From a virus, in the IMG/VR virus record IMGVR_UViG_3300025896_000024, positions 1-64,000 of that record: a stretch of DNA of 64,000 nt; one strand, given 5' to 3'. Numbering within the stretch: position 1 is the first letter of the stretch; the number at the start of each line of letters is the position of its first letter. Under the pieces are notes generated by a model, which saw nothing but the letters and a program-made list of their open reading frames with translations, ran no database searches and was not told the origin of the DNA. Shown piece after piece: positions 1-64,000 of the stretch. Position numbers and translations under genes: made by a program.

Positions 1-619
1 CCTCGGTCGTAATGAATTTTGACTCTGCCATTTTTGTTTCGTTTATATTTTCGATTGTTTGTTTTTCATTTGTATTATTTATCTCGTAAATAAATAGGTC
101 ATTTCCTTCATTAATAAATCCATAAGACTCATTAACTCTTTTTAATTCAGCATTCTCAAATCCAGGATCTGCCACTAAATCATAAGTAAATAATTGTTTG
201 ATTTTTACAGTTCCATTAGATTCAACTGCGCCTGCAGCTCTGCTTGAAATTTGTAAAGGAACTCCCGCATCAACTAAAGCCTTTGCTTGTCTTCCTGCAT
301 CCGTATCTAGTAATCGAATACGTCCTTTAACTTGTTTAGTATCTTTATCATAAGTAAGTTCTTCAATGATATGCGAAACATTTTTAAGCGAAACATCAAA
401 GTTACTTGGGTGGTCTAATTCACCTAATAATTTTGAAGATTTAATTTTTGCCTGTAGAGCTTCAATCTGTGGAAGATACTCATCTTCTGTATAAATTCGG
501 TTATTACGATTTTTCTTATCGATTTCTCCAAAGATACCTTCTAGAACATAGGTCCCACCATCTTGTTTAAACTCTAACTCCGTAGACGATCTTTCTAGGA
601 TCAGTAAGTTTTTAGTCAT
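1..619 (-). CDS. 21: Prohead core protease, T4 gp21-like (3' end cut off by the window)
   Basis: Serine protease of the herpesvirus-assemblin/T4 gp21 type that matures the prohead by cutting scaffold, capsid and internal proteins. I translated it directly from the ATG whose complement lies at 617-619; no stop is reached before base 1, so the C-terminus is missing. Seen: an N-terminal beta domain with LEGIFGEIDKKNRNNRIY, then LLGELDHP (candidate catalytic His) followed by LKNVSHII, and later LQISSRAAG (candidate catalytic Ser). These match the family's spaced GExxHP and S-S-R-A blocks. It follows the portal and a gp67-like gene in transcription order, the same 20-67-68-21 order as T4. An ATATATAAT box lies just upstream, near 645. 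Its substrates may include the polyproteins at 24-33 kb. Confidence 0.88.
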   Translation of the reverse strand, partial: MTKNLLILERSSTELEFKQDGGTYVLEGIFGEIDKKNRNNRIYTEDEYLPQIEALQAKIKSSKLLGELDHPSNFDVSLKNVSHIIEELTYDKDTKQVKGRIRLLDTDAGRQAKALVDAGVPLQISSRAAGAVESNGTVKIKQLFTYDLVADPGFENAELKRVNESYGFINEGNDLFIYEINNTNEKQTIENINETKMAESKFITTE

Positions 620-678
620 AATTATTATTTTATTATATTTCTATTATATATCACTTTAATTTTGTGAAAAAATTAAAG

Positions 679-1029
679 TTATAGCCCTGCTAGTGGGTCT
701 TCTTTATCTCCACTATCTTTTTCTTTTTTATCTTTTTCTTCTTCTTTTTCTTTTGTATTGATTTCCTCTTGGTAATCTGTATAAAATTTAGTTAAAGTAA
801 AAAGATCTTCTTCAGTAAATGCACCATTTCCATAATTATCATAGAAATATTCTTTAAATTCTTTTTCGGTTTTGGAAGATAATATAGCTCCTAAAATTTC
901 AGTAGATTTAATTTCTTTACCTGAATCTAATGATACATCATCAACCACTACCTTTGAATCTTCGCCAGCATCAATTGCATCTTCCTGCAATGAACCTGTA
1001 AATTCTTCGAATGTTTTAATTATTTTCAT
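679..1029 (-). CDS. Small charged prohead core protein, gp67-like by position
   Basis: A 116-residue, very acidic and lysine-rich protein lying between the portal and the prohead protease, where T4 has the core proteins gp67 and gp68. It opens with MKIIKTFEEF, a leader shared in style with many other proteins here (MKHIKLYEEF, MKYTQAFESF, MKTFDDYINE) and resembling the T4 capsid-targeting sequence. The C-terminal third is a run of Lys/Glu/Asp with almost no hydrophobics, as expected of a core or scaffold component. No catalytic motif is visible. The identification rests on position, charge and leader, not on sequence similarity that I could verify. Confidence 0.6.
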   Translation of the reverse strand: MKIIKTFEEFTGSLQEDAIDAGEDSKVVVDDVSLDSGKEIKSTEILGAILSSKTEKEFKEYFYDNYGNGAFTEEDLFTLTKFYTDYQEEINTKEKEEEKDKKEKDSGDKEDPLAGL

Positions 1030-1051
1030 TTTTATTTTTGTTTTTATTTAA

Positions 1052-2653
1052 TTACATTCCCATTGCTGCCATTGGATCTTCAGTTTCAGGTTCAGCTGCT
1101 TTTGCTGCCGCTGTTCTTGACTTGTAAGCTTCATTTGCAGCTTTATCATCTGGTGATAATTTTAAATATCTGTCAACCAAGAATTCCATATCAAAGTATG
1201 GAGTTTCTTCCATGGTAATTGGGTCAGTTTTAACAAGAGAATCTTTCATAGTTCCAATGAAATCAAGTCTTTTACTCATGATTTCCATTTGCTTTAATTC
1301 AGCAAACATGTTTTCCTCATTATATCTTAGTGCGATTTGAGTTTTAAATCCTGGGTCATCTTTAAATTCAGGATATTTAAGACACATTTGTAACCATAAT
1401 GGTTTAACTAATATTTCCTGGAATGAACTACGTAATCTATTAATGAATTTAGCAAATTTGATTTCGTCTCTAATCATTCCGTCTGCTTCCATTGCAAAAT
1501 CACCACCTCCATCTTCATACATAAATCTAGAGTATGGAATTTTAGAAACTGCTTTAAGTTTATCTGAGAAATATTTTAAAGATTCTGTGTCGCTTAATTC
1601 AGGTCCTTCGCCTCCTAATGTTTCAATCTCAGGTTGCTCTCCGTCTTTGCTAGGTAACCAATATTCCTTGTTAAATTGTAACATAGGTTTTCCATTAGTT
1701 GTCAGAGATGCACTGTCCCAATCAAAATCTACGACCTCTTTATAGTTACCCATTAATTGAGAAAGAGATTGTTTTGCTCTTGTTTTTGATTTACCTCCAA
1801 CTGGAATAATAAATTTCATTCTGTAAGATGAATTTGTAACAGCCCAAATAACTCTGGTATGTTCCATAATTCTCATTAAGTTAAATGATCTTACAAGTCT
1901 TTCAAGATATGATACTCTTGATGCTGTAGTAATTGAAGAGTAGGAAATGTATATAATTTGAGAATCATATAATTTTCTCTCTTTCATAGGATCGTCTTTA
2001 AACTGAATCCATACTTTTTTACCATCTTCATGGTTATAACCTGGAACTAATGTTATTGGATCAATTTCTTTGAAACCAATAATTTCTGACATCTCTGGAT
2101 TATAAATAATCTCAAATGAAAGATAACCATCAATTAACCATTTTCTAAAGAAATACCAAGAAGATTGGTCTGCTGCAAATCCAAAATATTGATAAATATC
2201 TCTATATGCTTTATTAAGATATTTTTGTACCTCTTCTGAAACTTCCATTCCGATAATTTCAGGATTGGCTATAAAGTTTTTATTATCAAATACAATTGTT
2301 TCATCACAAAGAATATCTAGGATATCTTCGATTTCGTCATGCTGTGAAAATTTTCTAAGTTCCTCTCTTTTACCTTTATAATTTTGGTCAAAAAATGGAA
2401 TGTTTTTACGCATAGTAGTATCGGCCATTGAAAGAGCCGCAAACGCGCCATACATATCATCGCTGTCTAATCCCAGTGGATTCATTCCACCATATCCAAA
2501 TTGATCCTCGACTGGTCCAATCGCTTGTGATTGCCTAAGTACCAAATCGTCATAGTACATTCCAAACGAAGATAACTTCTTTAATGTATCACTAAGTTTG
2601 AATGGTATTTTGTTTGTACTCAATGGTCCATTTCTTTGTACGAATCCTGCCAT
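1052..2653 (-). CDS. 20: Portal vertex protein, T4 gp20-like
   Basis: Forms the dodecameric ring at the special vertex through which DNA is packaged and ejected, and which starts prohead assembly. The 533 residues are close to T4 gp20 in length. Family blocks are visible: a central SYRMKFIIPVGG region, then KEYWLPSKDG followed by an acidic ETLGGEG stretch, and LKAVSKIPYSRF, which corresponds to the conserved KALRVPxSR region. The C-terminus is Ala- and acid-rich and ends near PMAAMGM. The gene sits 22 bp after the 199-residue gene and 22 bp before the gp67-like gene, in one head-assembly operon with gp4 upstream and the protease downstream. Confidence 0.93.
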   Translation of the reverse strand: MAGFVQRNGPLSTNKIPFKLSDTLKKLSSFGMYYDDLVLRQSQAIGPVEDQFGYGGMNPLGLDSDDMYGAFAALSMADTTMRKNIPFFDQNYKGKREELRKFSQHDEIEDILDILCDETIVFDNKNFIANPEIIGMEVSEEVQKYLNKAYRDIYQYFGFAADQSSWYFFRKWLIDGYLSFEIIYNPEMSEIIGFKEIDPITLVPGYNHEDGKKVWIQFKDDPMKERKLYDSQIIYISYSSITTASRVSYLERLVRSFNLMRIMEHTRVIWAVTNSSYRMKFIIPVGGKSKTRAKQSLSQLMGNYKEVVDFDWDSASLTTNGKPMLQFNKEYWLPSKDGEQPEIETLGGEGPELSDTESLKYFSDKLKAVSKIPYSRFMYEDGGGDFAMEADGMIRDEIKFAKFINRLRSSFQEILVKPLWLQMCLKYPEFKDDPGFKTQIALRYNEENMFAELKQMEIMSKRLDFIGTMKDSLVKTDPITMEETPYFDMEFLVDRYLKLSPDDKAANEAYKSRTAAAKAAEPETEDPMAAMGM

Positions 2654-2675
2654 TATATTATAATATTAATTTTAG

Positions 2676-3275
2676 TTATATATTCTTTTTAAAATAGTCC
2701 CTGAATTGAATTCTTATTTGCATATAATTTGTGCCATTTAATTCCATAAAATTACATAATGCAATTTCAGGCCATTTAGAATAACTTACAACTGCCTGAT
2801 TTATTTTTCTAGATGGTATATATTGTCTTAACGCAAAATCACATCCATGCTTTTCCAAATAAGTTTTCATTCCTTGATATGTTATTCTTAAAGGTCTTTC
2901 CTTTAACGGATTTGATTTTTCGTTAGAGGTCACATTCATAGATCCACCTAATCTTGCATATAAATCATCTAATAATTGTTCTTTCACTGGAACTGGTAAT
3001 AAATTTAAATTAACTCCAAAATCATTTCCGGCAACCTGTTCTATTGCAAGGACAACTGGATTCTGATCAAACCATGGAAGTTCATCTTTATATTTTGGCA
3101 TATATCCAAATACATAAATCTTTCCTGCCTGAAATCTGGTTCTTGTAATTTGTGCCTCTGTTACCTTTCTATCCTTGAGAGAATCATTAAACCATTCCTC
3201 ACAAAAATTGGAGGCCTTTATCTTTCCTCCATGTTCTTTTGAAAGTTCATTTATTCTTTTTTTAACGTAACCCAT
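2676..3275 (-). CDS. Conserved T4-like virion-assembly protein of unknown role
   Basis: A 199-residue basic protein between gp4 and the portal. A recognisable block is GKIYVFGYMPKYKDELPWF, followed by DQNPVVLAIE and a GVNLNLLPVPVKEQLLDDLY stretch. I recall this pattern (GKxYxFxYxPKxKDxLPxxDxxPLV ... LNLHYLP) from uncharacterised proteins of marine T4-like phages, usually near head-completion genes. No enzymatic motif is visible. Its first 14 bp overlap the end of gp4, so translation is probably coupled. A head or neck completion role is the likeliest inference. A DNA end-protector (gp2) identity is possible but I cannot show it. Confidence 0.6.
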   Translation of the reverse strand: MGYVKKRINELSKEHGGKIKASNFCEEWFNDSLKDRKVTEAQITRTRFQAGKIYVFGYMPKYKDELPWFDQNPVVLAIEQVAGNDFGVNLNLLPVPVKEQLLDDLYARLGGSMNVTSNEKSNPLKERPLRITYQGMKTYLEKHGCDFALRQYIPSRKINQAVVSYSKWPEIALCNFMELNGTNYMQIRIQFRDYFKKNI

Positions 3276-3750
3276 TTTTAATAGTATCTTCTGTAAGAAC
3301 TATGAATTTCCAGTTCCTTTCAACCGCATATTGCTTAGCTGCATTATATTTATCCATATTTTTTACATATTGTTCTGCAAGAAACTTGTAGGATTCAATT
3401 GCCTTTTTAGACATTTTTGTTGGAATTTGAGGCTTTTGTATTTGAGCCTTTGGTTTTATTTCAGCTAGAAATTCTTCAGTACTTCCATCCTGTTTTAATA
3501 TTTTAAAATAAAAATCAGGGTAATACTTTCGTTGCTTATCTCCCTGTCTAGACCAATACTTGATTTCAACAGGTTCACTTGACCACACTAAAACCTTGTC
3601 ATTAATATCACACCATATCATAAACTTATATTCCCAGGAGCTTCTATATATAATAGGAGATGGTCCTGCATATTTTTCAGGATTCTTTGGGTTAAAATAA
3701 CCTTGATTAAATCCTGAGTTTTTTGTTGGTTTGATGTTTTTAATTGACAT
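3262..3750 (-). CDS. 4: Head completion nuclease-like protein, T4 gp4 (gp50) family
   Basis: Completes the packaged head before tail joining. The 162 residues closely follow the family layout: GYFNPKNPEKYAGPSPIIYR, then RSSWEYKFMIWCD. A PD-(D/E)xK nuclease-like core follows: E40 in the SSWE helix, PDF with D79, and AEIKPK with E97 and K99. The lysine-rich tail contains an Lys/Pro/Gln stretch typical of the family. The gene overlaps the stop of the gp55-like gene by one base and overlaps the following gene by 14 bp, giving a tightly coupled late head operon. Whether the nuclease site is active in this phage cannot be told from sequence. Confidence 0.9.
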   Translation of the reverse strand: MSIKNIKPTKNSGFNQGYFNPKNPEKYAGPSPIIYRSSWEYKFMIWCDINDKVLVWSSEPVEIKYWSRQGDKQRKYYPDFYFKILKQDGSTEEFLAEIKPKAQIQKPQIPTKMSKKAIESYKFLAEQYVKNMDKYNAAKQYAVERNWKFIVLTEDTIKNGLR

Positions 3751-4124
3751 TATATTGTATAAATTCCACTACCATCTTCTCCGCTCGAAGATGTACTATC
3801 AATTGAAATAGTTCCTTTATATTTTAATGGATGAATTTTATTCCATCCCTTTGCATATCCTCTTTTTGCAATCTCTGTAAAATACGCAAATGCATTTGGA
3901 TAATCTGGATTAAAATTTCTCCAATACTTTAATAAATCTAATATTGCGAACTGTAAGCAATCTTGTCTATCATCGCCATTGACATATGACATTTTATTAA
4001 TGGCACGTTCAGCTAGTAATATTAACATGTTCTGTGCAATAGGGGTCAATTCTCCTAAATCCTTAGATTCAGACATTGCCGTATGCAAATCCTTATTGTT
4101 TAAATAGTTTTTAGTTTTAGCCAC
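3750..4124 (-). CDS. 55: Late-transcription sigma factor, T4 gp55-like
   Basis: Sigma factor that directs host RNA polymerase to late promoters. The 124 residues align with T4 gp55 (185 aa): the N-terminal YLNNKDLHTAM block mirrors the YVNNKELLQAI start of T4. The region-2-like helix DDRQDCLQFAILDLL is followed by FNPDYPNAFAYFTEIAKRGY. It is shorter than T4 gp55 and lacks the C-terminal SLDFL-type clamp-binding tail, ending instead in GSGIYTI. It has its own promoter of the TGAAAC/TATAAT class (4149-4177), so it can be expressed apart from the genes upstream, as expected for a regulator needed before late genes. Confidence 0.85.
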   Translation of the reverse strand: MAKTKNYLNNKDLHTAMSESKDLGELTPIAQNMLILLAERAINKMSYVNGDDRQDCLQFAILDLLKYWRNFNPDYPNAFAYFTEIAKRGYAKGWNKIHPLKYKGTISIDSTSSSGEDGSGIYTI

Positions 4125-4148
4125 TTTTAATTTGTTTAATTGTTAGAA

Positions 4149-4177
4149 ATTATATAAGAAATGAACGGTTTGTTTCA
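4149..4177 (-). promoter_or_regulatory. Promoter, TGAAAC-17-TATAAT class, upstream of gp55
   Basis: Read on the minus strand, TGAAAC (complement at 4172-4177) is followed by exactly 17 bp and then TATAAT (complement at 4149-4154), about 25 bp before the gp55 start. The same two boxes at the same spacing recur at six other starts in the window. Confidence 0.72.
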
Positions 4178-4205
4178 TTATTAATACAGGATAGACATAG
4201 GGCAT

Positions 4206-4235
4206 AAAAAAAGGGACGCAATGCGACCCTTTTTA
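4206..4235 (-). terminator. Rho-independent terminator after the 253-residue gene
   Basis: On the minus strand AAAAAGGGtCGC, a short ATT loop and GCGtCCC are followed by a run of seven T. The hairpin has one internal T/T mismatch and lies 19 bp after the stop at 4254, before the gp55 promoter. Flanking A and T runs could let it act in both directions. Confidence 0.8.
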
Positions 4236-4253
4236 ATTTAATTTGGTAAAATA

Positions 4254-5015
4254 TTATGCATTTAAATCTGCAATTTTAGATTCCCATTCTTTGATTTCAG
4301 TATTAATTAAACCTTCAGCTTCTTTGATTATCTCGTCGTTTCTGTCTGATTCAGATAATAAACCCTTTTGGTCTTTTAAGAAAGCAATCATTGATTCATA
4401 CGTTTCAATTTTTTCTTGTTTTTCAGCGATACCGGCTTCTTCTCCTTCTAATAAAGATTTTAAGAAAGAGTGTGCAGATTCTCCAGTTTCATTAGTTACA
4501 TATTCTAATGCTTCATTAGCGTTTGCAACTTTAAAGAATTTAGAAATTCTTGTTTCATTGTTAAGACGTGCTACAAATATAGATTCTTCGATTTTGAATA
4601 AATCTACATTGATATTATTTCCTTTGAATGATGCAGCAAAATCTAGATTTACAAAATTTTCAAGTAATGATGGAATAGATTCAAATAAATCAGCTTTTGC
4701 TTTTTCATTATATCTTACTAATCCTGATGCTAGAACATGATTTGAAAATGTGTTTCCTTCGATTAACATATTGTTATGTTGGAATCTACTTTCTGTTAAA
4801 TTGTAAATAAATTTACTTGGTCCATGGAACCATTTGATAGAATCATTAGAAAATTCAAAAGATTCAAATGCTTTAATAGCATTGATTAGTGTTGAGTTAG
4901 TTAAAACTTCAACTTCCTTAATTTCATTGTTATTCATTTCAAAGACTCTTCCATTTACATAAAATTGAAAAGACTCTTCTACTTTCGCGAATGGTGCAAG
5001 AATGTTAGTTGTCAT
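4254..5015 (-). CDS. Hypothetical protein with C-terminal coiled coil
   Basis: A 253-residue acidic protein that I do not recognise. The first ~175 residues look globular, with alternating hydrophobic beta and helical stretches; the last ~75 residues (from about GESAHSFLKSLLEGEE) are Glu/Lys-rich heptad-like helix, probably a coiled coil. It is a single-gene unit: an ATATATAAT box lies 25 bp upstream (near 5035-5045) and a clear terminator follows the stop. No TGAAAC -35 box is seen, unlike the regulatory-gene promoters, so it may be expressed late. A structural or assembly role is possible but not shown. Confidence 0.7.
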   Translation of the reverse strand: MTTNILAPFAKVEESFQFYVNGRVFEMNNNEIKEVEVLTNSTLINAIKAFESFEFSNDSIKWFHGPSKFIYNLTESRFQHNNMLIEGNTFSNHVLASGLVRYNEKAKADLFESIPSLLENFVNLDFAASFKGNNINVDLFKIEESIFVARLNNETRISKFFKVANANEALEYVTNETGESAHSFLKSLLEGEEAGIAEKQEKIETYESMIAFLKDQKGLLSESDRNDEIIKEAEGLINTEIKEWESKIADLNA

Positions 5016-5062
5016 ATTATTTAATTTATTTCTTTTATTATATATCCTTTATTTTGATAGCG

Positions 5063-5872
5063 TTATCTATTATCAATATCGGTTTCATCAATGTTTCTGA
5101 TATTATATTGATTAGCATTAGTATTAATAGCATTACTTTGTATACTAAACATTCGATTTGCAACATGTCGTTCAGTAGTACCAACTCCTGCTTCATTACC
5201 CCATGCAAATGCAGGTATAAATGAGTTTACCTCAATTGCAAATGTTATTTTATATTGGTCCTTGTCTTCGAATGTATAATCAATTGGTCTTTCTTGAGTG
5301 TAATCCTCCGGAAATGCATAATATGATGCTATTCTATATGTACCTTCATTTAAATGTCCAACTTCAACATTAAAATAATTTGACTTATAAAGTCTTTTAA
5401 TAATTGATTCCGTTATTTTAAATGAATCTAATGTAGAAGATACTAAAATTTCAATATCAAATCCCATTGTAATTGGAATCATATCGAATTCGGCAGTATA
5501 TCCTTCCATTGCGCCTTCAGTATTCATTTTGGTATAATTTCCAGTTGTTCTTTTATTAACTAGTTTTCCCGAATCGATTGACATTGAAGTTAAATTAGCA
5601 ACTCCTCGTGGAATTGAATCATAATTTCCATCTGCAAATCCTTTATCGGGTGAACAATCAGGTCCACTTGCTGTAGAAAATAAAAACTGATCTCTTAGAA
5701 ATTGATCGTCCCCTGATATTGAGTAATAAAAAGGAACATCCACTATAACTCTTTCATTGTTTGAAAGTTGTCTGTGGAAATATACCTTGTTATTTAAGTC
5801 TGCAAGAAATCCAATGATTAAGTGTCTTATTACACTATCATCTGAATTAAATTTTAAGTTATATGATGCCAT
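5063..5872 (-). CDS. Tail sheath stabiliser/completion protein, T4 gp15-like (probable)
   Basis: A 269-residue protein with the layout of the gp15 tail-terminator family: an N-terminal helix with SDDSVIRHLIIGFLADL, then VIVDVPFYYSISGDDQFL (family: R-x-VPVxYG), a middle strand region, then FDMIPITMGFDIEILVSS, which corresponds to the MPxPYxLxLxLDIWTS block of marine gp15 proteins. It ends with ITFAIEVNSFIPAF, similar in placement to the LTFELPIWISAP block. In T4, gp15 caps the tail and joins it to the head neck. It lies next to replication genes (gp46), 13 bp after gp46 in transcription. The assignment is from remembered pattern only. Confidence 0.55.
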   Translation of the reverse strand: MASYNLKFNSDDSVIRHLIIGFLADLNNKVYFHRQLSNNERVIVDVPFYYSISGDDQFLRDQFLFSTASGPDCSPDKGFADGNYDSIPRGVANLTSMSIDSGKLVNKRTTGNYTKMNTEGAMEGYTAEFDMIPITMGFDIEILVSSTLDSFKITESIIKRLYKSNYFNVEVGHLNEGTYRIASYYAFPEDYTQERPIDYTFEDKDQYKITFAIEVNSFIPAFAWGNEAGVGTTERHVANRMFSIQSNAINTNANQYNIRNIDETDIDNR

Positions 5873-5884
5873 TTAGTATATATC

Positions 5885-7558
5885 TTAATCTATTTTTATT
5901 ACATCAAATTTGGAAAATCCATTCTCTCTGTAAATTTGTACCTCTGCGTCGAAGATTTCTCTTGGCAATGGTGTGTGATTAATTACAAATGTATTTATCT
6001 TGCTCTCTTTTATAACCTGGCTCAATATCTTTAAGATGTTATGGATTCCATCTGCATCAACTGAACTTAATAGCTCATCCAAGAATAATAAATTTAATTG
6101 TGGAAATCTTAGTTTAAGAATTTTAATGATTGCAATAATAATAATAAAATCTGCCTTCTTACGTTCTCCTGTCGAAAGAGTCATTGGATTGATTTCCTCT
6201 CCTAGGTGATTAATAATGCAATTAAATTTCTCATCGAAACGGATATGAAAATGAAGGTGCATAGTTTGAACCATTGCTGCAATATTTGCGTTTAATCCAG
6301 GTAGAATAGTTTTAATAGCGAGGTTTTTAACACCATCTTCTCCAAGAACTTCTTCTATCATTTCTAAAAATACATATTCATTTGACTTTTCATCTTTAGA
6401 AATTTCCTTTTGTTTTTCTTGAATTTCAAAATCTTTTATAATTTGTTCAAGATGTGAAAAATCTGCAGTACCTTGAATTGCATCTTTAATTCTTAATAGT
6501 TCATTTTTAAAATTTCTTATATTTGTATTTAATGTAGATACTTTATCCCTAACTGCCCTATCCTTTGTTCTTAAATCAATGATAGAGTCTTTAACTAACT
6601 CCACTGATTTTGTAACATCAATTAATCTCTCAGGAATTGTATGTAATTCATTTTCAATTTCACCCTTTCTTTCAATATGAAAATCTCCACTTAATGTACT
6701 TTCACATGTAGGACATGTATTATTTTCATAAAGTTCTAGTTTCTTTTTAAGTTCTGCTAGTTTATATTTTAATTCAGATTCATTTGATTGTTTAACGTGT
6801 AGATCTGTTACAAAATTTCCAAGATTTTCTGTAATTTTTAATTGAGCATCTTCAAGTTTCTTTTTATTATCATCATATTTAATAAGAGAATCTTTAAGTT
6901 CTTGTATTTTTTGCTTGTCCTTTTCTTGACTTTCAACCATTAATAATTCTAATTTCTCTCTAACCGATTCTACATTTTCATTAATTTGACTAAGTTCTCT
7001 AGTAAATGAATCAATGTCTCCTTTTAGTGATCTTCTCTCATCTTTGATAGCGGTTTGCATTTCATTAATAATCGAGAAACCAAACATCTTATCAATAATT
7101 TGTCTTTTATCATTACTGCTCATTGTCAAGAAAGACTTAAAATCATTAACTGATAGAATAATAATATTTTTAAATACATGGTATGGTATACCAAATATTT
7201 CCTCTTCTAAATAATCTTGTACTGATTTCTTTCCTGCCTTATCAAATTCAACACCATTTAATAGAACTTTAAAAATTCCTGGAGCTAATCCTCTTTCAAT
7301 AATAACATTGGTTGATTTACATTGCAGTTTAATTCTTACCCAAAGTTCTTTATTAATTCTATTTGGTAAATCTGACATCTTAACTCCTTCGACTTTACCA
7401 TATAAGGCAAAAACTATCGCGTTAGCAATAGTAGTCTTACCTTCTCCATTTTTTCCTAGAGTTAGGAATAATTCTGATTTATCCTCGTCAAACTCAATCT
7501 TTTGAATCTTATTTCCGTAAGAAGCAAAGTTTTTTAATTCTATGCTTTGTATTTTCAT
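5885..7558 (-). CDS. 46: Recombination endonuclease subunit, T4 gp46 (SbcC/Rad50-like)
   Basis: ATPase subunit of the gp46/gp47 complex that resects DNA ends for recombination-dependent replication. The 557 residues show the full SMC/Rad50 plan: Walker A GKNGEGKT at residues 35-42, a long coiled-coil region (about 175-400), a zinc hook CPTC at 282-285, an ABC signature-like LSTGERKKADF, and Walker B LLFLDELLSSVD with a following histidine loop (VINHTPLP). The length equals T4 gp46 (560 aa). The gene lies 3 bp after gp47, so subunit synthesis is probably coupled. Confidence 0.95.
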   Translation of the reverse strand: MKIQSIELKNFASYGNKIQKIEFDEDKSELFLTLGKNGEGKTTIANAIVFALYGKVEGVKMSDLPNRINKELWVRIKLQCKSTNVIIERGLAPGIFKVLLNGVEFDKAGKKSVQDYLEEEIFGIPYHVFKNIIILSVNDFKSFLTMSSNDKRQIIDKMFGFSIINEMQTAIKDERRSLKGDIDSFTRELSQINENVESVREKLELLMVESQEKDKQKIQELKDSLIKYDDNKKKLEDAQLKITENLGNFVTDLHVKQSNESELKYKLAELKKKLELYENNTCPTCESTLSGDFHIERKGEIENELHTIPERLIDVTKSVELVKDSIIDLRTKDRAVRDKVSTLNTNIRNFKNELLRIKDAIQGTADFSHLEQIIKDFEIQEKQKEISKDEKSNEYVFLEMIEEVLGEDGVKNLAIKTILPGLNANIAAMVQTMHLHFHIRFDEKFNCIINHLGEEINPMTLSTGERKKADFIIIIAIIKILKLRFPQLNLLFLDELLSSVDADGIHNILKILSQVIKESKINTFVINHTPLPREIFDAEVQIYRENGFSKFDVIKID

Positions 7559-7561
7559 AAA

Positions 7562-8674
7562 TTAATCTGTTTGATTATTATATGCATGAAAGTCATGAAG
7601 TTTCTTTAATCTATCTTTTATTTGCGTCTTTGTATTTTCATCATGCGATAAACTATCAACATAAATATTACAGAGATGTAAAATATTATAGTTCTTATAA
7701 AGATCTTCAATTTGTTCCATGTCATACATTTCTCCATCGATATACGAATCCTGTTCATATATGTTTGGATCTATTTTTCTACTTATTTTTTGTATTTTAT
7801 TTATAAGTCTAGAGAGTGCAGATGTTGTTGCAATATTAGATGGAACATAAAGATCTACATAATTATTTCTAATCTTTTCTTTAAACTCCCCTAGAGGCAC
7901 GTTGTACAACTGTGTTAAATTAAATCTAACGAACTTAGGAGATATGCTATTTTCAAAGAAAGTTTCTTGCATGTCCTCTAAATTAACCAGATCAAACCCT
8001 TTGATATTATCCATATCTGATCTTGTTAATTCATATGGAGTACCTACCATTCTAAGTTTTCCTCTACGTTGTCTATAATGGATATGTCCTGAATATACTG
8101 CAGTAAATCTATCATAAGATTCAGAATCCGTACCATGATGGTTATCTACCTTGCTATTTAATTTAATACCTCTAACCTCTGAGTGACAAAATACAATTTC
8201 AGCCTTTGGATATTCTTGTAAAGTTTCAACCTCATGTGGTGTATCTCTTCTCCATGGCATTAATAGGATTTCTCTACCGCCCCAATTAAATGTTTTTGGT
8301 TCCTTATAGATTTGAACATTTGGAATCCATTTTAAAGCATCAATGGAACTTACATCATTACTTTTCTTTGCCCAAATATCATGGTTTCCACAAATAATGT
8401 GTACTGGTAAAATATTACCAAGTCTTTCAAAAAGATCTACTGAATAATGAAGCACCTTAATATTAATACTTTGTCTATTGTCGAATGCATCTCCAACCTG
8501 TACTAGGATATCTCCCTTTTTATAATTTTCAAGTAGTGTTGGAATAAATTGATTATCATAGAAATCTTTTTGCATTTCTAGCCATTCCAAGGAGTTAGAC
8601 CTTACACCTAAATGCATGTCTCCGAGAATCCATATTCTTTTTACTGGTTTATCTAAAATTGCGTTATCGATCAT
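7562..8674 (-). CDS. 47: Recombination endonuclease subunit, T4 gp47 (Mre11/SbcD-like)
   Basis: Nuclease subunit partnering gp46. The calcineurin-type metallophosphoesterase motifs appear in order: GDMHLG (D19, H21), GDAFDNR, CGNHDIW, then FCHSEVRG and YSGHIHYRQ near residue 190. Together they supply the two-metal ligands of Mre11 nucleases. The 370 residues are near T4 gp47 (339 aa). The C-terminal third carries the usual helical capping domain. The gene begins 3 bp after the 147-residue gp33-like gene and is followed by gp46 after 3 bp, giving an unbroken operon with gp41 upstream. Confidence 0.94.
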   Translation of the reverse strand: MIDNAILDKPVKRIWILGDMHLGVRSNSLEWLEMQKDFYDNQFIPTLLENYKKGDILVQVGDAFDNRQSINIKVLHYSVDLFERLGNILPVHIICGNHDIWAKKSNDVSSIDALKWIPNVQIYKEPKTFNWGGREILLMPWRRDTPHEVETLQEYPKAEIVFCHSEVRGIKLNSKVDNHHGTDSESYDRFTAVYSGHIHYRQRRGKLRMVGTPYELTRSDMDNIKGFDLVNLEDMQETFFENSISPKFVRFNLTQLYNVPLGEFKEKIRNNYVDLYVPSNIATTSALSRLINKIQKISRKIDPNIYEQDSYIDGEMYDMEQIEDLYKNYNILHLCNIYVDSLSHDENTKTQIKDRLKKLHDFHAYNNQTD

Positions 8675-8677
8675 ATA

Positions 8678-9121
8678 CTAGAATAATCTATTTATATTCT
8701 TTTTCTTAAGAATGTTTGTTTTTCTATCAAGAGTCTCAATTAACTCTTCTTTGAATTTATTTCCAAGTGATTGATAGAATTTAGTTGGATTTACGTTAAA
8801 GTAATCACATACTTCTGAAAATATTTCAATGATTGAGTGATTAGGCCTAAGTTCATCTGAAAGATATTCATAAATTTCGTTAATTTCTATCTTTTTTAAT
8901 TTTACAGTTTGTTCAAATTCATTAATATTATTAAACTTCTTAAATCTAGAAGCTTCTATAAGCTCATGGATTTTTGATACAATAATACTAGTTTCTATTT
9001 TATCCTCTTCATCTCTATTATCTGCATAACTAGGTGCAATTGCAAATGAGAATGTAGGATCCATTTCAAACTCACTATCTTCGAATGTATTGTCGAATAT
9101 TTTATCTCTTTGTGTTCTCAT
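8678..9121 (-). CDS. Small helical protein, candidate gp33-like late-transcription co-activator
   Basis: A 147-residue acidic, helical protein. Residues ~45-110 hold helices with EIYEYLSDELRPNHSIIEIF, in the style of T4 gp33 (a sigma-associated co-activator that links RNA polymerase to the sliding clamp). It ends in KKKNINRLF, a hydrophobic C-terminal tail like the clamp-binding tails of T4 gp33 and gp55. That clamp tail is absent from this phage's gp55-like protein. Assignment is inference from size, helicity and C-terminal motif; I see no long conserved block. It overlaps the gp41 stop by one base and is coupled to gp47. Confidence 0.4.
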   Translation of the reverse strand: MRTQRDKIFDNTFEDSEFEMDPTFSFAIAPSYADNRDEEDKIETSIIVSKIHELIEASRFKKFNNINEFEQTVKLKKIEINEIYEYLSDELRPNHSIIEIFSEVCDYFNVNPTKFYQSLGNKFKEELIETLDRKTNILKKKNINRLF

Positions 9122-10434
9122 TATAAATTGTGTATATTTGAATTTGATACGTTATCTGTTTCTGTAAGTCTCATATAATTATAATTAATATCTAATTTAC
9201 ATTTAACTCCCTTTCCTTCTCCATCTCTAATCTTAAGCACTTTAAGCCAATACTCATTAGAGGCTCTCATTAAATCATCTTGAATAATTCCAAGCATTAA
9301 ATCGGCAGTATGTGAAAGTCCTGCAGATTCAGCAACATCACCCATTCCAATATCACTTGAATTATAACCATTTCTATTAATCTGTGTTGCTGTTACAATT
9401 AACCATCCATTGCGTACTCCCATCGCTCTTAAATCTTCTGCTATTTGCTTAATTTTAAGGTACATATTTTCAGAGTTTGGATTTCTATAGTTTGCTAAAA
9501 TATTAATATAGTCAATTACAATACAGCCTAATTTAATTTTTCTTTCCTCTTCTATTTGTTTTAAATAAGCTTCAATATCAGGGACTGTTGCTTGAGATGT
9601 TGGAAATTGTTTTACAAAAAGATTTCCAGGTGGAGTTAGTCCATCACCAACATTTTCAAGTTTTCTTTTAATTAACTCCTTGTTTTTTGCTTTAGTTTCA
9701 TATTCACTCATTGGAATTGTAAGCATATTTGCGCCAATTCTTTTTAAAACCTTATGAGCTGCCATCTCTGCTGAAACAAATGCGGTGTTAACTCCCATCT
9801 TAACAAAATTGGCTGCATCATTTGCCAAATAAATTGACTTACCAATATTTTGTTCTCCAACATAAACTACTAATGAACCATCTTTATCATAACCTCCTGA
9901 AAGTAATCGGTCAAGAAATGAATATCCTGTGGAAATCTTTACTCTGCCTTCTTGATAATGGTCATCTGCATTAAAGAAATCTAAACCAATATCTGAATTA
10001 AATACAATGGAGTTTCTATCATTGATTAATGATTTAACCTTAGAGATAATTGAATCTGCATTATCGGGTGTAACCTCAGTTGTTTTAATGTATTCTATTG
10101 TATCAATCAGGGTTGTGTCAAATGTCCTCCATTTAATCCAAGCCTCTGCGGTTGATACTAACCACTCTTCATCATACTGTGTCAGATCTGTATTATAAAC
10201 TAACTCTATAATTGATTCCTCTACCTTACCTTTAAATTTTGGACTTTGTACAAGAATTTTCATTTGTTCAGCCTTTGGAGATTCATGAAATTTTTCATGA
10301 AACTTAGTAGCTAAGAAATGCATTGTATCTATTTCCTCAGATGTATAGAATCCTTTATGTATTTTTTCTAAGTACTTTGGTTTTGCCAAAGATAACTTAA
10401 AGAATATTTTTTCAAAATCTTGTCCGAATTTCAT
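9121..10434 (-). CDS. 41: Replicative DNA helicase, T4 gp41 (DnaB family)
   Basis: Hexameric 5'-3' helicase that unwinds the fork and pairs with the gp61 primase. The 437 residues show a helical N-terminal domain (1-150) and a RecA-like motor. The linker ends in ISTGYSFLDRLLSGGY, which is typical of DnaB. The Walker A is GEQNIGKS (193-200), with Asn-Ile in place of the usual Ser-Gly, as T4 gp41 also varies. AFVSAEM follows. Walker B is CIVIDYINIL, then the TATQINR sensor and a DVAESAGLSHTADLMLGI block. It has its own promoter of the TAAAAC/TATAAT type at 10454-10482 and leads a gp41-gp33-gp47-gp46 operon. Confidence 0.94.
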   Translation of the reverse strand: MKFGQDFEKIFFKLSLAKPKYLEKIHKGFYTSEEIDTMHFLATKFHEKFHESPKAEQMKILVQSPKFKGKVEESIIELVYNTDLTQYDEEWLVSTAEAWIKWRTFDTTLIDTIEYIKTTEVTPDNADSIISKVKSLINDRNSIVFNSDIGLDFFNADDHYQEGRVKISTGYSFLDRLLSGGYDKDGSLVVYVGEQNIGKSIYLANDAANFVKMGVNTAFVSAEMAAHKVLKRIGANMLTIPMSEYETKAKNKELIKRKLENVGDGLTPPGNLFVKQFPTSQATVPDIEAYLKQIEEERKIKLGCIVIDYINILANYRNPNSENMYLKIKQIAEDLRAMGVRNGWLIVTATQINRNGYNSSDIGMGDVAESAGLSHTADLMLGIIQDDLMRASNEYWLKVLKIRDGEGKGVKCKLDINYNYMRLTETDNVSNSNIHNL

Positions 10435-10453
10435 TTAGTTTATTTTTATACTA

Positions 10454-10482
10454 ATTATATTAAAAGATATAGATTAGTTTTA
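10454..10482 (-). promoter_or_regulatory. Promoter, TAAAAC-17-TATAAT variant, upstream of gp41
   Basis: TAAAAC (complement at 10477-10482) is followed by 17 bp and then TATAAT (complement at 10454-10459), 20 bp before the helicase start. One base of the -35 box differs from the TGAAAC consensus of the family. Confidence 0.5.
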
Positions 10483-10791
10483 TTGGAATGGATTTATTTT
10501 TATAGTGTAGGTTTCCTTGCCTTCTTCAAATTTGGTTTGTTCTATTAAACCTAGATTGATTGCTTGATTTATTCCTTTTTCTGTATTTTCAATATTATCC
10601 TTTGCATGATATTTTAATAGAGATGCTTTAGAAAATCCAGTCTGTGGTCTATTTGGTCTATTGATGTTTTCAACAACATAAATATGTACAATGTCAAAAG
10701 CATCCGGGAAGTTTTCAAGTTCCTCCTGGATGCCTAATACATATTTTATAGGTAGTTTATCTTCATCAATTTTAAAAAGATTTAACTCCAT
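10480..10791 (-). CDS. Hypothetical protein between uvsX and gp41
   Basis: A 103-residue protein that I do not recognise. The middle (about FSKASLLKYHAKDNIENTEK and the following helix GINQAINLGLIEQ) followed by strand pairs TKFEEGKETYTIKI reads like a small winged-helix fold, in which two short strands form the wing. That would fit a DNA-binding or partner-binding role. It starts one base after the uvsX stop, so translation is probably coupled. In T4, gene 40 occupies the slot between uvsX and 41, but I see no sequence evidence that this is gp40. Confidence 0.65.
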   Translation of the reverse strand: MELNLFKIDEDKLPIKYVLGIQEELENFPDAFDIVHIYVVENINRPNRPQTGFSKASLLKYHAKDNIENTEKGINQAINLGLIEQTKFEEGKETYTIKINPFQ

Positions 10792-10792
10792 A

Positions 10793-11899
10793 TTAATCCA
10801 TTGAATTTTCTAACATTTCTTCAATATCTAATCCACCTGCGTCTGAATTGTAATTGAAAATTGGTTGAATATAAGCATCAATTCTTTCCATTACCTCCTT
10901 GGTAAATACCTTTTCGGTAAAGAATTCCGAATTAGAAACTACTTCATCAAGATGCTCACAAATCCAACCTCTTGCGGTTGCCTTTGGAACTTTAACTCCC
11001 TTTTCAATAGAACCTCTTGTAATTCCACAAATATCCCATGTTGCATATAATTCTAATCCAACATATGGATTCATTCCTTTACTAAAATCAAGATGGAATT
11101 TAATTGGTGTTGGTTTTGCAAACCTATTTTTACTTGGCTTTGCAGTTACGATAATACCAACTTTATCTGCTCCATCTTTTAATTGTGCCTTACCTAACAT
11201 AAGTACAATTGATGCAGCATATTCGGGTCCTGTTCCACCACCTGCAATTTGCTGTGGAATAAAGGATTGCGACTGATATGTATGATTTGTAAATATAAAA
11301 GGAATCTTTAAATCAGCCAATGGTGTCATTATAATTCTAAAGATTGATTTAAGAATCTTAGAACGAGTCATATCCGCTTTATCAGATCCAGTAGCAGCAT
11401 CATCAATTTCCTTTTGAGTTGCCAAGTTACCGGCAGAATCTAAAATAATCATAAGTTTTGGAATTTCACCGCCCTTATGCTTAATTTCTTGCATCTTTTG
11501 TGTAATTGTTGTAATTGATGTTCTAAAATCTTGTACAGTATTTACAGGTTGGTAATTTACCTTAGTAACATCAATTCCAAATTTAATCATTTGGTCTTTA
11601 TCTACTGCGGCTTCTGAATCATAATAGATTACCATATAACCCATATTGATCGCTTCTCTAACGGAGTTAAGTGTAAGGAAGGTCTTTCCTGTTCCAGAAG
11701 GACCTGCAACTGAGCACGATCTATTGTTTGGCCATCCTCTAAAAAGTGAACCACTAACACATGCGTTTAGGTGATAATTACCAGTATGAATCCATTCGGT
11801 AACTTCAGAGAAATTAGATTGGTCCATCACTGAACCTAATGGATTTAAACTTGCTAATTCTTTATTTAAATCTTCAAACGTAAAGTTATTTTTTGCCAT
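10793..11899 (-). CDS. uvsX: Recombinase UvsX (RecA/Rad51-like)
   Basis: Forms filaments on single-stranded DNA and performs strand exchange that starts recombination-dependent replication. Seen in 368 residues: an N-terminal oligomerisation region, Walker A GPSGTGKT (66-73), then VIYYDSEAAVDKDQMIKFG (the catalytic Glu of RecA family), Walker B LMIILDSAGNLA, and loop/L2 region FIFTNHTYQSQSFIPQQIAG. A C-terminal acidic tail ends in LENSMD. Length is close to T4 UvsX (391 aa). The first 14 bp overlap the preceding 63-residue coiled-coil gene. It works with UvsY (34285-34713) and gp32. Confidence 0.95.
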   Translation of the reverse strand: MAKNNFTFEDLNKELASLNPLGSVMDQSNFSEVTEWIHTGNYHLNACVSGSLFRGWPNNRSCSVAGPSGTGKTFLTLNSVREAINMGYMVIYYDSEAAVDKDQMIKFGIDVTKVNYQPVNTVQDFRTSITTITQKMQEIKHKGGEIPKLMIILDSAGNLATQKEIDDAATGSDKADMTRSKILKSIFRIIMTPLADLKIPFIFTNHTYQSQSFIPQQIAGGGTGPEYAASIVLMLGKAQLKDGADKVGIIVTAKPSKNRFAKPTPIKFHLDFSKGMNPYVGLELYATWDICGITRGSIEKGVKVPKATARGWICEHLDEVVSNSEFFTEKVFTKEVMERIDAYIQPIFNYNSDAGGLDIEEMLENSMD

Positions 11900-12077
11900 C
11901 GTTAATTTTTTTATTTTCTTTTTTTCGTAAATCCTCTAATTCTTCTATAAGACCCTGTGCCTCATATTGAATTATAGTCATTTGTTTTTGTAAAGTTTCA
12001 AGCCTTTGATTGATTCTTTGATATGCACCTACGTATGATAGTTGCTCTTCTGTTAATTTGCTAGTATCTATTGCCAT
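11886..12077 (-). CDS. Small coiled-coil protein upstream of uvsX
   Basis: A 63-residue protein that is almost entirely one amphipathic helix rich in Glu, Lys and Gln, with heptad-like Leu/Ile spacing from about residue 20 to 55. I recognise no family. It overlaps the preceding 63-residue gene by 17 bp and uvsX by 14 bp, so it sits inside a translationally coupled series gp43B-63aa-63aa-uvsX. Overlap on both sides in the same strand supports it as a real gene. The role is unknown; an accessory to replication or recombination is the contextual guess. Confidence 0.6.
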   Translation of the reverse strand: MAIDTSKLTEEQLSYVGAYQRINQRLETLQKQMTIIQYEAQGLIEELEDLRKKENKKINDGKK

Positions 12078-12252
12078 CTCCGTTATTTGTTACTTCGTTA
12101 ATGGAATCTAATAAACTAATTTGACAGGGATCTGCGTAAATTTCATTTGCATTATTTGCCTTTATTACCAATTCTCTGATTGCGCTTCCAAGCATTGCAT
12201 CGTTTGGAAATTTTGATGCCAATTTTATGATTTGTTCGTGTGTTATTTTCAT
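12061..12252 (-). CDS. Small hypothetical protein after gp43B
   Basis: A 63-residue protein that starts one base after the stop of the polymerase C-terminal piece and overlaps the next small gene by 17 bp. The first ~35 residues form helices (ITHEQIIKLASKFPNDAML, then a second helix IRELVIKAN); the tail is polar. No family or motif is recognised. The packing of its start and stop signals against both neighbours is the main evidence that it is translated. Confidence 0.6.
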   Translation of the reverse strand: MKITHEQIIKLASKFPNDAMLGSAIRELVIKANNANEIYADPCQISLLDSINEVTNNGDGNRY

Positions 12253-12253
12253 A

Positions 12254-13450
12254 TTAAAATAATGATGTTGAATAAATTAAATTTCTATTTAGTGAATGTA
12301 ATCCAACTGCCACTAATACCCTATTTAATGGATCGATTACACTTTTTTCAAATTGTAGTTCATAATCGATAGGAGGTGCTATTTCGTATGGATGAGCTCC
12401 TGGTTGATATGCAAATATTTCACATGTTGTATGTTTACAATGATATAATTTTAGCTTCTCTCCATTACCAATCATCTTGTACTTGTTCTTGTATTTTGGA
12501 TTAGTATTCATTAAGAAGTTATAAAATCCTGCTGCCTTGACATTAGGAGGACACTTAAGACCATACTGAAATTCTATAGTATCATCTACGATATACTTTT
12601 CAATATTATTAGTTCTCTTATTAAAACAGATTTCATCTACACTCGCCAATTGAAACTCCTTCTTACATTGTTTTAAATAATCAACAAGTCTTTTTAATAA
12701 AGATGCTGTTGGTTTTTCTGATAGGATTAATTTAAGAGCTTCTGTCAAGTGTTTACGCGCAATCGCAGGAGTAGAACTTTGAATTGTATCATATCCAATT
12801 GTTTTAATCTTTTTAAGGGATGGATATCTTTCATCGATTCCTATTTTATCTTCCCATGCAATATTCTGTAAATATTTTTTCTTTGCTAACCAAATTCCGG
12901 AGTATGCAATTGTTTCTAGTTCAAACATAAGGAAGTTTTCCGTATTGGTTGCTTCCGCATATTTGTCCATACATTTGAAAATATAATCTTTAAGTCTAAA
13001 GTTGTATATTTTCATAATAAAATCGTCAATGGTTAACTTATCACCTAACCATTCGATAGATTCATACATTTCTTCAAACTGGACATAACACGAATCCGTA
13101 TCGATGTATACTACAGAAGGCCTTACTAATTTATTTTTTATGGTAATATTAAAGTGTGCATGCACTGCTTTATCCTTTGGCCAGAATTCTTGGAAATACT
13201 TATTAAGAATCTTTTCAGAATATAGAATCGCAGATTGTCCCTGTAGGGTAATTGATTCTGCGATGTCTATATTAAAAAAGTGAAACCATTTATTACCGAA
13301 TGCGCCATAGATTGAGTTAAGCATTACCTTAACAGCCTGTTCATACGCGGTATATTTGGCAGACAATGTTGAATAATGCTCTACCAGAATTTTAATATCT
13401 TCCTGTGTCAGATCGCTCTCTGGCTTTAGTATTAATTCATCTATTGTCAT
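12254..13450 (-). CDS. 43B: DNA polymerase gp43, C-terminal piece (palm motif B/C, thumb)
   Basis: Second half of a split family-B polymerase. The 398 residues begin just upstream of motif B, KVMLNSIYGAFGN (residues 41-53). Motif C is YIDTDS (115-120), followed by thumb-domain blocks AYSGIWLAKKKYLQN and KTIGYDTIQSSTPAIARKHL, as in T4 gp43. Exonuclease motifs and motif A are absent and lie in gp43A (17046-18443), so the break falls in the fingers. Together the pieces make 863 residues against 898 in T4. The protein ends in STSLF, a possible clamp-binding tail. It directly follows the clamp gene (3 bp), which would favour assembly with gp45. Confidence 0.94.
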   Translation of the reverse strand: MTIDELILKPESDLTQEDIKILVEHYSTLSAKYTAYEQAVKVMLNSIYGAFGNKWFHFFNIDIAESITLQGQSAILYSEKILNKYFQEFWPKDKAVHAHFNITIKNKLVRPSVVYIDTDSCYVQFEEMYESIEWLGDKLTIDDFIMKIYNFRLKDYIFKCMDKYAEATNTENFLMFELETIAYSGIWLAKKKYLQNIAWEDKIGIDERYPSLKKIKTIGYDTIQSSTPAIARKHLTEALKLILSEKPTASLLKRLVDYLKQCKKEFQLASVDEICFNKRTNNIEKYIVDDTIEFQYGLKCPPNVKAAGFYNFLMNTNPKYKNKYKMIGNGEKLKLYHCKHTTCEIFAYQPGAHPYEIAPPIDYELQFEKSVIDPLNRVLVAVGLHSLNRNLIYSTSLF

Positions 13451-13453
13451 ATG

Positions 13454-14215
13454 TTATTCAGCTGTTTGGCAAGTAGCAATTGTTAAAAGTGTTTCAGAAT
13501 CTTTAGAACGTAAAACGACACGATTGTCCATTACATTAGCAGAGTAATCTTCTTTATCTAAAAGGTTTAGATATTTTTTGAAAAGAGTTACATCAGCGCC
13601 ATTAGTTCCATCAAATCCATCAGTAACTAAATAGTTATATGTTTTTCCTTTCATTCTAACACCATCTTTGCTTGTAGTAATTGAGAATGTTTCTTCTTTA
13701 TCCAATCCAAACAATGAACGTACTTTAGAAATTGCAGTGTAGTCCATGTCAAATACATAGTTCGCTGACTCTACATTAAAGATTGCAGCAATTTGAGAAT
13801 CTGTAAGATCTTTATAGCCTAACGATGGTTCTGAACATGATAATTTAATTTCAAGTTCTTCATTAAAAACCCTAAATTCAGTTGCAACAAAATCTTCTTC
13901 ATTTTCTACGAATTCTATTTCAGCACGAACGTTACCAAATTCAAATTGTTTAAATGCATCTGTTAAACGAGAAGCGTCAAAGAAAGCAATTTTTAATTCT
14001 TTAGAACCGGCAACTTCCATTGTTCCTTCTTCTAATTGAAATACATGTGAAACTGGAATTCTGTGATGTTTAACGGCATCTCTCTGCGGTAAGTATGCAG
14101 AAGCTTGTACTACTCCATCTTTAATTTTAAAATAGATAAAGGTATCTATTACTTTAAGCCTGTTCACAAAACCAATAAAATTGTTTTGATCTACTTTGTC
14201 AATTTTAATTTTCAT
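13454..14215 (-). CDS. 45: Sliding clamp, T4 gp45
   Basis: Trimeric ring that tethers the polymerase and, in T4, activates late transcription. The 253 residues have the two-domain clamp layout of T4 gp45 (228 aa): an N-terminal domain with VDTFIYFKIKDGVVQASAYL-like strands, a SKELKIAFFDASRLTDAF stretch, and a second domain with FSITTSKDGVRMKGKTYNYL before a final strand TLLTIATCQTAE. It has its own promoter (14245-14273) and is preceded by a terminator, so clamp and gp43B form a unit separate from nrdA. Confidence 0.88.
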   Translation of the reverse strand: MKIKIDKVDQNNFIGFVNRLKVIDTFIYFKIKDGVVQASAYLPQRDAVKHHRIPVSHVFQLEEGTMEVAGSKELKIAFFDASRLTDAFKQFEFGNVRAEIEFVENEEDFVATEFRVFNEELEIKLSCSEPSLGYKDLTDSQIAAIFNVESANYVFDMDYTAISKVRSLFGLDKEETFSITTSKDGVRMKGKTYNYLVTDGFDGTNGADVTLFKKYLNLLDKEDYSANVMDNRVVLRSKDSETLLTIATCQTAE

Positions 14216-14244
14216 ATTTTTTATTTAAATTTGATTATTTAGAT

Positions 14245-14273
14245 ATTATAATGAAAATAGTGATTTTGTTTCA
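14245..14273 (-). promoter_or_regulatory. Promoter, TGAAAC-17-TATAAT class, upstream of gp45
   Basis: TGAAAC (complement at 14268-14273), 17 bp, TATAAT (complement at 14245-14250), 29 bp before the clamp start. It lies directly downstream of the nrdA terminator, so it starts a new transcription unit. Confidence 0.72.
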
Positions 14274-14284
14274 CTGTACTGTTT

Positions 14285-14325
14285 AAATAAAAAGGCAGGG
14301 ATAGTAGCGAACTTTTCCCTGCCTT
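14285..14325 (-). terminator. Rho-independent terminator after nrdA
   Basis: On the minus strand AAGGCAGGG and CCCTGCCTT form a perfect 9-bp stem (14292-14300 with 14317-14325) around a 16-nt loop, followed by TTTATTT. The 55 bp between the nrdA stop and the stem contain repeated GGACC and may be structured too. Confidence 0.85.
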
Positions 14326-14380
14326 ACTCCGTAACTAAACGGTCCTAAAATGTGGTCCTGTTTCATACCACCGGATATCT

Positions 14381-16006
14381 TTACCCCTCACAAGACGCGC
14401 AATCCAATATGTCTCTTGCAAATGATTGTGCCGAACTTTGACTAAATTGATAGTACAGAGTTTTAACTCCTTGTTCGTGTGCCTTTAAATATAATTGATT
14501 AATATCTTTAGCCGGTACGCTTGGATGAATCATCAAATTTAGAGACTGTGATTGGTCAATATATTGTTGTCTTTGTCCTGCTTGTAGAATTAATTCACTT
14601 GGACTAATTTCAATAAATGATTTGAAAACTGCCTTAGTTGGAAAATCTAAATGTTGAACACTTCCATCTCTTTTTAAGATTCCTTCCCAAGTTTCTACAG
14701 TATTTAACCCATGTTTTTCTAATTCTTTGATTAAAAATGGATTCTTATAAATAGTTTTTGATTTTGCTAAATCTTTAATAAAATAGTTTGATTTAATAGG
14801 TTCAATTCCCATTGAAACTTGACCTAAAATAAATGAACTAGATTTTGTTGGTGCAATTGCGACTAATGTTGTATTTGCAAATCCATTTCTAATACATCTA
14901 TACCCCTTTTCATCGTGTAACCATTTAGATGCAGCATCACTTCTTTCTTTAAGTGTTGAGAATATTTCATTATTAAGTGCCTTTGCATGCAATGAATCAA
15001 ATTCAATTAATTTAGATTGAAAAAGCGAATGATATCCAAGAACCCCTAGGCCTAATGCTCTATGCTGTTCTGCAAATCGGTGTGCTCTTGACATACCTGG
15101 CATTTTATAAGATTTCTTTACAAACTCGTCCATTACTGCATTTAAAAATAATACATATGTTTCGATAGCGTCTGTTTCCTTAATTTCATCCCAGTGTAAT
15201 AGATTAATAGAACCTAAACAACATACAAACGAATTAAATGAATCTGTTGGTAATTGTATTTCTGAACATAAATTACTTGCCGTAATTTCCAATCCTAATT
15301 CTTTATATGGTGAATTATTATTTGAATTGTCTTTAAACATAATGTAAGGAAAACCAAACTCATTACGTCTTTGAATAACTTTAGCCCATACTTTACGTTT
15401 ATCAGCGTCTCCTGCTTTCATTTCTTCCAGCCATTTGTCTGTTACTGTAACTCCATATTGTAAGTTTTGAATTGGATTACCATCAGTACCCATATCTAAA
15501 AATTCTAAAATATCCGAATGTTCAATAGGTAACCATGCAGCGCATGCGCCTCTTCTTGCTTCTGATTGTTTACATACATCTACTGTTGTATCATACATTC
15601 TGGCATAGTGAACTGGACCATCTGCTGTTCCACCTGTTGAAATTTTAGCTCCTCTTTCTCTAATGTTTCCTAAGAAAATTGAAGTTCCACCTCCATATTT
15701 ACTCATCATTCCAATTTCTCTACTTGCGTTTAAGATACTGTCTAATGTATCATCTACATTACTTCCATAACAACTAACTGGAAGTCCTTTGTCTTTTCCA
15801 AAGTTAATCCAAACTGGAGTTGATAAACTATAAAAACCTTTAGCCATATAATCCTCAAACTTCTTTGCGAATCCTTCGATTTTTAAATATTTTTCAGCAG
15901 TATTAGATACATCTTTAATTCGCTGTTCTGGGGATTCTTTAATATATCCCCTTGATAAAAATGTTCTACTGTCTTCATTGAGCCAGTAATTTTTTTCGTA
16001 ACCCAT
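14381..16006 (-). CDS. nrdA: Class I ribonucleotide reductase large subunit NrdA
   Basis: Reduces ribonucleoside diphosphates to deoxyribonucleotides for phage DNA synthesis. At 541 residues it lacks the N-terminal ATP-cone domain of ~760-residue cellular and T4 enzymes, so allosteric activity control by dATP is probably lost. Catalytic features are kept: an active-site Cys in PVSCYGS (C79), NLCSEI carrying the thiyl-radical Cys and Glu, a second Cys in CCLGSINL, the radical-transfer YY in TLYYQFSQ, and a C-terminal redox pair CASC. It follows nrdB by 20 bp and is closed by a terminator. The nrd genes stand between the two halves of gp43. Confidence 0.95.
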   Translation of the reverse strand: MGYEKNYWLNEDSRTFLSRGYIKESPEQRIKDVSNTAEKYLKIEGFAKKFEDYMAKGFYSLSTPVWINFGKDKGLPVSCYGSNVDDTLDSILNASREIGMMSKYGGGTSIFLGNIRERGAKISTGGTADGPVHYARMYDTTVDVCKQSEARRGACAAWLPIEHSDILEFLDMGTDGNPIQNLQYGVTVTDKWLEEMKAGDADKRKVWAKVIQRRNEFGFPYIMFKDNSNNNSPYKELGLEITASNLCSEIQLPTDSFNSFVCCLGSINLLHWDEIKETDAIETYVLFLNAVMDEFVKKSYKMPGMSRAHRFAEQHRALGLGVLGYHSLFQSKLIEFDSLHAKALNNEIFSTLKERSDAASKWLHDEKGYRCIRNGFANTTLVAIAPTKSSSFILGQVSMGIEPIKSNYFIKDLAKSKTIYKNPFLIKELEKHGLNTVETWEGILKRDGSVQHLDFPTKAVFKSFIEISPSELILQAGQRQQYIDQSQSLNLMIHPSVPAKDINQLYLKAHEQGVKTLYYQFSQSSAQSFARDILDCASCEG

Positions 16007-16026
16007 TTGTTGTTTTGTTTTTATTT

Positions 16027-17007
16027 TTAAAATAAATCGTCTTCAGTGATTGCTTTAGACTTTTTATTGTAGTCCACACTTTTCTTATAAAAGAAATCTC
16101 CCTCTTTAGTTGAAAGAATTTCAATATCAAACCATAATGTTTTTTCTATTTCAGTAAAATCAACATCGAATACAGGTTTCATACCGATTCTTGATAATGA
16201 GTTATTGAATCTATTTTGAATAAAATTCTTAATAGTGTCTTTAGATAAAAAATCAAGTTCTCCTTTTTCAAAGATCCAATCTAAAATTTTAACTTCAGAT
16301 AGGTATGCTTTTTTACAAGCAGAATCGATAAGTTGTTCAAATTCTTCATCAAACCATTCTGGATTTTCCGCTTTAATAATATTAATAAGTTCAGATCCAA
16401 AGTTACCATGGATTTCTTCCTCCTTTGATGTTGCTTCAACTACATTAGAAATTCCTTTAAATAAGTTTCTTTCTTTATTAAAGGACATCATGATTAAAAA
16501 TTGACTAAATAAACTAACATGTTCTATAAACAATGAAAATAATAATACCGATTTGGTATACATTTTATTGTCCTTACTTCTTGTACCGTCTAGATATTTT
16601 GACAAATATGCAATTCTATCTTTAATTGCCGGAATTTCTACTACATTCTGAAACTCTTCTTCTAATCCTAGGATTCTAAGTAATTGCGCGTATGCGTCTT
16701 TGTGTCTAACCTCAGATTCAGCAAACGTCATACCTACATCTCCAATTTCCGTGATTGGCATTCTCTTATAAAGATCTGCCCAAAATGTTTTAACGTTAAC
16801 TTCGATTTGAGCAATCGCAAGCATCGCTCTTTTAATAACTTCACGTTCTTCGTCTGATATCTTTGTTTTAAAATCATCAATGTCAGTTGTAAAATTGAAT
16901 TCAGTGTGGATCCAATATGAATGTCTAATAGCATCCTTATATGCTAATAGTGATGGATATTCATATGGTAAAATATTTACTCTTTTTTCGAAGATATTTC
17001 CATTCAT
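16027..17007 (-). CDS. nrdB: Class I ribonucleotide reductase small subunit NrdB
   Basis: Ferritin-like subunit that stores the radical used by NrdA. The 326 residues show the metal-ligand set: an early Asp in TFWADLYKRMP, ESEVRHKDAY with E-x-x-H, and later helices with FIEHVSLF and EEEIHGNFG (E-x-x-H). The Tyr four residues after the His of ESEVRHKDAY matches the Tyr122 position of E. coli NrdB, so a tyrosyl-radical enzyme is expected. It ends in TEDDLF, a normal acidic/hydrophobic C-terminus for docking into NrdA. An ATATATAAT box lies about 25 bp upstream but without a TGAAAC box. Confidence 0.95.
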   Translation of the reverse strand: MNGNIFEKRVNILPYEYPSLLAYKDAIRHSYWIHTEFNFTTDIDDFKTKISDEEREVIKRAMLAIAQIEVNVKTFWADLYKRMPITEIGDVGMTFAESEVRHKDAYAQLLRILGLEEEFQNVVEIPAIKDRIAYLSKYLDGTRSKDNKMYTKSVLLFSLFIEHVSLFSQFLIMMSFNKERNLFKGISNVVEATSKEEEIHGNFGSELINIIKAENPEWFDEEFEQLIDSACKKAYLSEVKILDWIFEKGELDFLSKDTIKNFIQNRFNNSLSRIGMKPVFDVDFTEIEKTLWFDIEILSTKEGDFFYKKSVDYNKKSKAITEDDLF

Positions 17008-17045
17008 TGTTTGTACATTTTTTTTTTGTTAATTATATATAAGTT

Positions 17046-18443
17046 TTATTTTAGCATTTTTTTATATTGATCTGCTTTAGTATAATACTCATATGAAGTT
17101 TTTTTATAATCCTTACGCTGTTGGTAAAGATCGCTAAGAATTTTTCTAAGAATAGAATCTTCATTATTATATACAACTCCATTATCGCATACAATTATAT
17201 CTTTATCCTTTCTTCTTTCTGCTATTTCACCTTTACTTATTTTTTCAATATATGCGTCTGGTGAAATATTAAATTGACGCATAATTGAAGGGTATAGGGA
17301 AGCAAAATCGAATGCACTTACACCTTCATAGAATCCAAGTATTGGTTCTTTTACAAATGCACCTGCATATTGTCCATCTTTATTAGAATCTTTCTTTTCC
17401 TCACTACCAATTCTCATTCCTTGCTCTGCAAGTTTTCTAGCCATAATAGCTTCAGTAACTGCCACTGGAGAACTTGCCTTATAAAGTGGCATGTTTGTAA
17501 TGTTTGCAAGAGTTAAAAGTACCTCCATCGATTTTAGTTTCTGGTCAATATAATAAACCAATACTGAATCGACTACGTTGTAATAAATATACTTTGTAAA
17601 ATTATCTCTATAAAGATCTTGTAAAGATCCTGTAAATTTAATCTTGTTAACTTTTAAAACTTGGCTTGAAACATAATCAAGTGAATTGGATTCTTTTACC
17701 TTTACACTTCTATCATACTTATCATATAATTGCATGTAATCTAAGATTCCGATATGGAGAGGTCTACTGTCTGATTTATCAACCTCTTTGGTCATGCTGA
17801 CATCTGCAATATCAATTTGTAATCTTTTACATCGATTTACAATATACTGCCAGTCATAGTTAATAAAGTTCCATCCTGTCATCATTGGGAATTTAGGCAA
17901 GAACTTCATCAAAAACGTATAAACCATATCATATTCAGATTTGAATTTATAGTACTTAAATTCCCAATCTTGATCAAAGTCTTTGAAATATTCATTGGTA
18001 TCATCTTGTATTTTTTTAATACTTTCTGAATCCATATCTTCAAGACCTAATACAATTGCTTTACGTTCTGGTGTAATAATTGAAAAGGAAAGAATTCTAC
18101 TTTTAGCTTCTTCTGCCTTAGGAAATCCATCAATGATTTCAGTTTCGATATCGACAAAATAAGTCTTTGGCATATTATATGCGGTCAATTCTGCTTTATC
18201 TTTTTCAGAAAGAGAATCTAAAAAATAAAGGATTGAAAACTTATTAAACTGCCTACCATATCCTAATTTAACTTTGCGACCATCCCAATTAGTATATTGT
18301 GTACTTGCTGCTCTATCTTTATCATCGCATACATACCAGTTTTGGAATTTATCTACAGGATATTGTTTAAATGCTACTTCACCTTTGTCATTATAATAGG
18401 ATATGATAATATCCTTTTCTCTTTGCTCGATATCTAATATCAT
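17046..18443 (-). CDS. 43A: DNA polymerase gp43, N-terminal piece (exonuclease and palm motif A)
   Basis: First half of the split family-B polymerase, 465 residues. Seen: Exo I TYFVDIETEI, Exo II GWNFINYDWQYIVNRC, Exo III-like NVVDSVLVYYID, and palm motif A SAFDFASLYPSI near residue 380. It ends after the start of the fingers helix (LYQQRKDYKK ... QYKKMLK), exactly where the C-terminal piece takes up. The stop is a clean gene end, and nrdB, nrdA and gp45 separate the halves by about 3.6 kb. The two proteins presumably reassociate. The gene overlaps the dUTPase stop by one base. Confidence 0.94.
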   Translation of the reverse strand: MILDIEQREKDIIISYYNDKGEVAFKQYPVDKFQNWYVCDDKDRAASTQYTNWDGRKVKLGYGRQFNKFSILYFLDSLSEKDKAELTAYNMPKTYFVDIETEIIDGFPKAEEAKSRILSFSIITPERKAIVLGLEDMDSESIKKIQDDTNEYFKDFDQDWEFKYYKFKSEYDMVYTFLMKFLPKFPMMTGWNFINYDWQYIVNRCKRLQIDIADVSMTKEVDKSDSRPLHIGILDYMQLYDKYDRSVKVKESNSLDYVSSQVLKVNKIKFTGSLQDLYRDNFTKYIYYNVVDSVLVYYIDQKLKSMEVLLTLANITNMPLYKASSPVAVTEAIMARKLAEQGMRIGSEEKKDSNKDGQYAGAFVKEPILGFYEGVSAFDFASLYPSIMRQFNISPDAYIEKISKGEIAERRKDKDIIVCDNGVVYNNEDSILRKILSDLYQQRKDYKKTSYEYYTKADQYKKMLK

Positions 18444-18910
18444 TAATAATTATTTTTCTGACGATTAACATTCTCTTCTGCCTTTGCGAAGTAGTAATTG
18501 TAAGCGGTTTTTGCATCTAATCCAATTGATGCTGCATAATTTATAAAGAAGTGTAGAATATCTACCCATTCCATATACAATTCTTTTTTATCACCTTCTG
18601 ACATATCAGAAACCCTTAATGTTTCATATTTAGAAAAGTCTTTTTTCCAATATTTCCATACTGCGTTTCCACTACCATCTTTAATACCGCCTAATGCATC
18701 TGTCATTTCGTGAATTTCATCAACTACTGCATGCGTATTAACATGCCAAAAATTCATTACTTCGCGAATTGTCATGTCTTCAAATTTAAAACCATAAGTT
18801 TGCTCTTGCATCTTTTTTTGGTTTTCCATAATATCCGCTAAGTGTGTTGTTGATTTATCATAGAAGTCTTTTACTTCAAGATCTTTACATTCATTATCTA
18901 TATTTGCCAT
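18443..18910 (-). CDS. dUTPase, all-alpha dimeric type (MazG-related)
   Basis: Hydrolyses dUTP to dUMP and pyrophosphate, keeping uracil out of DNA and feeding dTMP synthesis. The 155 residues carry the all-alpha NTP pyrophosphatase signature: DEIHEMTDALGG with E65 and E68, then EWVDILHFFINYAASIGL with E114 and D117 as the second metal-binding pair, and a final Lys/Asn/Arg-rich motif YYFAKAEENVNRQKNNY typical of dimeric dUTPases. Unrelated to the trimeric beta dUTPases. It is coupled by a 1-bp overlap to gp43A, in a nucleotide-supply/replication operon. Confidence 0.82.
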   Translation of the reverse strand: MANIDNECKDLEVKDFYDKSTTHLADIMENQKKMQEQTYGFKFEDMTIREVMNFWHVNTHAVVDEIHEMTDALGGIKDGSGNAVWKYWKKDFSKYETLRVSDMSEGDKKELYMEWVDILHFFINYAASIGLDAKTAYNYYFAKAEENVNRQKNNY

Positions 18911-18933
18911 AATTTTTATTTATAATAGTTGTA

Positions 18934-20028
18934 CTAAAAAAGTGCATTTTGTTTAAGGATTGGAGCAACATTATTTTCATTATCCTTAGATAGTGTATCG
19001 CATAATATTTCTACCATATCAGAAACCTTTTTATCAAATGTATCTTTGGTCCACATATAAGATAATACAGTGTCAGACTGTAACTTTGCGTATTCTTCTA
19101 GTTGATTATCACTCAACATCTCAATGTTACTCTGCGGTAATCCAAGTGCCTCTAGATCTTTAGGAGAGGATAATAATACAGATTTCTGAATTGCAGCATA
19201 GATCCATCTAATTCGAAACCAGCCAGAACCAGCATGTGGATATTCTGGACATAATATTCCCCAGTATTTTCCACATGCTTCAAATACATCAGTTTCAGTT
19301 GCAAGTTGGCTAGCTTCTTTAATACTTTTTGCTCCAAAATAATCTACTGGCCATTTTAATTTATTTCTACGAACCCATGGTCGATGGTCAACAAGAGAAG
19401 CAAGCATATGCTTTTTCTCCTTCCGTTGTGGTTCTATATCTAATTTAATATTCCACATATCTAAGACGTATGGGGTTAAATCAATATTAAATATATTTTT
19501 TACTTTAATAATATCTCTAACCTTTTCTTTATCTCCCCAATCAAATGCAGGAATTAGTGCATTTTCATATTCACCATTGACTACTTTGCGAATAACTTCG
19601 ATTGCTTCGGTTGGATTAAAGTTTGGATTATCTACGCCTCCATAAAAATGTCTACCATCACTCCATTTCTTTGCAATAGATTTATCAAATGTTTCTTGGT
19701 TTAACATACTTGCCCAAGATTTCATAGTTCCATCAATTTTCCAATCTTCATGAAATATAATAACGTTCTTTACCGTTTTAAGGGCATACAAAACATTAAA
19801 TATTTCACCAGAGTAATTGTTTGAACCAAATTGTCCAACTCCAACAATTGCTAATCCATATTCTGAGAGATCTTCTCCCCATTTAACTGGTTTACGATCT
19901 ACTGAATATCCTTGTTTTCTTAAGGAATTACAGATAATAGAACTATCATCAATTCGTTTTACTCTTGCTCTTTTATAAGCTTCATCATCAACCTGTTTTG
20001 CAGTACAACCTGTAAAAAGTATCTTCAT
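18934..20028 (-). CDS. Putative GT-B-fold glycosyltransferase-like protein
   Basis: A 364-residue protein. The N-terminus MKILFTGCTAKQVDDE followed by SIICNSLRKQGYSV and a Rossmann-like block ending LAIVGVGQF looks like the first domain of a GT-B glycosyltransferase. The C-terminal half has YPHAGSGWFRIRWIYAAIQ then SVLLSSPKDLEALG, resembling the acceptor/donor loop of phage glucosyltransferases (SGWWxxR ... ILLxxPxE). A role in glycosylating modified phage DNA is possible, but no hydroxymethylase or other base-modifying gene is visible in this window. It ends in KQNALF, a possible clamp-binding tail. It starts 1 bp after the DUF6378-like gene. Confidence 0.5.
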   Translation of the reverse strand: MKILFTGCTAKQVDDEAYKRARVKRIDDSSIICNSLRKQGYSVDRKPVKWGEDLSEYGLAIVGVGQFGSNNYSGEIFNVLYALKTVKNVIIFHEDWKIDGTMKSWASMLNQETFDKSIAKKWSDGRHFYGGVDNPNFNPTEAIEVIRKVVNGEYENALIPAFDWGDKEKVRDIIKVKNIFNIDLTPYVLDMWNIKLDIEPQRKEKKHMLASLVDHRPWVRRNKLKWPVDYFGAKSIKEASQLATETDVFEACGKYWGILCPEYPHAGSGWFRIRWIYAAIQKSVLLSSPKDLEALGLPQSNIEMLSDNQLEEYAKLQSDTVLSYMWTKDTFDKKVSDMVEILCDTLSKDNENNVAPILKQNALF

Positions 20029-20029
20029 A

Positions 20030-20302
20030 TTAAACTTGTTTTTCGTTAATGTAGTTATCTAATCCTTGGATGTACGCAACTGCATCTAATAAATTATCTT
20101 TCTTATGATTATAAGATTCTCTAGAGAATTTAAGAGCAACTAAGGCTTTAAACATATGTTCACCAGTGACTTCAATCCCAGTCATACCTTGAAAAATCAT
20201 GGCAGCTCTATCCATTCCTTCTGAAAATGGACCATAATTACGATCAGCTTCTTCAGATCGATGATTAACAATTTGATTTGCTTCTTCTAAAATATTATTC
20301 AT
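20030..20302 (-). CDS. Small phage protein, DUF6378-like
   Basis: A 90-residue helical protein matching a pattern I associate with DUF6378: a start with a short helix ending in RSEEADRNYGPFSEGMDRAA, then TGEHMFKALVALKFSRES, and KKDNLLDAVAYIQGLDNYI. Conserved R-x-x-x-YG, HM-x-x-x-x-x-x-K-x-x-R and DN-x-x-DAxAY features suggest a MazG-related helical NTP-handling fold, but function is unknown. It has its own TGAAAC-class promoter (20318-20346, CGAAAC variant) and heads the operon with the GT-like gene, dUTPase and polymerase. Confidence 0.65.
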   Translation of the reverse strand: MNNILEEANQIVNHRSEEADRNYGPFSEGMDRAAMIFQGMTGIEVTGEHMFKALVALKFSRESYNHKKDNLLDAVAYIQGLDNYINEKQV

Positions 20303-20317
20303 AATTTGTGTTTAGTT

Positions 20318-20346
20318 ATTATATATCGAATTACTAATTTGTTTCG
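20318..20346 (-). promoter_or_regulatory. Promoter, CGAAAC-17-TATAAT, upstream of the DUF6378-like gene
   Basis: CGAAAC (complement at 20341-20346), 17 bp, TATAAT (complement at 20318-20323), 15 bp before the start codon. It begins about 20 bp after the terminator that closes the upstream RNA locus. Confidence 0.68.
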
Positions 20347-20366
20347 AGTTAGATGGAATATTTACA

Positions 20367-20398
20367 TAAAAAAATCCAGGCTTATTGGCCTGGATTGA
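20367..20398 (-). terminator. Rho-independent terminator ending the intergenic RNA
   Basis: A perfect 9-bp stem AATCCAGGC / GCCTGGATT (20373-20381 with 20388-20396), a 6-nt loop and seven T on the minus strand. No protein gene ends next to it. The nearest upstream stop is at 20727, so it appears to terminate a noncoding transcript. Confidence 0.88.
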
Positions 20399-20674
20399 AT
20401 TATTACGGGATCGTTGTTCGTGATTTTCTTCCCGGCGGAATAACCCTCTTTTACGTCTTCGGCTTTGCTTTCGCGAGAGTCTACTAAACTTCAACTCATC
20501 CTACTTGCACCTATTGGGGTGGTTTGACGTGTAGCTTATTTTTTAGTGTTAGCCTTCACTTGTCTGATCCGCACCTTATATGCAAATGATATAAGGGGCT
20601 TCATATTCCAGACCTATCATAGCTGTGTTTGTACTTTTTGCTGTACCGATCCACCTGGTTCTAATCGTAGTTGC

Positions 20675-20700
20675 TGATTGTTTGCTTGTGATTGTTTGCT
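20675..20700 (-). repeat. 12-bp tandem direct repeat in the RNA's 5' region
   Basis: AGCAAACAATCA occurs twice on the minus strand (20689-20700 and 20675-20686) with a 2-bp spacer. Both copies lie in the loop closed by the TGGTTCT/AGAACCA stem, leaving an A/C-rich, probably single-stranded stretch that could bind protein or RNA. Confidence 0.75.
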
Positions 20701-20726
20701 GTAAAGAACCAATTTTATTATATATC

Positions 20727-22154
20727 TTAAACAATTGGTGAGTATCTCTCACTTAAAATTGTTTTATCCATTATTTGTTGTGGAGATTCGATATCTCCTC
20801 CAAGTAAACTTGTCATAATCGATGGAGAGAATCCTGACACTAATGCAGTTCCTGCTGCATCAAATTCAACGGGTACTCCTCCGTTTCTAGATTGAATGTT
20901 CCAGTATATGATTTGGGGCATTTTATAGCCTGCATCCGAATACATTGATTCAATCAGTTTTTGAGCAGTTGGATTCCAGTTTCCACTTTCATTTCTCCAT
21001 CCAGTAGAAGTTGCTTGATTAAATTCCATATCCGACAAGATTAAAATTTTATTTGGCATCTCGTCTTGGGACAAATTATGTTTAGTGGCCTGATCTAAGA
21101 TCAGTTTGAATGTAGCCTCGAGATCTGTTGACATTCCCCAATCGGAGTTTGACATCTGTGTGTAGCGATCATTCAATGTACCACTTAATACTTGCAACTG
21201 TGGTTTACTTGAGAATGTGATGAATGCATCTTTGAAAGGACCTTCATTTCTTTCAGAAATATAAAGACCTAATGAAATTGCAACATCCATACAAGTTACA
21301 GTTTTACTTCCACCTGCTGGACTTGACATAGAACCTGAAACGTCTACCACTGGTAAAATCATATCGTTTGCTCCTTCTAAATAATTAGGAAGTGCTTTCC
21401 ATTGTTCGTTTGCAACTTTAGCGTTACCATGTGTCAAAGACTTAGTAACATCATACGGATAAATTGCACCTGCATTAATTTTAGCTTCTCCTTTTACTAG
21501 AGATTCTATATACGCTGAGTAACTTTCATATGCATTTTTACCAAATGCTTTTTGATATCTCGCAGAAGCAACCGATGGTAATTTGCCAAAATCAATAGAG
21601 TTCCAATCCTTAGCACACATTTTAGTTTCAACAACGTTGGTTAAATTAACTAAAGTTTTACGGTATTGTTTTGGTGAAAATTTTATGAATGCACGTAACT
21701 TTTCAGCTACTTGACCTTTACGTGGCATCCATTTTGCACATAAACCATTTTCAGATTTAAGAGCATCTGCAATAAGTTGCAAAGCATCATTTTCTAAATA
21801 TGTTCCTACTAATACTAGTAAATCATCAAAGCGGCCATATTCTGGAATTAAATGTAAATTTGGTTTTAATGCCAAATCATGGTTTTCGGCAAGATAAACT
21901 AAAATGTCTTTAAATATTTGACGTTCTCCTGCTCCACCTCTAACATCTCTTGCCCAAAACAAAAGTTTCATAGCACGTTTAGGATCTTCGTTGAATGCTT
22001 TAGAAAAGGTTGCAAGTAAACGTTGTTTATCCTGTCCTCTCATTGCACCAATATTAAAGAATAAATCGACACATGCATTCAACGAAGTTGAATTTGTTGC
22101 CATTCCATTTTCTGTTAAAATGTCTTCTTGTCTTAAAGCGTCTACGAATTTCAT
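20727..22154 (-). CDS. Ro60/TROVE-like (DUF2828-type) protein with von Willebrand A domain
   Basis: A 475-residue protein of the Ro sixty-related class. The N-terminal helical-repeat part has FFNIGAMRG, AMKLLFWARDVRGGAGER (about 61-78) and NLHLIPEYGRFDDLLVL (about 99-115), the signature of DUF2828/TROVE proteins. The C-terminal von Willebrand A domain has a MIDAS metal site DVSGSM (271-276) and a later SDMEF. Ro proteins are rings that bind misfolded or structured small RNAs (Y RNAs) and in bacteria tether exonucleases such as PNPase. Ro-like genes are known in some phages. It has its own TGAAAC-class promoter and is followed by a candidate structured RNA, which supports an RNA-binding role. 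Confidence 0.82.
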   Translation of the reverse strand: MKFVDALRQEDILTENGMATNSTSLNACVDLFFNIGAMRGQDKQRLLATFSKAFNEDPKRAMKLLFWARDVRGGAGERQIFKDILVYLAENHDLALKPNLHLIPEYGRFDDLLVLVGTYLENDALQLIADALKSENGLCAKWMPRKGQVAEKLRAFIKFSPKQYRKTLVNLTNVVETKMCAKDWNSIDFGKLPSVASARYQKAFGKNAYESYSAYIESLVKGEAKINAGAIYPYDVTKSLTHGNAKVANEQWKALPNYLEGANDMILPVVDVSGSMSSPAGGSKTVTCMDVAISLGLYISERNEGPFKDAFITFSSKPQLQVLSGTLNDRYTQMSNSDWGMSTDLEATFKLILDQATKHNLSQDEMPNKILILSDMEFNQATSTGWRNESGNWNPTAQKLIESMYSDAGYKMPQIIYWNIQSRNGGVPVEFDAAGTALVSGFSPSIMTSLLGGDIESPQQIMDKTILSERYSPIV

Positions 22155-22177
22155 TGTGTTATTTTTTATGTTCTTTA

Positions 22178-22206
22178 ATTATACTAATGATACTGAATTT
22201 GTTTCA
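22178..22206 (-). promoter_or_regulatory. Promoter, TGAAAC-17-TATAAT class, upstream of the Ro-like gene
   Basis: TGAAAC (complement at 22201-22206), 17 bp, TATAAT (complement at 22178-22183), 23 bp before the start. It lies inside the last codons of the preceding 86-residue gene, which constrains that C-terminus. Confidence 0.7.
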
Positions 22207-22439
22207 AAAATTAATTGGCTTTGTAAATCTAATTTTAACCAAAATAATTTTATAACCTCTTCTAAATCATTCTCTTTAATATTATCCTCAAGAGCAGTTA
22301 CAAATATAAAATTATTAACCATGGTCTTGGCGACATCTAGGTGTTCTTGTGTGGCACAAGAATCTATTGTTTTATTTATTTTATCGATCGCTAACCCCGA
22401 CCATTTACTCCAGTTTTCCGGTCTAAAAATATAAGTCAT
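22179..22439 (-). CDS. Small hypothetical protein
   Basis: An 86-residue protein, aromatic-rich at the start (YIFRPENWSKWSGLAIDKIN) and then helical and acidic. No family is recognised. It has its own TGAAAC-class promoter 22 bp upstream and the promoter of the Ro-like gene is embedded in its 3' end, so the two are adjacent but can be driven separately. A small regulatory or host-takeover protein would fit the promoter class, but this is only inference. Confidence 0.65.
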   Translation of the reverse strand: MTYIFRPENWSKWSGLAIDKINKTIDSCATQEHLDVAKTMVNNFIFVTALEDNIKENDLEEVIKLFWLKLDLQSQLIFETNSVSLV

Positions 22440-22461
22440 ATTATATAAGTTAAATGTTATA

Positions 22462-22490
22462 ATTATATAAATGTATTCTAAAAAGTTTCA
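22462..22490 (-). promoter_or_regulatory. Promoter, TGAAAC-17-TATAAT class, upstream of the 86-residue gene
   Basis: TGAAAC (complement at 22485-22490), 17 bp, TATAAT (complement at 22462-22467), 22 bp before the start codon and immediately after the terminator of the internal-protein cluster. Confidence 0.7.
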
Positions 22491-22491
22491 T

Positions 22492-22524
22492 AAAAAATAA
22501 AAGACCCTAATTTCTTAGGGTCTT
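22492..22524 (-). terminator. Rho-independent terminator closing the internal-protein cluster
   Basis: A 10-bp stem AAGACCCTAA / TTAGGGTCTT (22501-22510 with 22515-22524) with a 4-nt loop is followed by TTTATTTTTT on the minus strand. A second perfect hairpin, CCATAAA/TTTATGG at 22529-22547, lies between it and the stop at 22576. The two together fill the 136-bp gap with the promoter. Confidence 0.88.
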
Positions 22525-22575
22525 CGGTCCATAAATACTCTTTATGGAGTGGTTAATTCGATGATACTCAAATTA

Positions 22576-23241
22576 TTAATATTCAAATGGAGGAGTTTCA
22601 TAATCTGCGCGTTTAACCGCATGCCATATCCTTCCTACTCTGAAATACCAAAAAGTATTTCCTTCTATAATGTAATGTTGTCCTTTAACAGAAACACTTT
22701 TATATCCATTTCTTGTGAAGTTCTTAGTAACAGGAACTCCATCTTCCCATGTTTTATCAGTTGATTGCGCTTTAAAACTTCTACCGTCAAACGATGCTAA
22801 ATAAATATCTGCCTGCTTTCCTGCTTCCTTTTCATCATTTGCGAATTGTTCTAATCCTAAAGGTAAATTAAGAGCACTTTCATTCATTTCATTAAGAAAT
22901 TGTTCGAATGTTTTTAACATAGCTTCTCTTTTCTTTTTATTTTTCTTATATTCCTCTTCTGCATCGCCAGCTCCTGATAAAATATCCCCGGAACCTGTTT
23001 GGGTTGCTGTCGGTAATAAGGTTGCTCCCATTCCACCAATACTTGATGGTAAAGCATTTTCATCTGCCCTCTGTGGTAATCCTTTATGTTTTGTACTTGC
23101 AAAATCCTTTAACTGCTGTAGTGTCATAGAATCAGCAAGATCTTTAACCTCTTGACTTGCGTCCTTGGGATCCATTTCTCCTTTTTTAAGAGAGTAGGCC
23201 ATACCCATTAATTGTTGCTGTGCTATACTTGTACTTGGCAT
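22576..23241 (-). CDS. DUF3008-like protein fused to an internal capsid-targeting-like segment
   Basis: A 221-residue protein. Residues 1-55 match the small phage family DUF3008: MPSTSIAQQQLMGMAYSLKK, then ADSMTLQQLKDFASTKHKGLP. A Gly/Ala-rich linker follows. At residue 108 a new leader-like segment begins, MLKTFEQFLNE, in the style of the capsid-targeting leaders at the N-termini of neighbouring proteins. The C-terminal ~90 residues form a small beta domain (SVKGQHYIIEGNTFWYFRVG). This looks like a fusion of two genes in which the second gene's leader became internal. It is the last gene of the internal-protein cluster and ends before a strong terminator. Confidence 0.72.
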   Translation of the reverse strand: MPSTSIAQQQLMGMAYSLKKGEMDPKDASQEVKDLADSMTLQQLKDFASTKHKGLPQRADENALPSSIGGMGATLLPTATQTGSGDILSGAGDAEEEYKKNKKKREAMLKTFEQFLNEMNESALNLPLGLEQFANDEKEAGKQADIYLASFDGRSFKAQSTDKTWEDGVPVTKNFTRNGYKSVSVKGQHYIIEGNTFWYFRVGRIWHAVKRADYETPPFEY

Positions 23242-23243
23242 GA

Positions 23244-23639
23244 TTATTGATTTTTAGGTGAATTTGCACTATTTGTTTTTAAAATACTTATTAAGTTTTT
23301 AACACCATTTTCTTGTTTATCCCATCCTGTTGCTTTATTAACTTCTTGCCCGAATCTTTTTCTATCTGGAGTATTTGGATTAGGTTTTTGCCATTTACCA
23401 GAAGACTGTACTCTAATCATGGAATTAGTCTGATTAGCAGGCCCTTCTGTCCAATATATCAATACTGCGTCGTCGAACGTTATTGAATCAAAATTTGAAG
23501 ATTTTGCGCTTGTTTCTTCGGTAATTTCGGCCCATGGACATTTTTTAGCAACAGTGTCTATTACATATTTTCTAAATTGTTCTGAATTTAAATTTAATGC
23601 TTCATTTACGAATTCCTCGTATAGTTTAATGTGTTTCAT
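23244..23639 (-). CDS. Putative internal head protein with capsid-targeting-like leader
   Basis: A 131-residue protein of unknown function. It begins MKHIKLYEEFVNEALNLN. The VNE/A at residues 11-14 fits the T4 prohead protease rule (I/L/V)-x-E before A/G, so the first 13 residues may be removed in the prohead, as in T4 IPIII (MKTYQEFIAE/A). The remainder is a small mixed alpha/beta domain with an aromatic core (AVLIYWTEGP) and a basic C-terminus. It lies between two other leader-bearing genes, 2 bp before the DUF3008-like fusion. An internal, DNA-ejected protein is inference from the leader and context. Confidence 0.7.
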   Translation of the reverse strand: MKHIKLYEEFVNEALNLNSEQFRKYVIDTVAKKCPWAEITEETSAKSSNFDSITFDDAVLIYWTEGPANQTNSMIRVQSSGKWQKPNPNTPDRKRFGQEVNKATGWDKQENGVKNLISILKTNSANSPKNQ

Positions 23640-23653
23640 ATATTATTTTAAAT

Positions 23654-24205
23654 TTATTTTATGTCTATTGTTAAGAATAAAGATCCTCTAATTTCAACAT
23701 TGTTATATCCCACTGAAGCATCAAAACTTCCTAGTATTTCAGTATCTGTGCTTGAAACCAACGCAGTATTTGTCATTCCTCCAAGTTTCCTAGAAAATTT
23801 GTTAGCATCAATATCATCCGCAAACCCAATATTAATTACAAAATCTCCAGGAAATCTTGCCAATAATTCGCTTCTTTCAGGTCCATTTACTCCATTTACT
23901 TCATCTGCAATCCATTTATAATTACCTAAAGTAGATGTCACATATATCACTGCATCTTTATCTTTAATTTGTTTCATTACTTCAGTTTCGATGATTTTTG
24001 CACCTTCATTATTAGCCCATTTTAACCATACTGTATTCAAATCATCTAATGTTGATTTAACATTTCCATCATATTGAACACGTTCAACTTGTTTTTTAAA
24101 TGCAAATGCAACCTTTCCTGCTATTCCTTTAGCACCATACGATCCTGTTAATTGATACGCCTTTTCAGTTACTAAAAAATCTTCGTATAATTTAATATGT
24201 TTCAT
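23654..24205 (-). CDS. Putative internal head protein with capsid-targeting-like leader
   Basis: A 183-residue protein of unknown function. I chose the ATG at 24205 (MKHIKLYEDFLVTEKAYQL) rather than one 21 bp upstream, because the leader then aligns with MKHIKLYEEF in the neighbouring gene and the longer form would overlap the preceding ORF. The leader's VTE is followed by Lys, so cleavage there is less certain. The body looks like an alpha/beta domain: GIAGKVAFAFKKQVERVQYD, then IKDKDAVIYVTSTLGNYKWI, and later GDFVINIGFADDIDANKFSR. No family is recognised. Confidence 0.7.
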   Translation of the reverse strand: MKHIKLYEDFLVTEKAYQLTGSYGAKGIAGKVAFAFKKQVERVQYDGNVKSTLDDLNTVWLKWANNEGAKIIETEVMKQIKDKDAVIYVTSTLGNYKWIADEVNGVNGPERSELLARFPGDFVINIGFADDIDANKFSRKLGGMTNTALVSSTDTEILGSFDASVGYNNVEIRGSLFLTIDIK

Positions 24206-24219
24206 ATTCTTATTATTTA

Positions 24220-27168
24220 TTACCAAGCGTAGCTTAATGTATCTATTTTTTTAACATTATCTTGTATGTCTTTTGCATGATTTTTTAAACTACCCGCATA
24301 GTAATTTCCAGTATATCCTGCTGCTTTTTCTTTTTCATCGTTTGCAACATCTCCAACATATCTTGAGTATGTGTCTAAAATATTTCTCATTAAATTAGAT
24401 GCATCTGACATTTTAACTTCTTTTCCACGTGGATCTAATCCAATTAAAAGATCTCCATATTTTCCTTTTTCACCTTTAATGATTGCATCTTTAATTTGTA
24501 TAGAAAGAGTATCTATAGCTTTTGAAACTACGGAATCCATCGGCATTGAAGACGCTTTAGTTGCTAAAATATCATTATATCTTGCCTTGTTTTCTGCTTT
24601 AAAATCTTTATCATTCATAAATGCAACTGCACCTTTTCTTGCAGCAGTTCTTTCACTTCTTTGTGCTTCTGTAGAATATCTTGCTCTAAGAATATCTAAA
24701 TCTAAACAATATGCTCTGTCTGCTAAATCAGCCACTTGTTTCATACTTGAAATACCTGAACCATATTGATCGCTAGCACTTGATTTATCGATTCCTGCAG
24801 AATCATCTCTTTTTGTAGTCTTTAGTGTTTTTGATGATTTTGAAGAAAAGCTTCTTGTCCATTCAGTATTCATCCATTCATTACTACCATCGGTGATTGC
24901 TAATAAAGTATTTGCTGGAATTGTATGCGCATTATATGAATTTTTTCCAGCATATGGATTTTCTTTTTCATTTGTTGTAAAATACATATAAATTGCTTTG
25001 GATCTTTTTTCCTTTTTTGCAGTCTGAGGATCCATATCTAAAATATCAATATCTTGTATTTTATCTAATGCTAATTTAGACATGTTATAGAATGCTGCAG
25101 GAAGATCAGCTGGCATTTTATTTCCACCTGTTAAAATACTTGCAAGTTTTGTTGAAGCAAACGCTTCATTTAATGAATTATTAGATTCATTTAAAGAACT
25201 AACGAATTCACTAAATGATTCGTAAATAAATTTTGTTTTCATATTTGTGTTTATATTTTCTGATAAATCAACATGCCATCCGAATTCTACGTAATTAATA
25301 GCGTCCTCGGGAGTAACATCCCATTTTTTAGCAGCATCCAATACTATTTTTCTGGTTAATTTGGAATTTGGATATTTAGAAATAGCTTTATCAAAATTGC
25401 CAGGAACCCATATTTCTGGGTTATAACCTTTTGGAAATTCTTTAAACTCTGCTTCATTTACTGTAATACTTTTAAGAATCTTTTGTCCAACTTTAGATAA
25501 TGAAACTCCATCTTCTGAAATTGTAAAATATTGTGAATTGCTTTTAGTCCATCTTTTAGAATTGTTTGAAAGACCTGCAACAAAATTTTCAAATGCTTCT
25601 TTGGTAATTTTACCATTTTTAATAAATTCTAATACTTTGTTTCTAACGTTAGCATTTTTACCAACAGTAGATGCTGGATGATTTTCAGTATATTGTCTTT
25701 TAAGTATAATTTTTTTACCCTCAATTATTGATGATTCCATTAAATCTTCTAATTCTAAGTCATAATCTGCTAGAACTTTATTTAATTCGCCTAATGGTAC
25801 TTTGTCTCCATACTCGATGGATAGATCTTGAATTGCTGATTTTGCGTCAATTACTGAATCTCCTGCTATATTAGCTATTTTAACTATTTCCTTTGTATTA
25901 TAGAATTTTTTAGATTCGATAACAATAGATTCGGCAACGTTGGTTTCCCAATAATTTTTAAGTTCATTAAAATCAGATTTACCCATATTAGAAATCATGT
26001 ATTCTTCAATGTCGTTATCATAATCTTCAGCTTCATCTCTGTATCCACCTGGAGTATCAATATAATCTTTACCCATTATTCTTTTAATTCTATTCTCTGG
26101 CATACCATCGATTTCTTCTAAGAAATCTTCAAATTCTTTGGTACTTTTAAACTTTTCGGCTTCATTAATTACAGATTCATCAATTCCTAAATCTTTTTTA
26201 GCAGCCTTAATGGCTGTATTATAATAAAGTTCAGTACCTTGATCTGACGTAGAGTTTAAAACTTTAGTAAGTTCTTTGATATTATCCTTTCCGTCAAAAT
26301 TAAATTTTGAAAGAGCATAAGGATTTATACGGAAAAAACCTGCAAGTCTAGATATTGCTTCTGATTTTACTGTTTCAGCTTCATTAATTACTGATTCATT
26401 TGCGAATTTTTTCATATTCTTAATAATAGTATCTACTGAATCGTTTTTCCTGCCATATACTGGATTATTTCTTAAAGCCATATTCATAACATTTCCATTT
26501 TGAAAAATATTGTATGAACCTCCATCAAATTCCAATCCATCAACATCTAAGTCAAATGAATCTTCTTCTAATGTTCTTTTATTTACAGTAACTTTAGAAC
26601 CATCTGCCTTTGACATTGCATCAGCAAATTTTTGAGCTATAACCATAGTTTCTTCTTTTGAAAGTCCTGCTGGTTTTGCATGAGGATTAGCCTCACTAAC
26701 TAATGATTCTCCTAAATAATCTTTAATTTGTTCTTCAGCATATTCTTGAGCTTCCTTTTCTGTATCAAAGAAATCTGGCGTTCCAACAACTCCACTAAGT
26801 TCTCCTATTCCATTTACTGAATATCCTTTAGGGGCTTCGAAATAAGTTAAATATGTTAGACCTTTATATTTCTTAATAGATTTACGACTAGCTTCATTGA
26901 TTTCAGATTCTTTAATTGCTAATTGTAAATCTTTGTCTTTTCCTGCAACAGCAGAATCTAACTCTTTTATTAAGTCATTTTTCTGTGAGGTTAATCCTTT
27001 TAATTCTGCAAGAATATTTGCCTTTTCATCTCCTTCTGCTGCAGAATATTCCTTTGCCATTACTGACATTTTGTTTACAACGTCTGTGAATTCAGTTTGA
27101 ATTTTGTTAATAGATCTCTCATTTAACACGTTATTAATTTCATTTAGATATTTATCAAATGTGCTCAT
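24220..27168 (-). CDS. Putative internal-head polyprotein with eight prohead-protease-like sites
   Basis: A 982-residue ORF that looks like a string of small proteins. Sites fitting (I/L/V)-x-E before A/G/S fall after residues 92, 159, 263, 336, 418, 483, 572 and 668, most of them within a recurring ES-x-x-NEA linker (SEINEA, SVINEA twice, SIVIES, SSIIEG, SITVNEA, NSLNEA). Cutting there gives eight segments of about 65-105 residues plus a 314-residue C-terminal domain. An internal leader MKTKFIYESFSEFVSSLNE starts at residue 643, just before the last site, as if a once separate gene had been fused. The ORF itself starts with MSTFDKYLNE. None of the segments is a family I know. Processing by the gp21-like protease is inference. 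Confidence 0.75.
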   Translation of the reverse strand: MSTFDKYLNEINNVLNERSINKIQTEFTDVVNKMSVMAKEYSAAEGDEKANILAELKGLTSQKNDLIKELDSAVAGKDKDLQLAIKESEINEASRKSIKKYKGLTYLTYFEAPKGYSVNGIGELSGVVGTPDFFDTEKEAQEYAEEQIKDYLGESLVSEANPHAKPAGLSKEETMVIAQKFADAMSKADGSKVTVNKRTLEEDSFDLDVDGLEFDGGSYNIFQNGNVMNMALRNNPVYGRKNDSVDTIIKNMKKFANESVINEAETVKSEAISRLAGFFRINPYALSKFNFDGKDNIKELTKVLNSTSDQGTELYYNTAIKAAKKDLGIDESVINEAEKFKSTKEFEDFLEEIDGMPENRIKRIMGKDYIDTPGGYRDEAEDYDNDIEEYMISNMGKSDFNELKNYWETNVAESIVIESKKFYNTKEIVKIANIAGDSVIDAKSAIQDLSIEYGDKVPLGELNKVLADYDLELEDLMESSIIEGKKIILKRQYTENHPASTVGKNANVRNKVLEFIKNGKITKEAFENFVAGLSNNSKRWTKSNSQYFTISEDGVSLSKVGQKILKSITVNEAEFKEFPKGYNPEIWVPGNFDKAISKYPNSKLTRKIVLDAAKKWDVTPEDAINYVEFGWHVDLSENINTNMKTKFIYESFSEFVSSLNESNNSLNEAFASTKLASILTGGNKMPADLPAAFYNMSKLALDKIQDIDILDMDPQTAKKEKRSKAIYMYFTTNEKENPYAGKNSYNAHTIPANTLLAITDGSNEWMNTEWTRSFSSKSSKTLKTTKRDDSAGIDKSSASDQYGSGISSMKQVADLADRAYCLDLDILRARYSTEAQRSERTAARKGAVAFMNDKDFKAENKARYNDILATKASSMPMDSVVSKAIDTLSIQIKDAIIKGEKGKYGDLLIGLDPRGKEVKMSDASNLMRNILDTYSRYVGDVANDEKEKAAGYTGNYYAGSLKNHAKDIQDNVKKIDTLSYAW

Positions 27169-27184
27169 TTGTTTTAATTTTATT

Positions 27185-29080
27185 TTATAAGATTATATAT
27201 TTAGATTTATTTATGAATTGTTCAAACGTCATAATTTCTTCTGAATTTTCAATATTCTCCTGAACAACTCCGACCGCATCTTCTAATTTTGACTTTAATT
27301 CTTTATACATTCCATGGATAGCCTTAGGCGTCATTGATTGGAAATCTTTTTCATTTCCATCTAACATTGCATTTCTAACCTTAGTTGCTGAGATATTATC
27401 GTCAGTTCTTGGAATTTCAAATAATCCAAAATCTGCTCTTGCATTTAACTGGTCTCTATATGAATCATTATTAACCATATAACCATATCCTTTCATTCTA
27501 TCACTTCCTGTTCCCCATAATACTGGTTCGTATTTTGGTCTCATTTCATTATATAATGTATCAATTGCAGCGTTTGGAACAACATATATTTCCTTTAAGA
27601 AAGGATATTGTTTTTTAACCTGGTTGAACATATCAACCTGTGTTTTTTCATCGTATGGTTTACTAAACTCCTCGCCTTTTTTAACCTTAGATTTAACTAA
27701 AAATACAACTACTGGAAATCCATTTTCCTTATTCATTATTTCTAATACCTTTGCATGTCCTAGCGTAAATGGTTGAAATCTTCCAACAAACATGTTTACA
27801 GGTTGTTTACCTTGTTCCATGTGTTTTACAGTAAGAGCTTCATTTAAATTTACTGAAGATTTAATCTTATTATGTAACATAAAATTGGTATAATCATAAA
27901 TTGCGTTTTCATCTGTATTTTCTACAAATATCTTTTCGTTGATAGCATCTATGATTTCATTCATTCTTGACATTGTGTCCTTGTCAATTAGGTCTGATTC
28001 TTTAGTTCTTTTCTTTCTAAAAGAACTTAAAATCATTTTAAATAATTCGGCAAGTACTTCATTATTTACAAATTTTAATGTTTTTTCGTTTTTAATATAT
28101 TTAGTATTTAATCTAAATGATTGTGCTTCTGAAAATTCAGCACTTTCAAAATTAACACCAATATATTTTGAAGAATTTTTATCAATATATCCATTAAACA
28201 AGACAGACATCAATTCCAAATATCTATAGTCTGCATGTTCATCTTCTAAATTAATATCTTTTAAATCTTGTTGTACTATATACTCTAAGAAATCTGTTAC
28301 TGCAATTTGGTAAGTGTGACTAGAAGCTCTTAAATCTCTTTTATCAGCAGATGCTCTTAAAAAATCTTCAAGTTTAAATGACTTCATTGTTTTTCCTTCT
28401 ATGAAGTTTATAACTAATCCATCGATCTCACTTTCAAGATCTGGATTTAATGAAGTTGAATAGATATTAGGATTAAACATCTTAAATATCTTCGAAGTAA
28501 AACTTGTTTTGTCTTCAGTTTCTATTGCATAATCAAATGAATCTGAATATTCTCTATCGCTCATTGCTAACAAATCTAAGAGTTCCTCTCTTTGTTGTTG
28601 AGAAAGGTACGCATCAAAAATAACATTTGGTGATTGTACATCAAGTAATTTTGCCCATTTATTTAAGATTAATGGATCATTAATAGTTTTTCTAACCTTT
28701 CCTCCATCACTTAATTGTTGTATATGTGTAAGAATTAAGCTATTTGTAGGAGTTGTGGCATAATCTATATTAGAAGCTTTAGTTTCTGGTAAATATTCAA
28801 ATCCAAATTTCCAATCTAGTGGAAATTGAGATTTTACATCGCTCGGTAAACTTTGTAAATGATTAATTGCCATTTCATATAATGATATAACAGTCCTATC
28901 GACAAAATTTAATTTATCTGATGTTGAAGATTTATAAAACTCAAATCCATCTGTATTTCTTTTAAAAAGAAAAGATGGTGCTGCAATCTTTTCAGTCACT
29001 AACACTCTACCCTTTAACATTTCAATAAAATTTTCTCTATTGGTTTCGTTAAAATACTCTCTTAATTTTTGTAATGCCAT
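27185..29080 (-). CDS. Ligase-like nucleotidyltransferase fused to an HxGH-type nucleotidylyltransferase
   Basis: A 631-residue two-domain protein. Residues ~25-240 show the covalent nucleotidyltransferase pattern of RNA/DNA ligases: VTEKIAAPSF with K31 as candidate motif I lysine, WKFGFEYL (90-97) as motif III, EIDGLVINF (218-226) as motif IV and KSFK (233-236) as motif V. Residues ~428-570 are an NMNAT/cytidylyltransferase-like domain: GRFQPFTLGH (434-443; the first His of HxGH is Thr, as in some family members) and ISATKVR (563-569). A site NLNE/A (412-415), fitting the prohead-protease rule, sits exactly between them. The C-terminus carries a stray leader-like MTFEQFINK. RNA repair or NAD-related chemistry delivered with the virion is possible but unproven. 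Confidence 0.7.
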   Translation of the reverse strand: MALQKLREYFNETNRENFIEMLKGRVLVTEKIAAPSFLFKRNTDGFEFYKSSTSDKLNFVDRTVISLYEMAINHLQSLPSDVKSQFPLDWKFGFEYLPETKASNIDYATTPTNSLILTHIQQLSDGGKVRKTINDPLILNKWAKLLDVQSPNVIFDAYLSQQQREELLDLLAMSDREYSDSFDYAIETEDKTSFTSKIFKMFNPNIYSTSLNPDLESEIDGLVINFIEGKTMKSFKLEDFLRASADKRDLRASSHTYQIAVTDFLEYIVQQDLKDINLEDEHADYRYLELMSVLFNGYIDKNSSKYIGVNFESAEFSEAQSFRLNTKYIKNEKTLKFVNNEVLAELFKMILSSFRKKRTKESDLIDKDTMSRMNEIIDAINEKIFVENTDENAIYDYTNFMLHNKIKSSVNLNEALTVKHMEQGKQPVNMFVGRFQPFTLGHAKVLEIMNKENGFPVVVFLVKSKVKKGEEFSKPYDEKTQVDMFNQVKKQYPFLKEIYVVPNAAIDTLYNEMRPKYEPVLWGTGSDRMKGYGYMVNNDSYRDQLNARADFGLFEIPRTDDNISATKVRNAMLDGNEKDFQSMTPKAIHGMYKELKSKLEDAVGVVQENIENSEEIMTFEQFINKSKYIIL

Positions 29081-29094
29081 TTTATTAAATTATA

Positions 29095-29412
29095 TTAATT
29101 GAAATCTGATCTAGATGCAACACTATTTTTGTTCTTATTATAAAAAGAACCTAATATTCCAATTTGCGCAACACTAAAGGTGTGTTCTCCTCCATTTACT
29201 TTATCCTTAATAAAAATCATTGGTTGAATTTCAAACTGCGAATTTGGTGTGAATTTTGCATTTAATATAGCTTTGCTTGAAGATAATATTTCTTCAATAT
29301 CTTCTACTGTAAATGGAATATCGAAATAATATATAAGTCCAGTGGATGTGTCAAATGATGGCGAATCTTTTGCCTCATTAATAAATGATTCGAATGCTTG
29401 TGTATATTTCAT
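29095..29412 (-). CDS. Small internal head protein candidate with capsid-targeting-like leader
   Basis: A 105-residue protein whose first residues, MKYTQAFESFINEAKDS, form a leader with a good prohead-protease site INE/A (11-14). The body (about 90 residues) is a small beta-rich domain with FDIPFTVEDIEEILSSSKAI then FEIQPMIFIKDKVNGGEHTF. The family is unknown. It lies 15 bp before the ligase fusion and 20 bp after the DUF6267-like gene, in the middle of the internal-protein cluster. Confidence 0.68.
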   Translation of the reverse strand: MKYTQAFESFINEAKDSPSFDTSTGLIYYFDIPFTVEDIEEILSSSKAILNAKFTPNSQFEIQPMIFIKDKVNGGEHTFSVAQIGILGSFYNKNKNSVASRSDFN

Positions 29413-29432
29413 GTCTATTATATTTATTTTAT

Positions 29433-30719
29433 TTATCTACCATATTTTATAATACCCATTAACTGATTAATGGCAGCAAATGTTCCTGTAAGTTTCATTG
29501 TTTTTCCTTTATATACAAATACAATACCTTCTGTTGGAATAATTGAATCGATTCCTCCGATTCTATCAAGCCTTTCAAGTTCTGACATTACTTTATCAAT
29601 TTGTGCAATATCTCCACCTACTTTAATTTTATCTGCTTCTGTTCTAATCTGCGTATGTAATCTTTGCATTTCTGCTGCCGGATTTGCAGCAACAAAGTTA
29701 CTTGCATTCTTCAAGATAATACTACCTAATTCCAAGAATAAATCTTCAAATGGTCTAATATTTTCTTTATATTTCTTTTTAACATCTTCTTTATCAAATT
29801 TCTTAATAAGTTCGGCTTGATCTTTTCCAAGTTCTTTATCTAAACTTCTTAGATTAAGAGTTTTCTTATCATCATACGCCCATCTTAATAATAAACCTTC
29901 TTTATGGTCTTGTGGTAAATTTGGGAAATTTTTGTCAATTAATTCTCTCCACCACATTTCATGATATCTAGAAACCTCATCGGCATCTGTTAATTTATAA
30001 CGATTCTTTAGGTCTTCTACCTTTTTAATAAATTTTGATTTATTTGTATCAAAATCAACGTCTTTACCGATCTTAATAATCTGTGGAGGAATAATAGTAA
30101 ATACCTTTCCTATGTGTGCCTTGACATCTTCTAAGGCCTTTGCAATAGATCTAGCATATTTATTATCATCTCCGATAATATTACCATCACCGTCAGTTAT
30201 TTTAATCCCATGGAACTGTATAATGTCTCTGTCATAGTAAATAACATTTGGATTCTTAGAATAAATAAGCTCCATATTCATGAAGTTCTTGCCATTATTA
30301 AATGCCTCTAAATCTTTAGTTGATAATTTAATAAGTGCATTTGCTAAATCTTCTGCTGCATATTGAAAGGTCTCTTCGACCATTTTACTTGGATGTCCAG
30401 CAAATTTTTGTTTAAACGTATTAAGATCCATTGGATTCTTAAGTTCAGTTTTATTTCTGGCAAATTTAACCTGTCCATCTTGTACTGTTGCAAATACATT
30501 TTGTCCATCTGTTTTTTCAGTAGGATCTTCCTCAAATGTTAAATTACCTGAAAGTCCCGCTTCAATTATTTTCTTAAAATCCCCGAATGTAAGATCTCTC
30601 TCGTCAAATGGATGGGACATATGTCCAGCTGCTCCACCTTCAAGTAAAAGTTGTTCATTTAATTTTACTTCATATTTTTCAGTTATAAACTGATTGAAAT
30701 TAAGGATTTTTGTTTTCAT
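29433..30719 (-). CDS. Ligase-like nucleotidyltransferase, DUF6267-like
   Basis: A 428-residue protein. After a leader (MKTKILNFNQFITEK ... QLLLE/GG, a plausible protease site after residue 27) comes GGAAGHMSHPFDERDLTFGD, a block I recall from the phage family DUF6267. Covalent nucleotidyltransferase motifs follow: TEKTDGQN with K69 (motif I KxDG), KFARNK (Ia), FMNMELIY (III), EGIVFVYKGK (IV) and MKLTG (V). These would allow nucleotide-linked lysine chemistry as in RNA or DNA ligases. The substrate is unknown. The leader suggests it is packaged in the head and enters the cell with DNA, for instance for early RNA or DNA repair, but this is inference. Confidence 0.75.
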   Translation of the reverse strand: MKTKILNFNQFITEKYEVKLNEQLLLEGGAAGHMSHPFDERDLTFGDFKKIIEAGLSGNLTFEEDPTEKTDGQNVFATVQDGQVKFARNKTELKNPMDLNTFKQKFAGHPSKMVEETFQYAAEDLANALIKLSTKDLEAFNNGKNFMNMELIYSKNPNVIYYDRDIIQFHGIKITDGDGNIIGDDNKYARSIAKALEDVKAHIGKVFTIIPPQIIKIGKDVDFDTNKSKFIKKVEDLKNRYKLTDADEVSRYHEMWWRELIDKNFPNLPQDHKEGLLLRWAYDDKKTLNLRSLDKELGKDQAELIKKFDKEDVKKKYKENIRPFEDLFLELGSIILKNASNFVAANPAAEMQRLHTQIRTEADKIKVGGDIAQIDKVMSELERLDRIGGIDSIIPTEGIVFVYKGKTMKLTGTFAAINQLMGIIKYGR

Positions 30720-30743
30720 AATATAATATACTGTAAATATAAT

Positions 30744-30778
30744 AAAAAAATATGACCTAGAAAAATCTAGGCCATATT
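30744..30778 (-). terminator. Rho-independent terminator after the 643-residue polyprotein gene
   Basis: AATATG-g-CCTAGA and TCTAGG-t-CATATT pair on the minus strand with one internal mismatch around a short T-rich loop, followed by TTTTTTTATT. It separates the 643-residue gene from the rest of the cluster. Confidence 0.82.
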
Positions 30779-30794
30779 ATTTATTTAAATTATT

Positions 30795-32726
30795 TTAAGA
30801 TTCTTGTGCGATCATTGCCTGGATAACATCTGATGATATCCATCCAGTTGCTTTAAAAAAATCATGAGCTAAGTTCATTACTTTCTTTTCTCCAGCATTA
30901 GTAACTTCATTGTCTTCACCATCTTCATTGTTATCGTTCCACTCTTCAACTTCGTCTTCTACTGCTCTTGCAACTTTAGATGCTGAAGTTATTTTTGTAG
31001 ATTTTTCATGGTAATCTTCCCAATATTTTGCGTTAAACGCTTCGTTAGTGGCAGATTCTCCTAGAGAACTAGTTAACATTCCAACTGCAGCACCATAGTC
31101 ACCATCACATTTTTTAAGGATTCCATCAATTGTATCTCCAGCCTTTGCTTCTTCAAAGTCAGATCCAAATGCTTTTTTCAAAACGGTCATTGCATATTCT
31201 TTAAATTCATCATCAGATTTAATTTCAGCTTCAGTAACAATAGCTTCTTCAATATATTCTGCAAGATCCGCATCATCCCATCCATATTCATCATCCGCTA
31301 AAACAGCTTTAAGACTTTTAACATCTCCTGTTAATTTAACTTCAGGATATCCTGATGGCCCATTTTTATTAATTACTTCTAGCGAAACTTTATACTTCTT
31401 TAATAATTTTGCAAGATTTTTATCTTTAGGATCTACTGCATCTACTTCTACAGTTGCTTCATTTGTTGCAGATTCTTCAGAATTTGCCTCAAATACTAAT
31501 GTAACATCTTTAACATTAAGAGTTTTAACTAAATCTCCTAATTTATCATATAAATCATTCAATTCATCTTCAGTATGGTGTTTATATCCTTTCTTTAGGT
31601 TTATAGTTGCGCTACCGAATTTAGCCATATAATCATCTTTTCCTTCAGTAATTACAGATTCTTTAATTCCTAATTCTTGTAATTTTCTAACAGGTACACC
31701 TTTCTTTTCTTCATCATCTGGATTAGGATATGCTAATAAATTAGCAGCGATTAATCTTTTATAGATTTCTCCTTTAACTAATTCAAAATCAATAGAGTCG
31801 CTTGAATTTTCCCAAGTATCTGATACGAATTCTGGATCAATCCAACCATAACCTGATTTAATATCTTTAATTAAAGTCTGCATGTCTTTGTCAAATTGCT
31901 TTGCAACCGCTTCATTAATTATAGATTCTTTAATACTACCCTTTAATGTATCTAATTCTGTCTTTAATTTAGGATCTAATTGTCGTTCAATTCCCCAATT
32001 AAATGATGCCTTAACTAACATGTTTAATGGTAGGGTTGCATTTCTTTTTCCATATGGAGAAGTTCTAATCCAATCAATATAATGTTGTGCTAATTCTTTT
32101 GAAATTTTTAAACCTTCGGCTGCAGATGTATTACCATCAACAATTTCTTGTAAAGCTTTAGTTGCATTAATCCTAGCCTCATTAACAGATTCATACATTC
32201 CTGCTAATTTGCTCTTCTTAATTTTCATAACAATGAAATCGCAAATTTCATCAAATTCAAACATTTCTTCAGATAAATCATCAAAGATTGTTTTTGCAGA
32301 ATCAATTAAAGATTTCATAGCTTTCATATTATGAAGTCCATCCATTCTATCATATTCACTTCTACTAATTGCTTCATCAATAATCTCATTATCTTCTTTG
32401 ATGCCAGTATCTTTAATAGTTACTTTATAAGTTTTACCATTAAATTCAAATTCCTTTTTTCCATCTGCTTTAGCTTTACCTGCAGCGTACACAAATGCAT
32501 TACCCTCATTTGTTTCTTTACCTAACAATTTAGATATGAAAGCTGACTGGGAATCTTCATCGATTTCAGATAGATTTGTTAATCCCATCTCATCTAAAAT
32601 TTCTTCAATTTTAGATAGTGTCTCTTGTTTCTTTAGACTGTTTTCTTCTCTCAATTTCATTTCATTTTCTTGAGATTTAATCTCTGAAAAACTTTTAAAT
32701 GATGAGATTCTATTAACTTCTGCCAT
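30795..32726 (-). CDS. Putative internal-head polyprotein with repeated prohead-protease-like sites
   Basis: A 643-residue acidic ORF built like the 982-residue one. Cleavage-like motifs follow residues 118 (IIDE/A), 183 (SVNE/A), 272 (SIINE/A), 361 (SVITE/G) and 499 (IVTE/A); two ES-ATNE/A copies after 423 and 562 and a weaker TNE/G after 74 have Thr at the third position. Resulting segments are about 60-120 residues. Some look like independent small folds, for example DEFKEYAMTVLKKAFG ending before GESATNEA. The N-terminus MAEVNRISSFKSFSEI is a diverged leader. A late-type TATAAATA box lies 29 bp upstream and a terminator follows, so it is its own unit. Function of the products is unknown. 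Confidence 0.75.
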   Translation of the reverse strand: MAEVNRISSFKSFSEIKSQENEMKLREENSLKKQETLSKIEEILDEMGLTNLSEIDEDSQSAFISKLLGKETNEGNAFVYAAGKAKADGKKEFEFNGKTYKVTIKDTGIKEDNEIIDEAISRSEYDRMDGLHNMKAMKSLIDSAKTIFDDLSEEMFEFDEICDFIVMKIKKSKLAGMYESVNEARINATKALQEIVDGNTSAAEGLKISKELAQHYIDWIRTSPYGKRNATLPLNMLVKASFNWGIERQLDPKLKTELDTLKGSIKESIINEAVAKQFDKDMQTLIKDIKSGYGWIDPEFVSDTWENSSDSIDFELVKGEIYKRLIAANLLAYPNPDDEEKKGVPVRKLQELGIKESVITEGKDDYMAKFGSATINLKKGYKHHTEDELNDLYDKLGDLVKTLNVKDVTLVFEANSEESATNEATVEVDAVDPKDKNLAKLLKKYKVSLEVINKNGPSGYPEVKLTGDVKSLKAVLADDEYGWDDADLAEYIEEAIVTEAEIKSDDEFKEYAMTVLKKAFGSDFEEAKAGDTIDGILKKCDGDYGAAVGMLTSSLGESATNEAFNAKYWEDYHEKSTKITSASKVARAVEDEVEEWNDNNEDGEDNEVTNAGEKKVMNLAHDFFKATGWISSDVIQAMIAQES

Positions 32727-32755
32727 TTTTAATTTGTTTTTTTATTACGTTATTA

Positions 32756-32763
32756 TATTTATA
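32756..32763 (-). promoter_or_regulatory. Candidate T4-type late promoter TATAAATA
   Basis: An exact TATAAATA on the minus strand 29 bp before the 643-residue polyprotein gene, a normal distance for a late promoter with a short leader. gp55-dependent polymerase recognises this octamer in T4. In such AT-rich DNA a chance match is possible. Confidence 0.45.
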
Positions 32764-34267
32764 TATCTCCTTCAAAATTGACTTTCTTTATAGTGTAGTC
32801 GAATTTCTCTTGTTTGTAAATTGCCTGCCTTGCTTTACCATGTCGATACAGATAATTATCCCATTCTAGTGTTCTAATATTATCTACAAAGTCAACGATT
32901 AACACCTTGTCCTTTGATTCATGTTGTCTAAGTCCACGTCCAATTGACTGTCTAATTATCACTTCTGATTTAAAGGATTCTGTAAAAAATATATTGTGAA
33001 TTTTCTTAATTGATATACCAGTTGAGAACGTTCCATAACTTGCAACAATAACTATTTCTTCGCCGGCTTCCATTTTCTTTTTATATTCCTCTCTAATATC
33101 AGTTGCAGTTCCACCATCTACATAGAATACTCTTTTATTCGTTTCTTGTCTAAGTTTTTCATAAAGTCTTTGTCCATGTTCTATTCTATGAAAAAGCACT
33201 AAACTATTCTTTGGTACTCTACCAATTACATTTGAAATAAAATCAAGTCTTGCTGCATTATTGATAACGAAGTTCTGTTCCAATGCAAATACATCTTTGT
33301 TCTCGTATTTATTTTGTGCTAATTCCATCAAAGCTGTTTTTTGTTTGTCAGTTGCATAATCCATTTCGATTACTTTAACTGCACATTTTGCAATGTGTCC
33401 TTCGTTTTGTAAAAAACTTGCTTTAACCTCTGCAATGACAGGACCTGTCTGACTCATTAACGTTAATTTATCTAAAGTTCCATCCTTTGGGATTGTACCT
33501 GAAAGCCCGAATCGATATTTAGCGTTAGTACATTTTTGTAGAATTGTCTTAATACTTGCAGATTTTGCCTTATGAGTTTCATCAACTATTACTGCGTCAA
33601 ATTGTTCAAAGTATTCTTTATCCTTTTTAATTAATGATTGGTAAGTACCTATCACTATATTTTTATTAGATTTGATTTTTTGTCCTGCAAAAATTTGTTG
33701 GATTCTTAAGTCAATTCTATTTTTAAAGTTATAGTCGTGGAAATCTTCATGCGCCTGTACTACCAATGAAACGTTAGGTACTATAAATAATATCTTAGAT
33801 GCTGTTCCCTTTTCTAACATATATGATATTGTAAGAAAACTTATTAAGGTCTTACCTGCTGATGTTGCAAGCTCTGCAAGACACTTTCTAAATTTTAATA
33901 TATTATAAGCCGCATCTACTTGATAGTCCCTAGGTGTTATCTTAGAACCTTCAAATAGGTCGTATGCCCATTTTTCGAATGTTTCAGCGTTTATGTCTGG
34001 ATCTATTAATCTCTTAATTCCATTAATTTTTAATTCAAAACGATAGTCTTTACATACTCCCATGACATATCGCCATAGACCTGCCGGAATCCATTTATCA
34101 TCTTTAATATATGTTACATAACCATCCCACACACCTCTTTTGACTAAAGGATTAAATCTCCAAGAGTCAATTCGTTTTGTTAAAGAAATTCTAATCTGCT
34201 CTAACTCAAGTTCAGTTGATTCATCAATTCTTAAAAATTGATTATCTTCCGTTAATGTTAAAATCAA
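32759..34267 (-). CDS. uvsW: Recombination helicase UvsW (TTG start)
   Basis: Superfamily 2 helicase that remodels forks, R-loops and recombination intermediates and moves T4 from origin- to recombination-dependent replication. The 502 residues equal T4 UvsW in length. Seen: an N-terminal FLRIDESTELELEQIRISL domain, Walker A TSAGKT (135-140), DETH box, GLSGTIPK (motif III), SLVLFHRIEHG, YGTFSTGISI and QSIGRGLRQHE (motif VI). The start appears to be TTG at 34267: an in-frame stop lies two codons upstream, and the next in-frame Met is deep inside the conserved N-terminal domain. It follows uvsY by 17 bp, the T4 arrangement. Confidence 0.94.
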   Translation of the reverse strand: MILTLTEDNQFLRIDESTELELEQIRISLTKRIDSWRFNPLVKRGVWDGYVTYIKDDKWIPAGLWRYVMGVCKDYRFELKINGIKRLIDPDINAETFEKWAYDLFEGSKITPRDYQVDAAYNILKFRKCLAELATSAGKTLISFLTISYMLEKGTASKILFIVPNVSLVVQAHEDFHDYNFKNRIDLRIQQIFAGQKIKSNKNIVIGTYQSLIKKDKEYFEQFDAVIVDETHKAKSASIKTILQKCTNAKYRFGLSGTIPKDGTLDKLTLMSQTGPVIAEVKASFLQNEGHIAKCAVKVIEMDYATDKQKTALMELAQNKYENKDVFALEQNFVINNAARLDFISNVIGRVPKNSLVLFHRIEHGQRLYEKLRQETNKRVFYVDGGTATDIREEYKKKMEAGEEIVIVASYGTFSTGISIKKIHNIFFTESFKSEVIIRQSIGRGLRQHESKDKVLIVDFVDNIRTLEWDNYLYRHGKARQAIYKQEKFDYTIKKVNFEGDI

Positions 34268-34284
34268 ACTTCATGTGATCTTTT

Positions 34285-34713
34285 TTATAAACGACTCATA
34301 TCAAGGCGATTCTTTATTGCAAAGCCCATATTGTCGAGTGTTTTTACAGATCCCTCTATAAAACCTTTTTGAGTTATCAATAACTCAAGGATTTGTGTAT
34401 CATCTGAAATATCAGCTTCAACAAATTTTTCGCGCATCTTATCAGTAAGCTTATAATCATAGCTAAAGTATTCGATCCATTTATCTCTATACTTTTTATC
34501 TACTGTTGCTTTTTGTGATTTAATACGGTTTCCCATAGTAGCTAAGTGTTCTACTAATATTTGACGATAACTTAATGTATATGCACTAACCTCTTCTAGA
34601 TTATTACCTAATTTTAGTTCCTCAGTTAATGTCTTTATTTTAGAAGTCCAATCAGTACGTTGTTTACTTAGGTAATCATCTAACTGTTGTATTTTATCAA
34701 TTGTTTCTGACAT
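34285..34713 (-). CDS. uvsY: Recombination mediator UvsY
   Basis: Loads UvsX onto gp32-coated single-stranded DNA. The 142 residues match T4 UvsY (137 aa) in size and helical layout. The C-terminal block MGFAIKNRLDMSRL corresponds to the RGFAIKHIQDM ending of T4 UvsY; a basic middle (KSQKATVDKKYRDKW) is suited to DNA binding. It lies directly upstream of uvsW as in T4. The partner genes are all in the window: uvsX at 10793-11899 and gp32 at 36130-37050. Confidence 0.8.
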   Translation of the reverse strand: MSETIDKIQQLDDYLSKQRTDWTSKIKTLTEELKLGNNLEEVSAYTLSYRQILVEHLATMGNRIKSQKATVDKKYRDKWIEYFSYDYKLTDKMREKFVEADISDDTQILELLITQKGFIEGSVKTLDNMGFAIKNRLDMSRL

Positions 34714-34724
34714 ACTTGTCTTAT

Positions 34725-34943
34725 TTAAAATAATGATGTTCCTTTATTATTGTCTTTAATATACACTGAACTTTTAAACTTAGCTTTAAGCTTTGGTTTT
34801 GTCATTGTAAATTCCTTGCCCTCATGCGAGATACTAGTTGAGGTGAAATCTATAATCATCTTTAGATTTTTTCTCTTGCTTCTCTCATTTTCAAAGTCCT
34901 CGAATTGCTCTTCGATCATTTGTAAAAATTCTTTTTTTATCAT
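34725..34943 (-). CDS. Small hypothetical protein coupled to primase
   Basis: A 72-residue basic protein. The ATG overlaps the primase TGA stop in an ATGA arrangement, and uvsY follows 11 bp later, so it is embedded in the primase-uvsY-uvsW operon. An N-terminal amphipathic helix (IKKEFLQMIEEQFEDF) is followed by beta strands. It ends in NKGTSLF, nearly the same tail as gp43B (STSLF), which suggests a clamp-binding peptide. No family is recognised. Confidence 0.65.
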   Translation of the reverse strand: MIKKEFLQMIEEQFEDFENERSKRKNLKMIIDFTSTSISHEGKEFTMTKPKLKAKFKSSVYIKDNNKGTSLF

Positions 34944-36064
34944 AGGTGATATGCATCAAGTTTAGAGTTAGTAAAATAATCCATCAATTTGTTTAAACAT
35001 TTATTTTTGGTAAGCCATGATGCTATAACCAAATCGTTTAAATCACCTATTTGTTTAGGATATTTATCTCTATTATTTTTGTCAATATTTTTTAAGAAAT
35101 TATCCCAATCTCTTTCGATTCCAGTTTCTTTTAAAAACTTTTCCCATATAAATATCTTTCTACCTCTTCTTAATTTTTCCATCATCTTCTTTTTACCAGT
35201 AGTATCATTATCAAACATATATCTAATTGTTGGAATTTCATCGAACTCCTCTGTAGATCTACCTGCAGTTGCAAGTCCAATAGAGTTTGGAATAAACATC
35301 GAGTCAATAGGTCCTTCAAACATAGTTACATCTCTTTCAAAATCAACCATCATCACATTAAATAATGTCGAAACCTTCTTAACACTTACTAATTCTTCTT
35401 CGGATATTATAAGTTCCTTTCCTGTCTCTTCATATATTTTTTCAAGGTCGTATGTTAAGTATCTTGAATTTGCTTTCTTAATAAGAGAACGTGTTTGAAA
35501 TCCAATAACCTTGTCCTTTGGCGCAAGATTAAGGACTACAATTCTTTTATCCTTTGGAGAATACATAAACCTATTTAATTTTGAAGATAATAATCTATTC
35601 TTTAAATAGAAAAATGCAGGATCTCCTGGTTCTATTTCATGAAAGTCAAACCATTCTTTGAGTTCTGTACGTGTTGGTGATAAATCGTATGCTAATTTAA
35701 ATACATCATGTTCTAAAACTTCAACATGATTTGTTTCCATTTTATGTTCTTGAATATAATCAATAACTTGGATTGAATCATCTGTATTTTTAAATTTTAC
35801 ATGATGTTCTTTAAGTAATTGGTATGCGTTGGAGTGAGTGCCACAGTTGAAACAGTGGTATTGTAGTGTGTCCCAATATAAATTACCTCTCTTCTTTTTA
35901 TGATCTGAACTTGAGTCACCGCAAAATGGACATGCCATTGTAATTCTACCTGGCATTTCCTTAAGCATATGTTTAGAAGGCTCATTGTGCGCTTTTACAA
36001 TTGCCTCTTTAACTAAGCTTCTAATCTTAGCCTTTAATTCTTCTGTGATTTTTTGACCTGCCAT
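34940..36064 (-). CDS. 61: DNA primase, T4 gp61 (DnaG-like)
   Basis: Makes RNA primers for lagging-strand synthesis together with gp41. The 374 residues show an N-terminal zinc ribbon with CPFC (45-48) and CFNC (71-74), then the catalytic part with NRLLSSKLNRFMYSPKDKR and GFQTRSL, and a TOPRIM core FEGPIDSMFIPNSIGLATAG with the acidic pair YMFDNDTTGKKK. Length is near T4 gp61 (342 aa). A terminator after gp32 precedes it, so it heads the primase-72aa-uvsY-uvsW operon. Its own promoter is not obvious, although ATATAATA follows the terminator. Confidence 0.93.
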   Translation of the reverse strand: MAGQKITEELKAKIRSLVKEAIVKAHNEPSKHMLKEMPGRITMACPFCGDSSSDHKKKRGNLYWDTLQYHCFNCGTHSNAYQLLKEHHVKFKNTDDSIQVIDYIQEHKMETNHVEVLEHDVFKLAYDLSPTRTELKEWFDFHEIEPGDPAFFYLKNRLLSSKLNRFMYSPKDKRIVVLNLAPKDKVIGFQTRSLIKKANSRYLTYDLEKIYEETGKELIISEEELVSVKKVSTLFNVMMVDFERDVTMFEGPIDSMFIPNSIGLATAGRSTEEFDEIPTIRYMFDNDTTGKKKMMEKLRRGRKIFIWEKFLKETGIERDWDNFLKNIDKNNRDKYPKQIGDLNDLVIASWLTKNKCLNKLMDYFTNSKLDAYHL

Positions 36065-36076
36065 ATATTATTATAT

Positions 36077-36110
36077 AGAAAAAAAGGGCCAAGTTTAAAC
36101 CTGGCCCTTT
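36077..36110 (-). terminator. Rho-independent terminator after gp32
   Basis: A perfect AAAGGGCCA / TGGCCCTTT stem (36083-36091 with 36102-36110) is followed by TTTTTTTC on the minus strand. The loop contains a further GTTTAAAC palindrome. It sits 20 bp after the gp32 stop, and would keep high gp32 transcription from running into the primase operon. Confidence 0.88.
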
Positions 36111-36129
36111 AAATTTAAATATATGTTAA

Positions 36130-37050
36130 TTAAACTCCTAAATCATTTAGAAAATCATCTAAATCATCTGCATCACTAGAATCATTTGGGCTTGATGTCA
36201 TTTCTGTTGGAAATTCAAAATCACTTGATGATGGAGATGCACTTTCAGTCTTGGCTGCTGGTTTTTTAGCTGCTGGTTTTGAAATAACAGAGTCCATTGA
36301 ATCACCTGGATTTAAATAATTTCTTAAAATGTTATTAACAAAGTCTCTAGTTTCTTCATCCCATGTTTTGTATTCGTATGGTTCTAATGAAGGGGCTGCA
36401 TCTAATTGAGTTTTGATAGTTGCCATAACTTCTTTAGTTCGTTCTGCTGGAGAACCTGCCATATCGATAGCGCTAGTTGAAGAAGAAAATTTAGACTTAT
36501 CATAGTTATTAAAGTCTCCTTGTCTAGAAATAATCAATTCAAAGTTTTTACCTGCAAAAAGGTCAAATACTTGAGTTGGTTCACCAAACGCTGGTTTTAA
36601 TTCTTCATCAATTTTCTCTTTGATTTTATAACCAAATTTAAAGATTTTGTATTGTCCTTCTAAATCTGGATTCTGAGGATCTTTAATAACTTTAACTAGT
36701 GCAAAGTACTGCTCACGTCTTTTAAGTTTATCACTCATTTTTCTATCCACTGCTGAATCACTTTTACGTAATTTAAAAAATACATCTGCAATTGGACATT
36801 TCTCACCTACCGTTGAAGGAGAATCTACCATTTTACCATCACCGCCTGCATTTGTAAGCCAGTGTACGTATTTTTTTACTAAAGAGTTTCGGGGATTTGA
36901 TGGGTTTGGAACAAAACGAATAATTGCTTTGTAAGTTCCGTCTTTACCATCGTCTGCTGTTGGTTTGTAAAGGTCACTTCCTGAAGAAGCCTGTGTTTCA
37001 TGTGTGTCTACATCTGCTACACCTAAGTTAAAAATGTCAAATTCTGCCAT
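36130..37050 (-). CDS. 32: Single-stranded DNA-binding protein, T4 gp32
   Basis: Coats single-stranded DNA during replication and recombination. The 306 residues match T4 gp32 (301 aa): an N-terminal cooperativity region, the core with KRREQYFALVKVIKDPQNPD and FKFGYKIKEKIDEEL, then FELIISRQGDFNNYDKSKF (T4: SGFSNYDESKF). A Ser/Pro/Ala-rich linker and an acidic C-terminus DADDLDDFLNDLG follow. The zinc subdomain appears reduced: after the His of YVHWL only one Cys (KCPIADVFF) remains where T4 has three Cys ligands. It has a single-gene unit with a TGAAAC-class promoter and a strong terminator, which suits high output. Confidence 0.93.
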   Translation of the reverse strand: MAEFDIFNLGVADVDTHETQASSGSDLYKPTADDGKDGTYKAIIRFVPNPSNPRNSLVKKYVHWLTNAGGDGKMVDSPSTVGEKCPIADVFFKLRKSDSAVDRKMSDKLKRREQYFALVKVIKDPQNPDLEGQYKIFKFGYKIKEKIDEELKPAFGEPTQVFDLFAGKNFELIISRQGDFNNYDKSKFSSSTSAIDMAGSPAERTKEVMATIKTQLDAAPSLEPYEYKTWDEETRDFVNNILRNYLNPGDSMDSVISKPAAKKPAAKTESASPSSSDFEFPTEMTSSPNDSSDADDLDDFLNDLGV

Positions 37051-37091
37051 GTCTTAAATACTTTAATTTTTGTTAATACTTTAATTTGTTA

Positions 37092-37121
37092 ATTATATAC
37101 TGATACCCTTAAAATGTTTCA
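37092..37121 (-). promoter_or_regulatory. Promoter, TGAAAC-18-TATAAT, upstream of gp32
   Basis: TGAAAC (complement at 37116-37121), 18 bp (one more than the other copies) and TATAAT (complement at 37092-37097), 41 bp before the gp32 start. The -35 box overlaps the last codons of the 62-residue gene. Confidence 0.72.
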
Positions 37122-37297
37122 CGACCTATAGTTAAAATATTACCTGAATCATCTTTATATTGGTTTTTATCTATTCTAGATAGACCTGATTTAGTAAGTA
37201 AGTTTTCCATTTCATCTCTAGAGATTTTACCTAACGTTACTAGTTTACTTAGAGCTTTGAATAAATTAAAGTGCTCGGTCGTATTGAAAGAATTCAT
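37109..37297 (-). CDS. Small hypothetical protein upstream of gp32
   Basis: A 62-residue protein with helices HFNLFKALSKLVTLGKIS and RDEMENLLTKSGLSRID then a short beta hairpin, which reads like a small helix-turn-helix or winged fold. No family is recognised. It has its own TGAAAC-class promoter (37329-37357), the class used by the regulatory and replication genes. A regulatory role is possible. Confidence 0.62.
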   Translation of the reverse strand: MNSFNTTEHFNLFKALSKLVTLGKISRDEMENLLTKSGLSRIDKNQYKDDSGNILTIGRETF

Positions 37298-37328
37298 CTA
37301 TGATACATTTTTAAATATTAGTACATGT

Positions 37329-37357
37329 ATTATATATCTTTATTTAATTTAGTTTCA
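37329..37357 (-). promoter_or_regulatory. Promoter, TGAAAC-17-TATAAT class, upstream of the 62-residue gene
   Basis: TGAAAC (complement at 37352-37357), 17 bp, TATAAT (complement at 37329-37334), about 31 bp before the start. The rest of the 207-bp gap to the homing endonuclease holds nothing else I can name. Confidence 0.7.
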
Positions 37358-37504
37358 GTACTATTTTTAATTCTTTTTATAGGTACTTGAAAACTATTTT
37401 AATTTATTTTTAGTTTTTCTGAAACAATCCAGTAACCTGACAATATAACTTATGTCTTTAAGCCTGAGGGTAAAATAAACTTCTAGCTAAATGATTTAAG
37501 AAAT

Positions 37505-38194
37505 CTAAAGTCTCTTTTTACAATTATCAAAATGGAATCTAGACATTGAAGGTTTTCCTCCGGACTTGTTACAAAACGGACAAGTAACTCTTTCTTTTGG
37601 ATATGAATAATTTTCAGTTGATTTCTTTGGCTTGCTAAGATTATTTTTATGTTCTTCGCTTAGTATTCTTCCTTTCATTGAATTTGATAAATTTATCAGG
37701 TTTTCAGTAGAAGGTTTCCACATTCCTTTTTTATTTTTATTTATAGGCTCTTTACCTTTTTTAGCATCTGACATTTTAGTTAAAGTAATCTTATTATAAG
37801 GATTAATTAATCCTTTGTTCCATGGCTCTTTACCTTTCCTAGCATCTGACATTTTTTGTTTACTAATTTCAGTATGTTTAAAACCTGTCATGTCACAACT
37901 TGTCTCGGTTGATTTGGCATTATTATAAAATTTAGTAGACACTCCAACGTTGAATTTATTATGTAAAAATATTTCAAACAGAGAAGCATCCATTCTATTA
38001 TTAAAAACCCTAACAATTATACACTTATAATTATGTGTATTTTGTATGAAGTCATTTCGAAATACAGTATCGCATGAAGATGTAAAATATTTAATACCTA
38101 AATCTAATTGTGGTTTAATTTTTGAAGTTCTTAATCCATAATAGTGTTTATTCTCAACTAGAGAGGTAACACGGTATACGTAATGGTATAACAT
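37505..38194 (-). CDS. GIY-YIG homing endonuclease with NUMOD3 repeats
   Basis: A free-standing mobile endonuclease of the phage Seg/Mob type. The 229 residues begin with the GIY-YIG domain: YVYRVTS, then YYGLRTS, and an ASLFEIFLHNKF helix with the catalytic Glu. Two or more NUMOD3-type DNA-binding repeats follow: GFKHTEISKQKMSDARKGKE, LTKMSDAKKGKEP and LSEEHKNNLSKPKK. A C-terminal zinc-finger-like CPFC ... H-x4-C ends the protein. It interrupts the gp32-side genes and the RuvC-like gene, and probably spreads by cutting and recombining into related genomes lacking it. No intron is evident around it. A TATAAATA box lies about 90 bp upstream. Confidence 0.88.
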   Translation of the reverse strand: MLYHYVYRVTSLVENKHYYGLRTSKIKPQLDLGIKYFTSSCDTVFRNDFIQNTHNYKCIIVRVFNNRMDASLFEIFLHNKFNVGVSTKFYNNAKSTETSCDMTGFKHTEISKQKMSDARKGKEPWNKGLINPYNKITLTKMSDAKKGKEPINKNKKGMWKPSTENLINLSNSMKGRILSEEHKNNLSKPKKSTENYSYPKERVTCPFCNKSGGKPSMSRFHFDNCKKRL

Positions 38195-38197
38195 AAT

Positions 38198-38266
38198 AAT
38201 TAGTCTATTTTTAAAAAATAATATAAGTAATTTAACAGACTAATTGTTAAAGTGGGTTCGAACCCA
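38198..38266 (-). repeat. Inverted repeat and T-arm-like palindrome in front of the homing endonuclease
   Basis: AATTAGTCT and AGACTAATT (38198-38206, 38237-38245) form a 9-bp inverted repeat. Inside and next to it lie a 6-bp hairpin TTAACA/TGTTAA with a 7-nt loop (38232-38250) and a perfect 14-bp palindrome TGGGTTCGAACCCA (38253-38266) that resembles a tRNA T-arm. No full tRNA can be drawn. It may be a degenerate tRNA remnant, a terminator-like element, or the endonuclease's target region. Confidence 0.5.
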
Positions 38267-38286
38267 TTGTCCTTATATTATTTTAT

Positions 38287-38934
38287 TTATATATCTTTAA
38301 TAAAAAATGATTTTACATATTTTAACATAAAATATGCATCAACTAGGTCATCTAATGGCTTGGGAACGTTTTTAATATCTTTTCCAATATTTTTATTACA
38401 ATATTTAATTAATGGAATATTATCCCTATCAATATCATCTAAGAAAAAAGGCCAAATATCATTTTTATTCATATTTCCTTTATGTATGAATTTTTTAATA
38501 GTTGAAGGTGCGATGGTCATCATTTCTAAGACTTCAAGTCTAGACATCATTTCCATTTTAAGAATTGCAGCACCAGCGGCCATATCTATTATGTTGTTAG
38601 TTCCGGCAGAAGAACCATAAGAGGATCCTTCAAACGCAATAACAAAGGGAGAATCATTACCTGTGATTTCTATAATCATATCAATAATGTCCTTTGCAGT
38701 CTGGGTATGTCTTTGGATTTTAATCATCTCGCTCTTTGAATAGGATTCGTTATTTGTCCAGTCAGGTTGATGCGAGATTTGAGTATCGGTCAGAAGGTTA
38801 AGTTCCTCCTGTAATATTTGTTCCTTTTTAGTTCCTGTCTTTGGTTTTAAATAACCAATAAAATTGTATTTATTATCTTTAAATACGCAGATACCAGGGG
38901 AATTAAGTGAAAAGTCAATTGTTACAAAATTCAT
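38287..38934 (-). CDS. RuvC-like Holliday junction resolvase / RNase H-fold nuclease
   Basis: A 215-residue protein with the RNase H-fold acidic tetrad layout of RuvC: D7 in TIDFSLNSPGICVF, E102 in VIAFEGSSYGSS, and D195/D196 and D199 in KPLDDLVDAYFM. This order (D ... E ... D-x-x-D) is that of junction resolvases, which cut four-way DNA before packaging. T4 uses the unrelated gp49 (endonuclease VII) for this; none is seen in this window. It lies 2 bp downstream of the 122-residue leader-bearing gene. An alternative is a CRISPR-unrelated RNase H-like nuclease of other specificity. Confidence 0.75.
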   Translation of the reverse strand: MNFVTIDFSLNSPGICVFKDNKYNFIGYLKPKTGTKKEQILQEELNLLTDTQISHQPDWTNNESYSKSEMIKIQRHTQTAKDIIDMIIEITGNDSPFVIAFEGSSYGSSAGTNNIIDMAAGAAILKMEMMSRLEVLEMMTIAPSTIKKFIHKGNMNKNDIWPFFLDDIDRDNIPLIKYCNKNIGKDIKNVPKPLDDLVDAYFMLKYVKSFFIKDI

Positions 38935-38936
38935 AA

Positions 38937-39305
38937 TTATACTTTACTACCAAGTGAAGAACCTAAAGCGGCTCCTACTAATCTTGAAGTTAACATATCA
39001 TACATAATTCCGGAGGTAATTCCAAGAATATTTGCTATAGTTTTACCAATAGTTTTACCAAGTGCAAAACCTGCCAATCCACCAAATATACTTCCTAATA
39101 CTCCTTCATTTGTAAGTTCTTCATTAAATGCATGGATATTATAAGTACCATCTGTATTCTTATATGTTGATGCGAACTCTTCAATTGCAGCATCTACTTT
39201 AGCTTCCAATTCTTCAGTCCACTCAGTTTGCAAGGATTCAGTTAATATCGCTAATTCCTTATCTGATATATTTTCCTCTTTAATATAATCTAAAAATGTT
39301 TTCAT
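38937..39305 (-). CDS. Leader-bearing protein with glycine-zipper membrane segments
   Basis: A 122-residue protein in two parts. It begins MKTFLDYIKE, in the style of T4 capsid-targeting leaders, followed by an acidic helical region to about residue 60. After ELTNE/G (67/68), which fits the ATNE/A-type sites in the polyproteins, comes a Gly/Ala-rich hydrophobic stretch with GSIFGGLAGFALGKTIGKTI and VGAALGSSLGSKV, the pattern of glycine-zipper or channel-forming peptides. Processing would free a ~55-residue membrane-active peptide. A role in crossing the inner membrane during DNA ejection, or in lysis, is conceivable. It overlaps the next gene by one base. Confidence 0.65.
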   Translation of the reverse strand: MKTFLDYIKEENISDKELAILTESLQTEWTEELEAKVDAAIEEFASTYKNTDGTYNIHAFNEELTNEGVLGSIFGGLAGFALGKTIGKTIANILGITSGIMYDMLTSRLVGAALGSSLGSKV

Positions 39306-39610
39306 TATTTAAATGCTTTAGTTAATTCGTCAGTTAATTCAGTAGGATCAATTCTAAATGTAAATCCTGCAGCGTCATGTCCAGCTTCAAACCACATACA
39401 TGTTGATATTAGTGGAGAACTTTTAGCCATTTTCTTTTCAATAATATCTACAATAGTGTTTTTACCATTAACATGAATCGTATCTAATGTTTTTGAATCG
39501 GGTATAAATGTTATAGCTAATCCCTTTCTATCTACAATAGTTTGTAATGTAAATGTTAGGTTATCTATATTAACCTTTCCTTCGTTTATATAATCATCAA
39601 ATGTTTTCAT
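39305..39610 (-). CDS. Small internal head protein candidate with the best capsid-targeting-like leader
   Basis: A 101-residue protein starting MKTFDDYINE/GK. This is almost superposable on the T4 IPIII leader MKTYQEFIAE/A: same length (10), same MKT start, aromatic at 4 and 7, Ile at 8, Glu at 10. Cleavage would release a ~91-residue domain with VDRKGLAITFIPDSKTLDTI and STCMWFEAGHDAAGFTFRID. The family is unknown. It is coupled to the glycine-zipper gene, and the two form a second, smaller set of internal-protein candidates away from the 22-33 kb cluster. Confidence 0.68.
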   Translation of the reverse strand: MKTFDDYINEGKVNIDNLTFTLQTIVDRKGLAITFIPDSKTLDTIHVNGKNTIVDIIEKKMAKSSPLISTCMWFEAGHDAAGFTFRIDPTELTDELTKAFK

Positions 39611-39622
39611 ACTTTATATATC

Positions 39623-40174
39623 TTAATCTATTTCTAATTGAATATTAAACTTGTTATAATAGAAGTTTAAATCAAATGTAGTAAACTCTGCAATATTTGA
39701 ACTCATATTTAAATCAAGTTCAGATATAGAGTTCATAATTGGTTTTTCAAATACAGCACTCATTATATGAATTCCTTCAGCATCCATTATTTGAAGTTTA
39801 ATATCATTTAACCATGGTTCCCTTACTGTTTTTGAATAATAATAAAGTAAAGTATCTTGCATAATCCAATAATTAATATAACCATCTAAAAGTTGCATTG
39901 TAACTTTAAACTGCCTATCAATTGTATTTTGTATCGGAATAGAACCTCTATGATATGTTATTGTTCCATCATTTGGAGATACTTCAATTGGATCAAATGT
40001 TATCCCTGGTAAATTAACACCCTGGATTGAGTAGTTTATAAAATCAATTGGTTCTGAAATTAAATTACCTGGCATTCTATTCAAATACTTTCGATATTTG
40101 TCAGCAACTTCCTTAGGAATAAAAGTCCTAGGGAATTTGAAATTGAATAAATTATTTCTACTATTTAAAATCAT
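39623..40174 (-). CDS. Tail-tube-like structural protein (probable)
   Basis: A 183-residue protein. NYSIQGVNLPGITFDPIEV, then IDRQFKVTMQLLDGYINYWIMQDTLLYY, then VREPWLNDIKLQIMDAEG and a final strand-rich part give the beta-barrel-plus-helix plan of phage tail tube proteins (gp19 family and its baseplate paralogues gp48/gp54). The normal gp19 is expected beside the sheath gene, which is not in this window, so this may be a tube initiator, terminator or paralogue. It follows the 687-residue gene with a 1-bp overlap. The assignment is from fold-like pattern only. Confidence 0.45.
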   Translation of the reverse strand: MILNSRNNLFNFKFPRTFIPKEVADKYRKYLNRMPGNLISEPIDFINYSIQGVNLPGITFDPIEVSPNDGTITYHRGSIPIQNTIDRQFKVTMQLLDGYINYWIMQDTLLYYYSKTVREPWLNDIKLQIMDAEGIHIMSAVFEKPIMNSISELDLNMSSNIAEFTTFDLNFYYNKFNIQLEID

Positions 40175-42237
40175 TATATAATGTTAACGTTTCCGTAGTA
40201 CAATAAAGATTCAGTACCACCATTTTTTATGTTAATATAAAATTTATCAGCGTTTTGATTTGTATCTGATTGGTCAAATCTAACTGCTGTACTTTTTGCA
40301 ATTTTAAAGAAAACTTCTCCATTACCCATATCCACTCCTGGAAATGAAGGGTCATGTGAAATTCTTTCTTCTATTGTTCCACTTTTAATTATTAAAATCA
40401 TGTCTTCCGCATTCACAAGACTTACTGCATTGAGAACTCCATCCCCTGGTTTTGCAACTTTAAATTTAATAAAGTTATCTGATACCTTAGACAGTGTAAT
40501 AATTCCTGCTCCTTCTATATCATACTTAATATTAGAAGTAGAAGTTACATCTGCTCCATCTGTCGCAATTTTACTGTTTGATGCAACAATCCCGTATGTA
40601 TCTAAAGCAACTGGAACATATTTAGTTTCTCCGACTGATGGTCTTATTGAATTAACAAATTGATTTAACTCTCTGTTAACTGATGTATTTGGTAATGTAT
40701 TATAAACAATAGTAGGCGAAAAACTTGAGTTTAAATTTAACTTTAATAATTTTTTACCATATTTTTTAGGTTGACTATAAATTAATGATGCTACTTTTAA
40801 TATTTGTGTATTATCTGTCTCATTATAAATTCTCATATTTACCGTAATTGTAAAGTTATTTGAAATTGATGAGTTCATAATCACTGGTCTAAATACAATA
40901 GGCTGATCAAATTGTGATGTTTGTGTAAATGTATTTGAGAATGTGTTAATATAATTAAGACCTAACTGTTCACTTACCTGTACTTCATAAAAAATAGTTA
41001 AATCATCGCCGGATGTTTGCATTCTTCCATTAATATAACTTTCAAATCCAGCAGTAGAACCATCTTTAGTTCCATATATTTCAAAATAATCTCCTTCAGT
41101 TGAATGTTCTACATTTACTGAAATATCAACATACTCGTCTTCTTGAGAAAGAGTAAGAGAGTTACCGTCAGATACTCTAATATAATCATATCCTCCAATC
41201 GTAACTACTTCATTAATTAATTTAAAATCAATTTCATAATTTATCGAAGGGTTAATTGCATCTAAAGAACCTGTAGTTCCAAAGAAACTTTCTTCAAATT
41301 CTAGATTTCTTGTGGGATCATACATACTTACTAGAGTAGGTATTTTAATCTCAATATATTTTGAATATGATGTATCTCCTAAAATAAATGGATTTGGATT
41401 TTGAAGTTCAAAACTTGAAGAGTTTAAGTAAACAGTAGAGTTAAAATAGTTATAAACACCTGAATGTCTTTTAATCTTTGTTTGAAATAAAAACCCATCA
41501 TATCCTCTTCCTGAAAAAGAATAACCAGTTCTTAGGTGAAGTCTTATAGTATCATACCATACTGCATTAACAGTTGCAGTGGAAACTACACTAAGAGAAC
41601 TTGAATTTGTTCCTAACCACTCGGTTGAATCTAAATAATTTAAAGAATTATTTAATAATGCCAATGTTCCACTTGTTTCAGTAGGAACTGCATAATATCT
41701 ACCGGATTCCCCAGGTGCTGTTTTAATATCGTTTCCAGTTTGCGCTTCTGGAACTGAAAAAAGAGAACTTGCTCTATTTGAAACTTCAATTTGACCTCCA
41801 ATAAATTTAGTACCATCTAAATCGGTGTATTCATATTGGAATGTCCCATTAGTAGTTGGTGTATAAATATATATTTGACCATTTAAATAACCAGCACCTC
41901 CCGGAATTATAAATTCTGATACATTATTAATACTTGAATCTGTTAAATCAAATTTATATGTTTTACCATTTCTAAGTAAAAGTTGTCTACTTGCAAAACT
42001 ATTTACAACAATATATCCGCTATCGGTAGTAACTGTAAACTCGACAACATCTGCACCAAGTTCACTAATCAAGAATCTTGAAGCACTATTGTCTCCATCA
42101 ACCGTATTTAGGTATTTAATTTGAGTTCCATTATTATCATTTTCAATCTTAACCTGATCGGCATTTGATTGATCGTGATAGATGAATTCTAATAATACAT
42201 CTTCGTCTATTCTTAAGAATCTAGATGATTTTGCCAT
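40174..42237 (-). CDS. Large beta-rich virion protein, unknown
   Basis: A 687-residue, Ser/Thr/Asn-rich protein with long alternating strands and almost no helix, as in tail fibres, baseplate spikes or head decorations. It starts FLRIDEDVLLEFIYHDQSN, and has a hinge-like PGESGRYYAVPTETSGT region. No enzymatic motif or named domain is recognised. It is coupled to the tube-like gene and lies 14 bp after the membrane-anchored protein, at the end of the tail module. Probably virion-surface or baseplate; the exact place is unknown. Confidence 0.6.
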   Translation of the reverse strand: MAKSSRFLRIDEDVLLEFIYHDQSNADQVKIENDNNGTQIKYLNTVDGDNSASRFLISELGADVVEFTVTTDSGYIVVNSFASRQLLLRNGKTYKFDLTDSSINNVSEFIIPGGAGYLNGQIYIYTPTTNGTFQYEYTDLDGTKFIGGQIEVSNRASSLFSVPEAQTGNDIKTAPGESGRYYAVPTETSGTLALLNNSLNYLDSTEWLGTNSSSLSVVSTATVNAVWYDTIRLHLRTGYSFSGRGYDGFLFQTKIKRHSGVYNYFNSTVYLNSSSFELQNPNPFILGDTSYSKYIEIKIPTLVSMYDPTRNLEFEESFFGTTGSLDAINPSINYEIDFKLINEVVTIGGYDYIRVSDGNSLTLSQEDEYVDISVNVEHSTEGDYFEIYGTKDGSTAGFESYINGRMQTSGDDLTIFYEVQVSEQLGLNYINTFSNTFTQTSQFDQPIVFRPVIMNSSISNNFTITVNMRIYNETDNTQILKVASLIYSQPKKYGKKLLKLNLNSSFSPTIVYNTLPNTSVNRELNQFVNSIRPSVGETKYVPVALDTYGIVASNSKIATDGADVTSTSNIKYDIEGAGIITLSKVSDNFIKFKVAKPGDGVLNAVSLVNAEDMILIIKSGTIEERISHDPSFPGVDMGNGEVFFKIAKSTAVRFDQSDTNQNADKFYINIKNGGTESLLYYGNVNII

Positions 42238-42251
42238 TTCTTTATACTTTT

Positions 42252-43088
42252 TTAAAATCTAAGCCATTTTGGTGACCATATTATACCAACATTAAGTGAG
42301 GGTCCGGGTGTTAATACTCCATTTCCAAGATTTATTCCATAACCTAACCCTACTCCAATTGACCATCCAGCCTTCTTTTCGTATTTTTCATTTAGTTTGT
42401 CATTAACTAAATTTATATTTTCTATATTAGTGAAAGTAACTCCAGGATATGGTGTACTTATTTTTAATTTACTTACTCCATTTTCCTTTAATATTGCAGC
42501 CTTTAATTCAATTCCTTCTTCAAGATTAAATTGACTAGATCCAATTGATAAGATATTTGTTTTACTATTTCTAAATACTCCAACGTTGCCACTGAATCGT
42601 CTCCAATTATATTTATCCCAATTTTTTTCATCAGTAAAATTAATAATGCTTAAAGTATCATTAACATATAATATATTTGATTTAGAATTAATAATTGAAT
42701 CCTTAATTCTAATTTCTATTTTTAACAATGAATTAATACCTTTAAAATCCTTTGAAAGATTAAGAGCACTTTGATAATTTTTAATTAGATTTTTATTATC
42801 GTTGGTTAATGTATTTATATCAAATTCATATGCTTTTTTAATTGCAACTAAATCATTATTTTTATTTCTTTCGATCTTAATAGTATCTAAACTTGCTTTA
42901 TAATTATTAAGTTCTCTATCTGCAACTAATTGAACCTGTTTAATTTCTCGTCTAAGAGAAGCATTCGAGTTACATTGTTGTAATAATAATAAAATAAGAA
43001 GAACAGCCCCAATAAAAATTAGGGTTGTTCTTGAAATTTTAGATTTTATAACTCTTAAATATTCTATATATTGATTAATTTTATTCAT
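42252..43088 (-). CDS. Membrane-anchored coiled-coil protein, spanin-like candidate
   Basis: A 278-residue protein with one clear N-terminal membrane helix (about 22-41, TTLIFIGAVLLILLLLQQ), then a coiled coil (about 45-125). The C-terminal domain ends in GWSIGVGLGYGINLGNGVL and a Gly/Trp-rich strand pair, as in outer-membrane beta hairpins. The short basic N-tail would be cytoplasmic and the rest periplasmic. This fits a protein bridging inner and outer membrane, such as a spanin used for the last step of lysis. The Cys after the membrane helix (LQQC) is not a convincing lipobox. A virion role cannot be excluded, since it lies between fibre and baseplate genes. Confidence 0.5.
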   Translation of the reverse strand: MNKINQYIEYLRVIKSKISRTTLIFIGAVLLILLLLQQCNSNASLRREIKQVQLVADRELNNYKASLDTIKIERNKNNDLVAIKKAYEFDINTLTNDNKNLIKNYQSALNLSKDFKGINSLLKIEIRIKDSIINSKSNILYVNDTLSIINFTDEKNWDKYNWRRFSGNVGVFRNSKTNILSIGSSQFNLEEGIELKAAILKENGVSKLKISTPYPGVTFTNIENINLVNDKLNEKYEKKAGWSIGVGLGYGINLGNGVLTPGPSLNVGIIWSPKWLRF

Positions 43089-43103
43089 TGGATTTATATA
43101 TTA

Positions 43104-45884
43104 TTAAGCTCCACATGAATTCCATGTAGTACCTCCGTTAATTGAATATTGTAATTCCATCGCTGCTGAACCAAAGCTTCCAGATCCTGTATTTATAGTT
43201 GGAGTACCTGTGAATTGTACAAAGGTACCATTCACGGTTCCGAAGGAACTTGGATATGCAATGGCAATTGTTTCAGATGTAGTTGTTGTATAAGGAAAAT
43301 TACCAGAAGCCATCTCAGTTCCTGTAATTCCACCATACAATACCTTTCCAGGACCTCCGCTTATATATTGTTGAGATATTAACCTAAGTCTAGCTATTGC
43401 AGTAACACCAGGTCTAACTTGCATTGTTCCACCATCGTATATGGATAGATTACTTGATCCGGAAGTTGTATAGTAAAAGCTTCCATTGACCTTAGAAGAA
43501 TTTATAACACTAGTATAAAGAGATGCCTCTCCATATATTTTTATAAGTATCGTAGAAGTTCCACCTGGTGTATTAGAACCAAAATTACTATCTCTAACTA
43601 CATAATCTACTACCTTTCCTGTCATCCATGATGGATTTACTACATTTGCTGCCGAATATTCTGTAATATTACCGGCTCCTTGTATATTTTGTATAGAAAA
43701 ATCAGAAAGAGTAGATGATAAGAATTTATAGAAATAATCGTCTGCTTTAATTCTATATTTAATATACCTAATACTTCCAGTACTTGCAGTAACAGAACCA
43801 CTTGTAGTTAATATACCAGTACTATTAGGATCTGTTCCTAAATCATACACCTCATACACCATTCCATTTGTAATATTATCGATACTTGAATAATTACTAG
43901 GAGTAGTATAAATTACAGTACTAACATCGTACACTTTATGTGCTAGTGAATTGTATTTGATCTCTACTATATTATTAGTAAATGCTCCATCTTCAGGTTG
44001 AGATGTAACACTTGTCGTTATTTTAATAGTTTTATCACTAGTATCATCAGTATCTATTGTCGCACTAAAGCTTAATCCACCATTTGCTGGTTGAGTAAAC
44101 GTAGGAACAGAAGTCCAATGCATTCCTGGGCTAAGTGACGCTGCACTAATTAATACATTACCTAATGGTATAGTATTAGAACCTTGAACACCTGTATTTG
44201 TTATTTGAACAGTCGGAACTCCATTGTTTGTATTCTCATCTATAAATTTATAAGTTATAGTATATGCTGGAATTGTTGCAATATTACTTGTTGTATTATA
44301 TGTTATACTTCTTTGTGTGCCATTAATGCCTTGGGTTGATACACTCACCGTAACAATTATAGATGTAGGATATGTTCCACCACCTGAAACAACATTAGTT
44401 ACAGTATATCCTGAATTTACTTCAGTAAATGAAGCAGTCGTCGGTATTGTTTGGAAATAATAAGAACTTGGCGCTGTTATTGTCTGAGTAAATGTAATCG
44501 CAGGAGAAACGGCTCCTTCGGCACGAGTATCTGTCTTAGTTGTAGTTACACATCCGGTCGCCGTATTATTTAAATCATCAAACGTATATGTATTTATTGC
44601 TTGTGGTAAAACACCTCCATCTTTCCAATATAAATCGGCCACTCCTAAATATATAATTTGGGGTAATTTTTTAATTGTAAGCGATGTACCACTACCATTT
44701 GCATTTAATAATACACTAGTAGTTTGCACTGTACCACTGATAGAATAAATTCCAGGAGATGATGTGGTTGCTGTTAAACTAGCATCCGCACCACCTATTA
44801 ATGCTATTTCACTATTTGTAATGCTTGCAACTCCTTGACTTGTCGATACTGTAGATGTTGTGTTATCTGCAATGGAATAAGAAAATGAATTTAAGTCAGG
44901 TAATACATAATTGGTAGTTCCATTTGTCCATGTTTTTCCATTACATAAATACCAACCAGTATAATCTCCAATACCTCCACCTACTTTAATAGGAATCGGT
45001 AAATCTTTTTCAGGAGAATTGGCCGCATTATAAATTTGACTATTAATAAATTTGGCAGAATCAGTAAAGATAGAAGGCAAGATAGAAATTATAGTACCTA
45101 CTGGAACTATTCCACCTATTTCTAATGCAGTTTTAAATGTAACTTTACCAGTGTCATCTGCCGCAACTGCTATTTTATTTGCACCTGCACTTGAATTTCC
45201 TATTATTAAGTTTCTATTAATAGTAACAGGTCTATTAAAAATAGTATCAGTATTATATGTTATTGACGAATCTGATATATTTAATAATGTTGCCCCAGTA
45301 ACATTACTTTTAAATATATGATTTTGTGCATACCAAGTAATGGTAGAAGATACTCCGTTTTTAGATTCTATTGTTAAATTATTTTGTAGTGTTACAGAAT
45401 CATAGTTCATTATAAAATCAAAATAATTAGATATACCTGCATTGGTTAATCTTAAATTTGATTTGAAATGATTTTTTCTATTAATTATCCACTGATATGG
45501 AGAATTAGCTCCATCAAATGGTTGCGCCGTATTATATTCTGGATCTGTTTCTAAAAACCCTACGCTAACAACAGGAGGATATAACATAGTATTATTATGA
45601 ATAGGTAGGATGGTATCTGTTGTTAGATTTGCGCCGGATCCTTGAATTCTCCTCCAAGACGCAGTATCATTAGATCCCTGTGGACCTTGTGTACCCTGAT
45701 ATCCCTGATTTCCTTTTTCTCCAGTTGCTCCAGTAACACCCTGTGGCCCAGTTTCTCCCTTAGGTCCAACATTACCTTGAGGTCCTCCACCATTTGCCAC
45801 TAATTGGTCAAAATTATAATTAGTTTTATCTAATTTAATATTATCACTATCAGAAACACTAATTTGTTTTAAATTAATTGCCAT
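43104..45884 (-). CDS. Collagen-like tail fibre with tail-collar domain and Ig-like repeats
   Basis: A 926-residue fibre. After an attachment segment with TNYNFDQLVANGG come 13 uninterrupted Gly-X-Y triplets (about 34-72). A phage tail-collar domain (GWYLCNGKTWTNG, then VLPDLNSF) near residue 310-335 follows. The C-terminal half is a series of beta-sandwich-like segments with repeated Thr/Ser strands. It should trimerise through the collagen part and bind the host with its distal end. It is a paralogue of the next fibre (45928-47283), which has the same number of triplets. A TATAAATA box lies just upstream. Confidence 0.85.
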   Translation of the reverse strand: MAINLKQISVSDSDNIKLDKTNYNFDQLVANGGGPQGNVGPKGETGPQGVTGATGEKGNQGYQGTQGPQGSNDTASWRRIQGSGANLTTDTILPIHNNTMLYPPVVSVGFLETDPEYNTAQPFDGANSPYQWIINRKNHFKSNLRLTNAGISNYFDFIMNYDSVTLQNNLTIESKNGVSSTITWYAQNHIFKSNVTGATLLNISDSSITYNTDTIFNRPVTINRNLIIGNSSAGANKIAVAADDTGKVTFKTALEIGGIVPVGTIISILPSIFTDSAKFINSQIYNAANSPEKDLPIPIKVGGGIGDYTGWYLCNGKTWTNGTTNYVLPDLNSFSYSIADNTTSTVSTSQGVASITNSEIALIGGADASLTATTSSPGIYSISGTVQTTSVLLNANGSGTSLTIKKLPQIIYLGVADLYWKDGGVLPQAINTYTFDDLNNTATGCVTTTKTDTRAEGAVSPAITFTQTITAPSSYYFQTIPTTASFTEVNSGYTVTNVVSGGGTYPTSIIVTVSVSTQGINGTQRSITYNTTSNIATIPAYTITYKFIDENTNNGVPTVQITNTGVQGSNTIPLGNVLISAASLSPGMHWTSVPTFTQPANGGLSFSATIDTDDTSDKTIKITTSVTSQPEDGAFTNNIVEIKYNSLAHKVYDVSTVIYTTPSNYSSIDNITNGMVYEVYDLGTDPNSTGILTTSGSVTASTGSIRYIKYRIKADDYFYKFLSSTLSDFSIQNIQGAGNITEYSAANVVNPSWMTGKVVDYVVRDSNFGSNTPGGTSTILIKIYGEASLYTSVINSSKVNGSFYYTTSGSSNLSIYDGGTMQVRPGVTAIARLRLISQQYISGGPGKVLYGGITGTEMASGNFPYTTTTSETIAIAYPSSFGTVNGTFVQFTGTPTINTGSGSFGSAAMELQYSINGGTTWNSCGA

Positions 45885-45895
45885 TTCTTATTCTA

Positions 45896-45903
45896 TATTT
45901 ATA
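45896..45903 (-). promoter_or_regulatory. Candidate late promoter TATAAATA before the long fibre gene
   Basis: An exact TATAAATA on the minus strand only 11 bp before the ATG. A T4-type start would leave a very short leader, so this is weaker than the copy at 32756-32763 and may be chance in AT-rich DNA. Confidence 0.3.
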
Positions 45904-45927
45904 TTACTATATATCCATTAAATATTA

Positions 45928-47283
45928 TTAGACACCTGGATCTTGCCAAATTAAATCATCTCTTTCCAAATAAACAATATGTATCATTTTTGTAACATAT
46001 ACATTCAATGTTGGAGTACTAGGTAACAGTATCGATGTTCCATTATCATTTGCAGGTATTGTATTTGCATATGAAATATTGTATATACCAGCAGACTGGG
46101 TTGCATTTAATAAAATATCGGATCCTCCTATTAATATTGGAGAATTATCACCAGCACCTGTCACTGTGTGCTGCCCAGCCCCATTTGATGCTATAGAATA
46201 ATCAAACGAATTTAAATTAGGTACTAAATAAGATGGAGTAGCAGATCCACTTGGTTTCCATTCCTTTCCATTACATATATACCAACCGGAATATTGTGTA
46301 TTTAATTTACCTCTTCCCCATCTAATATCCAACAATGGTAGAGAACCATTAATAGTCTGTGTGATTGTTTCATTCAAATAAAAGGAAGTGCTATTTAAAT
46401 CGGAAGCCTTTATTGAAATTATAGAACCAATTGGAAAACTTGGAAATACTTCACGTTTTTTTCTCCAACTTACATTACCTGTGGAGTTATTAGATGATAA
46501 CACATAACCTATAGTTGCGCCAACATTATAGTTAAATACGTTATTCGACGTAGTTGTAGCGGTCGAACTATTTGAAAGAATCACATTATTTGTTAGTCCT
46601 ATCTCGCTTATCATTGAAGTATAGACTCCGCTAATCTGTTCGATGACATGACCTGGATATATTATACCAGTAGAATCACATGTCTTTATAGTAGATTTTG
46701 ATACATTCTGTATTATTGAAAAATTAGGGTCACTTGTAACAAATTTACCGATGTGCAGATTATTATTTTCATCTAATTTAAAATCACATACCTTACTATT
46801 ATAACTAAGTCTTAGATTTGACTTTACACTCCCTGAGGTTGCAGTTGAATTTACATTAGATAATACAACATAATCACCATATCCTACGGGCGTTGTATAT
46901 CTATTTATACCACCATAATTATCATTCCATTTAATTCCAATATTTACAGGAGTAGGAGCATATTGAACTCCACTTGAACTTATTTTTTTTGGAAATAAAT
47001 ATCCAGGTTTTTGAGTATCTGTTTGAAAATAAATCCAATCAGTATCCGCAGAAACACCCTGTGCTCCCTGAAATCCAGAGTTCCCAATAGCACCCTGGAA
47101 TCCTTTCCTTCCAACTGCCCCAAAATTACCATCAGGGCCAATGCGACCATCAGGGCCTGGCATACCTCCATTCCTTAATTGATAAAAATTATAATTAATT
47201 TTATCTACCTTCGGAACTGACCACCATCCTGGACCATTCGCATCCATGTCACTTTTGAATATTTCTTTTATATCGATTTTCAT
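45928..47283 (-). CDS. Collagen-like short tail fibre with tail-collar domain
   Basis: A 451-residue paralogue of the neighbouring fibre. The N-terminus has VDKINYNFYQLRNGG (cf. KTNYNFDQL in the paralogue), then 13 Gly-X-Y triplets (about 40-78). The middle is a strand-rich shaft. A tail-collar domain with GWYICNGKEWKPSG and LVPNLNSFDYSIASN follows, ending soon after IVYLERDDLIWQD. It lacks the long Ig-like C-terminal half of the other copy. This suggests gene duplication followed by gain or loss of the host-binding end. It starts 4 bp after the 1468-residue baseplate gene. Confidence 0.83.
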   Translation of the reverse strand: MKIDIKEIFKSDMDANGPGWWSVPKVDKINYNFYQLRNGGMPGPDGRIGPDGNFGAVGRKGFQGAIGNSGFQGAQGVSADTDWIYFQTDTQKPGYLFPKKISSSGVQYAPTPVNIGIKWNDNYGGINRYTTPVGYGDYVVLSNVNSTATSGSVKSNLRLSYNSKVCDFKLDENNNLHIGKFVTSDPNFSIIQNVSKSTIKTCDSTGIIYPGHVIEQISGVYTSMISEIGLTNNVILSNSSTATTTSNNVFNYNVGATIGYVLSSNNSTGNVSWRKKREVFPSFPIGSIISIKASDLNSTSFYLNETITQTINGSLPLLDIRWGRGKLNTQYSGWYICNGKEWKPSGSATPSYLVPNLNSFDYSIASNGAGQHTVTGAGDNSPILIGGSDILLNATQSAGIYNISYANTIPANDNGTSILLPSTPTLNVYVTKMIHIVYLERDDLIWQDPGV

Positions 47284-47286
47284 TAA

Positions 47287-50200
47287 TTAAGCCTGTATTT
47301 TAACGTGTATTTTAAAATTATAAAAATATCCACTTCTCTTATTATATATTAATCTAAAACTCAATCCATCGTTTTGATAACTTTGAATATTGTAATTAGT
47401 CAATGGTTTAAATCCATTATCAGTTAATTCCGATACATATTTAGTAGAATAGAATTCAGTTTTTAAATCTTTACCCTCTATTCCATATATTGTAATTGCA
47501 TCTATAATAAATCTTGGAGAAATATTGTAATCTGCATATATTTTTAAATCATCATCTAGACTTGTTTTATCGCCATACGAGTTTTCAGGTATTACATACT
47601 TTTCAAATTTTGAAGTAATTCCATCTTCTATTAATTCTGATAAAATAGCATCTGGTAAATAAATATCTGCAATAATTTGTGAATCATCCTCATACCAGTG
47701 TATTGAAGAGGTATTCAATAAATTTAATCTAACCTTGTCCAGCGCGTCTAATGAAAATTCTTGAGTATTTGTATAATTTGTAATATCATACTCATTTTTA
47801 ACTTTCATTATAGTAGAGGATAAAAACGTTTTCTTTTCAACTGGACTTAATGTTCCAGTTACTGATTCACTGCCTCCTCCTGAAAGTGATTTTGTAAAAT
47901 AATCGATAGAATACTTGGATTTAAACATATTAATTTGTTTCTTATCAATTGCCACCTCTCCGATTTTAGGATATAGTGGTAACTTATCAGATGTTTGAGA
48001 AAGTTTTAATATATTTTTAGAATCCTCTGCATTTGTTTTATGGAAAAAATAGTTATCAATATATCCATAGTTTGCATTGACTTCTTTATATGAATCAAAT
48101 GCAATTGAAATATTATTAAATTTATTATAAATTAAATTTGTTCTTTCATTAATAACTTCTCCATCCAATATAATTTTATTATTTGTATAGATATCAGAAA
48201 ATGTAATAATATTATTAAATGATGGATTATACGCTCCATTCATTCTTCGTAATAATGTTATATAACCACCATCGGCTCTATCTGTTATTATACTACCAAT
48301 CTCTCCTGATGACAATTGATATGCTTTGGGTCTATATGGGTCAGTCTCTGACCTTATTAGCGATGGTTTAATAATATCAACGCCTGATTCTATATTTAAT
48401 ACAAAATCATTAAGAGTAACACTAGAATCAATATTAATTGTAGTGTATGTTATATCTCCAAACTGATTAAATCTTTTTGTAAAGTTATATGCATTTACTT
48501 CATTCAATATATCCGTAAACCCGTTTCTACCTCCCTTTGAATATTTAAATTCTCCATTAATTGCAATAAGAGAAAAGTTTGATGGATTTAGTCTGGTAGA
48601 AGGAACTGTAGTTTCTCCATTAATTATATCAAATTTCCACGGCCAACCGCCTACCCTAACACTTATATCATTAATAACCTCAAGTACCTTTACCGCATAA
48701 ATACTACCAAGCGCCTCGAAATATATCCATGAATATTCTCCAAACTCATCACGCGTAATAACTTTTTTAAATTGAGCAGTACCATCCAGGATTGAAAACT
48801 GCGAAGCTTTCAGAATTGATTCTTGATCCATGTTAGTTGAGTGAAAGTCTGAATTATCAAAATCAATGAAAAATGGTATATTAGTATCTAACACAGTATT
48901 ATTAACCTCAATATCTGATAAAGAATACATTTGGTATCTATCAATATATTCAACATCATTTTCTACTACATTAATTTCTACGATAACACATATAAATTTA
49001 AAAATATCATTTTTAACAACATTGAAATTAACAGTATTATTTTCTATAGTTGGTCCACTATTATAATTGAATACCACACCAAATTTATAATCATTAACAT
49101 TTGAGTCTGCTATAAATTCAGAAGGTACTTCTTTTTGATTTTCTTTTCTTTTTAAATAAGAGTACCTAAGTCCTCTAAATACTGCAGATGAATTTCTCTC
49201 GGAGTTTCCAATATCAAATTTGCTCCAAAGTTTTTTATAGGTATTGTCATACCACACATCATCAACAGAATCATAATATCCATTCCAATTAAAGTGAACA
49301 TCAAAATAATTAAAATTAGTATCTTTTAATCTATCCATTGTTATTCCTTCATCCGCATTAAAATTTAAATAATTATTAAAATCTAATTTGCCAGTTCCAT
49401 ATAATCTAAATGGTATTTTATTGATATGAAAGTGCTCCATATTCATTAATTCTACCTTTCTTCCTGATTCTATTTCAATATTTGGAGAAAGATTATCTTC
49501 ACCAAATGCTTCATTTACATTTAATACATATGGAAGATTTCTAGCGTTAGTTGCATTTTTTAATTCAAATTTACAAATAGTAGGAACGATTCTACTTAAT
49601 ATTGCAGTTTCCTTTAACTGATTTTCATTAAGTCGATCGTATTCACTTTCTATAATTTGTTGTACACTATCTTTATATATAGTCTCAGACTCTAGCACTC
49701 CATTTAATCCATCGTACGACGCCAACGAAATCATATCGTTATCATATACCAAATCTCCTAGTTTTGAATTTTTTGTAGAATAAAAATCAAAATCAAAATC
49801 TTTAAAATCATATGCTGAAAATAAACCATGTGAAACTCTATATGGTTCATATATTTCAAATGTATTATCATTAGATAATTTAACTGGAGTATTTAAAACT
49901 ACTCTATAAAAATCAATATTGAATGGATCTTTTTCTATTTCAATTATTTGAACAAATATATTTGAATCTTTTTGTTTTACCCATTCTCCGGATATCACAT
50001 TTCCTATTTCTTTTTTATCAACGAGTATTGATTGTCCTTCATTTGAACCTCCAATCATTGTATATATGCTCCAGTGACTAAATACTGTGTTTGTTGTAAT
50101 AGGGACTAATGAATCCACTAAACCAACATCGTTTAACTCTCCTGAATCTATTGTAACAAAATCAACAAAATTTAAATTATAAACACCAAATGCATTTTGC

Positions 50201-51693
50201 CTTCTTCTATTTCCTGCTGAATAATCTTCAATAATAACAGAGGTACCATCCACTGTAACTTCATATGTTATAATTTCTCCATTTTGTATTGCAGATGAAA
50301 TTGCCATGGCAATTTGTTGTAAACTCCCCTGATTTGAAAATTTATTACCGCTTGCTCTTCCTGGTAAAATAGAAGGATCTGCAATAACAATATAATCTCC
50401 TAAATTATATTGCGAAATCCCTAATTCAGTTTTATCGCATATAAAAAGTCTATCATTTTGATTAGGCACGTTAATTACTGTAAACTTAATAAATCCTCTA
50501 GAATTAGGAGTATTTGAAGATGCTGTAACAATCTTGCCATTCTTCGCAAATCCAGTAAACATATCTGCTCCTGTTTTATTAGGAGAAATAATCAATCTGT
50601 GGTTTGGAATTGTTATTGCATTCTTTAAATTATAAAAATTACTATTCTTATCTTTAACCCATCTTAATTGTGGAATATCGAAATCAGATGCGCGTGGAAA
50701 CATATCTAAATGTGTAATTGTTCCAATTGGATTATAAGAGCTTGAATAACTATTTGAATTTACATTAATAATTCCAGATATACTCATTCCTTCACTATCA
50801 AAATATCCTTCGTCGTGCGAATCTGCATATAATCCAAAATATCTATATATTTTATAATCATCAGCATTAATATCGTCGAATAAAAATTCAAGATTAATTA
50901 TATTAGCGATTGCTATTTCATTTCTCTCAAACCCTTGCGTTATTATTTCATTGCTAAATATTTCTGGATAATCTACTTGTGTGTAATACTTATCTAATTG
51001 CTCAGCTTTGCTTATAAATCCACCATTATTTAAATCAATTCCATTAAACGTTGTCTGAGATCCTTCCGCAAAATTAACAGTAAGTGATGATTCAGGAAAT
51101 AATTTATCGTTAATGTGATTGTTTAAATATGTACCGAGATTTGAACCTTTGCTTAGGTCAAAAGTTTTTACAATTGTAGCATTCTTTAATAATTCCTTTA
51201 TTCTTGAATTTTGACCTTGCACATTTTCAGTAAATGTATCAGAATAATCAACATCCTCTATTCTATATACGATAAAATTTGTTGGAATTTTTTTATCAAG
51301 CCACAATGGCGCAAAAATCTTATATTGCTCATCGTATAATTTAGTAACATTATGAATAGCGCCATATTGATACTGATCCTCATACTGAAATTTATAGTCT
51401 GAGAATACTGTGGTATCTGAATTAGATCTAAGTACTTGATATTTTTGGGTAGAAGGAAGACCTTTGTAAAATTTAGCGATATCGTCTGAGTATCTTCCGC
51501 TTGATGATACTGCATACTTTTGATATTCTATTTTGGAAAGTTCCTTATTTGCTCTAAAAGAACTTAAGAATAAATCACCAACATTGTTAACAAGTAACTT
51601 TGCGTTACTTGTTAACTTAGGGTTTGTTCTTAAAAGTGCAAATGATTTATCATCTATTGAACTGTTTTCAATATTAGTATTAATGTTAGCCAT
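47287..51693 (-). CDS. Giant tail/baseplate structural protein, unknown
   Basis: At 1468 residues this is the longest ORF in the window. It is beta-rich with many Asn, Asp, Ile and Tyr, and shows no signal peptide or catalytic motif. The start (SSIDDKSFALLRTNPKLTSN followed by AKLLVNNVGDLFLSS) recalls large baseplate-associated proteins that I cannot name. It follows the 1212-residue gene in a string of structural genes that begins with gp25 and gp6, and precedes the collagen-like fibres, so a baseplate periphery or fibre-attachment role is likely. An ATATATAAT box lies about 25 bp upstream. Confidence 0.65.
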   Translation of the reverse strand: MANINTNIENSSIDDKSFALLRTNPKLTSNAKLLVNNVGDLFLSSFRANKELSKIEYQKYAVSSSGRYSDDIAKFYKGLPSTQKYQVLRSNSDTTVFSDYKFQYEDQYQYGAIHNVTKLYDEQYKIFAPLWLDKKIPTNFIVYRIEDVDYSDTFTENVQGQNSRIKELLKNATIVKTFDLSKGSNLGTYLNNHINDKLFPESSLTVNFAEGSQTTFNGIDLNNGGFISKAEQLDKYYTQVDYPEIFSNEIITQGFERNEIAIANIINLEFLFDDINADDYKIYRYFGLYADSHDEGYFDSEGMSISGIINVNSNSYSSSYNPIGTITHLDMFPRASDFDIPQLRWVKDKNSNFYNLKNAITIPNHRLIISPNKTGADMFTGFAKNGKIVTASSNTPNSRGFIKFTVINVPNQNDRLFICDKTELGISQYNLGDYIVIADPSILPGRASGNKFSNQGSLQQIAMAISSAIQNGEIITYEVTVDGTSVIIEDYSAGNRRRQNAFGVYNLNFVDFVTIDSGELNDVGLVDSLVPITTNTVFSHWSIYTMIGGSNEGQSILVDKKEIGNVISGEWVKQKDSNIFVQIIEIEKDPFNIDFYRVVLNTPVKLSNDNTFEIYEPYRVSHGLFSAYDFKDFDFDFYSTKNSKLGDLVYDNDMISLASYDGLNGVLESETIYKDSVQQIIESEYDRLNENQLKETAILSRIVPTICKFELKNATNARNLPYVLNVNEAFGEDNLSPNIEIESGRKVELMNMEHFHINKIPFRLYGTGKLDFNNYLNFNADEGITMDRLKDTNFNYFDVHFNWNGYYDSVDDVWYDNTYKKLWSKFDIGNSERNSSAVFRGLRYSYLKRKENQKEVPSEFIADSNVNDYKFGVVFNYNSGPTIENNTVNFNVVKNDIFKFICVIVEINVVENDVEYIDRYQMYSLSDIEVNNTVLDTNIPFFIDFDNSDFHSTNMDQESILKASQFSILDGTAQFKKVITRDEFGEYSWIYFEALGSIYAVKVLEVINDISVRVGGWPWKFDIINGETTVPSTRLNPSNFSLIAINGEFKYSKGGRNGFTDILNEVNAYNFTKRFNQFGDITYTTINIDSSVTLNDFVLNIESGVDIIKPSLIRSETDPYRPKAYQLSSGEIGSIITDRADGGYITLLRRMNGAYNPSFNNIITFSDIYTNNKIILDGEVINERTNLIYNKFNNISIAFDSYKEVNANYGYIDNYFFHKTNAEDSKNILKLSQTSDKLPLYPKIGEVAIDKKQINMFKSKYSIDYFTKSLSGGGSESVTGTLSPVEKKTFLSSTIMKVKNEYDITNYTNTQEFSLDALDKVRLNLLNTSSIHWYEDDSQIIADIYLPDAILSELIEDGITSKFEKYVIPENSYGDKTSLDDDLKIYADYNISPRFIIDAITIYGIEGKDLKTEFYSTKYVSELTDNGFKPLTNYNIQSYQNDGLSFRLIYNKRSGYFYNFKIHVKIQA

Positions 51694-51758
51694 GTATAAG
51701 ACTCTTTTTGTTTAGATTATATATCCCTTGTATAGTTGGGACTAATCTAAACAACGTC

Positions 51759-54700
51759 CTACCATTGTGTTATCTCAGGGAATGAATAGTTTATAGTATT
51801 ATCACTTAGGTATTTTCTTCTACCCCCAGAGGTACCACCGATTACATTAGTATTATAATTAGTTAACATAGAACTGGTAATATTATTTATGTTCTTACCT
51901 TGCGTTGTATATTTTGAGTAAACTTCAATATCAAATTGAAAATCCATATTTGAAAAATCTAAAATATCAATACCTATTTTCTTGGAATACGTTAAATTAG
52001 TAAGAGTATTTGCAAGTACACCACCAACTCTACCCGTTCCAGTATCTCCAACTCCATAATAATCTGTCATTCTATATTGAAATATTAAATCAACTGTGAT
52101 TGCATTTGCAGATCCACCTGGAATTATTTTCTTTCCATTTTTATTAGAAGATGAAACTACTAATGAATTTATATTAAGAGGAGACATATATAAGAAAGAT
52201 CCACATGATCTTCCTCCTAGTAAATATTGATCTTCTGGCGCAAATCCATTTTTAATAGTAGATCTAGGACCAACTGTACCATTATTCGTTATAGTATTTA
52301 TTATTCTAAGTGGAGTTTGTTTAATTCCATGAATATCAGTAGATCTTCTAGGCGCGGTTTTTGGCATACCTACCATTCCATAACTAATGATTTCTAATGG
52401 AGTTTTAGCACCATTTTGCAATAATGGATGTGAAGAATGCATAAATATTCCAGCATCATAATTTGAATTAGTAACAGTAGATACTGCTGTCCTTTGAGGG
52501 GTAGTTCCTGAAAAAGAACCTGACCATATAAAATCAGTAGAACCGTTGTCAGAAGTCCAATTAGTTATAACGGCGTTATCAAAATTTGAAATTCCAGCTC
52601 CTGAAATTATAGGATTTGTAGTATAATTGAATTTAAGTCCATATTCATATGAGTCATACCCATATCCTGAATTAGGGTCAATATCTCCATTAGTTCCCTC
52701 TGTTATAACATATAAATTATCATCGTTTGCAATATTTCTAAATCTTGAATAAATGAATTGTCCCTTTAATTGAATTGACTGATCTGGTCCATTATTAAAA
52801 TAGGTAGCGTCAGTAGCTCCTGTGATGTTTTGATAAACAATAGGAACTAAGTCATATCTAGCTTCTTGTCTGTAATAATCACTGTTATACACAGGATCTG
52901 GTGTTCCAGTTCCAATACCAAACCTGGTATTAGTTGTAGAAATTGGAGCAGGTTGCGTAATATCACCCACTATTCTGCTTATTAGTTCAAGATCAGATGC
53001 TTTAGTATTTGATAATTCTATCTTAAAGTTTTTAGTAACGATAGCACCTTTACCATTTGTTGTAGGAATCTCATTAACATAATATCCTGCAAATAATTGA
53101 ACTGTTGTATTATTAGTTACTGGTGTTACGTTACCATCTTCATCAATAATTTTTACTAATAATTCTCCAGTAGTTTTTTCAATAACGGCACGTAAACTCA
53201 ATACTTCATTTTGAAGAGCTAATAACTTTTCATAAACTGAAATAGGAGCTTGTTGGTCTGTTAAAAACCCAGAAGCAATTGAATTAGCGTTGTGGGAATA
53301 CGTGGTATCACCTGTGGTAAATGAATCTTCAACATGTTTATAAACACCCGCCGATTCTAAATCTGCCTTAATAGATACCTTTAACGCATCCATTTCATTT
53401 GACTTTATTGTATCACTTAATACATCAGTATTAATCTCAGCAACTGGAAATTCTATTTTATTAATATCTGACCATACTGACTCAACTGGATTTGCTGGAA
53501 ATCCTGCCTCAGAAATAGACTTAACCATAAATTCAACGATTTCACCAGGAACTATAGGAAGATCAAATGAATTAAAGTTAACTGCATCCGCATCTTCTTC
53601 TCCTTCTATAATCCATACATATTTTCCTTCAGTATTCATCTGTCTTTTTCTAACAGGTCCTAATACTTCAGTCCAGTTCGAAAACGCTGCTGTTTTTTCA
53701 GTTTGATTTGTTGAATCTGTAAATTTAATTTGGTCAACAGAAGCAGTTTTACCAGAAGTAGAAACATATCTATATCTAATTTTAAATTGAACAACTTCTT
53801 GTGAAACTTCATTACCTATTTTCTTTGGTTCTGGAATAGACCAAAATCCTCTAACTCTAAATTTTGGAGCAACTGTCTGTAAATCTGCAGACTCTGCTGA
53901 CGATTTAATCTCAGTTACAATAGATGAGAATAATTTTGATTCAGATTCTCTCTGTGATATTAATGAACTAAGCTCATTAATATGCGTATCCTTTTCTGCA
54001 CTTGAAGAAAACTTCTTAGTATTTACTAAAGATTTTTTTTGTTTAATAGATTCATCTAATTTCTTTAAAGATTGTTCTGTTGCAATCTTGTCAGATTTTA
54101 GTTGTTTAATCTTATCTGTGTTTGTATTATCAGTAAGGTGTTTATTAATTTGAACAACTTTAAAATTTGTTGCATCAATCGTAGGTGAATCTGGTACAAT
54201 TCCAACTGAACTAGGTGGAATATAATCTACCTTTAGTGATTTAATAAATTGTCCAAAGTCAGAAACTTGATCTCTATAATATTGTGCTAATGTCATAGAG
54301 ACTCCAGTTGTATCTGTAATCTCTAATTCATTTGAATAAAATGCAATCCCAGGCGAAAAGTTCTCCGCTGGGATTTTAGAGTTAGGATCGATTGGTTTTA
54401 CAAAGACAACTTGTCTTTCATTATATCCAACTTTAACTTCAATATCTAAATTGGTATCTACGTCTTTATAGATTCCAAGTTGATTTGCACCAAGTTTTAC
54501 AACCTCTGAACCTTCTAATAATAAAAGTTCTAATTGTGAAGTTGAATTATCTATAGAAACGATTTGGTATCGTGTTCTATAATTACCAGAATTAATAATT
54601 AGTGAATCGCTAACCTTTAATGTTTCCGTATCTTTAAGCGCTTTTGCTGAATCAGTATATGTTAATTTATTAACCGTATATAATTTTATGGTTTTAGTCT

Positions 54701-55397
54701 GAGATACCCCATCAATAATATAATTCTTTTCAGCATTATCTATTTTAGTAACGTCAAAGGCTCCACTATATTGTATTAATCGCATCGGCATATCTAAAAC
54801 CTCAGCGTCAACATAATATTTATATGCATTATCAAGTATTGCAGTTTTAAATGTGATATAGTCAATTTCACTTCCACCTTTATAAATTTCATCAAATGCA
54901 GTACTAGTTGCAGCATCTTCGTAATCAAAAATAAATCTTTCAACATAAACCTTTTCTGTTTCAACTGGAATTTGACCAGTGACATCAAGGTTTATTGTTA
55001 GTAATGGATTAAGAAAATCCTCGAAAAATTCATTTAATTTAGTAGTGAACGTTGTTGGAGTTGCAAGTGATGTAATATCCTTAGATGGACCTTTTAATCT
55101 TGCAGTATGGATAGTTCTATATGAACCATCCTTTAATCTTACGTTTGCATCAGATCCTTCAAGACCACTGATTGAATTAATATTATTATTTAATCTTTCA
55201 ATTTCTCTTTTCAAATATCCAAACGCTGGAATTTGAATGGTCTCCATGGACCCTGTCTTGCTATTATAAAGATCAATAACCACCGTTTCTTTATTGGTGG
55301 TTATTGCTTCATTAATTCTATTAAAAGTTTCTAATGAGTTAGTGTTTAACTCCAAAAACTGTTCAAGTAATTGTGATATTGAATTGCTAGTGCTCAT
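51759..55397 (-). CDS. Large baseplate-associated protein, unknown
   Basis: A 1212-residue protein. The N-terminal ~100 residues are helical (LLEQFLELNTNSLETFNRIN). A coiled coil lies near 430-500 (LKSDKIATEQSLKKLDESIK). A fibronectin/Ig-like part with FKIRYRYVSTSGKTA and VEFMVKSISEAGFPANP occupies about 530-650. The C-terminal part is Gly/Asn-rich strand. The layout suits a long trimeric baseplate or fibre component, in the position where T4 has gp7 to gp10. No specific T4 homologue can be named. It starts 1 bp after the 643-residue gene. Confidence 0.65.
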   Translation of the reverse strand: MSTSNSISQLLEQFLELNTNSLETFNRINEAITTNKETVVIDLYNSKTGSMETIQIPAFGYLKREIERLNNNINSISGLEGSDANVRLKDGSYRTIHTARLKGPSKDITSLATPTTFTTKLNEFFEDFLNPLLTINLDVTGQIPVETEKVYVERFIFDYEDAATSTAFDEIYKGGSEIDYITFKTAILDNAYKYYVDAEVLDMPMRLIQYSGAFDVTKIDNAEKNYIIDGVSQTKTIKLYTVNKLTYTDSAKALKDTETLKVSDSLIINSGNYRTRYQIVSIDNSTSQLELLLLEGSEVVKLGANQLGIYKDVDTNLDIEVKVGYNERQVVFVKPIDPNSKIPAENFSPGIAFYSNELEITDTTGVSMTLAQYYRDQVSDFGQFIKSLKVDYIPPSSVGIVPDSPTIDATNFKVVQINKHLTDNTNTDKIKQLKSDKIATEQSLKKLDESIKQKKSLVNTKKFSSSAEKDTHINELSSLISQRESESKLFSSIVTEIKSSAESADLQTVAPKFRVRGFWSIPEPKKIGNEVSQEVVQFKIRYRYVSTSGKTASVDQIKFTDSTNQTEKTAAFSNWTEVLGPVRKRQMNTEGKYVWIIEGEEDADAVNFNSFDLPIVPGEIVEFMVKSISEAGFPANPVESVWSDINKIEFPVAEINTDVLSDTIKSNEMDALKVSIKADLESAGVYKHVEDSFTTGDTTYSHNANSIASGFLTDQQAPISVYEKLLALQNEVLSLRAVIEKTTGELLVKIIDEDGNVTPVTNNTTVQLFAGYYVNEIPTTNGKGAIVTKNFKIELSNTKASDLELISRIVGDITQPAPISTTNTRFGIGTGTPDPVYNSDYYRQEARYDLVPIVYQNITGATDATYFNNGPDQSIQLKGQFIYSRFRNIANDDNLYVITEGTNGDIDPNSGYGYDSYEYGLKFNYTTNPIISGAGISNFDNAVITNWTSDNGSTDFIWSGSFSGTTPQRTAVSTVTNSNYDAGIFMHSSHPLLQNGAKTPLEIISYGMVGMPKTAPRRSTDIHGIKQTPLRIINTITNNGTVGPRSTIKNGFAPEDQYLLGGRSCGSFLYMSPLNINSLVVSSSNKNGKKIIPGGSANAITVDLIFQYRMTDYYGVGDTGTGRVGGVLANTLTNLTYSKKIGIDILDFSNMDFQFDIEVYSKYTTQGKNINNITSSMLTNYNTNVIGGTSGGRRKYLSDNTINYSFPEITQW

Positions 55398-55398
55398 A

Positions 55399-57330
55399 TT
55401 ATCTTATAATTTCAAGTTCAAACGTTTTGTTTGTTTGGTCTACACATATTAATTCAATATATGGTTTTAGGCTTAATAGATTTGATGTATCTAATGTTGC
55501 CTTTAATAACCATCCATTTTGTTTATCAGTGTATATGTTAATTTTATTAGTTCCCAGTGATGGTAGTAAATTTTTAAAAGAGAACTTAATTATTTGTCCT
55601 TTTTTCCAATTATTAATACTATCATCTAGGTATATATTCAAATCTCCTGATAACACTCCAGTATTGGTATGAATTCTTATTAAGTTTTCATAAGGTCTTA
55701 CTCTTGTAATAAGGCCTTTAGATGCAGTTAATGTCATATTGAATAAATTAGAAGATCCAATTAAATTTCCAGTAATCGCAGAAATAAAATCATATTCAAA
55801 GATATCATTCAATGTATATCCATAATTAGTGTTTACTAATTTTATAGAAGACTGTGTTGATTTATCTATTGTCATTCCATCACCACCTGATAAAACATCA
55901 GTATTGTATTGTACTTCTGTTGGTATCTGTCCATTGATTACTTGGTTTAATCTAGAGTTAACTGAGGTAATCATATCTAAAATAGATGTAGAATTAGCAT
56001 AATTAAGAGTGGCATCCTCTAGGGATTTCTCTAGTGCACTCACCCTAACCGATAGATCAGCCGCTTCGCCCGATGTCATTAATAAATCTTCAACGGTTGC
56101 TAATCTATCAACGATACTTGCATATCTATTATTAGCTTCAACCATTAATTTCGCAGCATTTTCTAAAGCAGTGGTTGTGTCTAAGAAAATGTCCATTGAA
56201 AATGTGGTAAAGTCATTAATATTAGACTCAACTCCTACATTATCCAATGAGGAATTAAATTTAACATTAAGCTTTAATGCAAACGCATTACCATTTAATC
56301 CAGTAACATCGTTTGGTTTATATTTTGTCAATTCTGGAATATACCATCCAGTTGAATTAGGATCATTTTTAAAATTATCTAAAAGGATTATACCATATAG
56401 ATTTGTTGATCTATTTACTACATTCGATTTAGAATATAAATCATAGTAAACTAAAATTGCATTAAATCTAAAATCTCCACCTCTTTTAGAATAATCTCCA
56501 AAATTATTTAATGTAGGATCATTTACTATTTTAGCATATATGGATGAGTTCCATTCAATTCCATAATTATACGAAGTTCCTGGATCCAAGTCTATAGTAC
56601 CATCAACATTGTCAGCAAGAGAGTCTAACGTTAGATTAATATCCGGATGTGATTGACCACCTCTTCCATTTATCTCTGATCCTGGTAAATAATTTGAGGC
56701 AGTTGTATTATAATTTGAAGATTTAAATAAAATGTCTGGACTATATCCAGCATATGATGGAACATTTACAAATATTTCATTGTAAGTATTTCCTTGATAA
56801 TTCTTGTCATTAGATACATCAATGTTTCCAAGGTACTTTACAACTCTATTATAATTATTACCAGTATCGGTGGTATCTTCATTCTCAGTCACTCTAGAAT
56901 ATCCAGAAATGGCCTCCTGTGTGGTTGCAGGTTTAACTTCAAATGCACCTAAGTGATGTAACCATTTAAAGAAAACTTTCTCAGCATCCGACGCATATAT
57001 TGAAGGATCAAAATCGTCATCAGTCAAAATGAAGTTTTCAAAATTCAGTGCGTAGTTTTGCAACGTTTCTGCAAAACTAACGTTTGCATCGGCATTTGGA
57101 ATATATGATGATGCGGGTGAAGCTCCCCCTTCGAATAAATTTTCGAATTGGATGTAATTTTCACCATTTGAAGGAGCAGCAACTACCGGAATATCAACGA
57201 GCGCAAATTTAGAATATTCAAAATTAATATCTGGATTATAGTATGCTCTCGTTAAGTCCCTAGCTGCACCTGAAAATGCATACATAGTTCCTCCTTGTTC
57301 TTGAGGTATTCTTATTAATGGTGTTGCCAT
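55399..57330 (-). CDS. Baseplate/tail structural protein, unknown
   Basis: A 643-residue protein. It starts MATPLIRIPQEQGGTMYAFS and carries DLTRAYYNPDINFEYSKFAL, a pattern of conserved structural proteins. A helical trimerisation-like region lies near 390-460 (ANNRYASIVDRLATVEDLL and VSALEKSLEDA), and the end is beta-rich. No catalytic motif. It lies in the late structural operon between the 187-residue fibre-like gene and the 1212-residue gene, and is probably part of the baseplate wedge or its extension. Confidence 0.65.
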   Translation of the reverse strand: MATPLIRIPQEQGGTMYAFSGAARDLTRAYYNPDINFEYSKFALVDIPVVAAPSNGENYIQFENLFEGGASPASSYIPNADANVSFAETLQNYALNFENFILTDDDFDPSIYASDAEKVFFKWLHHLGAFEVKPATTQEAISGYSRVTENEDTTDTGNNYNRVVKYLGNIDVSNDKNYQGNTYNEIFVNVPSYAGYSPDILFKSSNYNTTASNYLPGSEINGRGGQSHPDINLTLDSLADNVDGTIDLDPGTSYNYGIEWNSSIYAKIVNDPTLNNFGDYSKRGGDFRFNAILVYYDLYSKSNVVNRSTNLYGIILLDNFKNDPNSTGWYIPELTKYKPNDVTGLNGNAFALKLNVKFNSSLDNVGVESNINDFTTFSMDIFLDTTTALENAAKLMVEANNRYASIVDRLATVEDLLMTSGEAADLSVRVSALEKSLEDATLNYANSTSILDMITSVNSRLNQVINGQIPTEVQYNTDVLSGGDGMTIDKSTQSSIKLVNTNYGYTLNDIFEYDFISAITGNLIGSSNLFNMTLTASKGLITRVRPYENLIRIHTNTGVLSGDLNIYLDDSINNWKKGQIIKFSFKNLLPSLGTNKINIYTDKQNGWLLKATLDTSNLLSLKPYIELICVDQTNKTFELEIIR

Positions 57331-57350
57331 TTAATGTATGTTTATATTTA

Positions 57351-57914
57351 TTATGTAGGATATGTTACTGTTGCGTTAATTGCTGAAACTACATAGAATT
57401 TTGAAATTATACTAGAATACATCAATGTAATAGATCCTGATGCCTTAATTGTAACAACAGTAGGACCTTGAAGTTTACTAACATTTAAATTTATTACTCC
57501 ATTTCCCGCAATTAATGTGATTAATTGGCCATCTTCCGCATTTGGAAGTACAATTGGAGAACTAAATGCACCCAAAATATATGTAGATGCTAGATATCCA
57601 GCTGTTGGAATAGTAGTAATCCCAGTTTCTATATTCAAAATTAATGCATTTTGTAAAGTTACCTTTGCATTGAAAATAGATGCAACGTTTGCCGTAATAT
57701 CAGTTGAAGAAACAACCAACGTGTCTATTGTACCATTGTTTGTTCTAAGGGTACCTCCCTTAATCTCGCCAGTTAATGATAATGTTTGATTTGTTGTATT
57801 TAACACTGATGCAAAGTTACCAAGTTGGGTATTTAATGCACTAAAATTATTGTTAATTACAATTCTTGATGAGGAAACACTGTCGGTTCCTAAGATAGTT
57901 GTTATACTTGCCAT
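57351..57914 (-). CDS. Small fibre-like structural protein
   Basis: A 187-residue beta-rich, Thr/Ser/Asn-rich protein. The N-terminus has SVSSSRIVINNNFSALNTQL, a segment resembling the attachment ends of other phage fibres in which NNNF-ALN precedes a shaft. The remainder alternates short strands with no helix, as in a short trimeric fibre or spike. It has a 20-bp gap to the next gene and starts one base after the gp7-like gene. Function on the particle is inferred from composition only. Confidence 0.62.
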   Translation of the reverse strand: MASITTILGTDSVSSSRIVINNNFSALNTQLGNFASVLNTTNQTLSLTGEIKGGTLRTNNGTIDTLVVSSTDITANVASIFNAKVTLQNALILNIETGITTIPTAGYLASTYILGAFSSPIVLPNAEDGQLITLIAGNGVINLNVSKLQGPTVVTIKASGSITLMYSSIISKFYVVSAINATVTYPT

Positions 57915-57915
57915 T

Positions 57916-60678
57916 TTAAATGATTTTTAATATATTTTTATTTATTTTGTTTTTATTTCCGTTAACATCTGTTAATTCAAGCTCTATAGTGTAATCACCC
58001 TTATACTTGAATAAGTATGTTAGCCACGTATTACTATAATATATATCATTAACATTTTCACTATTGTTTTTTAACGTCCATTTTTGCGAAATAATACCTG
58101 GCATATTTGTAATATCATATGAAAATGTAACATGGTTTAATCTATTCACTTCCATATGTGTATCAATTATACATATATCATTAAAATCCGGATTGTAACT
58201 TGTAAAGTGAACTTCAGATCCGGGCACTATAATTCCGCCAGTAGGATTTAAAAATCCTGCAATTTCAAAATCGTTTGTTCTAGAAGGTTCTTCACCAACT
58301 ACCAAAATATAGGTGCATTCATCTTCAATTCCATCTCCACCATTATCCTTTAATATCGCATTATAATTAAATCTAGTTAAAATAGGATGTTCAGTTGGAT
58401 CTAAGGATGATAGTTCATTTGCGACATTACTCCATGCTACTAAATCATTTTTATCAGTAGGATATGTTGATATTATTTTATATGAATCTATTATTTCAAT
58501 ATTAGTCCCAGGATCTACCTGTTTTATAAAAAATTCATATCCATTAGTATACCCTCCTGATTGTCTAATATCAAATTTAAATGAAGACGTAATATCAGCG
58601 CCTACTCTCATCATATCCCAATTAACTTCTGCACCGTCATTCCATTCCTGGGTTCTTAATTCTTTCCATTGATATGGACCTGGAGTTTCATTAAATCCAG
58701 TAGGTGTACTACTATCTAAATATCTTCTAACTGTTGAGAATTCCTCTCCATCATCACCGTCGTGTACATAATTTGCTCTATCTAATGTTAAATAATATGT
58801 TGCAATTATACTATCTAAATTCGCGGTATTTTCTCTAGCCCAATCCCAGTCGCTTCCAGTATCTTGCCAATCATATTTATATTGGTTCCAATTTAATTTA
58901 GGAAGCATACGTTGAAATAATCCATATACTTCAACATTTTTATTTTTTACTTCAAAATAATTCTCTTCTCTCCATGAACTTCTTACATTATATAAATCAA
59001 ATATTGCAAGTTCTACCGAGTACATTCCATCAAATGGCAATACTAATGGAAATTGCTGATACTCCGGATGAAATATTCCAGTGTTATCCCAATAACCTAC
59101 ACCACCTCTAAATGTTTTTAAATAATTATTAGGTCCCTTTACTATCCATTCCATTTCATAGACTCCTTGTTTCCACCAATTGTTCCATGTCAATAAATGA
59201 TTACCTGTATCGTTTGCATCCATCCACGTGAATTCAGCTGAATCCCACATATGTATAAATGAATCTGCACTTAATACAATAGGACAACCTACAGGTATAC
59301 CCTGTAGCGTATTAAAGGACGATAGATCATCATTATAATACCCATTATAAAAATTTATAATTGATTGCGTAATTTCTTCTCTGTCAGAATCTGTTAATAC
59401 ATTAAAATCTTGATTAATTCCAGTAAGCCTATAATCTACCTTTCTAAGATCTTCAATAAATACCTGTCTTTTCTCAGGTATTCTGTGGAATGTAACATCA
59501 ACTCCTGCATTTTGCACCTTTATTGAATGTTGATTATTCCATACATTTAAATTAAATTGAGAAAAGTAATCGCCTTCTCCCGTGATATCTACAATTTTAG
59601 CCTGTAATGGTAAAAAATTCTTTTGTAGTTTATTTTTTAATCCGTACAATTTAATCAATACTTCATCAGGGGAATAATCAATAGACTCTTTAACAGTTGG
59701 GATATCCCATTCGTCTACACCGCCATCTGCCTCATTTAATCTATAAACTAATGAAAACCTACTTGTCTTTTTAAGATTTGAACTTGGAAGTTCGTGTCCT
59801 TTATTTTTATCTGCTAAAAATCCAGTAACCTCTTGATTTGGAATAGCAACTGCCTTTAATTTTCCAAAATTTTCAGACTGTTCATTGATATTTAACCAAT
59901 ATTCTTTAAGAGTTATTTTGTCATAACCGAAAAAATCTATTGCATTTAATAGAGCCTTATACGTTCCTACAAACGGTTTAATAGTGCTTGCCTGTAAAAG
60001 TAATTCTTTACGCTTTTGATTCATTAACAGCCAGTCAGGAGATAACTCCTTAATGTCTGCATCTTTAAGTATCATATAATCTTCTGGAGTAAGAGTCATT
60101 CCTATATTTGATAATAGGACTGCAAGTCTTTCATCTTCTTCTTCAGTTTCTCCGTAAATTCTGATGGTTGCCACTAGAGTTTCAACTCCATCTGTAATTT
60201 CAGTAATATCAAGAAGTCTAGTATGATAGTTGTCAATATTACTCATAAGAGCAATATTACATTTCATCGGAGATAATGGAAGGTTTCCTCCAATTATTTT
60301 AAATCCATCTGAATTTATTCCTATACTTAAGGTTGCATCTAATAAATCAAAGGTTTGTTCTTCGATTTTTTTAATCTCTAAATTACCACCTATATTTTCA
60401 GCGCCATACATGAAAATATCTTCACTAAATTCATATCCATTAAAGAATTTAAATTTAAATGAAGTAGGATTTGCATTTTCTGCAATTGGTGTAATGTATT
60501 TGGTATTTCCCAACTCCCCTTGAACTTCCTCTAATATATAAATAGTAAGAGTTTCATAAAGACCGGTTGAAACCTTTGGTAAATAACAAACACCTTCCCA
60601 TATATTCGTGTCTGAATTATATAGAAGGTTTAGGTCATTTGATTCACTATCAAAGAATCTTAATTTATTATATGCCAT
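57916..60678 (-). CDS. Baseplate protein, gp7-like by position, with PKD-like C-terminus
   Basis: A 920-residue protein that follows gp6 and a small gene, where T4 has gp7 (1032 aa). Around residue 220-260, KELLLQASTIKPFVGTYKAL then LNAIDFFGYDKITLKEYW resembles the central motif of P2 gpI-type tail proteins, which join baseplate wedge and fibres. The C-terminal ~90 residues end in YLFKYKGDYTIELELTDVNG, the ending of a PKD/Ig-like domain. Between them is a Trp/Tyr-rich region. The gp7 label is inferred from order and this motif, not from alignment. Confidence 0.55.
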   Translation of the reverse strand: MAYNKLRFFDSESNDLNLLYNSDTNIWEGVCYLPKVSTGLYETLTIYILEEVQGELGNTKYITPIAENANPTSFKFKFFNGYEFSEDIFMYGAENIGGNLEIKKIEEQTFDLLDATLSIGINSDGFKIIGGNLPLSPMKCNIALMSNIDNYHTRLLDITEITDGVETLVATIRIYGETEEEDERLAVLLSNIGMTLTPEDYMILKDADIKELSPDWLLMNQKRKELLLQASTIKPFVGTYKALLNAIDFFGYDKITLKEYWLNINEQSENFGKLKAVAIPNQEVTGFLADKNKGHELPSSNLKKTSRFSLVYRLNEADGGVDEWDIPTVKESIDYSPDEVLIKLYGLKNKLQKNFLPLQAKIVDITGEGDYFSQFNLNVWNNQHSIKVQNAGVDVTFHRIPEKRQVFIEDLRKVDYRLTGINQDFNVLTDSDREEITQSIINFYNGYYNDDLSSFNTLQGIPVGCPIVLSADSFIHMWDSAEFTWMDANDTGNHLLTWNNWWKQGVYEMEWIVKGPNNYLKTFRGGVGYWDNTGIFHPEYQQFPLVLPFDGMYSVELAIFDLYNVRSSWREENYFEVKNKNVEVYGLFQRMLPKLNWNQYKYDWQDTGSDWDWARENTANLDSIIATYYLTLDRANYVHDGDDGEEFSTVRRYLDSSTPTGFNETPGPYQWKELRTQEWNDGAEVNWDMMRVGADITSSFKFDIRQSGGYTNGYEFFIKQVDPGTNIEIIDSYKIISTYPTDKNDLVAWSNVANELSSLDPTEHPILTRFNYNAILKDNGGDGIEDECTYILVVGEEPSRTNDFEIAGFLNPTGGIIVPGSEVHFTSYNPDFNDICIIDTHMEVNRLNHVTFSYDITNMPGIISQKWTLKNNSENVNDIYYSNTWLTYLFKYKGDYTIELELTDVNGNKNKINKNILKII

Positions 60679-60680
60679 TA

Positions 60681-60950
60681 TTATTTAACTTTTTTGTCTC
60701 CCTTTTTAAGGGTAAAGGACTTATATGATTTTAAATATGTAACTGAATCTACTAAATCTGCAATAACATGCTGAATCATAATTATAAAGTCATTTACTGC
60801 ATCATTTCTCTGAATATATTGCGAAATTGAATTAATTAAAATATTATTTCTGTAATTATTTCCAACATTTTTCCTATCATCCATTGCGGATAATCTAGTA
60901 TCGTATAATTTAACTTTACGAACTTTAAATAAATTACTTAATAAGTCCAT
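60681..60950 (-). CDS. Small hypothetical protein in the baseplate operon
   Basis: An 89-residue basic protein, LLSNLFKVRKVKLYDTRLSA at the start, then a helix with INSISQYIQRNDAVNDFIIM and a Lys-rich C-terminus. No family is recognised. It overlaps the gp6 stop by one base and is followed 2 bp later by the gp7-like gene, so translation of the three is probably coupled. A wedge-assembly accessory is the contextual guess. Confidence 0.65.
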   Translation of the reverse strand: MDLLSNLFKVRKVKLYDTRLSAMDDRKNVGNNYRNNILINSISQYIQRNDAVNDFIIMIQHVIADLVDSVTYLKSYKSFTLKKGDKKVK

Positions 60951-62770
60951 TATAATGCTTTTCTATTTTGCGATTGTACTCTACTGAATATTGTATTTGG
61001 GACTGCAGGTTCATCAAAATAAATTGAAAGTGCTGCCATTTCTCCCATCTTTGCATCATCTAATACTGTTATCCCTTCTCTGTCTTGCCATCCACCTCTA
61101 AATAATGCAACTTCTTCTTTATCTAAAAGAATATCTCCAAATGAATCTAAGTTAATTACATTCTCTGGAAGAGCGGCTCCTGCTTCAAAATTAATATTTG
61201 TTTTTGTAACTGTTCTCTTAAAGAAAACATATTTAGATTTTCCATTACCAATATCTTCAAGTATTGGAGTACTCGGTGTAACAGTAACTGTTTCGCTTGT
61301 ATAATATCCATTTCGTCTAGCAGTTTCCTCAGCCTCTGAAACAAATCTAACATTTACTGAATCTATTCCATCAACACCTTCCAACAGTGCAATAATATCA
61401 GACTTTGGCAAACGGTCTCTTCTTGTTATATTAATTAAATAGTTTGAAATTTTAGAACGAATTGCAGTATATAAATTTGTTTTATCATATCCTTCAAAAT
61501 ATCTAACTTTAATATCCATTCTAAAAAATTGAACCTTAGGATCAACCACTTTTACCTCAGTTGTAACCATTTGTTGTCCTGATTTTTCTATATTAGATAG
61601 TATTCCATTTATTTCATCTTCAGAAAAGAAAAATTCTTCTCTATTAAGATTAAAATAATCATTATTTTTTGAAAGTTTTTTCGCAGTATCAGGTAACATA
61701 AATAAATATATTACATTGTCATCGTCAATATATCCATCATCTGTTGTGTTATATGCATCTAAATATGAAAACATACCGTATCTCGAAAGAAAGGCCTCAT
61801 AGTGTTCAGGAGTTGCCAAGACAAATGAGTGACTTTGCATCGGTGCTATTAATTTTGTAAGTTCAATCGATTCTGGATCTGTTCCCATTACCGGTGCTGT
61901 TGTAAATGAAGATTCTAGTAATTTATTTAAATTATACGAGTTTCCTAAAGAATCGTATCCTTCGGTTTCAAATGTAAAATTAAGATCTTTAGAACCTGTC
62001 AAATTACCTTTGCTCCCATCCGTTATCATATATTCTACATCAATGGTAGCTCCTTCAACTGGAATCATTCCAAATGATCCATTTCCAAAATAAATATCTA
62101 AACCACCAGTAATACCTGTTTTTACAATATACCCTTTAGTGCCATACTTCATATCATATAAAGAATCGTATTTGCTCCATGGCTCACTATTCACACTCAG
62201 TTTAATAGAATGGTGGTCAGTATTCTTTTTAATAATAAGATTAAATGATTGCAGTTTTTCACCAGTTCCAGTTATAGTTTGATTTTCTATTTTACCCTGC
62301 ATTATTGGAATATACAAATATTCAGGATTACTTTTTTCAATTCTAAACTGATCATTACTTGTTTTTAATAAATAATATAAGTTATTTTTATTAGCCTTAA
62401 TTATTGTATTTGCTGGAATATTAATAGCATCTCCTGCGATATCATTAAATGCACTAGTATTCAATCTTATTTTTATTTCTCCAATCGCAGAACTTCCTCT
62501 ATATGAATCATGTCCGGCTAATCTAGCAAGACCATATATTGATTCATTATTCTGTGCGGTTAATATGTTTTGTTCAACGGTTGCATCCTCTATATAAAAG
62601 AATATTAAATTAGAAAGCTCTGTTAATACTTCTAGTATTTGTGAAAATGGAGAAGCCCTTGTAAATAATTCTCCACCTACTCCATATAATCTACTGATAT
62701 ATGTCCTAGTGTCTGCTAACATTTCACTAGCCTTTATTCTAGCGGTTGATAAAAATTTTAATTCTGCCAT
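60950..62770 (-). CDS. 6: Baseplate wedge protein, T4 gp6-like (baseplate J family)
   Basis: Core wedge subunit whose dimers form the inner baseplate ring. The 606 residues match the family (T4 gp6 is 660 aa): an N-terminal helical part with LSNLIFFYIEDATVEQNILT, then SIYGLARLAGHDSYRGSSAIG, a typical baseplate-J opening. The central beta domain has GLDIYFGNGSFGMIPVEGAT. The J-like segment VDPKVQFFRMDIKVRYFEGY is followed by SKISNYLINITRRDRLPKSD and LLEGVDGIDSVNVRFVSE. It follows gp25 by 14 bp, the classic gp25-gp6/J order of contractile tails. Confidence 0.9.
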   Translation of the reverse strand: MAELKFLSTARIKASEMLADTRTYISRLYGVGGELFTRASPFSQILEVLTELSNLIFFYIEDATVEQNILTAQNNESIYGLARLAGHDSYRGSSAIGEIKIRLNTSAFNDIAGDAINIPANTIIKANKNNLYYLLKTSNDQFRIEKSNPEYLYIPIMQGKIENQTITGTGEKLQSFNLIIKKNTDHHSIKLSVNSEPWSKYDSLYDMKYGTKGYIVKTGITGGLDIYFGNGSFGMIPVEGATIDVEYMITDGSKGNLTGSKDLNFTFETEGYDSLGNSYNLNKLLESSFTTAPVMGTDPESIELTKLIAPMQSHSFVLATPEHYEAFLSRYGMFSYLDAYNTTDDGYIDDDNVIYLFMLPDTAKKLSKNNDYFNLNREEFFFSEDEINGILSNIEKSGQQMVTTEVKVVDPKVQFFRMDIKVRYFEGYDKTNLYTAIRSKISNYLINITRRDRLPKSDIIALLEGVDGIDSVNVRFVSEAEETARRNGYYTSETVTVTPSTPILEDIGNGKSKYVFFKRTVTKTNINFEAGAALPENVINLDSFGDILLDKEEVALFRGGWQDREGITVLDDAKMGEMAALSIYFDEPAVPNTIFSRVQSQNRKAL

Positions 62771-62784
62771 TTTTTTTATATATT

Positions 62785-63138
62785 TTATATGTATAGTCCT
62801 AATCCATATCTATTATCAATAGTAATATCGATGTAAACTGCATTCCTATCGGACTGTGTGGTATATGATACTTCAACGCTCACCGGATACTTTGCAGACA
62901 GTGGAATATAACGTGATATTGCATTATTTACTACTCCCATTAACATGTCATCATTATACATGAATGAATACACATAATCTTCTAAGTTTAATCCAAATTC
63001 AGGATCTCCCATTACCTCTCCCTTATTTGTAAATACTAATGTTTCGATTTGAGTTAACATCATTTGAATTTCCTCATCCGACTGCATTTGGTCATCTCTG
63101 TAATTAGGATCCCCTAGGGTTTTTATGTATAGTTCCAT
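62785..63138 (-). CDS. 25: Baseplate wedge protein, T4 gp25-like
   Basis: Small wedge subunit that binds the tail sheath and gp6. The 117 residues have the gp25/W signature: IETLVFTNKGEVMGDPEFGL followed by NLEDYVYSF, then a helix GVVNNAISRYI and final strands AVYIDITIDNRYGLGLYI. In many relatives the first block reads RGERVxxPEFGS; here the Arg-Pro of that block is changed to Gly-Asp. It lies between the 276-residue structural gene and gp6. An ATATATAAT box is present just upstream. Confidence 0.85.
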   Translation of the reverse strand: MELYIKTLGDPNYRDDQMQSDEEIQMMLTQIETLVFTNKGEVMGDPEFGLNLEDYVYSFMYNDDMLMGVVNNAISRYIPLSAKYPVSVEVSYTTQSDRNAVYIDITIDNRYGLGLYI

Positions 63139-63154
63139 AGTATTATATATTTGT

Positions 63155-63985
63155 TTAAGAATGCATCATCCAATCTACACCCTCATCTCCTTTTATTTCT
63201 TCAATTACTTTATCTAATTCATCTTCACCAAGACCCTTGATCGCATCCGCATTTACTTCAATATTTCCAGGAAGAGAAAACCCAAATATAGATAATTTTT
63301 GTCCTAAAGAAATTTTAATTTTTGCTGCACAATATCTAAAGAAGATTTCATCATCGAAAAGTGCACATTCTGGAATTGTTTCATAAACGTTAAGAATAAC
63401 ATTTTTCTTTGGAGTTTCTCCTGTAAATCTTAATTCATGCGTTAACTGATTATAGTGATATCCTATTGGATTTTGAATAATTTGTCTGGCAAGGTCAAAG
63501 AAACTTTGATTAATTACATAGTATTGTAAATTTTCAGCAGCATCAGCCGTTCTAGATCCTCCGCTCATTCCGCTCATTAACATTCTTTCAATAGAAAAAT
63601 CTCCTTGCGTAAAGTTGATATCCATTGAACCTCCCCAATTTGCACCAACTTCAAATAATCCATAAACTGAATAGACTTCATTTCCTCCAGTTACTATATC
63701 CATTTTAGGAAGTGTAAAACTTCTTTTATTTTTAAAGTGGTCTGAACTGAATAATTCAACAGGTAAAACCATAAAATTCTCTCTAACCGAATATTCATAA
63801 TTTTTATAAAACCATTTCTTAGCCCTTAACACTATATTTTGCACTTCTTTTCTTGGAAGATTCATAGGAATCATGCAAGAACCTGTAATTTCATCAGCTA
63901 ATTCGTTAACAAAGTTATTAAAACAATCACTTCCCCATGTAGGATCATTTAATAAATCGTCGTTTCCTATAATTATATTACTCAT
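63155..63985 (-). CDS. Neck or baseplate structural protein, unknown T4-like family
   Basis: A 276-residue protein complete at both ends (start codon 15 bp from the window edge). Blocks: MNLPRKEVQNIVLRAKKWFY, then VLPVELFSSDHFKN and YSVYGLFEVG. The C-terminal YCAAKIKISLGQKLSIFGF is followed by a LPGNIEVNADAIKG loop and an acidic helix. I recall the last part (helix, LPGG-x-x-x-N-x-x-x-I, helix) from virion structural proteins of marine T4-like phages annotated near neck or baseplate genes. It precedes gp25 by 16 bp. Exact role not shown. Confidence 0.6.
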   Translation of the reverse strand: MSNIIIGNDDLLNDPTWGSDCFNNFVNELADEITGSCMIPMNLPRKEVQNIVLRAKKWFYKNYEYSVRENFMVLPVELFSSDHFKNKRSFTLPKMDIVTGGNEVYSVYGLFEVGANWGGSMDINFTQGDFSIERMLMSGMSGGSRTADAAENLQYYVINQSFFDLARQIIQNPIGYHYNQLTHELRFTGETPKKNVILNVYETIPECALFDDEIFFRYCAAKIKISLGQKLSIFGFSLPGNIEVNADAIKGLGEDELDKVIEEIKGDEGVDWMMHS

Positions 63986-64000
63986 TATACTATTTTTATT

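What the first reader, a model, noticed from the sequence alone, without database searches (positions are those of the whole stretch)
24220..27168. A 982-residue ORF that reads as an internal-head polyprotein with eight protease sites
Seen: the motif ES-x-x-NEA and variants recur eight times at intervals of about 65-105 residues (cuts after 92, 159, 263, 336, 418, 483, 572, 668). Each fits the known T4 gp21 rule (I/L/V)-x-E before A/G/S. T4 internal proteins (IPI-III) are separate genes cut once; I know of no T4-like example with many small proteins strung together. A gp21-like protease is encoded in the same window (1-619). Inference: cleavage releases eight small proteins and a 314-residue domain inside the capsid, which would enter the host with the DNA.
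Basis: partly seen in the sequence, partly recalled or inferred. Interest (0 to 1): 0.9.

Follow-up and report, generated by a model that had tools for sequence, protein, structure and literature searches.

The report
Phage-head polyprotein of swappable protease-cut modules
Uncultured T4-like phages appear to string many small proteins into one chain that the phage's own head protease should cut apart inside the capsid, so that one packaging tag could load a changing set of proteins that may be injected into the host; this rests on sequence comparison and still needs a virion experiment.

Summary
The ORF (minus strand, 27168-24220, 982 aa) carries 15 [ILV]xE[AGS] sites against 3.4 expected (0 of 5000 shuffles). 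All eight proposed cuts are legal, and five have a second site exactly five residues upstream.

It is not isolated. A second polyprotein lies at 30795-32726, and loci from uncultured phages give 56 distinct ORFs of the first type and 40 of the second. Homology breakpoints fall at the sites far more often than chance. Whole modules are gained, lost, duplicated, or shared between the two polyproteins; some are stand-alone genes starting with a T4-like capsid-targeting peptide (MKHIKLFEQFVNEA; T4 IPII/IPIII MKTYQEFIAEA). All 56 junctions before the C-terminal domain keep [ILVM]xE|[AGS]. Capsid proteins of relatives start with the same motif, and one module sits inside a protease-scaffold ORF.

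Best reading: a prohead-targeted polyprotein cut in trans by the gp21-type protease, releasing small internal head proteins. Cleavage, virion location and injection are inferred. Module functions are unknown; fold and family searches gave no significant match for the window ORF. No precedent was found in the held literature. I file it as a new variant of T4 internal-protein packaging.

The parts
24220..27168 (-). Polyprotein A, 982 aa: N-terminal targeting-like peptide, modules, 314-aa C-terminal domain
   Evidence: 15 gp21-type sites, 0 of 5000 shuffles; relatives; breakpoints at sites
26893..27168 (-). Module 1 (residues 1-92), starts MSTFDKYLNE
   Evidence: Residues 17-92 related to segments of 13 type-B polyproteins and 5 other type-A ones
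26692..26892 (-). Module 2 (residues 93-159), absent from L003, L007 and L010
   Evidence: No relative found in the loci held
26380..26691 (-). Module 3 (residues 160-263), compact predicted fold
   Evidence: pLDDT mostly 78-93; directly follows the N-terminal targeting peptide in L004 and L005
26161..26379 (-). Module 4 (residues 264-336)
   Evidence: Found elsewhere only in L068, 85% identical, next to module 5 in the same order
25915..26160 (-). Module 5 (residues 337-418)
   Evidence: Also in 9 type-B polyproteins, up to 88% identical
25720..25914 (-). Module 6 (residues 419-483)
   Evidence: Also in L003 and L010, and at the N-terminus after the targeting peptide in L017
25453..25719 (-). 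Module 7 (residues 484-572)
   Evidence: 47 type-A matches; N-terminal after the targeting peptide in L018, L040, L045
25165..25452 (-). Module 8 (residues 573-668), ending in an internal targeting-like peptide (about 643-668, MKTKFIYESFSEFVSSLNESNNSLNE)
   Evidence: Resembles the N-termini of single genes L027_15257 and L027_16282
24223..25164 (-). C-terminal domain (residues 669-982)
   Evidence: 56 distinct relatives, all preceded by [ILVM]xE|[AGS]; AlphaFold pLDDT 84.5, no known fold match
30795..32726 (-). Polyprotein B, 643 aa, with the same kind of sites
   Evidence: 10 gp21-type sites; 40 related type-B ORFs
23244..23639 (-). Single-tag protein, starts MKHIKLYEEFVNEA
   Evidence: Sequence; same start as T4 IPs in layout
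23654..24226 (-). Single-tag protein; likely start MKHIKLYEDFLVTE a few codons inside the TTG ORF
   Evidence: Sequence; relatives start MKHIKLYEEFLTEK and similar
29095..29412 (-). Single-tag protein, starts MKYTQAFESFINEA
   Evidence: Sequence
29433..30719 (-). Single-tag 428-aa protein of unknown function, starts MKTKILNFNQFITE
   Evidence: 20-member family of single-tag proteins in the loci; relatives in LR756500 and phage Mel-JY01
27185..29080 (-). 631-aa protein with a C-terminal NMN-adenylyltransferase-like domain after a site VNLNE|A at residue 414
   Evidence: Pfam CTP_transf_like E 4e-6; phrog_3041 E 1e-17; PDB 2qjo E 2e-4
22576..23241 (-). DUF3008 protein fused to module c22 through an internal targeting-like peptide (MLKTFEQFLNE)
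   Evidence: Pfam E 4e-10; module c22 at residues 127-193
1..619 (-). gp21-type prohead protease, truncated by the record end; fused to a scaffold-like part in relatives
   Evidence: Pfam E 4e-13, PHROG E 4e-45; GELDHP and ISSRAAG align with T4 H85 and S140; fusion in L123-L131
679..1029 (-). Protein in the gp67 slot, starts MKIIKTFEEF
   Evidence: Position between portal and protease as in T4

Best explanation
The ORF encodes an internal-head polyprotein. A targeting peptide at the N-terminus (and a second inside, about 643-668) recruits the chain into the prohead core. The phage's gp21-type protease cuts after [I/L/V]-x-E, in five of eight places twice so that a five-residue linker is clipped out. 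This frees about eight small modules and a 314-residue domain inside the capsid. By analogy with T4 IPI-III and Alt, some products probably stay with the DNA and enter the host. Shown by sequence: the sites and their conservation, module borders at sites, sharing of modules with a second polyprotein and with stand-alone targeted genes, the same motif on capsid and protease-scaffold proteins of relatives. Inferred: targeting, cleavage, virion location, injection and function.
For: Sites far above chance. Tandem sites exactly 5 residues apart: 47 in type A and 77 in type B against at most 2 in shuffles. Homology breakpoints within 8 residues of a site: A against B 412 of 673, 148.5 expected, maximum 192. 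All 56 junctions before the C-terminal domain obey the rule although the upstream module often differs. Modules shared between polyproteins and as single targeted genes. Single genes and the gp67-slot protein start like T4 IPII/IPIII. Capsid proteins of relatives start with the same motif. Module c15 lies inside the protease-scaffold ORF of L123. Protease with conserved H85/S140 positions. Per-module purifying selection. All eight cuts lie in low-confidence stretches of the model. T4 targeting-sequence biology from PMC9026906.
Against: No protein data: nobody has seen cleavage or the products in virions. Segments 264-336, 337-418 and 419-483 are not confidently folded in the model. P3 is often V here, whereas the T4 rule is L/I-x-E. 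Core proteins are also multiply cut in T4 and their pieces mostly leave the head (PMC9026906). The 314-residue domain is larger than T4 IPs. Breakpoint counts come from related ORFs and are not independent. The protease of this phage is incomplete in the record.
Confidence: 0.78

Rival explanations
1. A core or scaffold-type protein: it enters the prohead and is chopped by the protease, but the pieces are waste or filler, as for T4 gp22, gp67 and gp68, and have no function after cleavage.
For: T4 gp22, gp67 and gp68 are cut into many fragments that mostly leave the head (PMC9026906); module c15 occurs in the protease-scaffold ORF of L123; T4 gp22 has many legal sites.
Against: The scaffold is already present as a separate ORF fused to the protease. 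Sites sit at module borders rather than throughout; modules occur as single targeted genes; individual modules are conserved; module content varies greatly between relatives, unlike an essential scaffold.
Confidence: 0.12
2. A multidomain protein that stays uncut; the motif is a flexible linker sequence that promotes module exchange but is not a protease site.
For: No direct cleavage data; a conserved linker would also give breakpoints at the motif.
Against: The linker matches a known protease rule at P3, P1 and P1'; the same motif follows the targeting-like peptide of the single proteins and starts the capsid protein; the protease is encoded nearby.
Confidence: 0.08
3. Internal translation starts (for instance Met 643) make the C-terminal domain a separate product, and the upstream part is a decaying fusion.
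For: The peptide at about 643-668 keeps a Met and looks like a former N-terminus.
Against: Upstream modules have dN/dS of about 0.07-0.28; the frame is open in 30 type-A polyproteins; several relatives have no such Met or peptide before the domain, e.g. L053, L054, L011.
Confidence: 0.02

Closest known systems
T4 internal head proteins IPI, IPII, IPIII (and Alt) with a capsid-targeting sequence
   Same: N-terminal targeting peptide of the MKxxxxF/Y-x-x-F-I-x-E layout, a gp21-type site, small payload, T4-like phage
   Different: T4 proteins are separate genes cut at the termini; here many modules are strung in one chain with a site at each border, often doubled
T4 core proteins gp22, gp67, gp68
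   Same: Cut at many places by gp21 inside the prohead
   Different: Their fragments mostly leave the head; here modules are exchangeable units that also exist as single targeted genes, and the scaffold is a separate ORF
Giant phage SPN3US / phiKZ head proteins with long propeptides
   Same: Several prohead-protease cuts in one precursor (PMC5694885, PMC10052503)
   Different: There the cuts remove N-terminal propeptides from one mature protein; protease motif A-x-E; no module series described
Polyvalent proteins of phages and conjugative elements
   Same: Several payload domains on one chain, predicted to be delivered with DNA and processed (PMC5512222)
   Different: Those mostly carry their own peptidase domain and known enzymatic domains; here cutting would be in trans by the prohead protease and the modules match no Pfam family
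RNA-virus polyproteins
   Same: One chain cut by a virus protease into separate proteins (analogy only)
   Different: No homology; here cutting would take place inside the capsid of a DNA phage

Membership tests
T4-type internal head proteins (CTS proteins) | N-terminal capsid-targeting peptide | tested here: met
   MSTFDKYLNE in the window ORF and MNFNQFLNEA in relatives, against MKTYQEFIAEA of T4 IPII/IPIII; likeness of layout only, targeting itself not tested
T4-type internal head proteins (CTS proteins) | gp21-type cleavage site | tested here: met
   15 sites; the site at the N-terminal peptide itself (KYLNE|I) lacks a small P1' residue in the window copy
T4-type internal head proteins (CTS proteins) | One protein per gene, cut at the termini only | tested here: not met
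   Eight module borders with sites inside one ORF
T4-type internal head proteins (CTS proteins) | Present in the virion and ejected into the host | not testable with these tools
   Needs virion proteomics and an injection assay
T4 gp22-type scaffold | Gene between protease and capsid genes, or fused to the protease | tested here: not met
   That slot holds the protease-scaffold ORF in nine relatives; the window ORF lies about 24 kb away
T4 gp22-type scaffold | Many gp21 sites | tested here: met
Polyvalent proteins | Known effector or enzyme domains, often with a peptidase domain in the same chain | tested here: not met
   No Pfam family in the ORF; Pfam scan of 55 C-terminal domains gave only scattered weak hits
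Peptidase S77 (gp21) for window 1-619 | Profile match and conserved His and Ser positions | tested here: met
   Pfam E 4e-13; T4 H85 and S140 positions conserved; that these are catalytic is from my own knowledge

The most novel reading that the evidence does not exclude
A clade of large T4-like phages uses protease-cut modular polyproteins as exchangeable cassettes for loading a changing mixture of small host-takeover or counter-defence proteins into the head with one targeting tag. Modules move between two polyproteins, the protease-scaffold ORF and stand-alone genes by recombination at the protease linkers, and packaged enzymes such as an NMN adenylyltransferase are delivered alongside.
Probability: 0.5. 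Interest if true: 0.9.

Novelty: new variant of a known kind. Interest (0 to 1): 0.82.

Why it matters
If true, a DNA phage uses polyprotein processing, best known from RNA viruses and retroviruses, to load many proteins into its capsid with one tag. The cut sites act as module borders, so payload can be found by reading the borders: 37 sequence clusters of modules and single-tag proteins with four or more members are a ready list of candidate internal proteins. T4 IPI is an injected inhibitor of a restriction enzyme (PMC9026906), so counter-defence roles are a reasonable guess. The reading predicts exact N-termini that mass spectrometry can check, and suggests how several foreign proteins might be packaged from one gene.

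Tried and rejected
Isolate phages (INPHARED, tblastn): no match for either window polyprotein or for a diverged type-A relative. A type-B relative (L011) gave one weak module match (26-30%) to Streptococcus and Synechococcus phage proteins (phrog_1987). Genome contigs: no relative of the C-terminal domain, so no host from there. PDB by sequence and Foldseek against PDB and BFVD, with the full model and the better C-terminal model: nothing significant. Pfam on 55 C-terminal domains: scattered weak hits only. A Bacteroidetes promoter motif TAnnTTTG is not enriched (117 against 106 expected), so a Bacteroidetes host is only suggested by portal relatives (Lak, PAU, Tenacibaculum PTm1). In 45 kb of LR756500, a 462-kb uncultured phage with conserved gene order here, the type-B slot holds a 287-aa ORF with a weak match to the type-B N-terminal module, and no type-A polyprotein was seen, so the expansion looks clade-specific. 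The idea that the ORF is the scaffold was rejected because the scaffold is elsewhere. No paper in the held library describes such a polyprotein; most subscription journals and preprints are not held.

Full report
CHECK OF THE OBSERVATION. The 982-residue ORF exists, on the minus strand (27168 to 24220). The gp21 rule [ILV]xE|[AGS] is met 15 times; shuffles of the same composition give 3.4 on average and none of 5000 reached 15. Strict ES..NEA occurs three times; the others are variants. Five of the eight cuts have a second legal site exactly five residues upstream (87/92, 154/159, 331/336, 413/418, 478/483). Over the type-A relatives there are 47 such pairs and over the type-B relatives 77, where shuffles give at most 2. 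The prohead protease at 1-619 is confirmed (Pfam Peptidase_S77 E 4e-13; PHROG E 4e-45), with the T4 H85 and S140 positions conserved, but it is truncated: the window is the first 64 kb of a 93,904-base IMG/VR record.

A SECOND POLYPROTEIN AND A SET OF SINGLE-TAG PROTEINS. ORF 30795-32726 (643 aa) has the same build (ESIINEA, ESVITEG, EAIVTEA, ESATNEA). Between and around the two lie proteins with one such site or peptide near the N-terminus: MKHIKLYEEFVNEA (23244-23639), MKHIKLYEDFLVTE (23654-24226), MKYTQAFESFINEA (29095-29412), MKTKILNFNQFITE (29433-30719), MKTFLDYIKEE (38937-39305), MKTFDDYINEG (39305-39610). T4 IPII and IPIII begin MKTYQEFIAEA, read here from the T4 record. In T4 this ten-residue peptide suffices to send proteins into the head and is removed by gp21, whose motif is L/I-x-E (PMC9026906).

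RELATIVES. Scans of IMG/VR gave 11, 23 and 80 loci; the last found 181 stretches encoding the C-terminal domain and kept the best 80. After removing near-duplicates there are 89 ORFs with at least two ES..NEA-type sites and 62 with at least three, up to 12. They fall mainly into type A (56 ORFs carry the C-terminal domain, 30 of which met the polyprotein cut-off) and type B (40 ORFs related to 30795-32726). No match was found in isolate phages for the window polyproteins or, for the C-terminal domain, in bacterial genome contigs.

MODULES END AT THE SITES. L003 and L010 lack residues 93-159, L010 also lacks 264-336, and L008 lacks about 266-429, at or near sites. Over all relatives, homology breakpoints fall within eight residues of a site far more often than when the sites are circularly shifted: A against B 412 of 673 (148.5 expected, maximum 192 in 300 shifts); A against A 472 of 1052 (185, maximum 239); B against B 548 of 1110 (263, maximum 304); polyproteins against short single proteins 112 of 229 (47, maximum 66) (an earlier set gave 359 of 634 against 130). 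These counts are not independent, because the ORFs are related. A check that does not depend on the motif used to pick polyproteins: the residues just before the C-terminal domain read [ILVM]xE[AGS] in 56 of 56 distinct sequences, although the module before it often differs.

MODULES MOVE. Module 337-418 occurs in nine type-B polyproteins, at up to 88% identity, and in four type-A ones including the window; module 264-336 was found elsewhere only in a type-B-like fragment (L068, 85% identity), next to the following module in the same order. Module 1-92 matches 5 other type-A and 13 type-B ORFs; the window's type-B module 424-499 matches 11 type-A ORFs. Some modules are single genes in other phages: the C-terminal domain (L027_16282, L027_15257, L076_3858, L009_11376), c27 (L054_10973, MKHIKLFEQFIGEAVNPAAYVKAGKLGYND), c13 (L032_9944), c22 and c35. 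L055 has c27 twice in a row. Inside the window ORF, the peptide MKTKFIYESFSEFVSSLNESNNSLNEA (about 643-669) looks like the N-terminus of such a single gene, which points to origin by fusion (inference).

LINK TO THE PROHEAD. In nine relatives the capsid gene was found by profile and the head region read. The capsid proteins start with ..NLINEAEI..TWAPII..ATGI or close variants, i.e. with sites of the same kind. The protease ORF continues into a scaffold-like part (604-771 aa in all nine). The protein in the gp67 slot starts with the same targeting-like peptide (for example MRYVKLFEQFIKEE in L130). In L123, module c15 (window type-B residues 424-499) lies inside the protease-scaffold ORF (residues 393-462, iE 2.6e-29). 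In L124 a single-tag protein (MQYVKLFEQFINEA) lies between the protease-scaffold and capsid genes.

STRUCTURE AND SELECTION. AlphaFold on 17 aligned sequences gave mean pLDDT 60; residues about 20-70, 160-256, 510-565, 590-630 and the C-terminal domain are modelled with moderate to good confidence, and all eight cuts lie in stretches below 50. Such stretches make up 40% of the chain, and segments 264-336, 337-418 and 419-483 are not resolved, so this supports but does not prove separate folds. The C-terminal domain alone, on 55 sequences, reached pLDDT 84.5 but has no significant match in the structure libraries at hand. dN/dS per module is about 0.07 to 0.28 against L003, L006 and L010; module 264-336 against its single relative gives 0.40.

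MECHANISM. Most likely the chain enters the prohead core through its N-terminal and internal targeting peptides, is cut by the protease during head maturation, and leaves small proteins with the DNA. T4 internal proteins give the precedent for ejection into the host, and T4 IPI for counter-restriction and for a small fold able to pass the portal (PMC9026906). Targeting, cleavage, virion presence and injection are inferred here. The main rival is that the pieces are discarded core fragments as for T4 gp22; module sharing with single targeted genes and module-level conservation argue against it without excluding it.

NOVELTY. Repeated cutting by a prohead protease is known for scaffolds and long propeptides (PMC5694885, PMC10052503), and multidomain delivered proteins are known as polyvalent proteins (PMC5512222). 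A chain of many exchangeable small modules cut by the prohead protease was not found in the held literature. It works like T4 internal proteins but fails their one-protein-per-gene feature, so I file it as a new variant of a known kind.

Noticed in passing
window 1-619; L123-L131: The gp21-type protease is fused to a scaffold-like part in one ORF of 604-771 aa in nine relatives, unlike T4 where genes 21 and 22 are separate. The window copy is truncated by the record end.
   Followed up: partly
window 27185-29080; L034 8957-9550: NMN-adenylyltransferase-like domains with targeting-like peptides: in the window after a site VNLNE|A, in L034 directly after MKHVKLFEQFINEA. A head-packaged NAD-making enzyme might counter NAD-depleting defence; untested.
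   Followed up: partly
window 29433-30719: 428-aa single-tag protein with an EKTDGQN stretch that resembles a ligase or nucleotidyltransferase motif by eye; no Pfam or PDB support. In phage Mel-JY01 its relative is fused to a cytidylyltransferase-like protein.
   Followed up: partly
window 4254-5015: 253-aa ORF upstream of the portal with eight gp21-type sites but no ES..NEA pattern; the relatives L123-L131 have a similar ORF there. Possibly another core protein.
   Followed up: no
window 12254-13450 and 17046-18443: A family-B-like DNA polymerase appears split into two ORFs (ASLYPSI in one, YIDTDS in the other, by eye) with ribonucleotide-reductase-like and other genes between them.
   Followed up: no
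L011 residues 386-517 of ORF 1970-4645: Module c7 matches phrog_1987 and small hypothetical proteins of Streptococcus prophages, so some modules have distant stand-alone relatives in other phages.
   Followed up: partly
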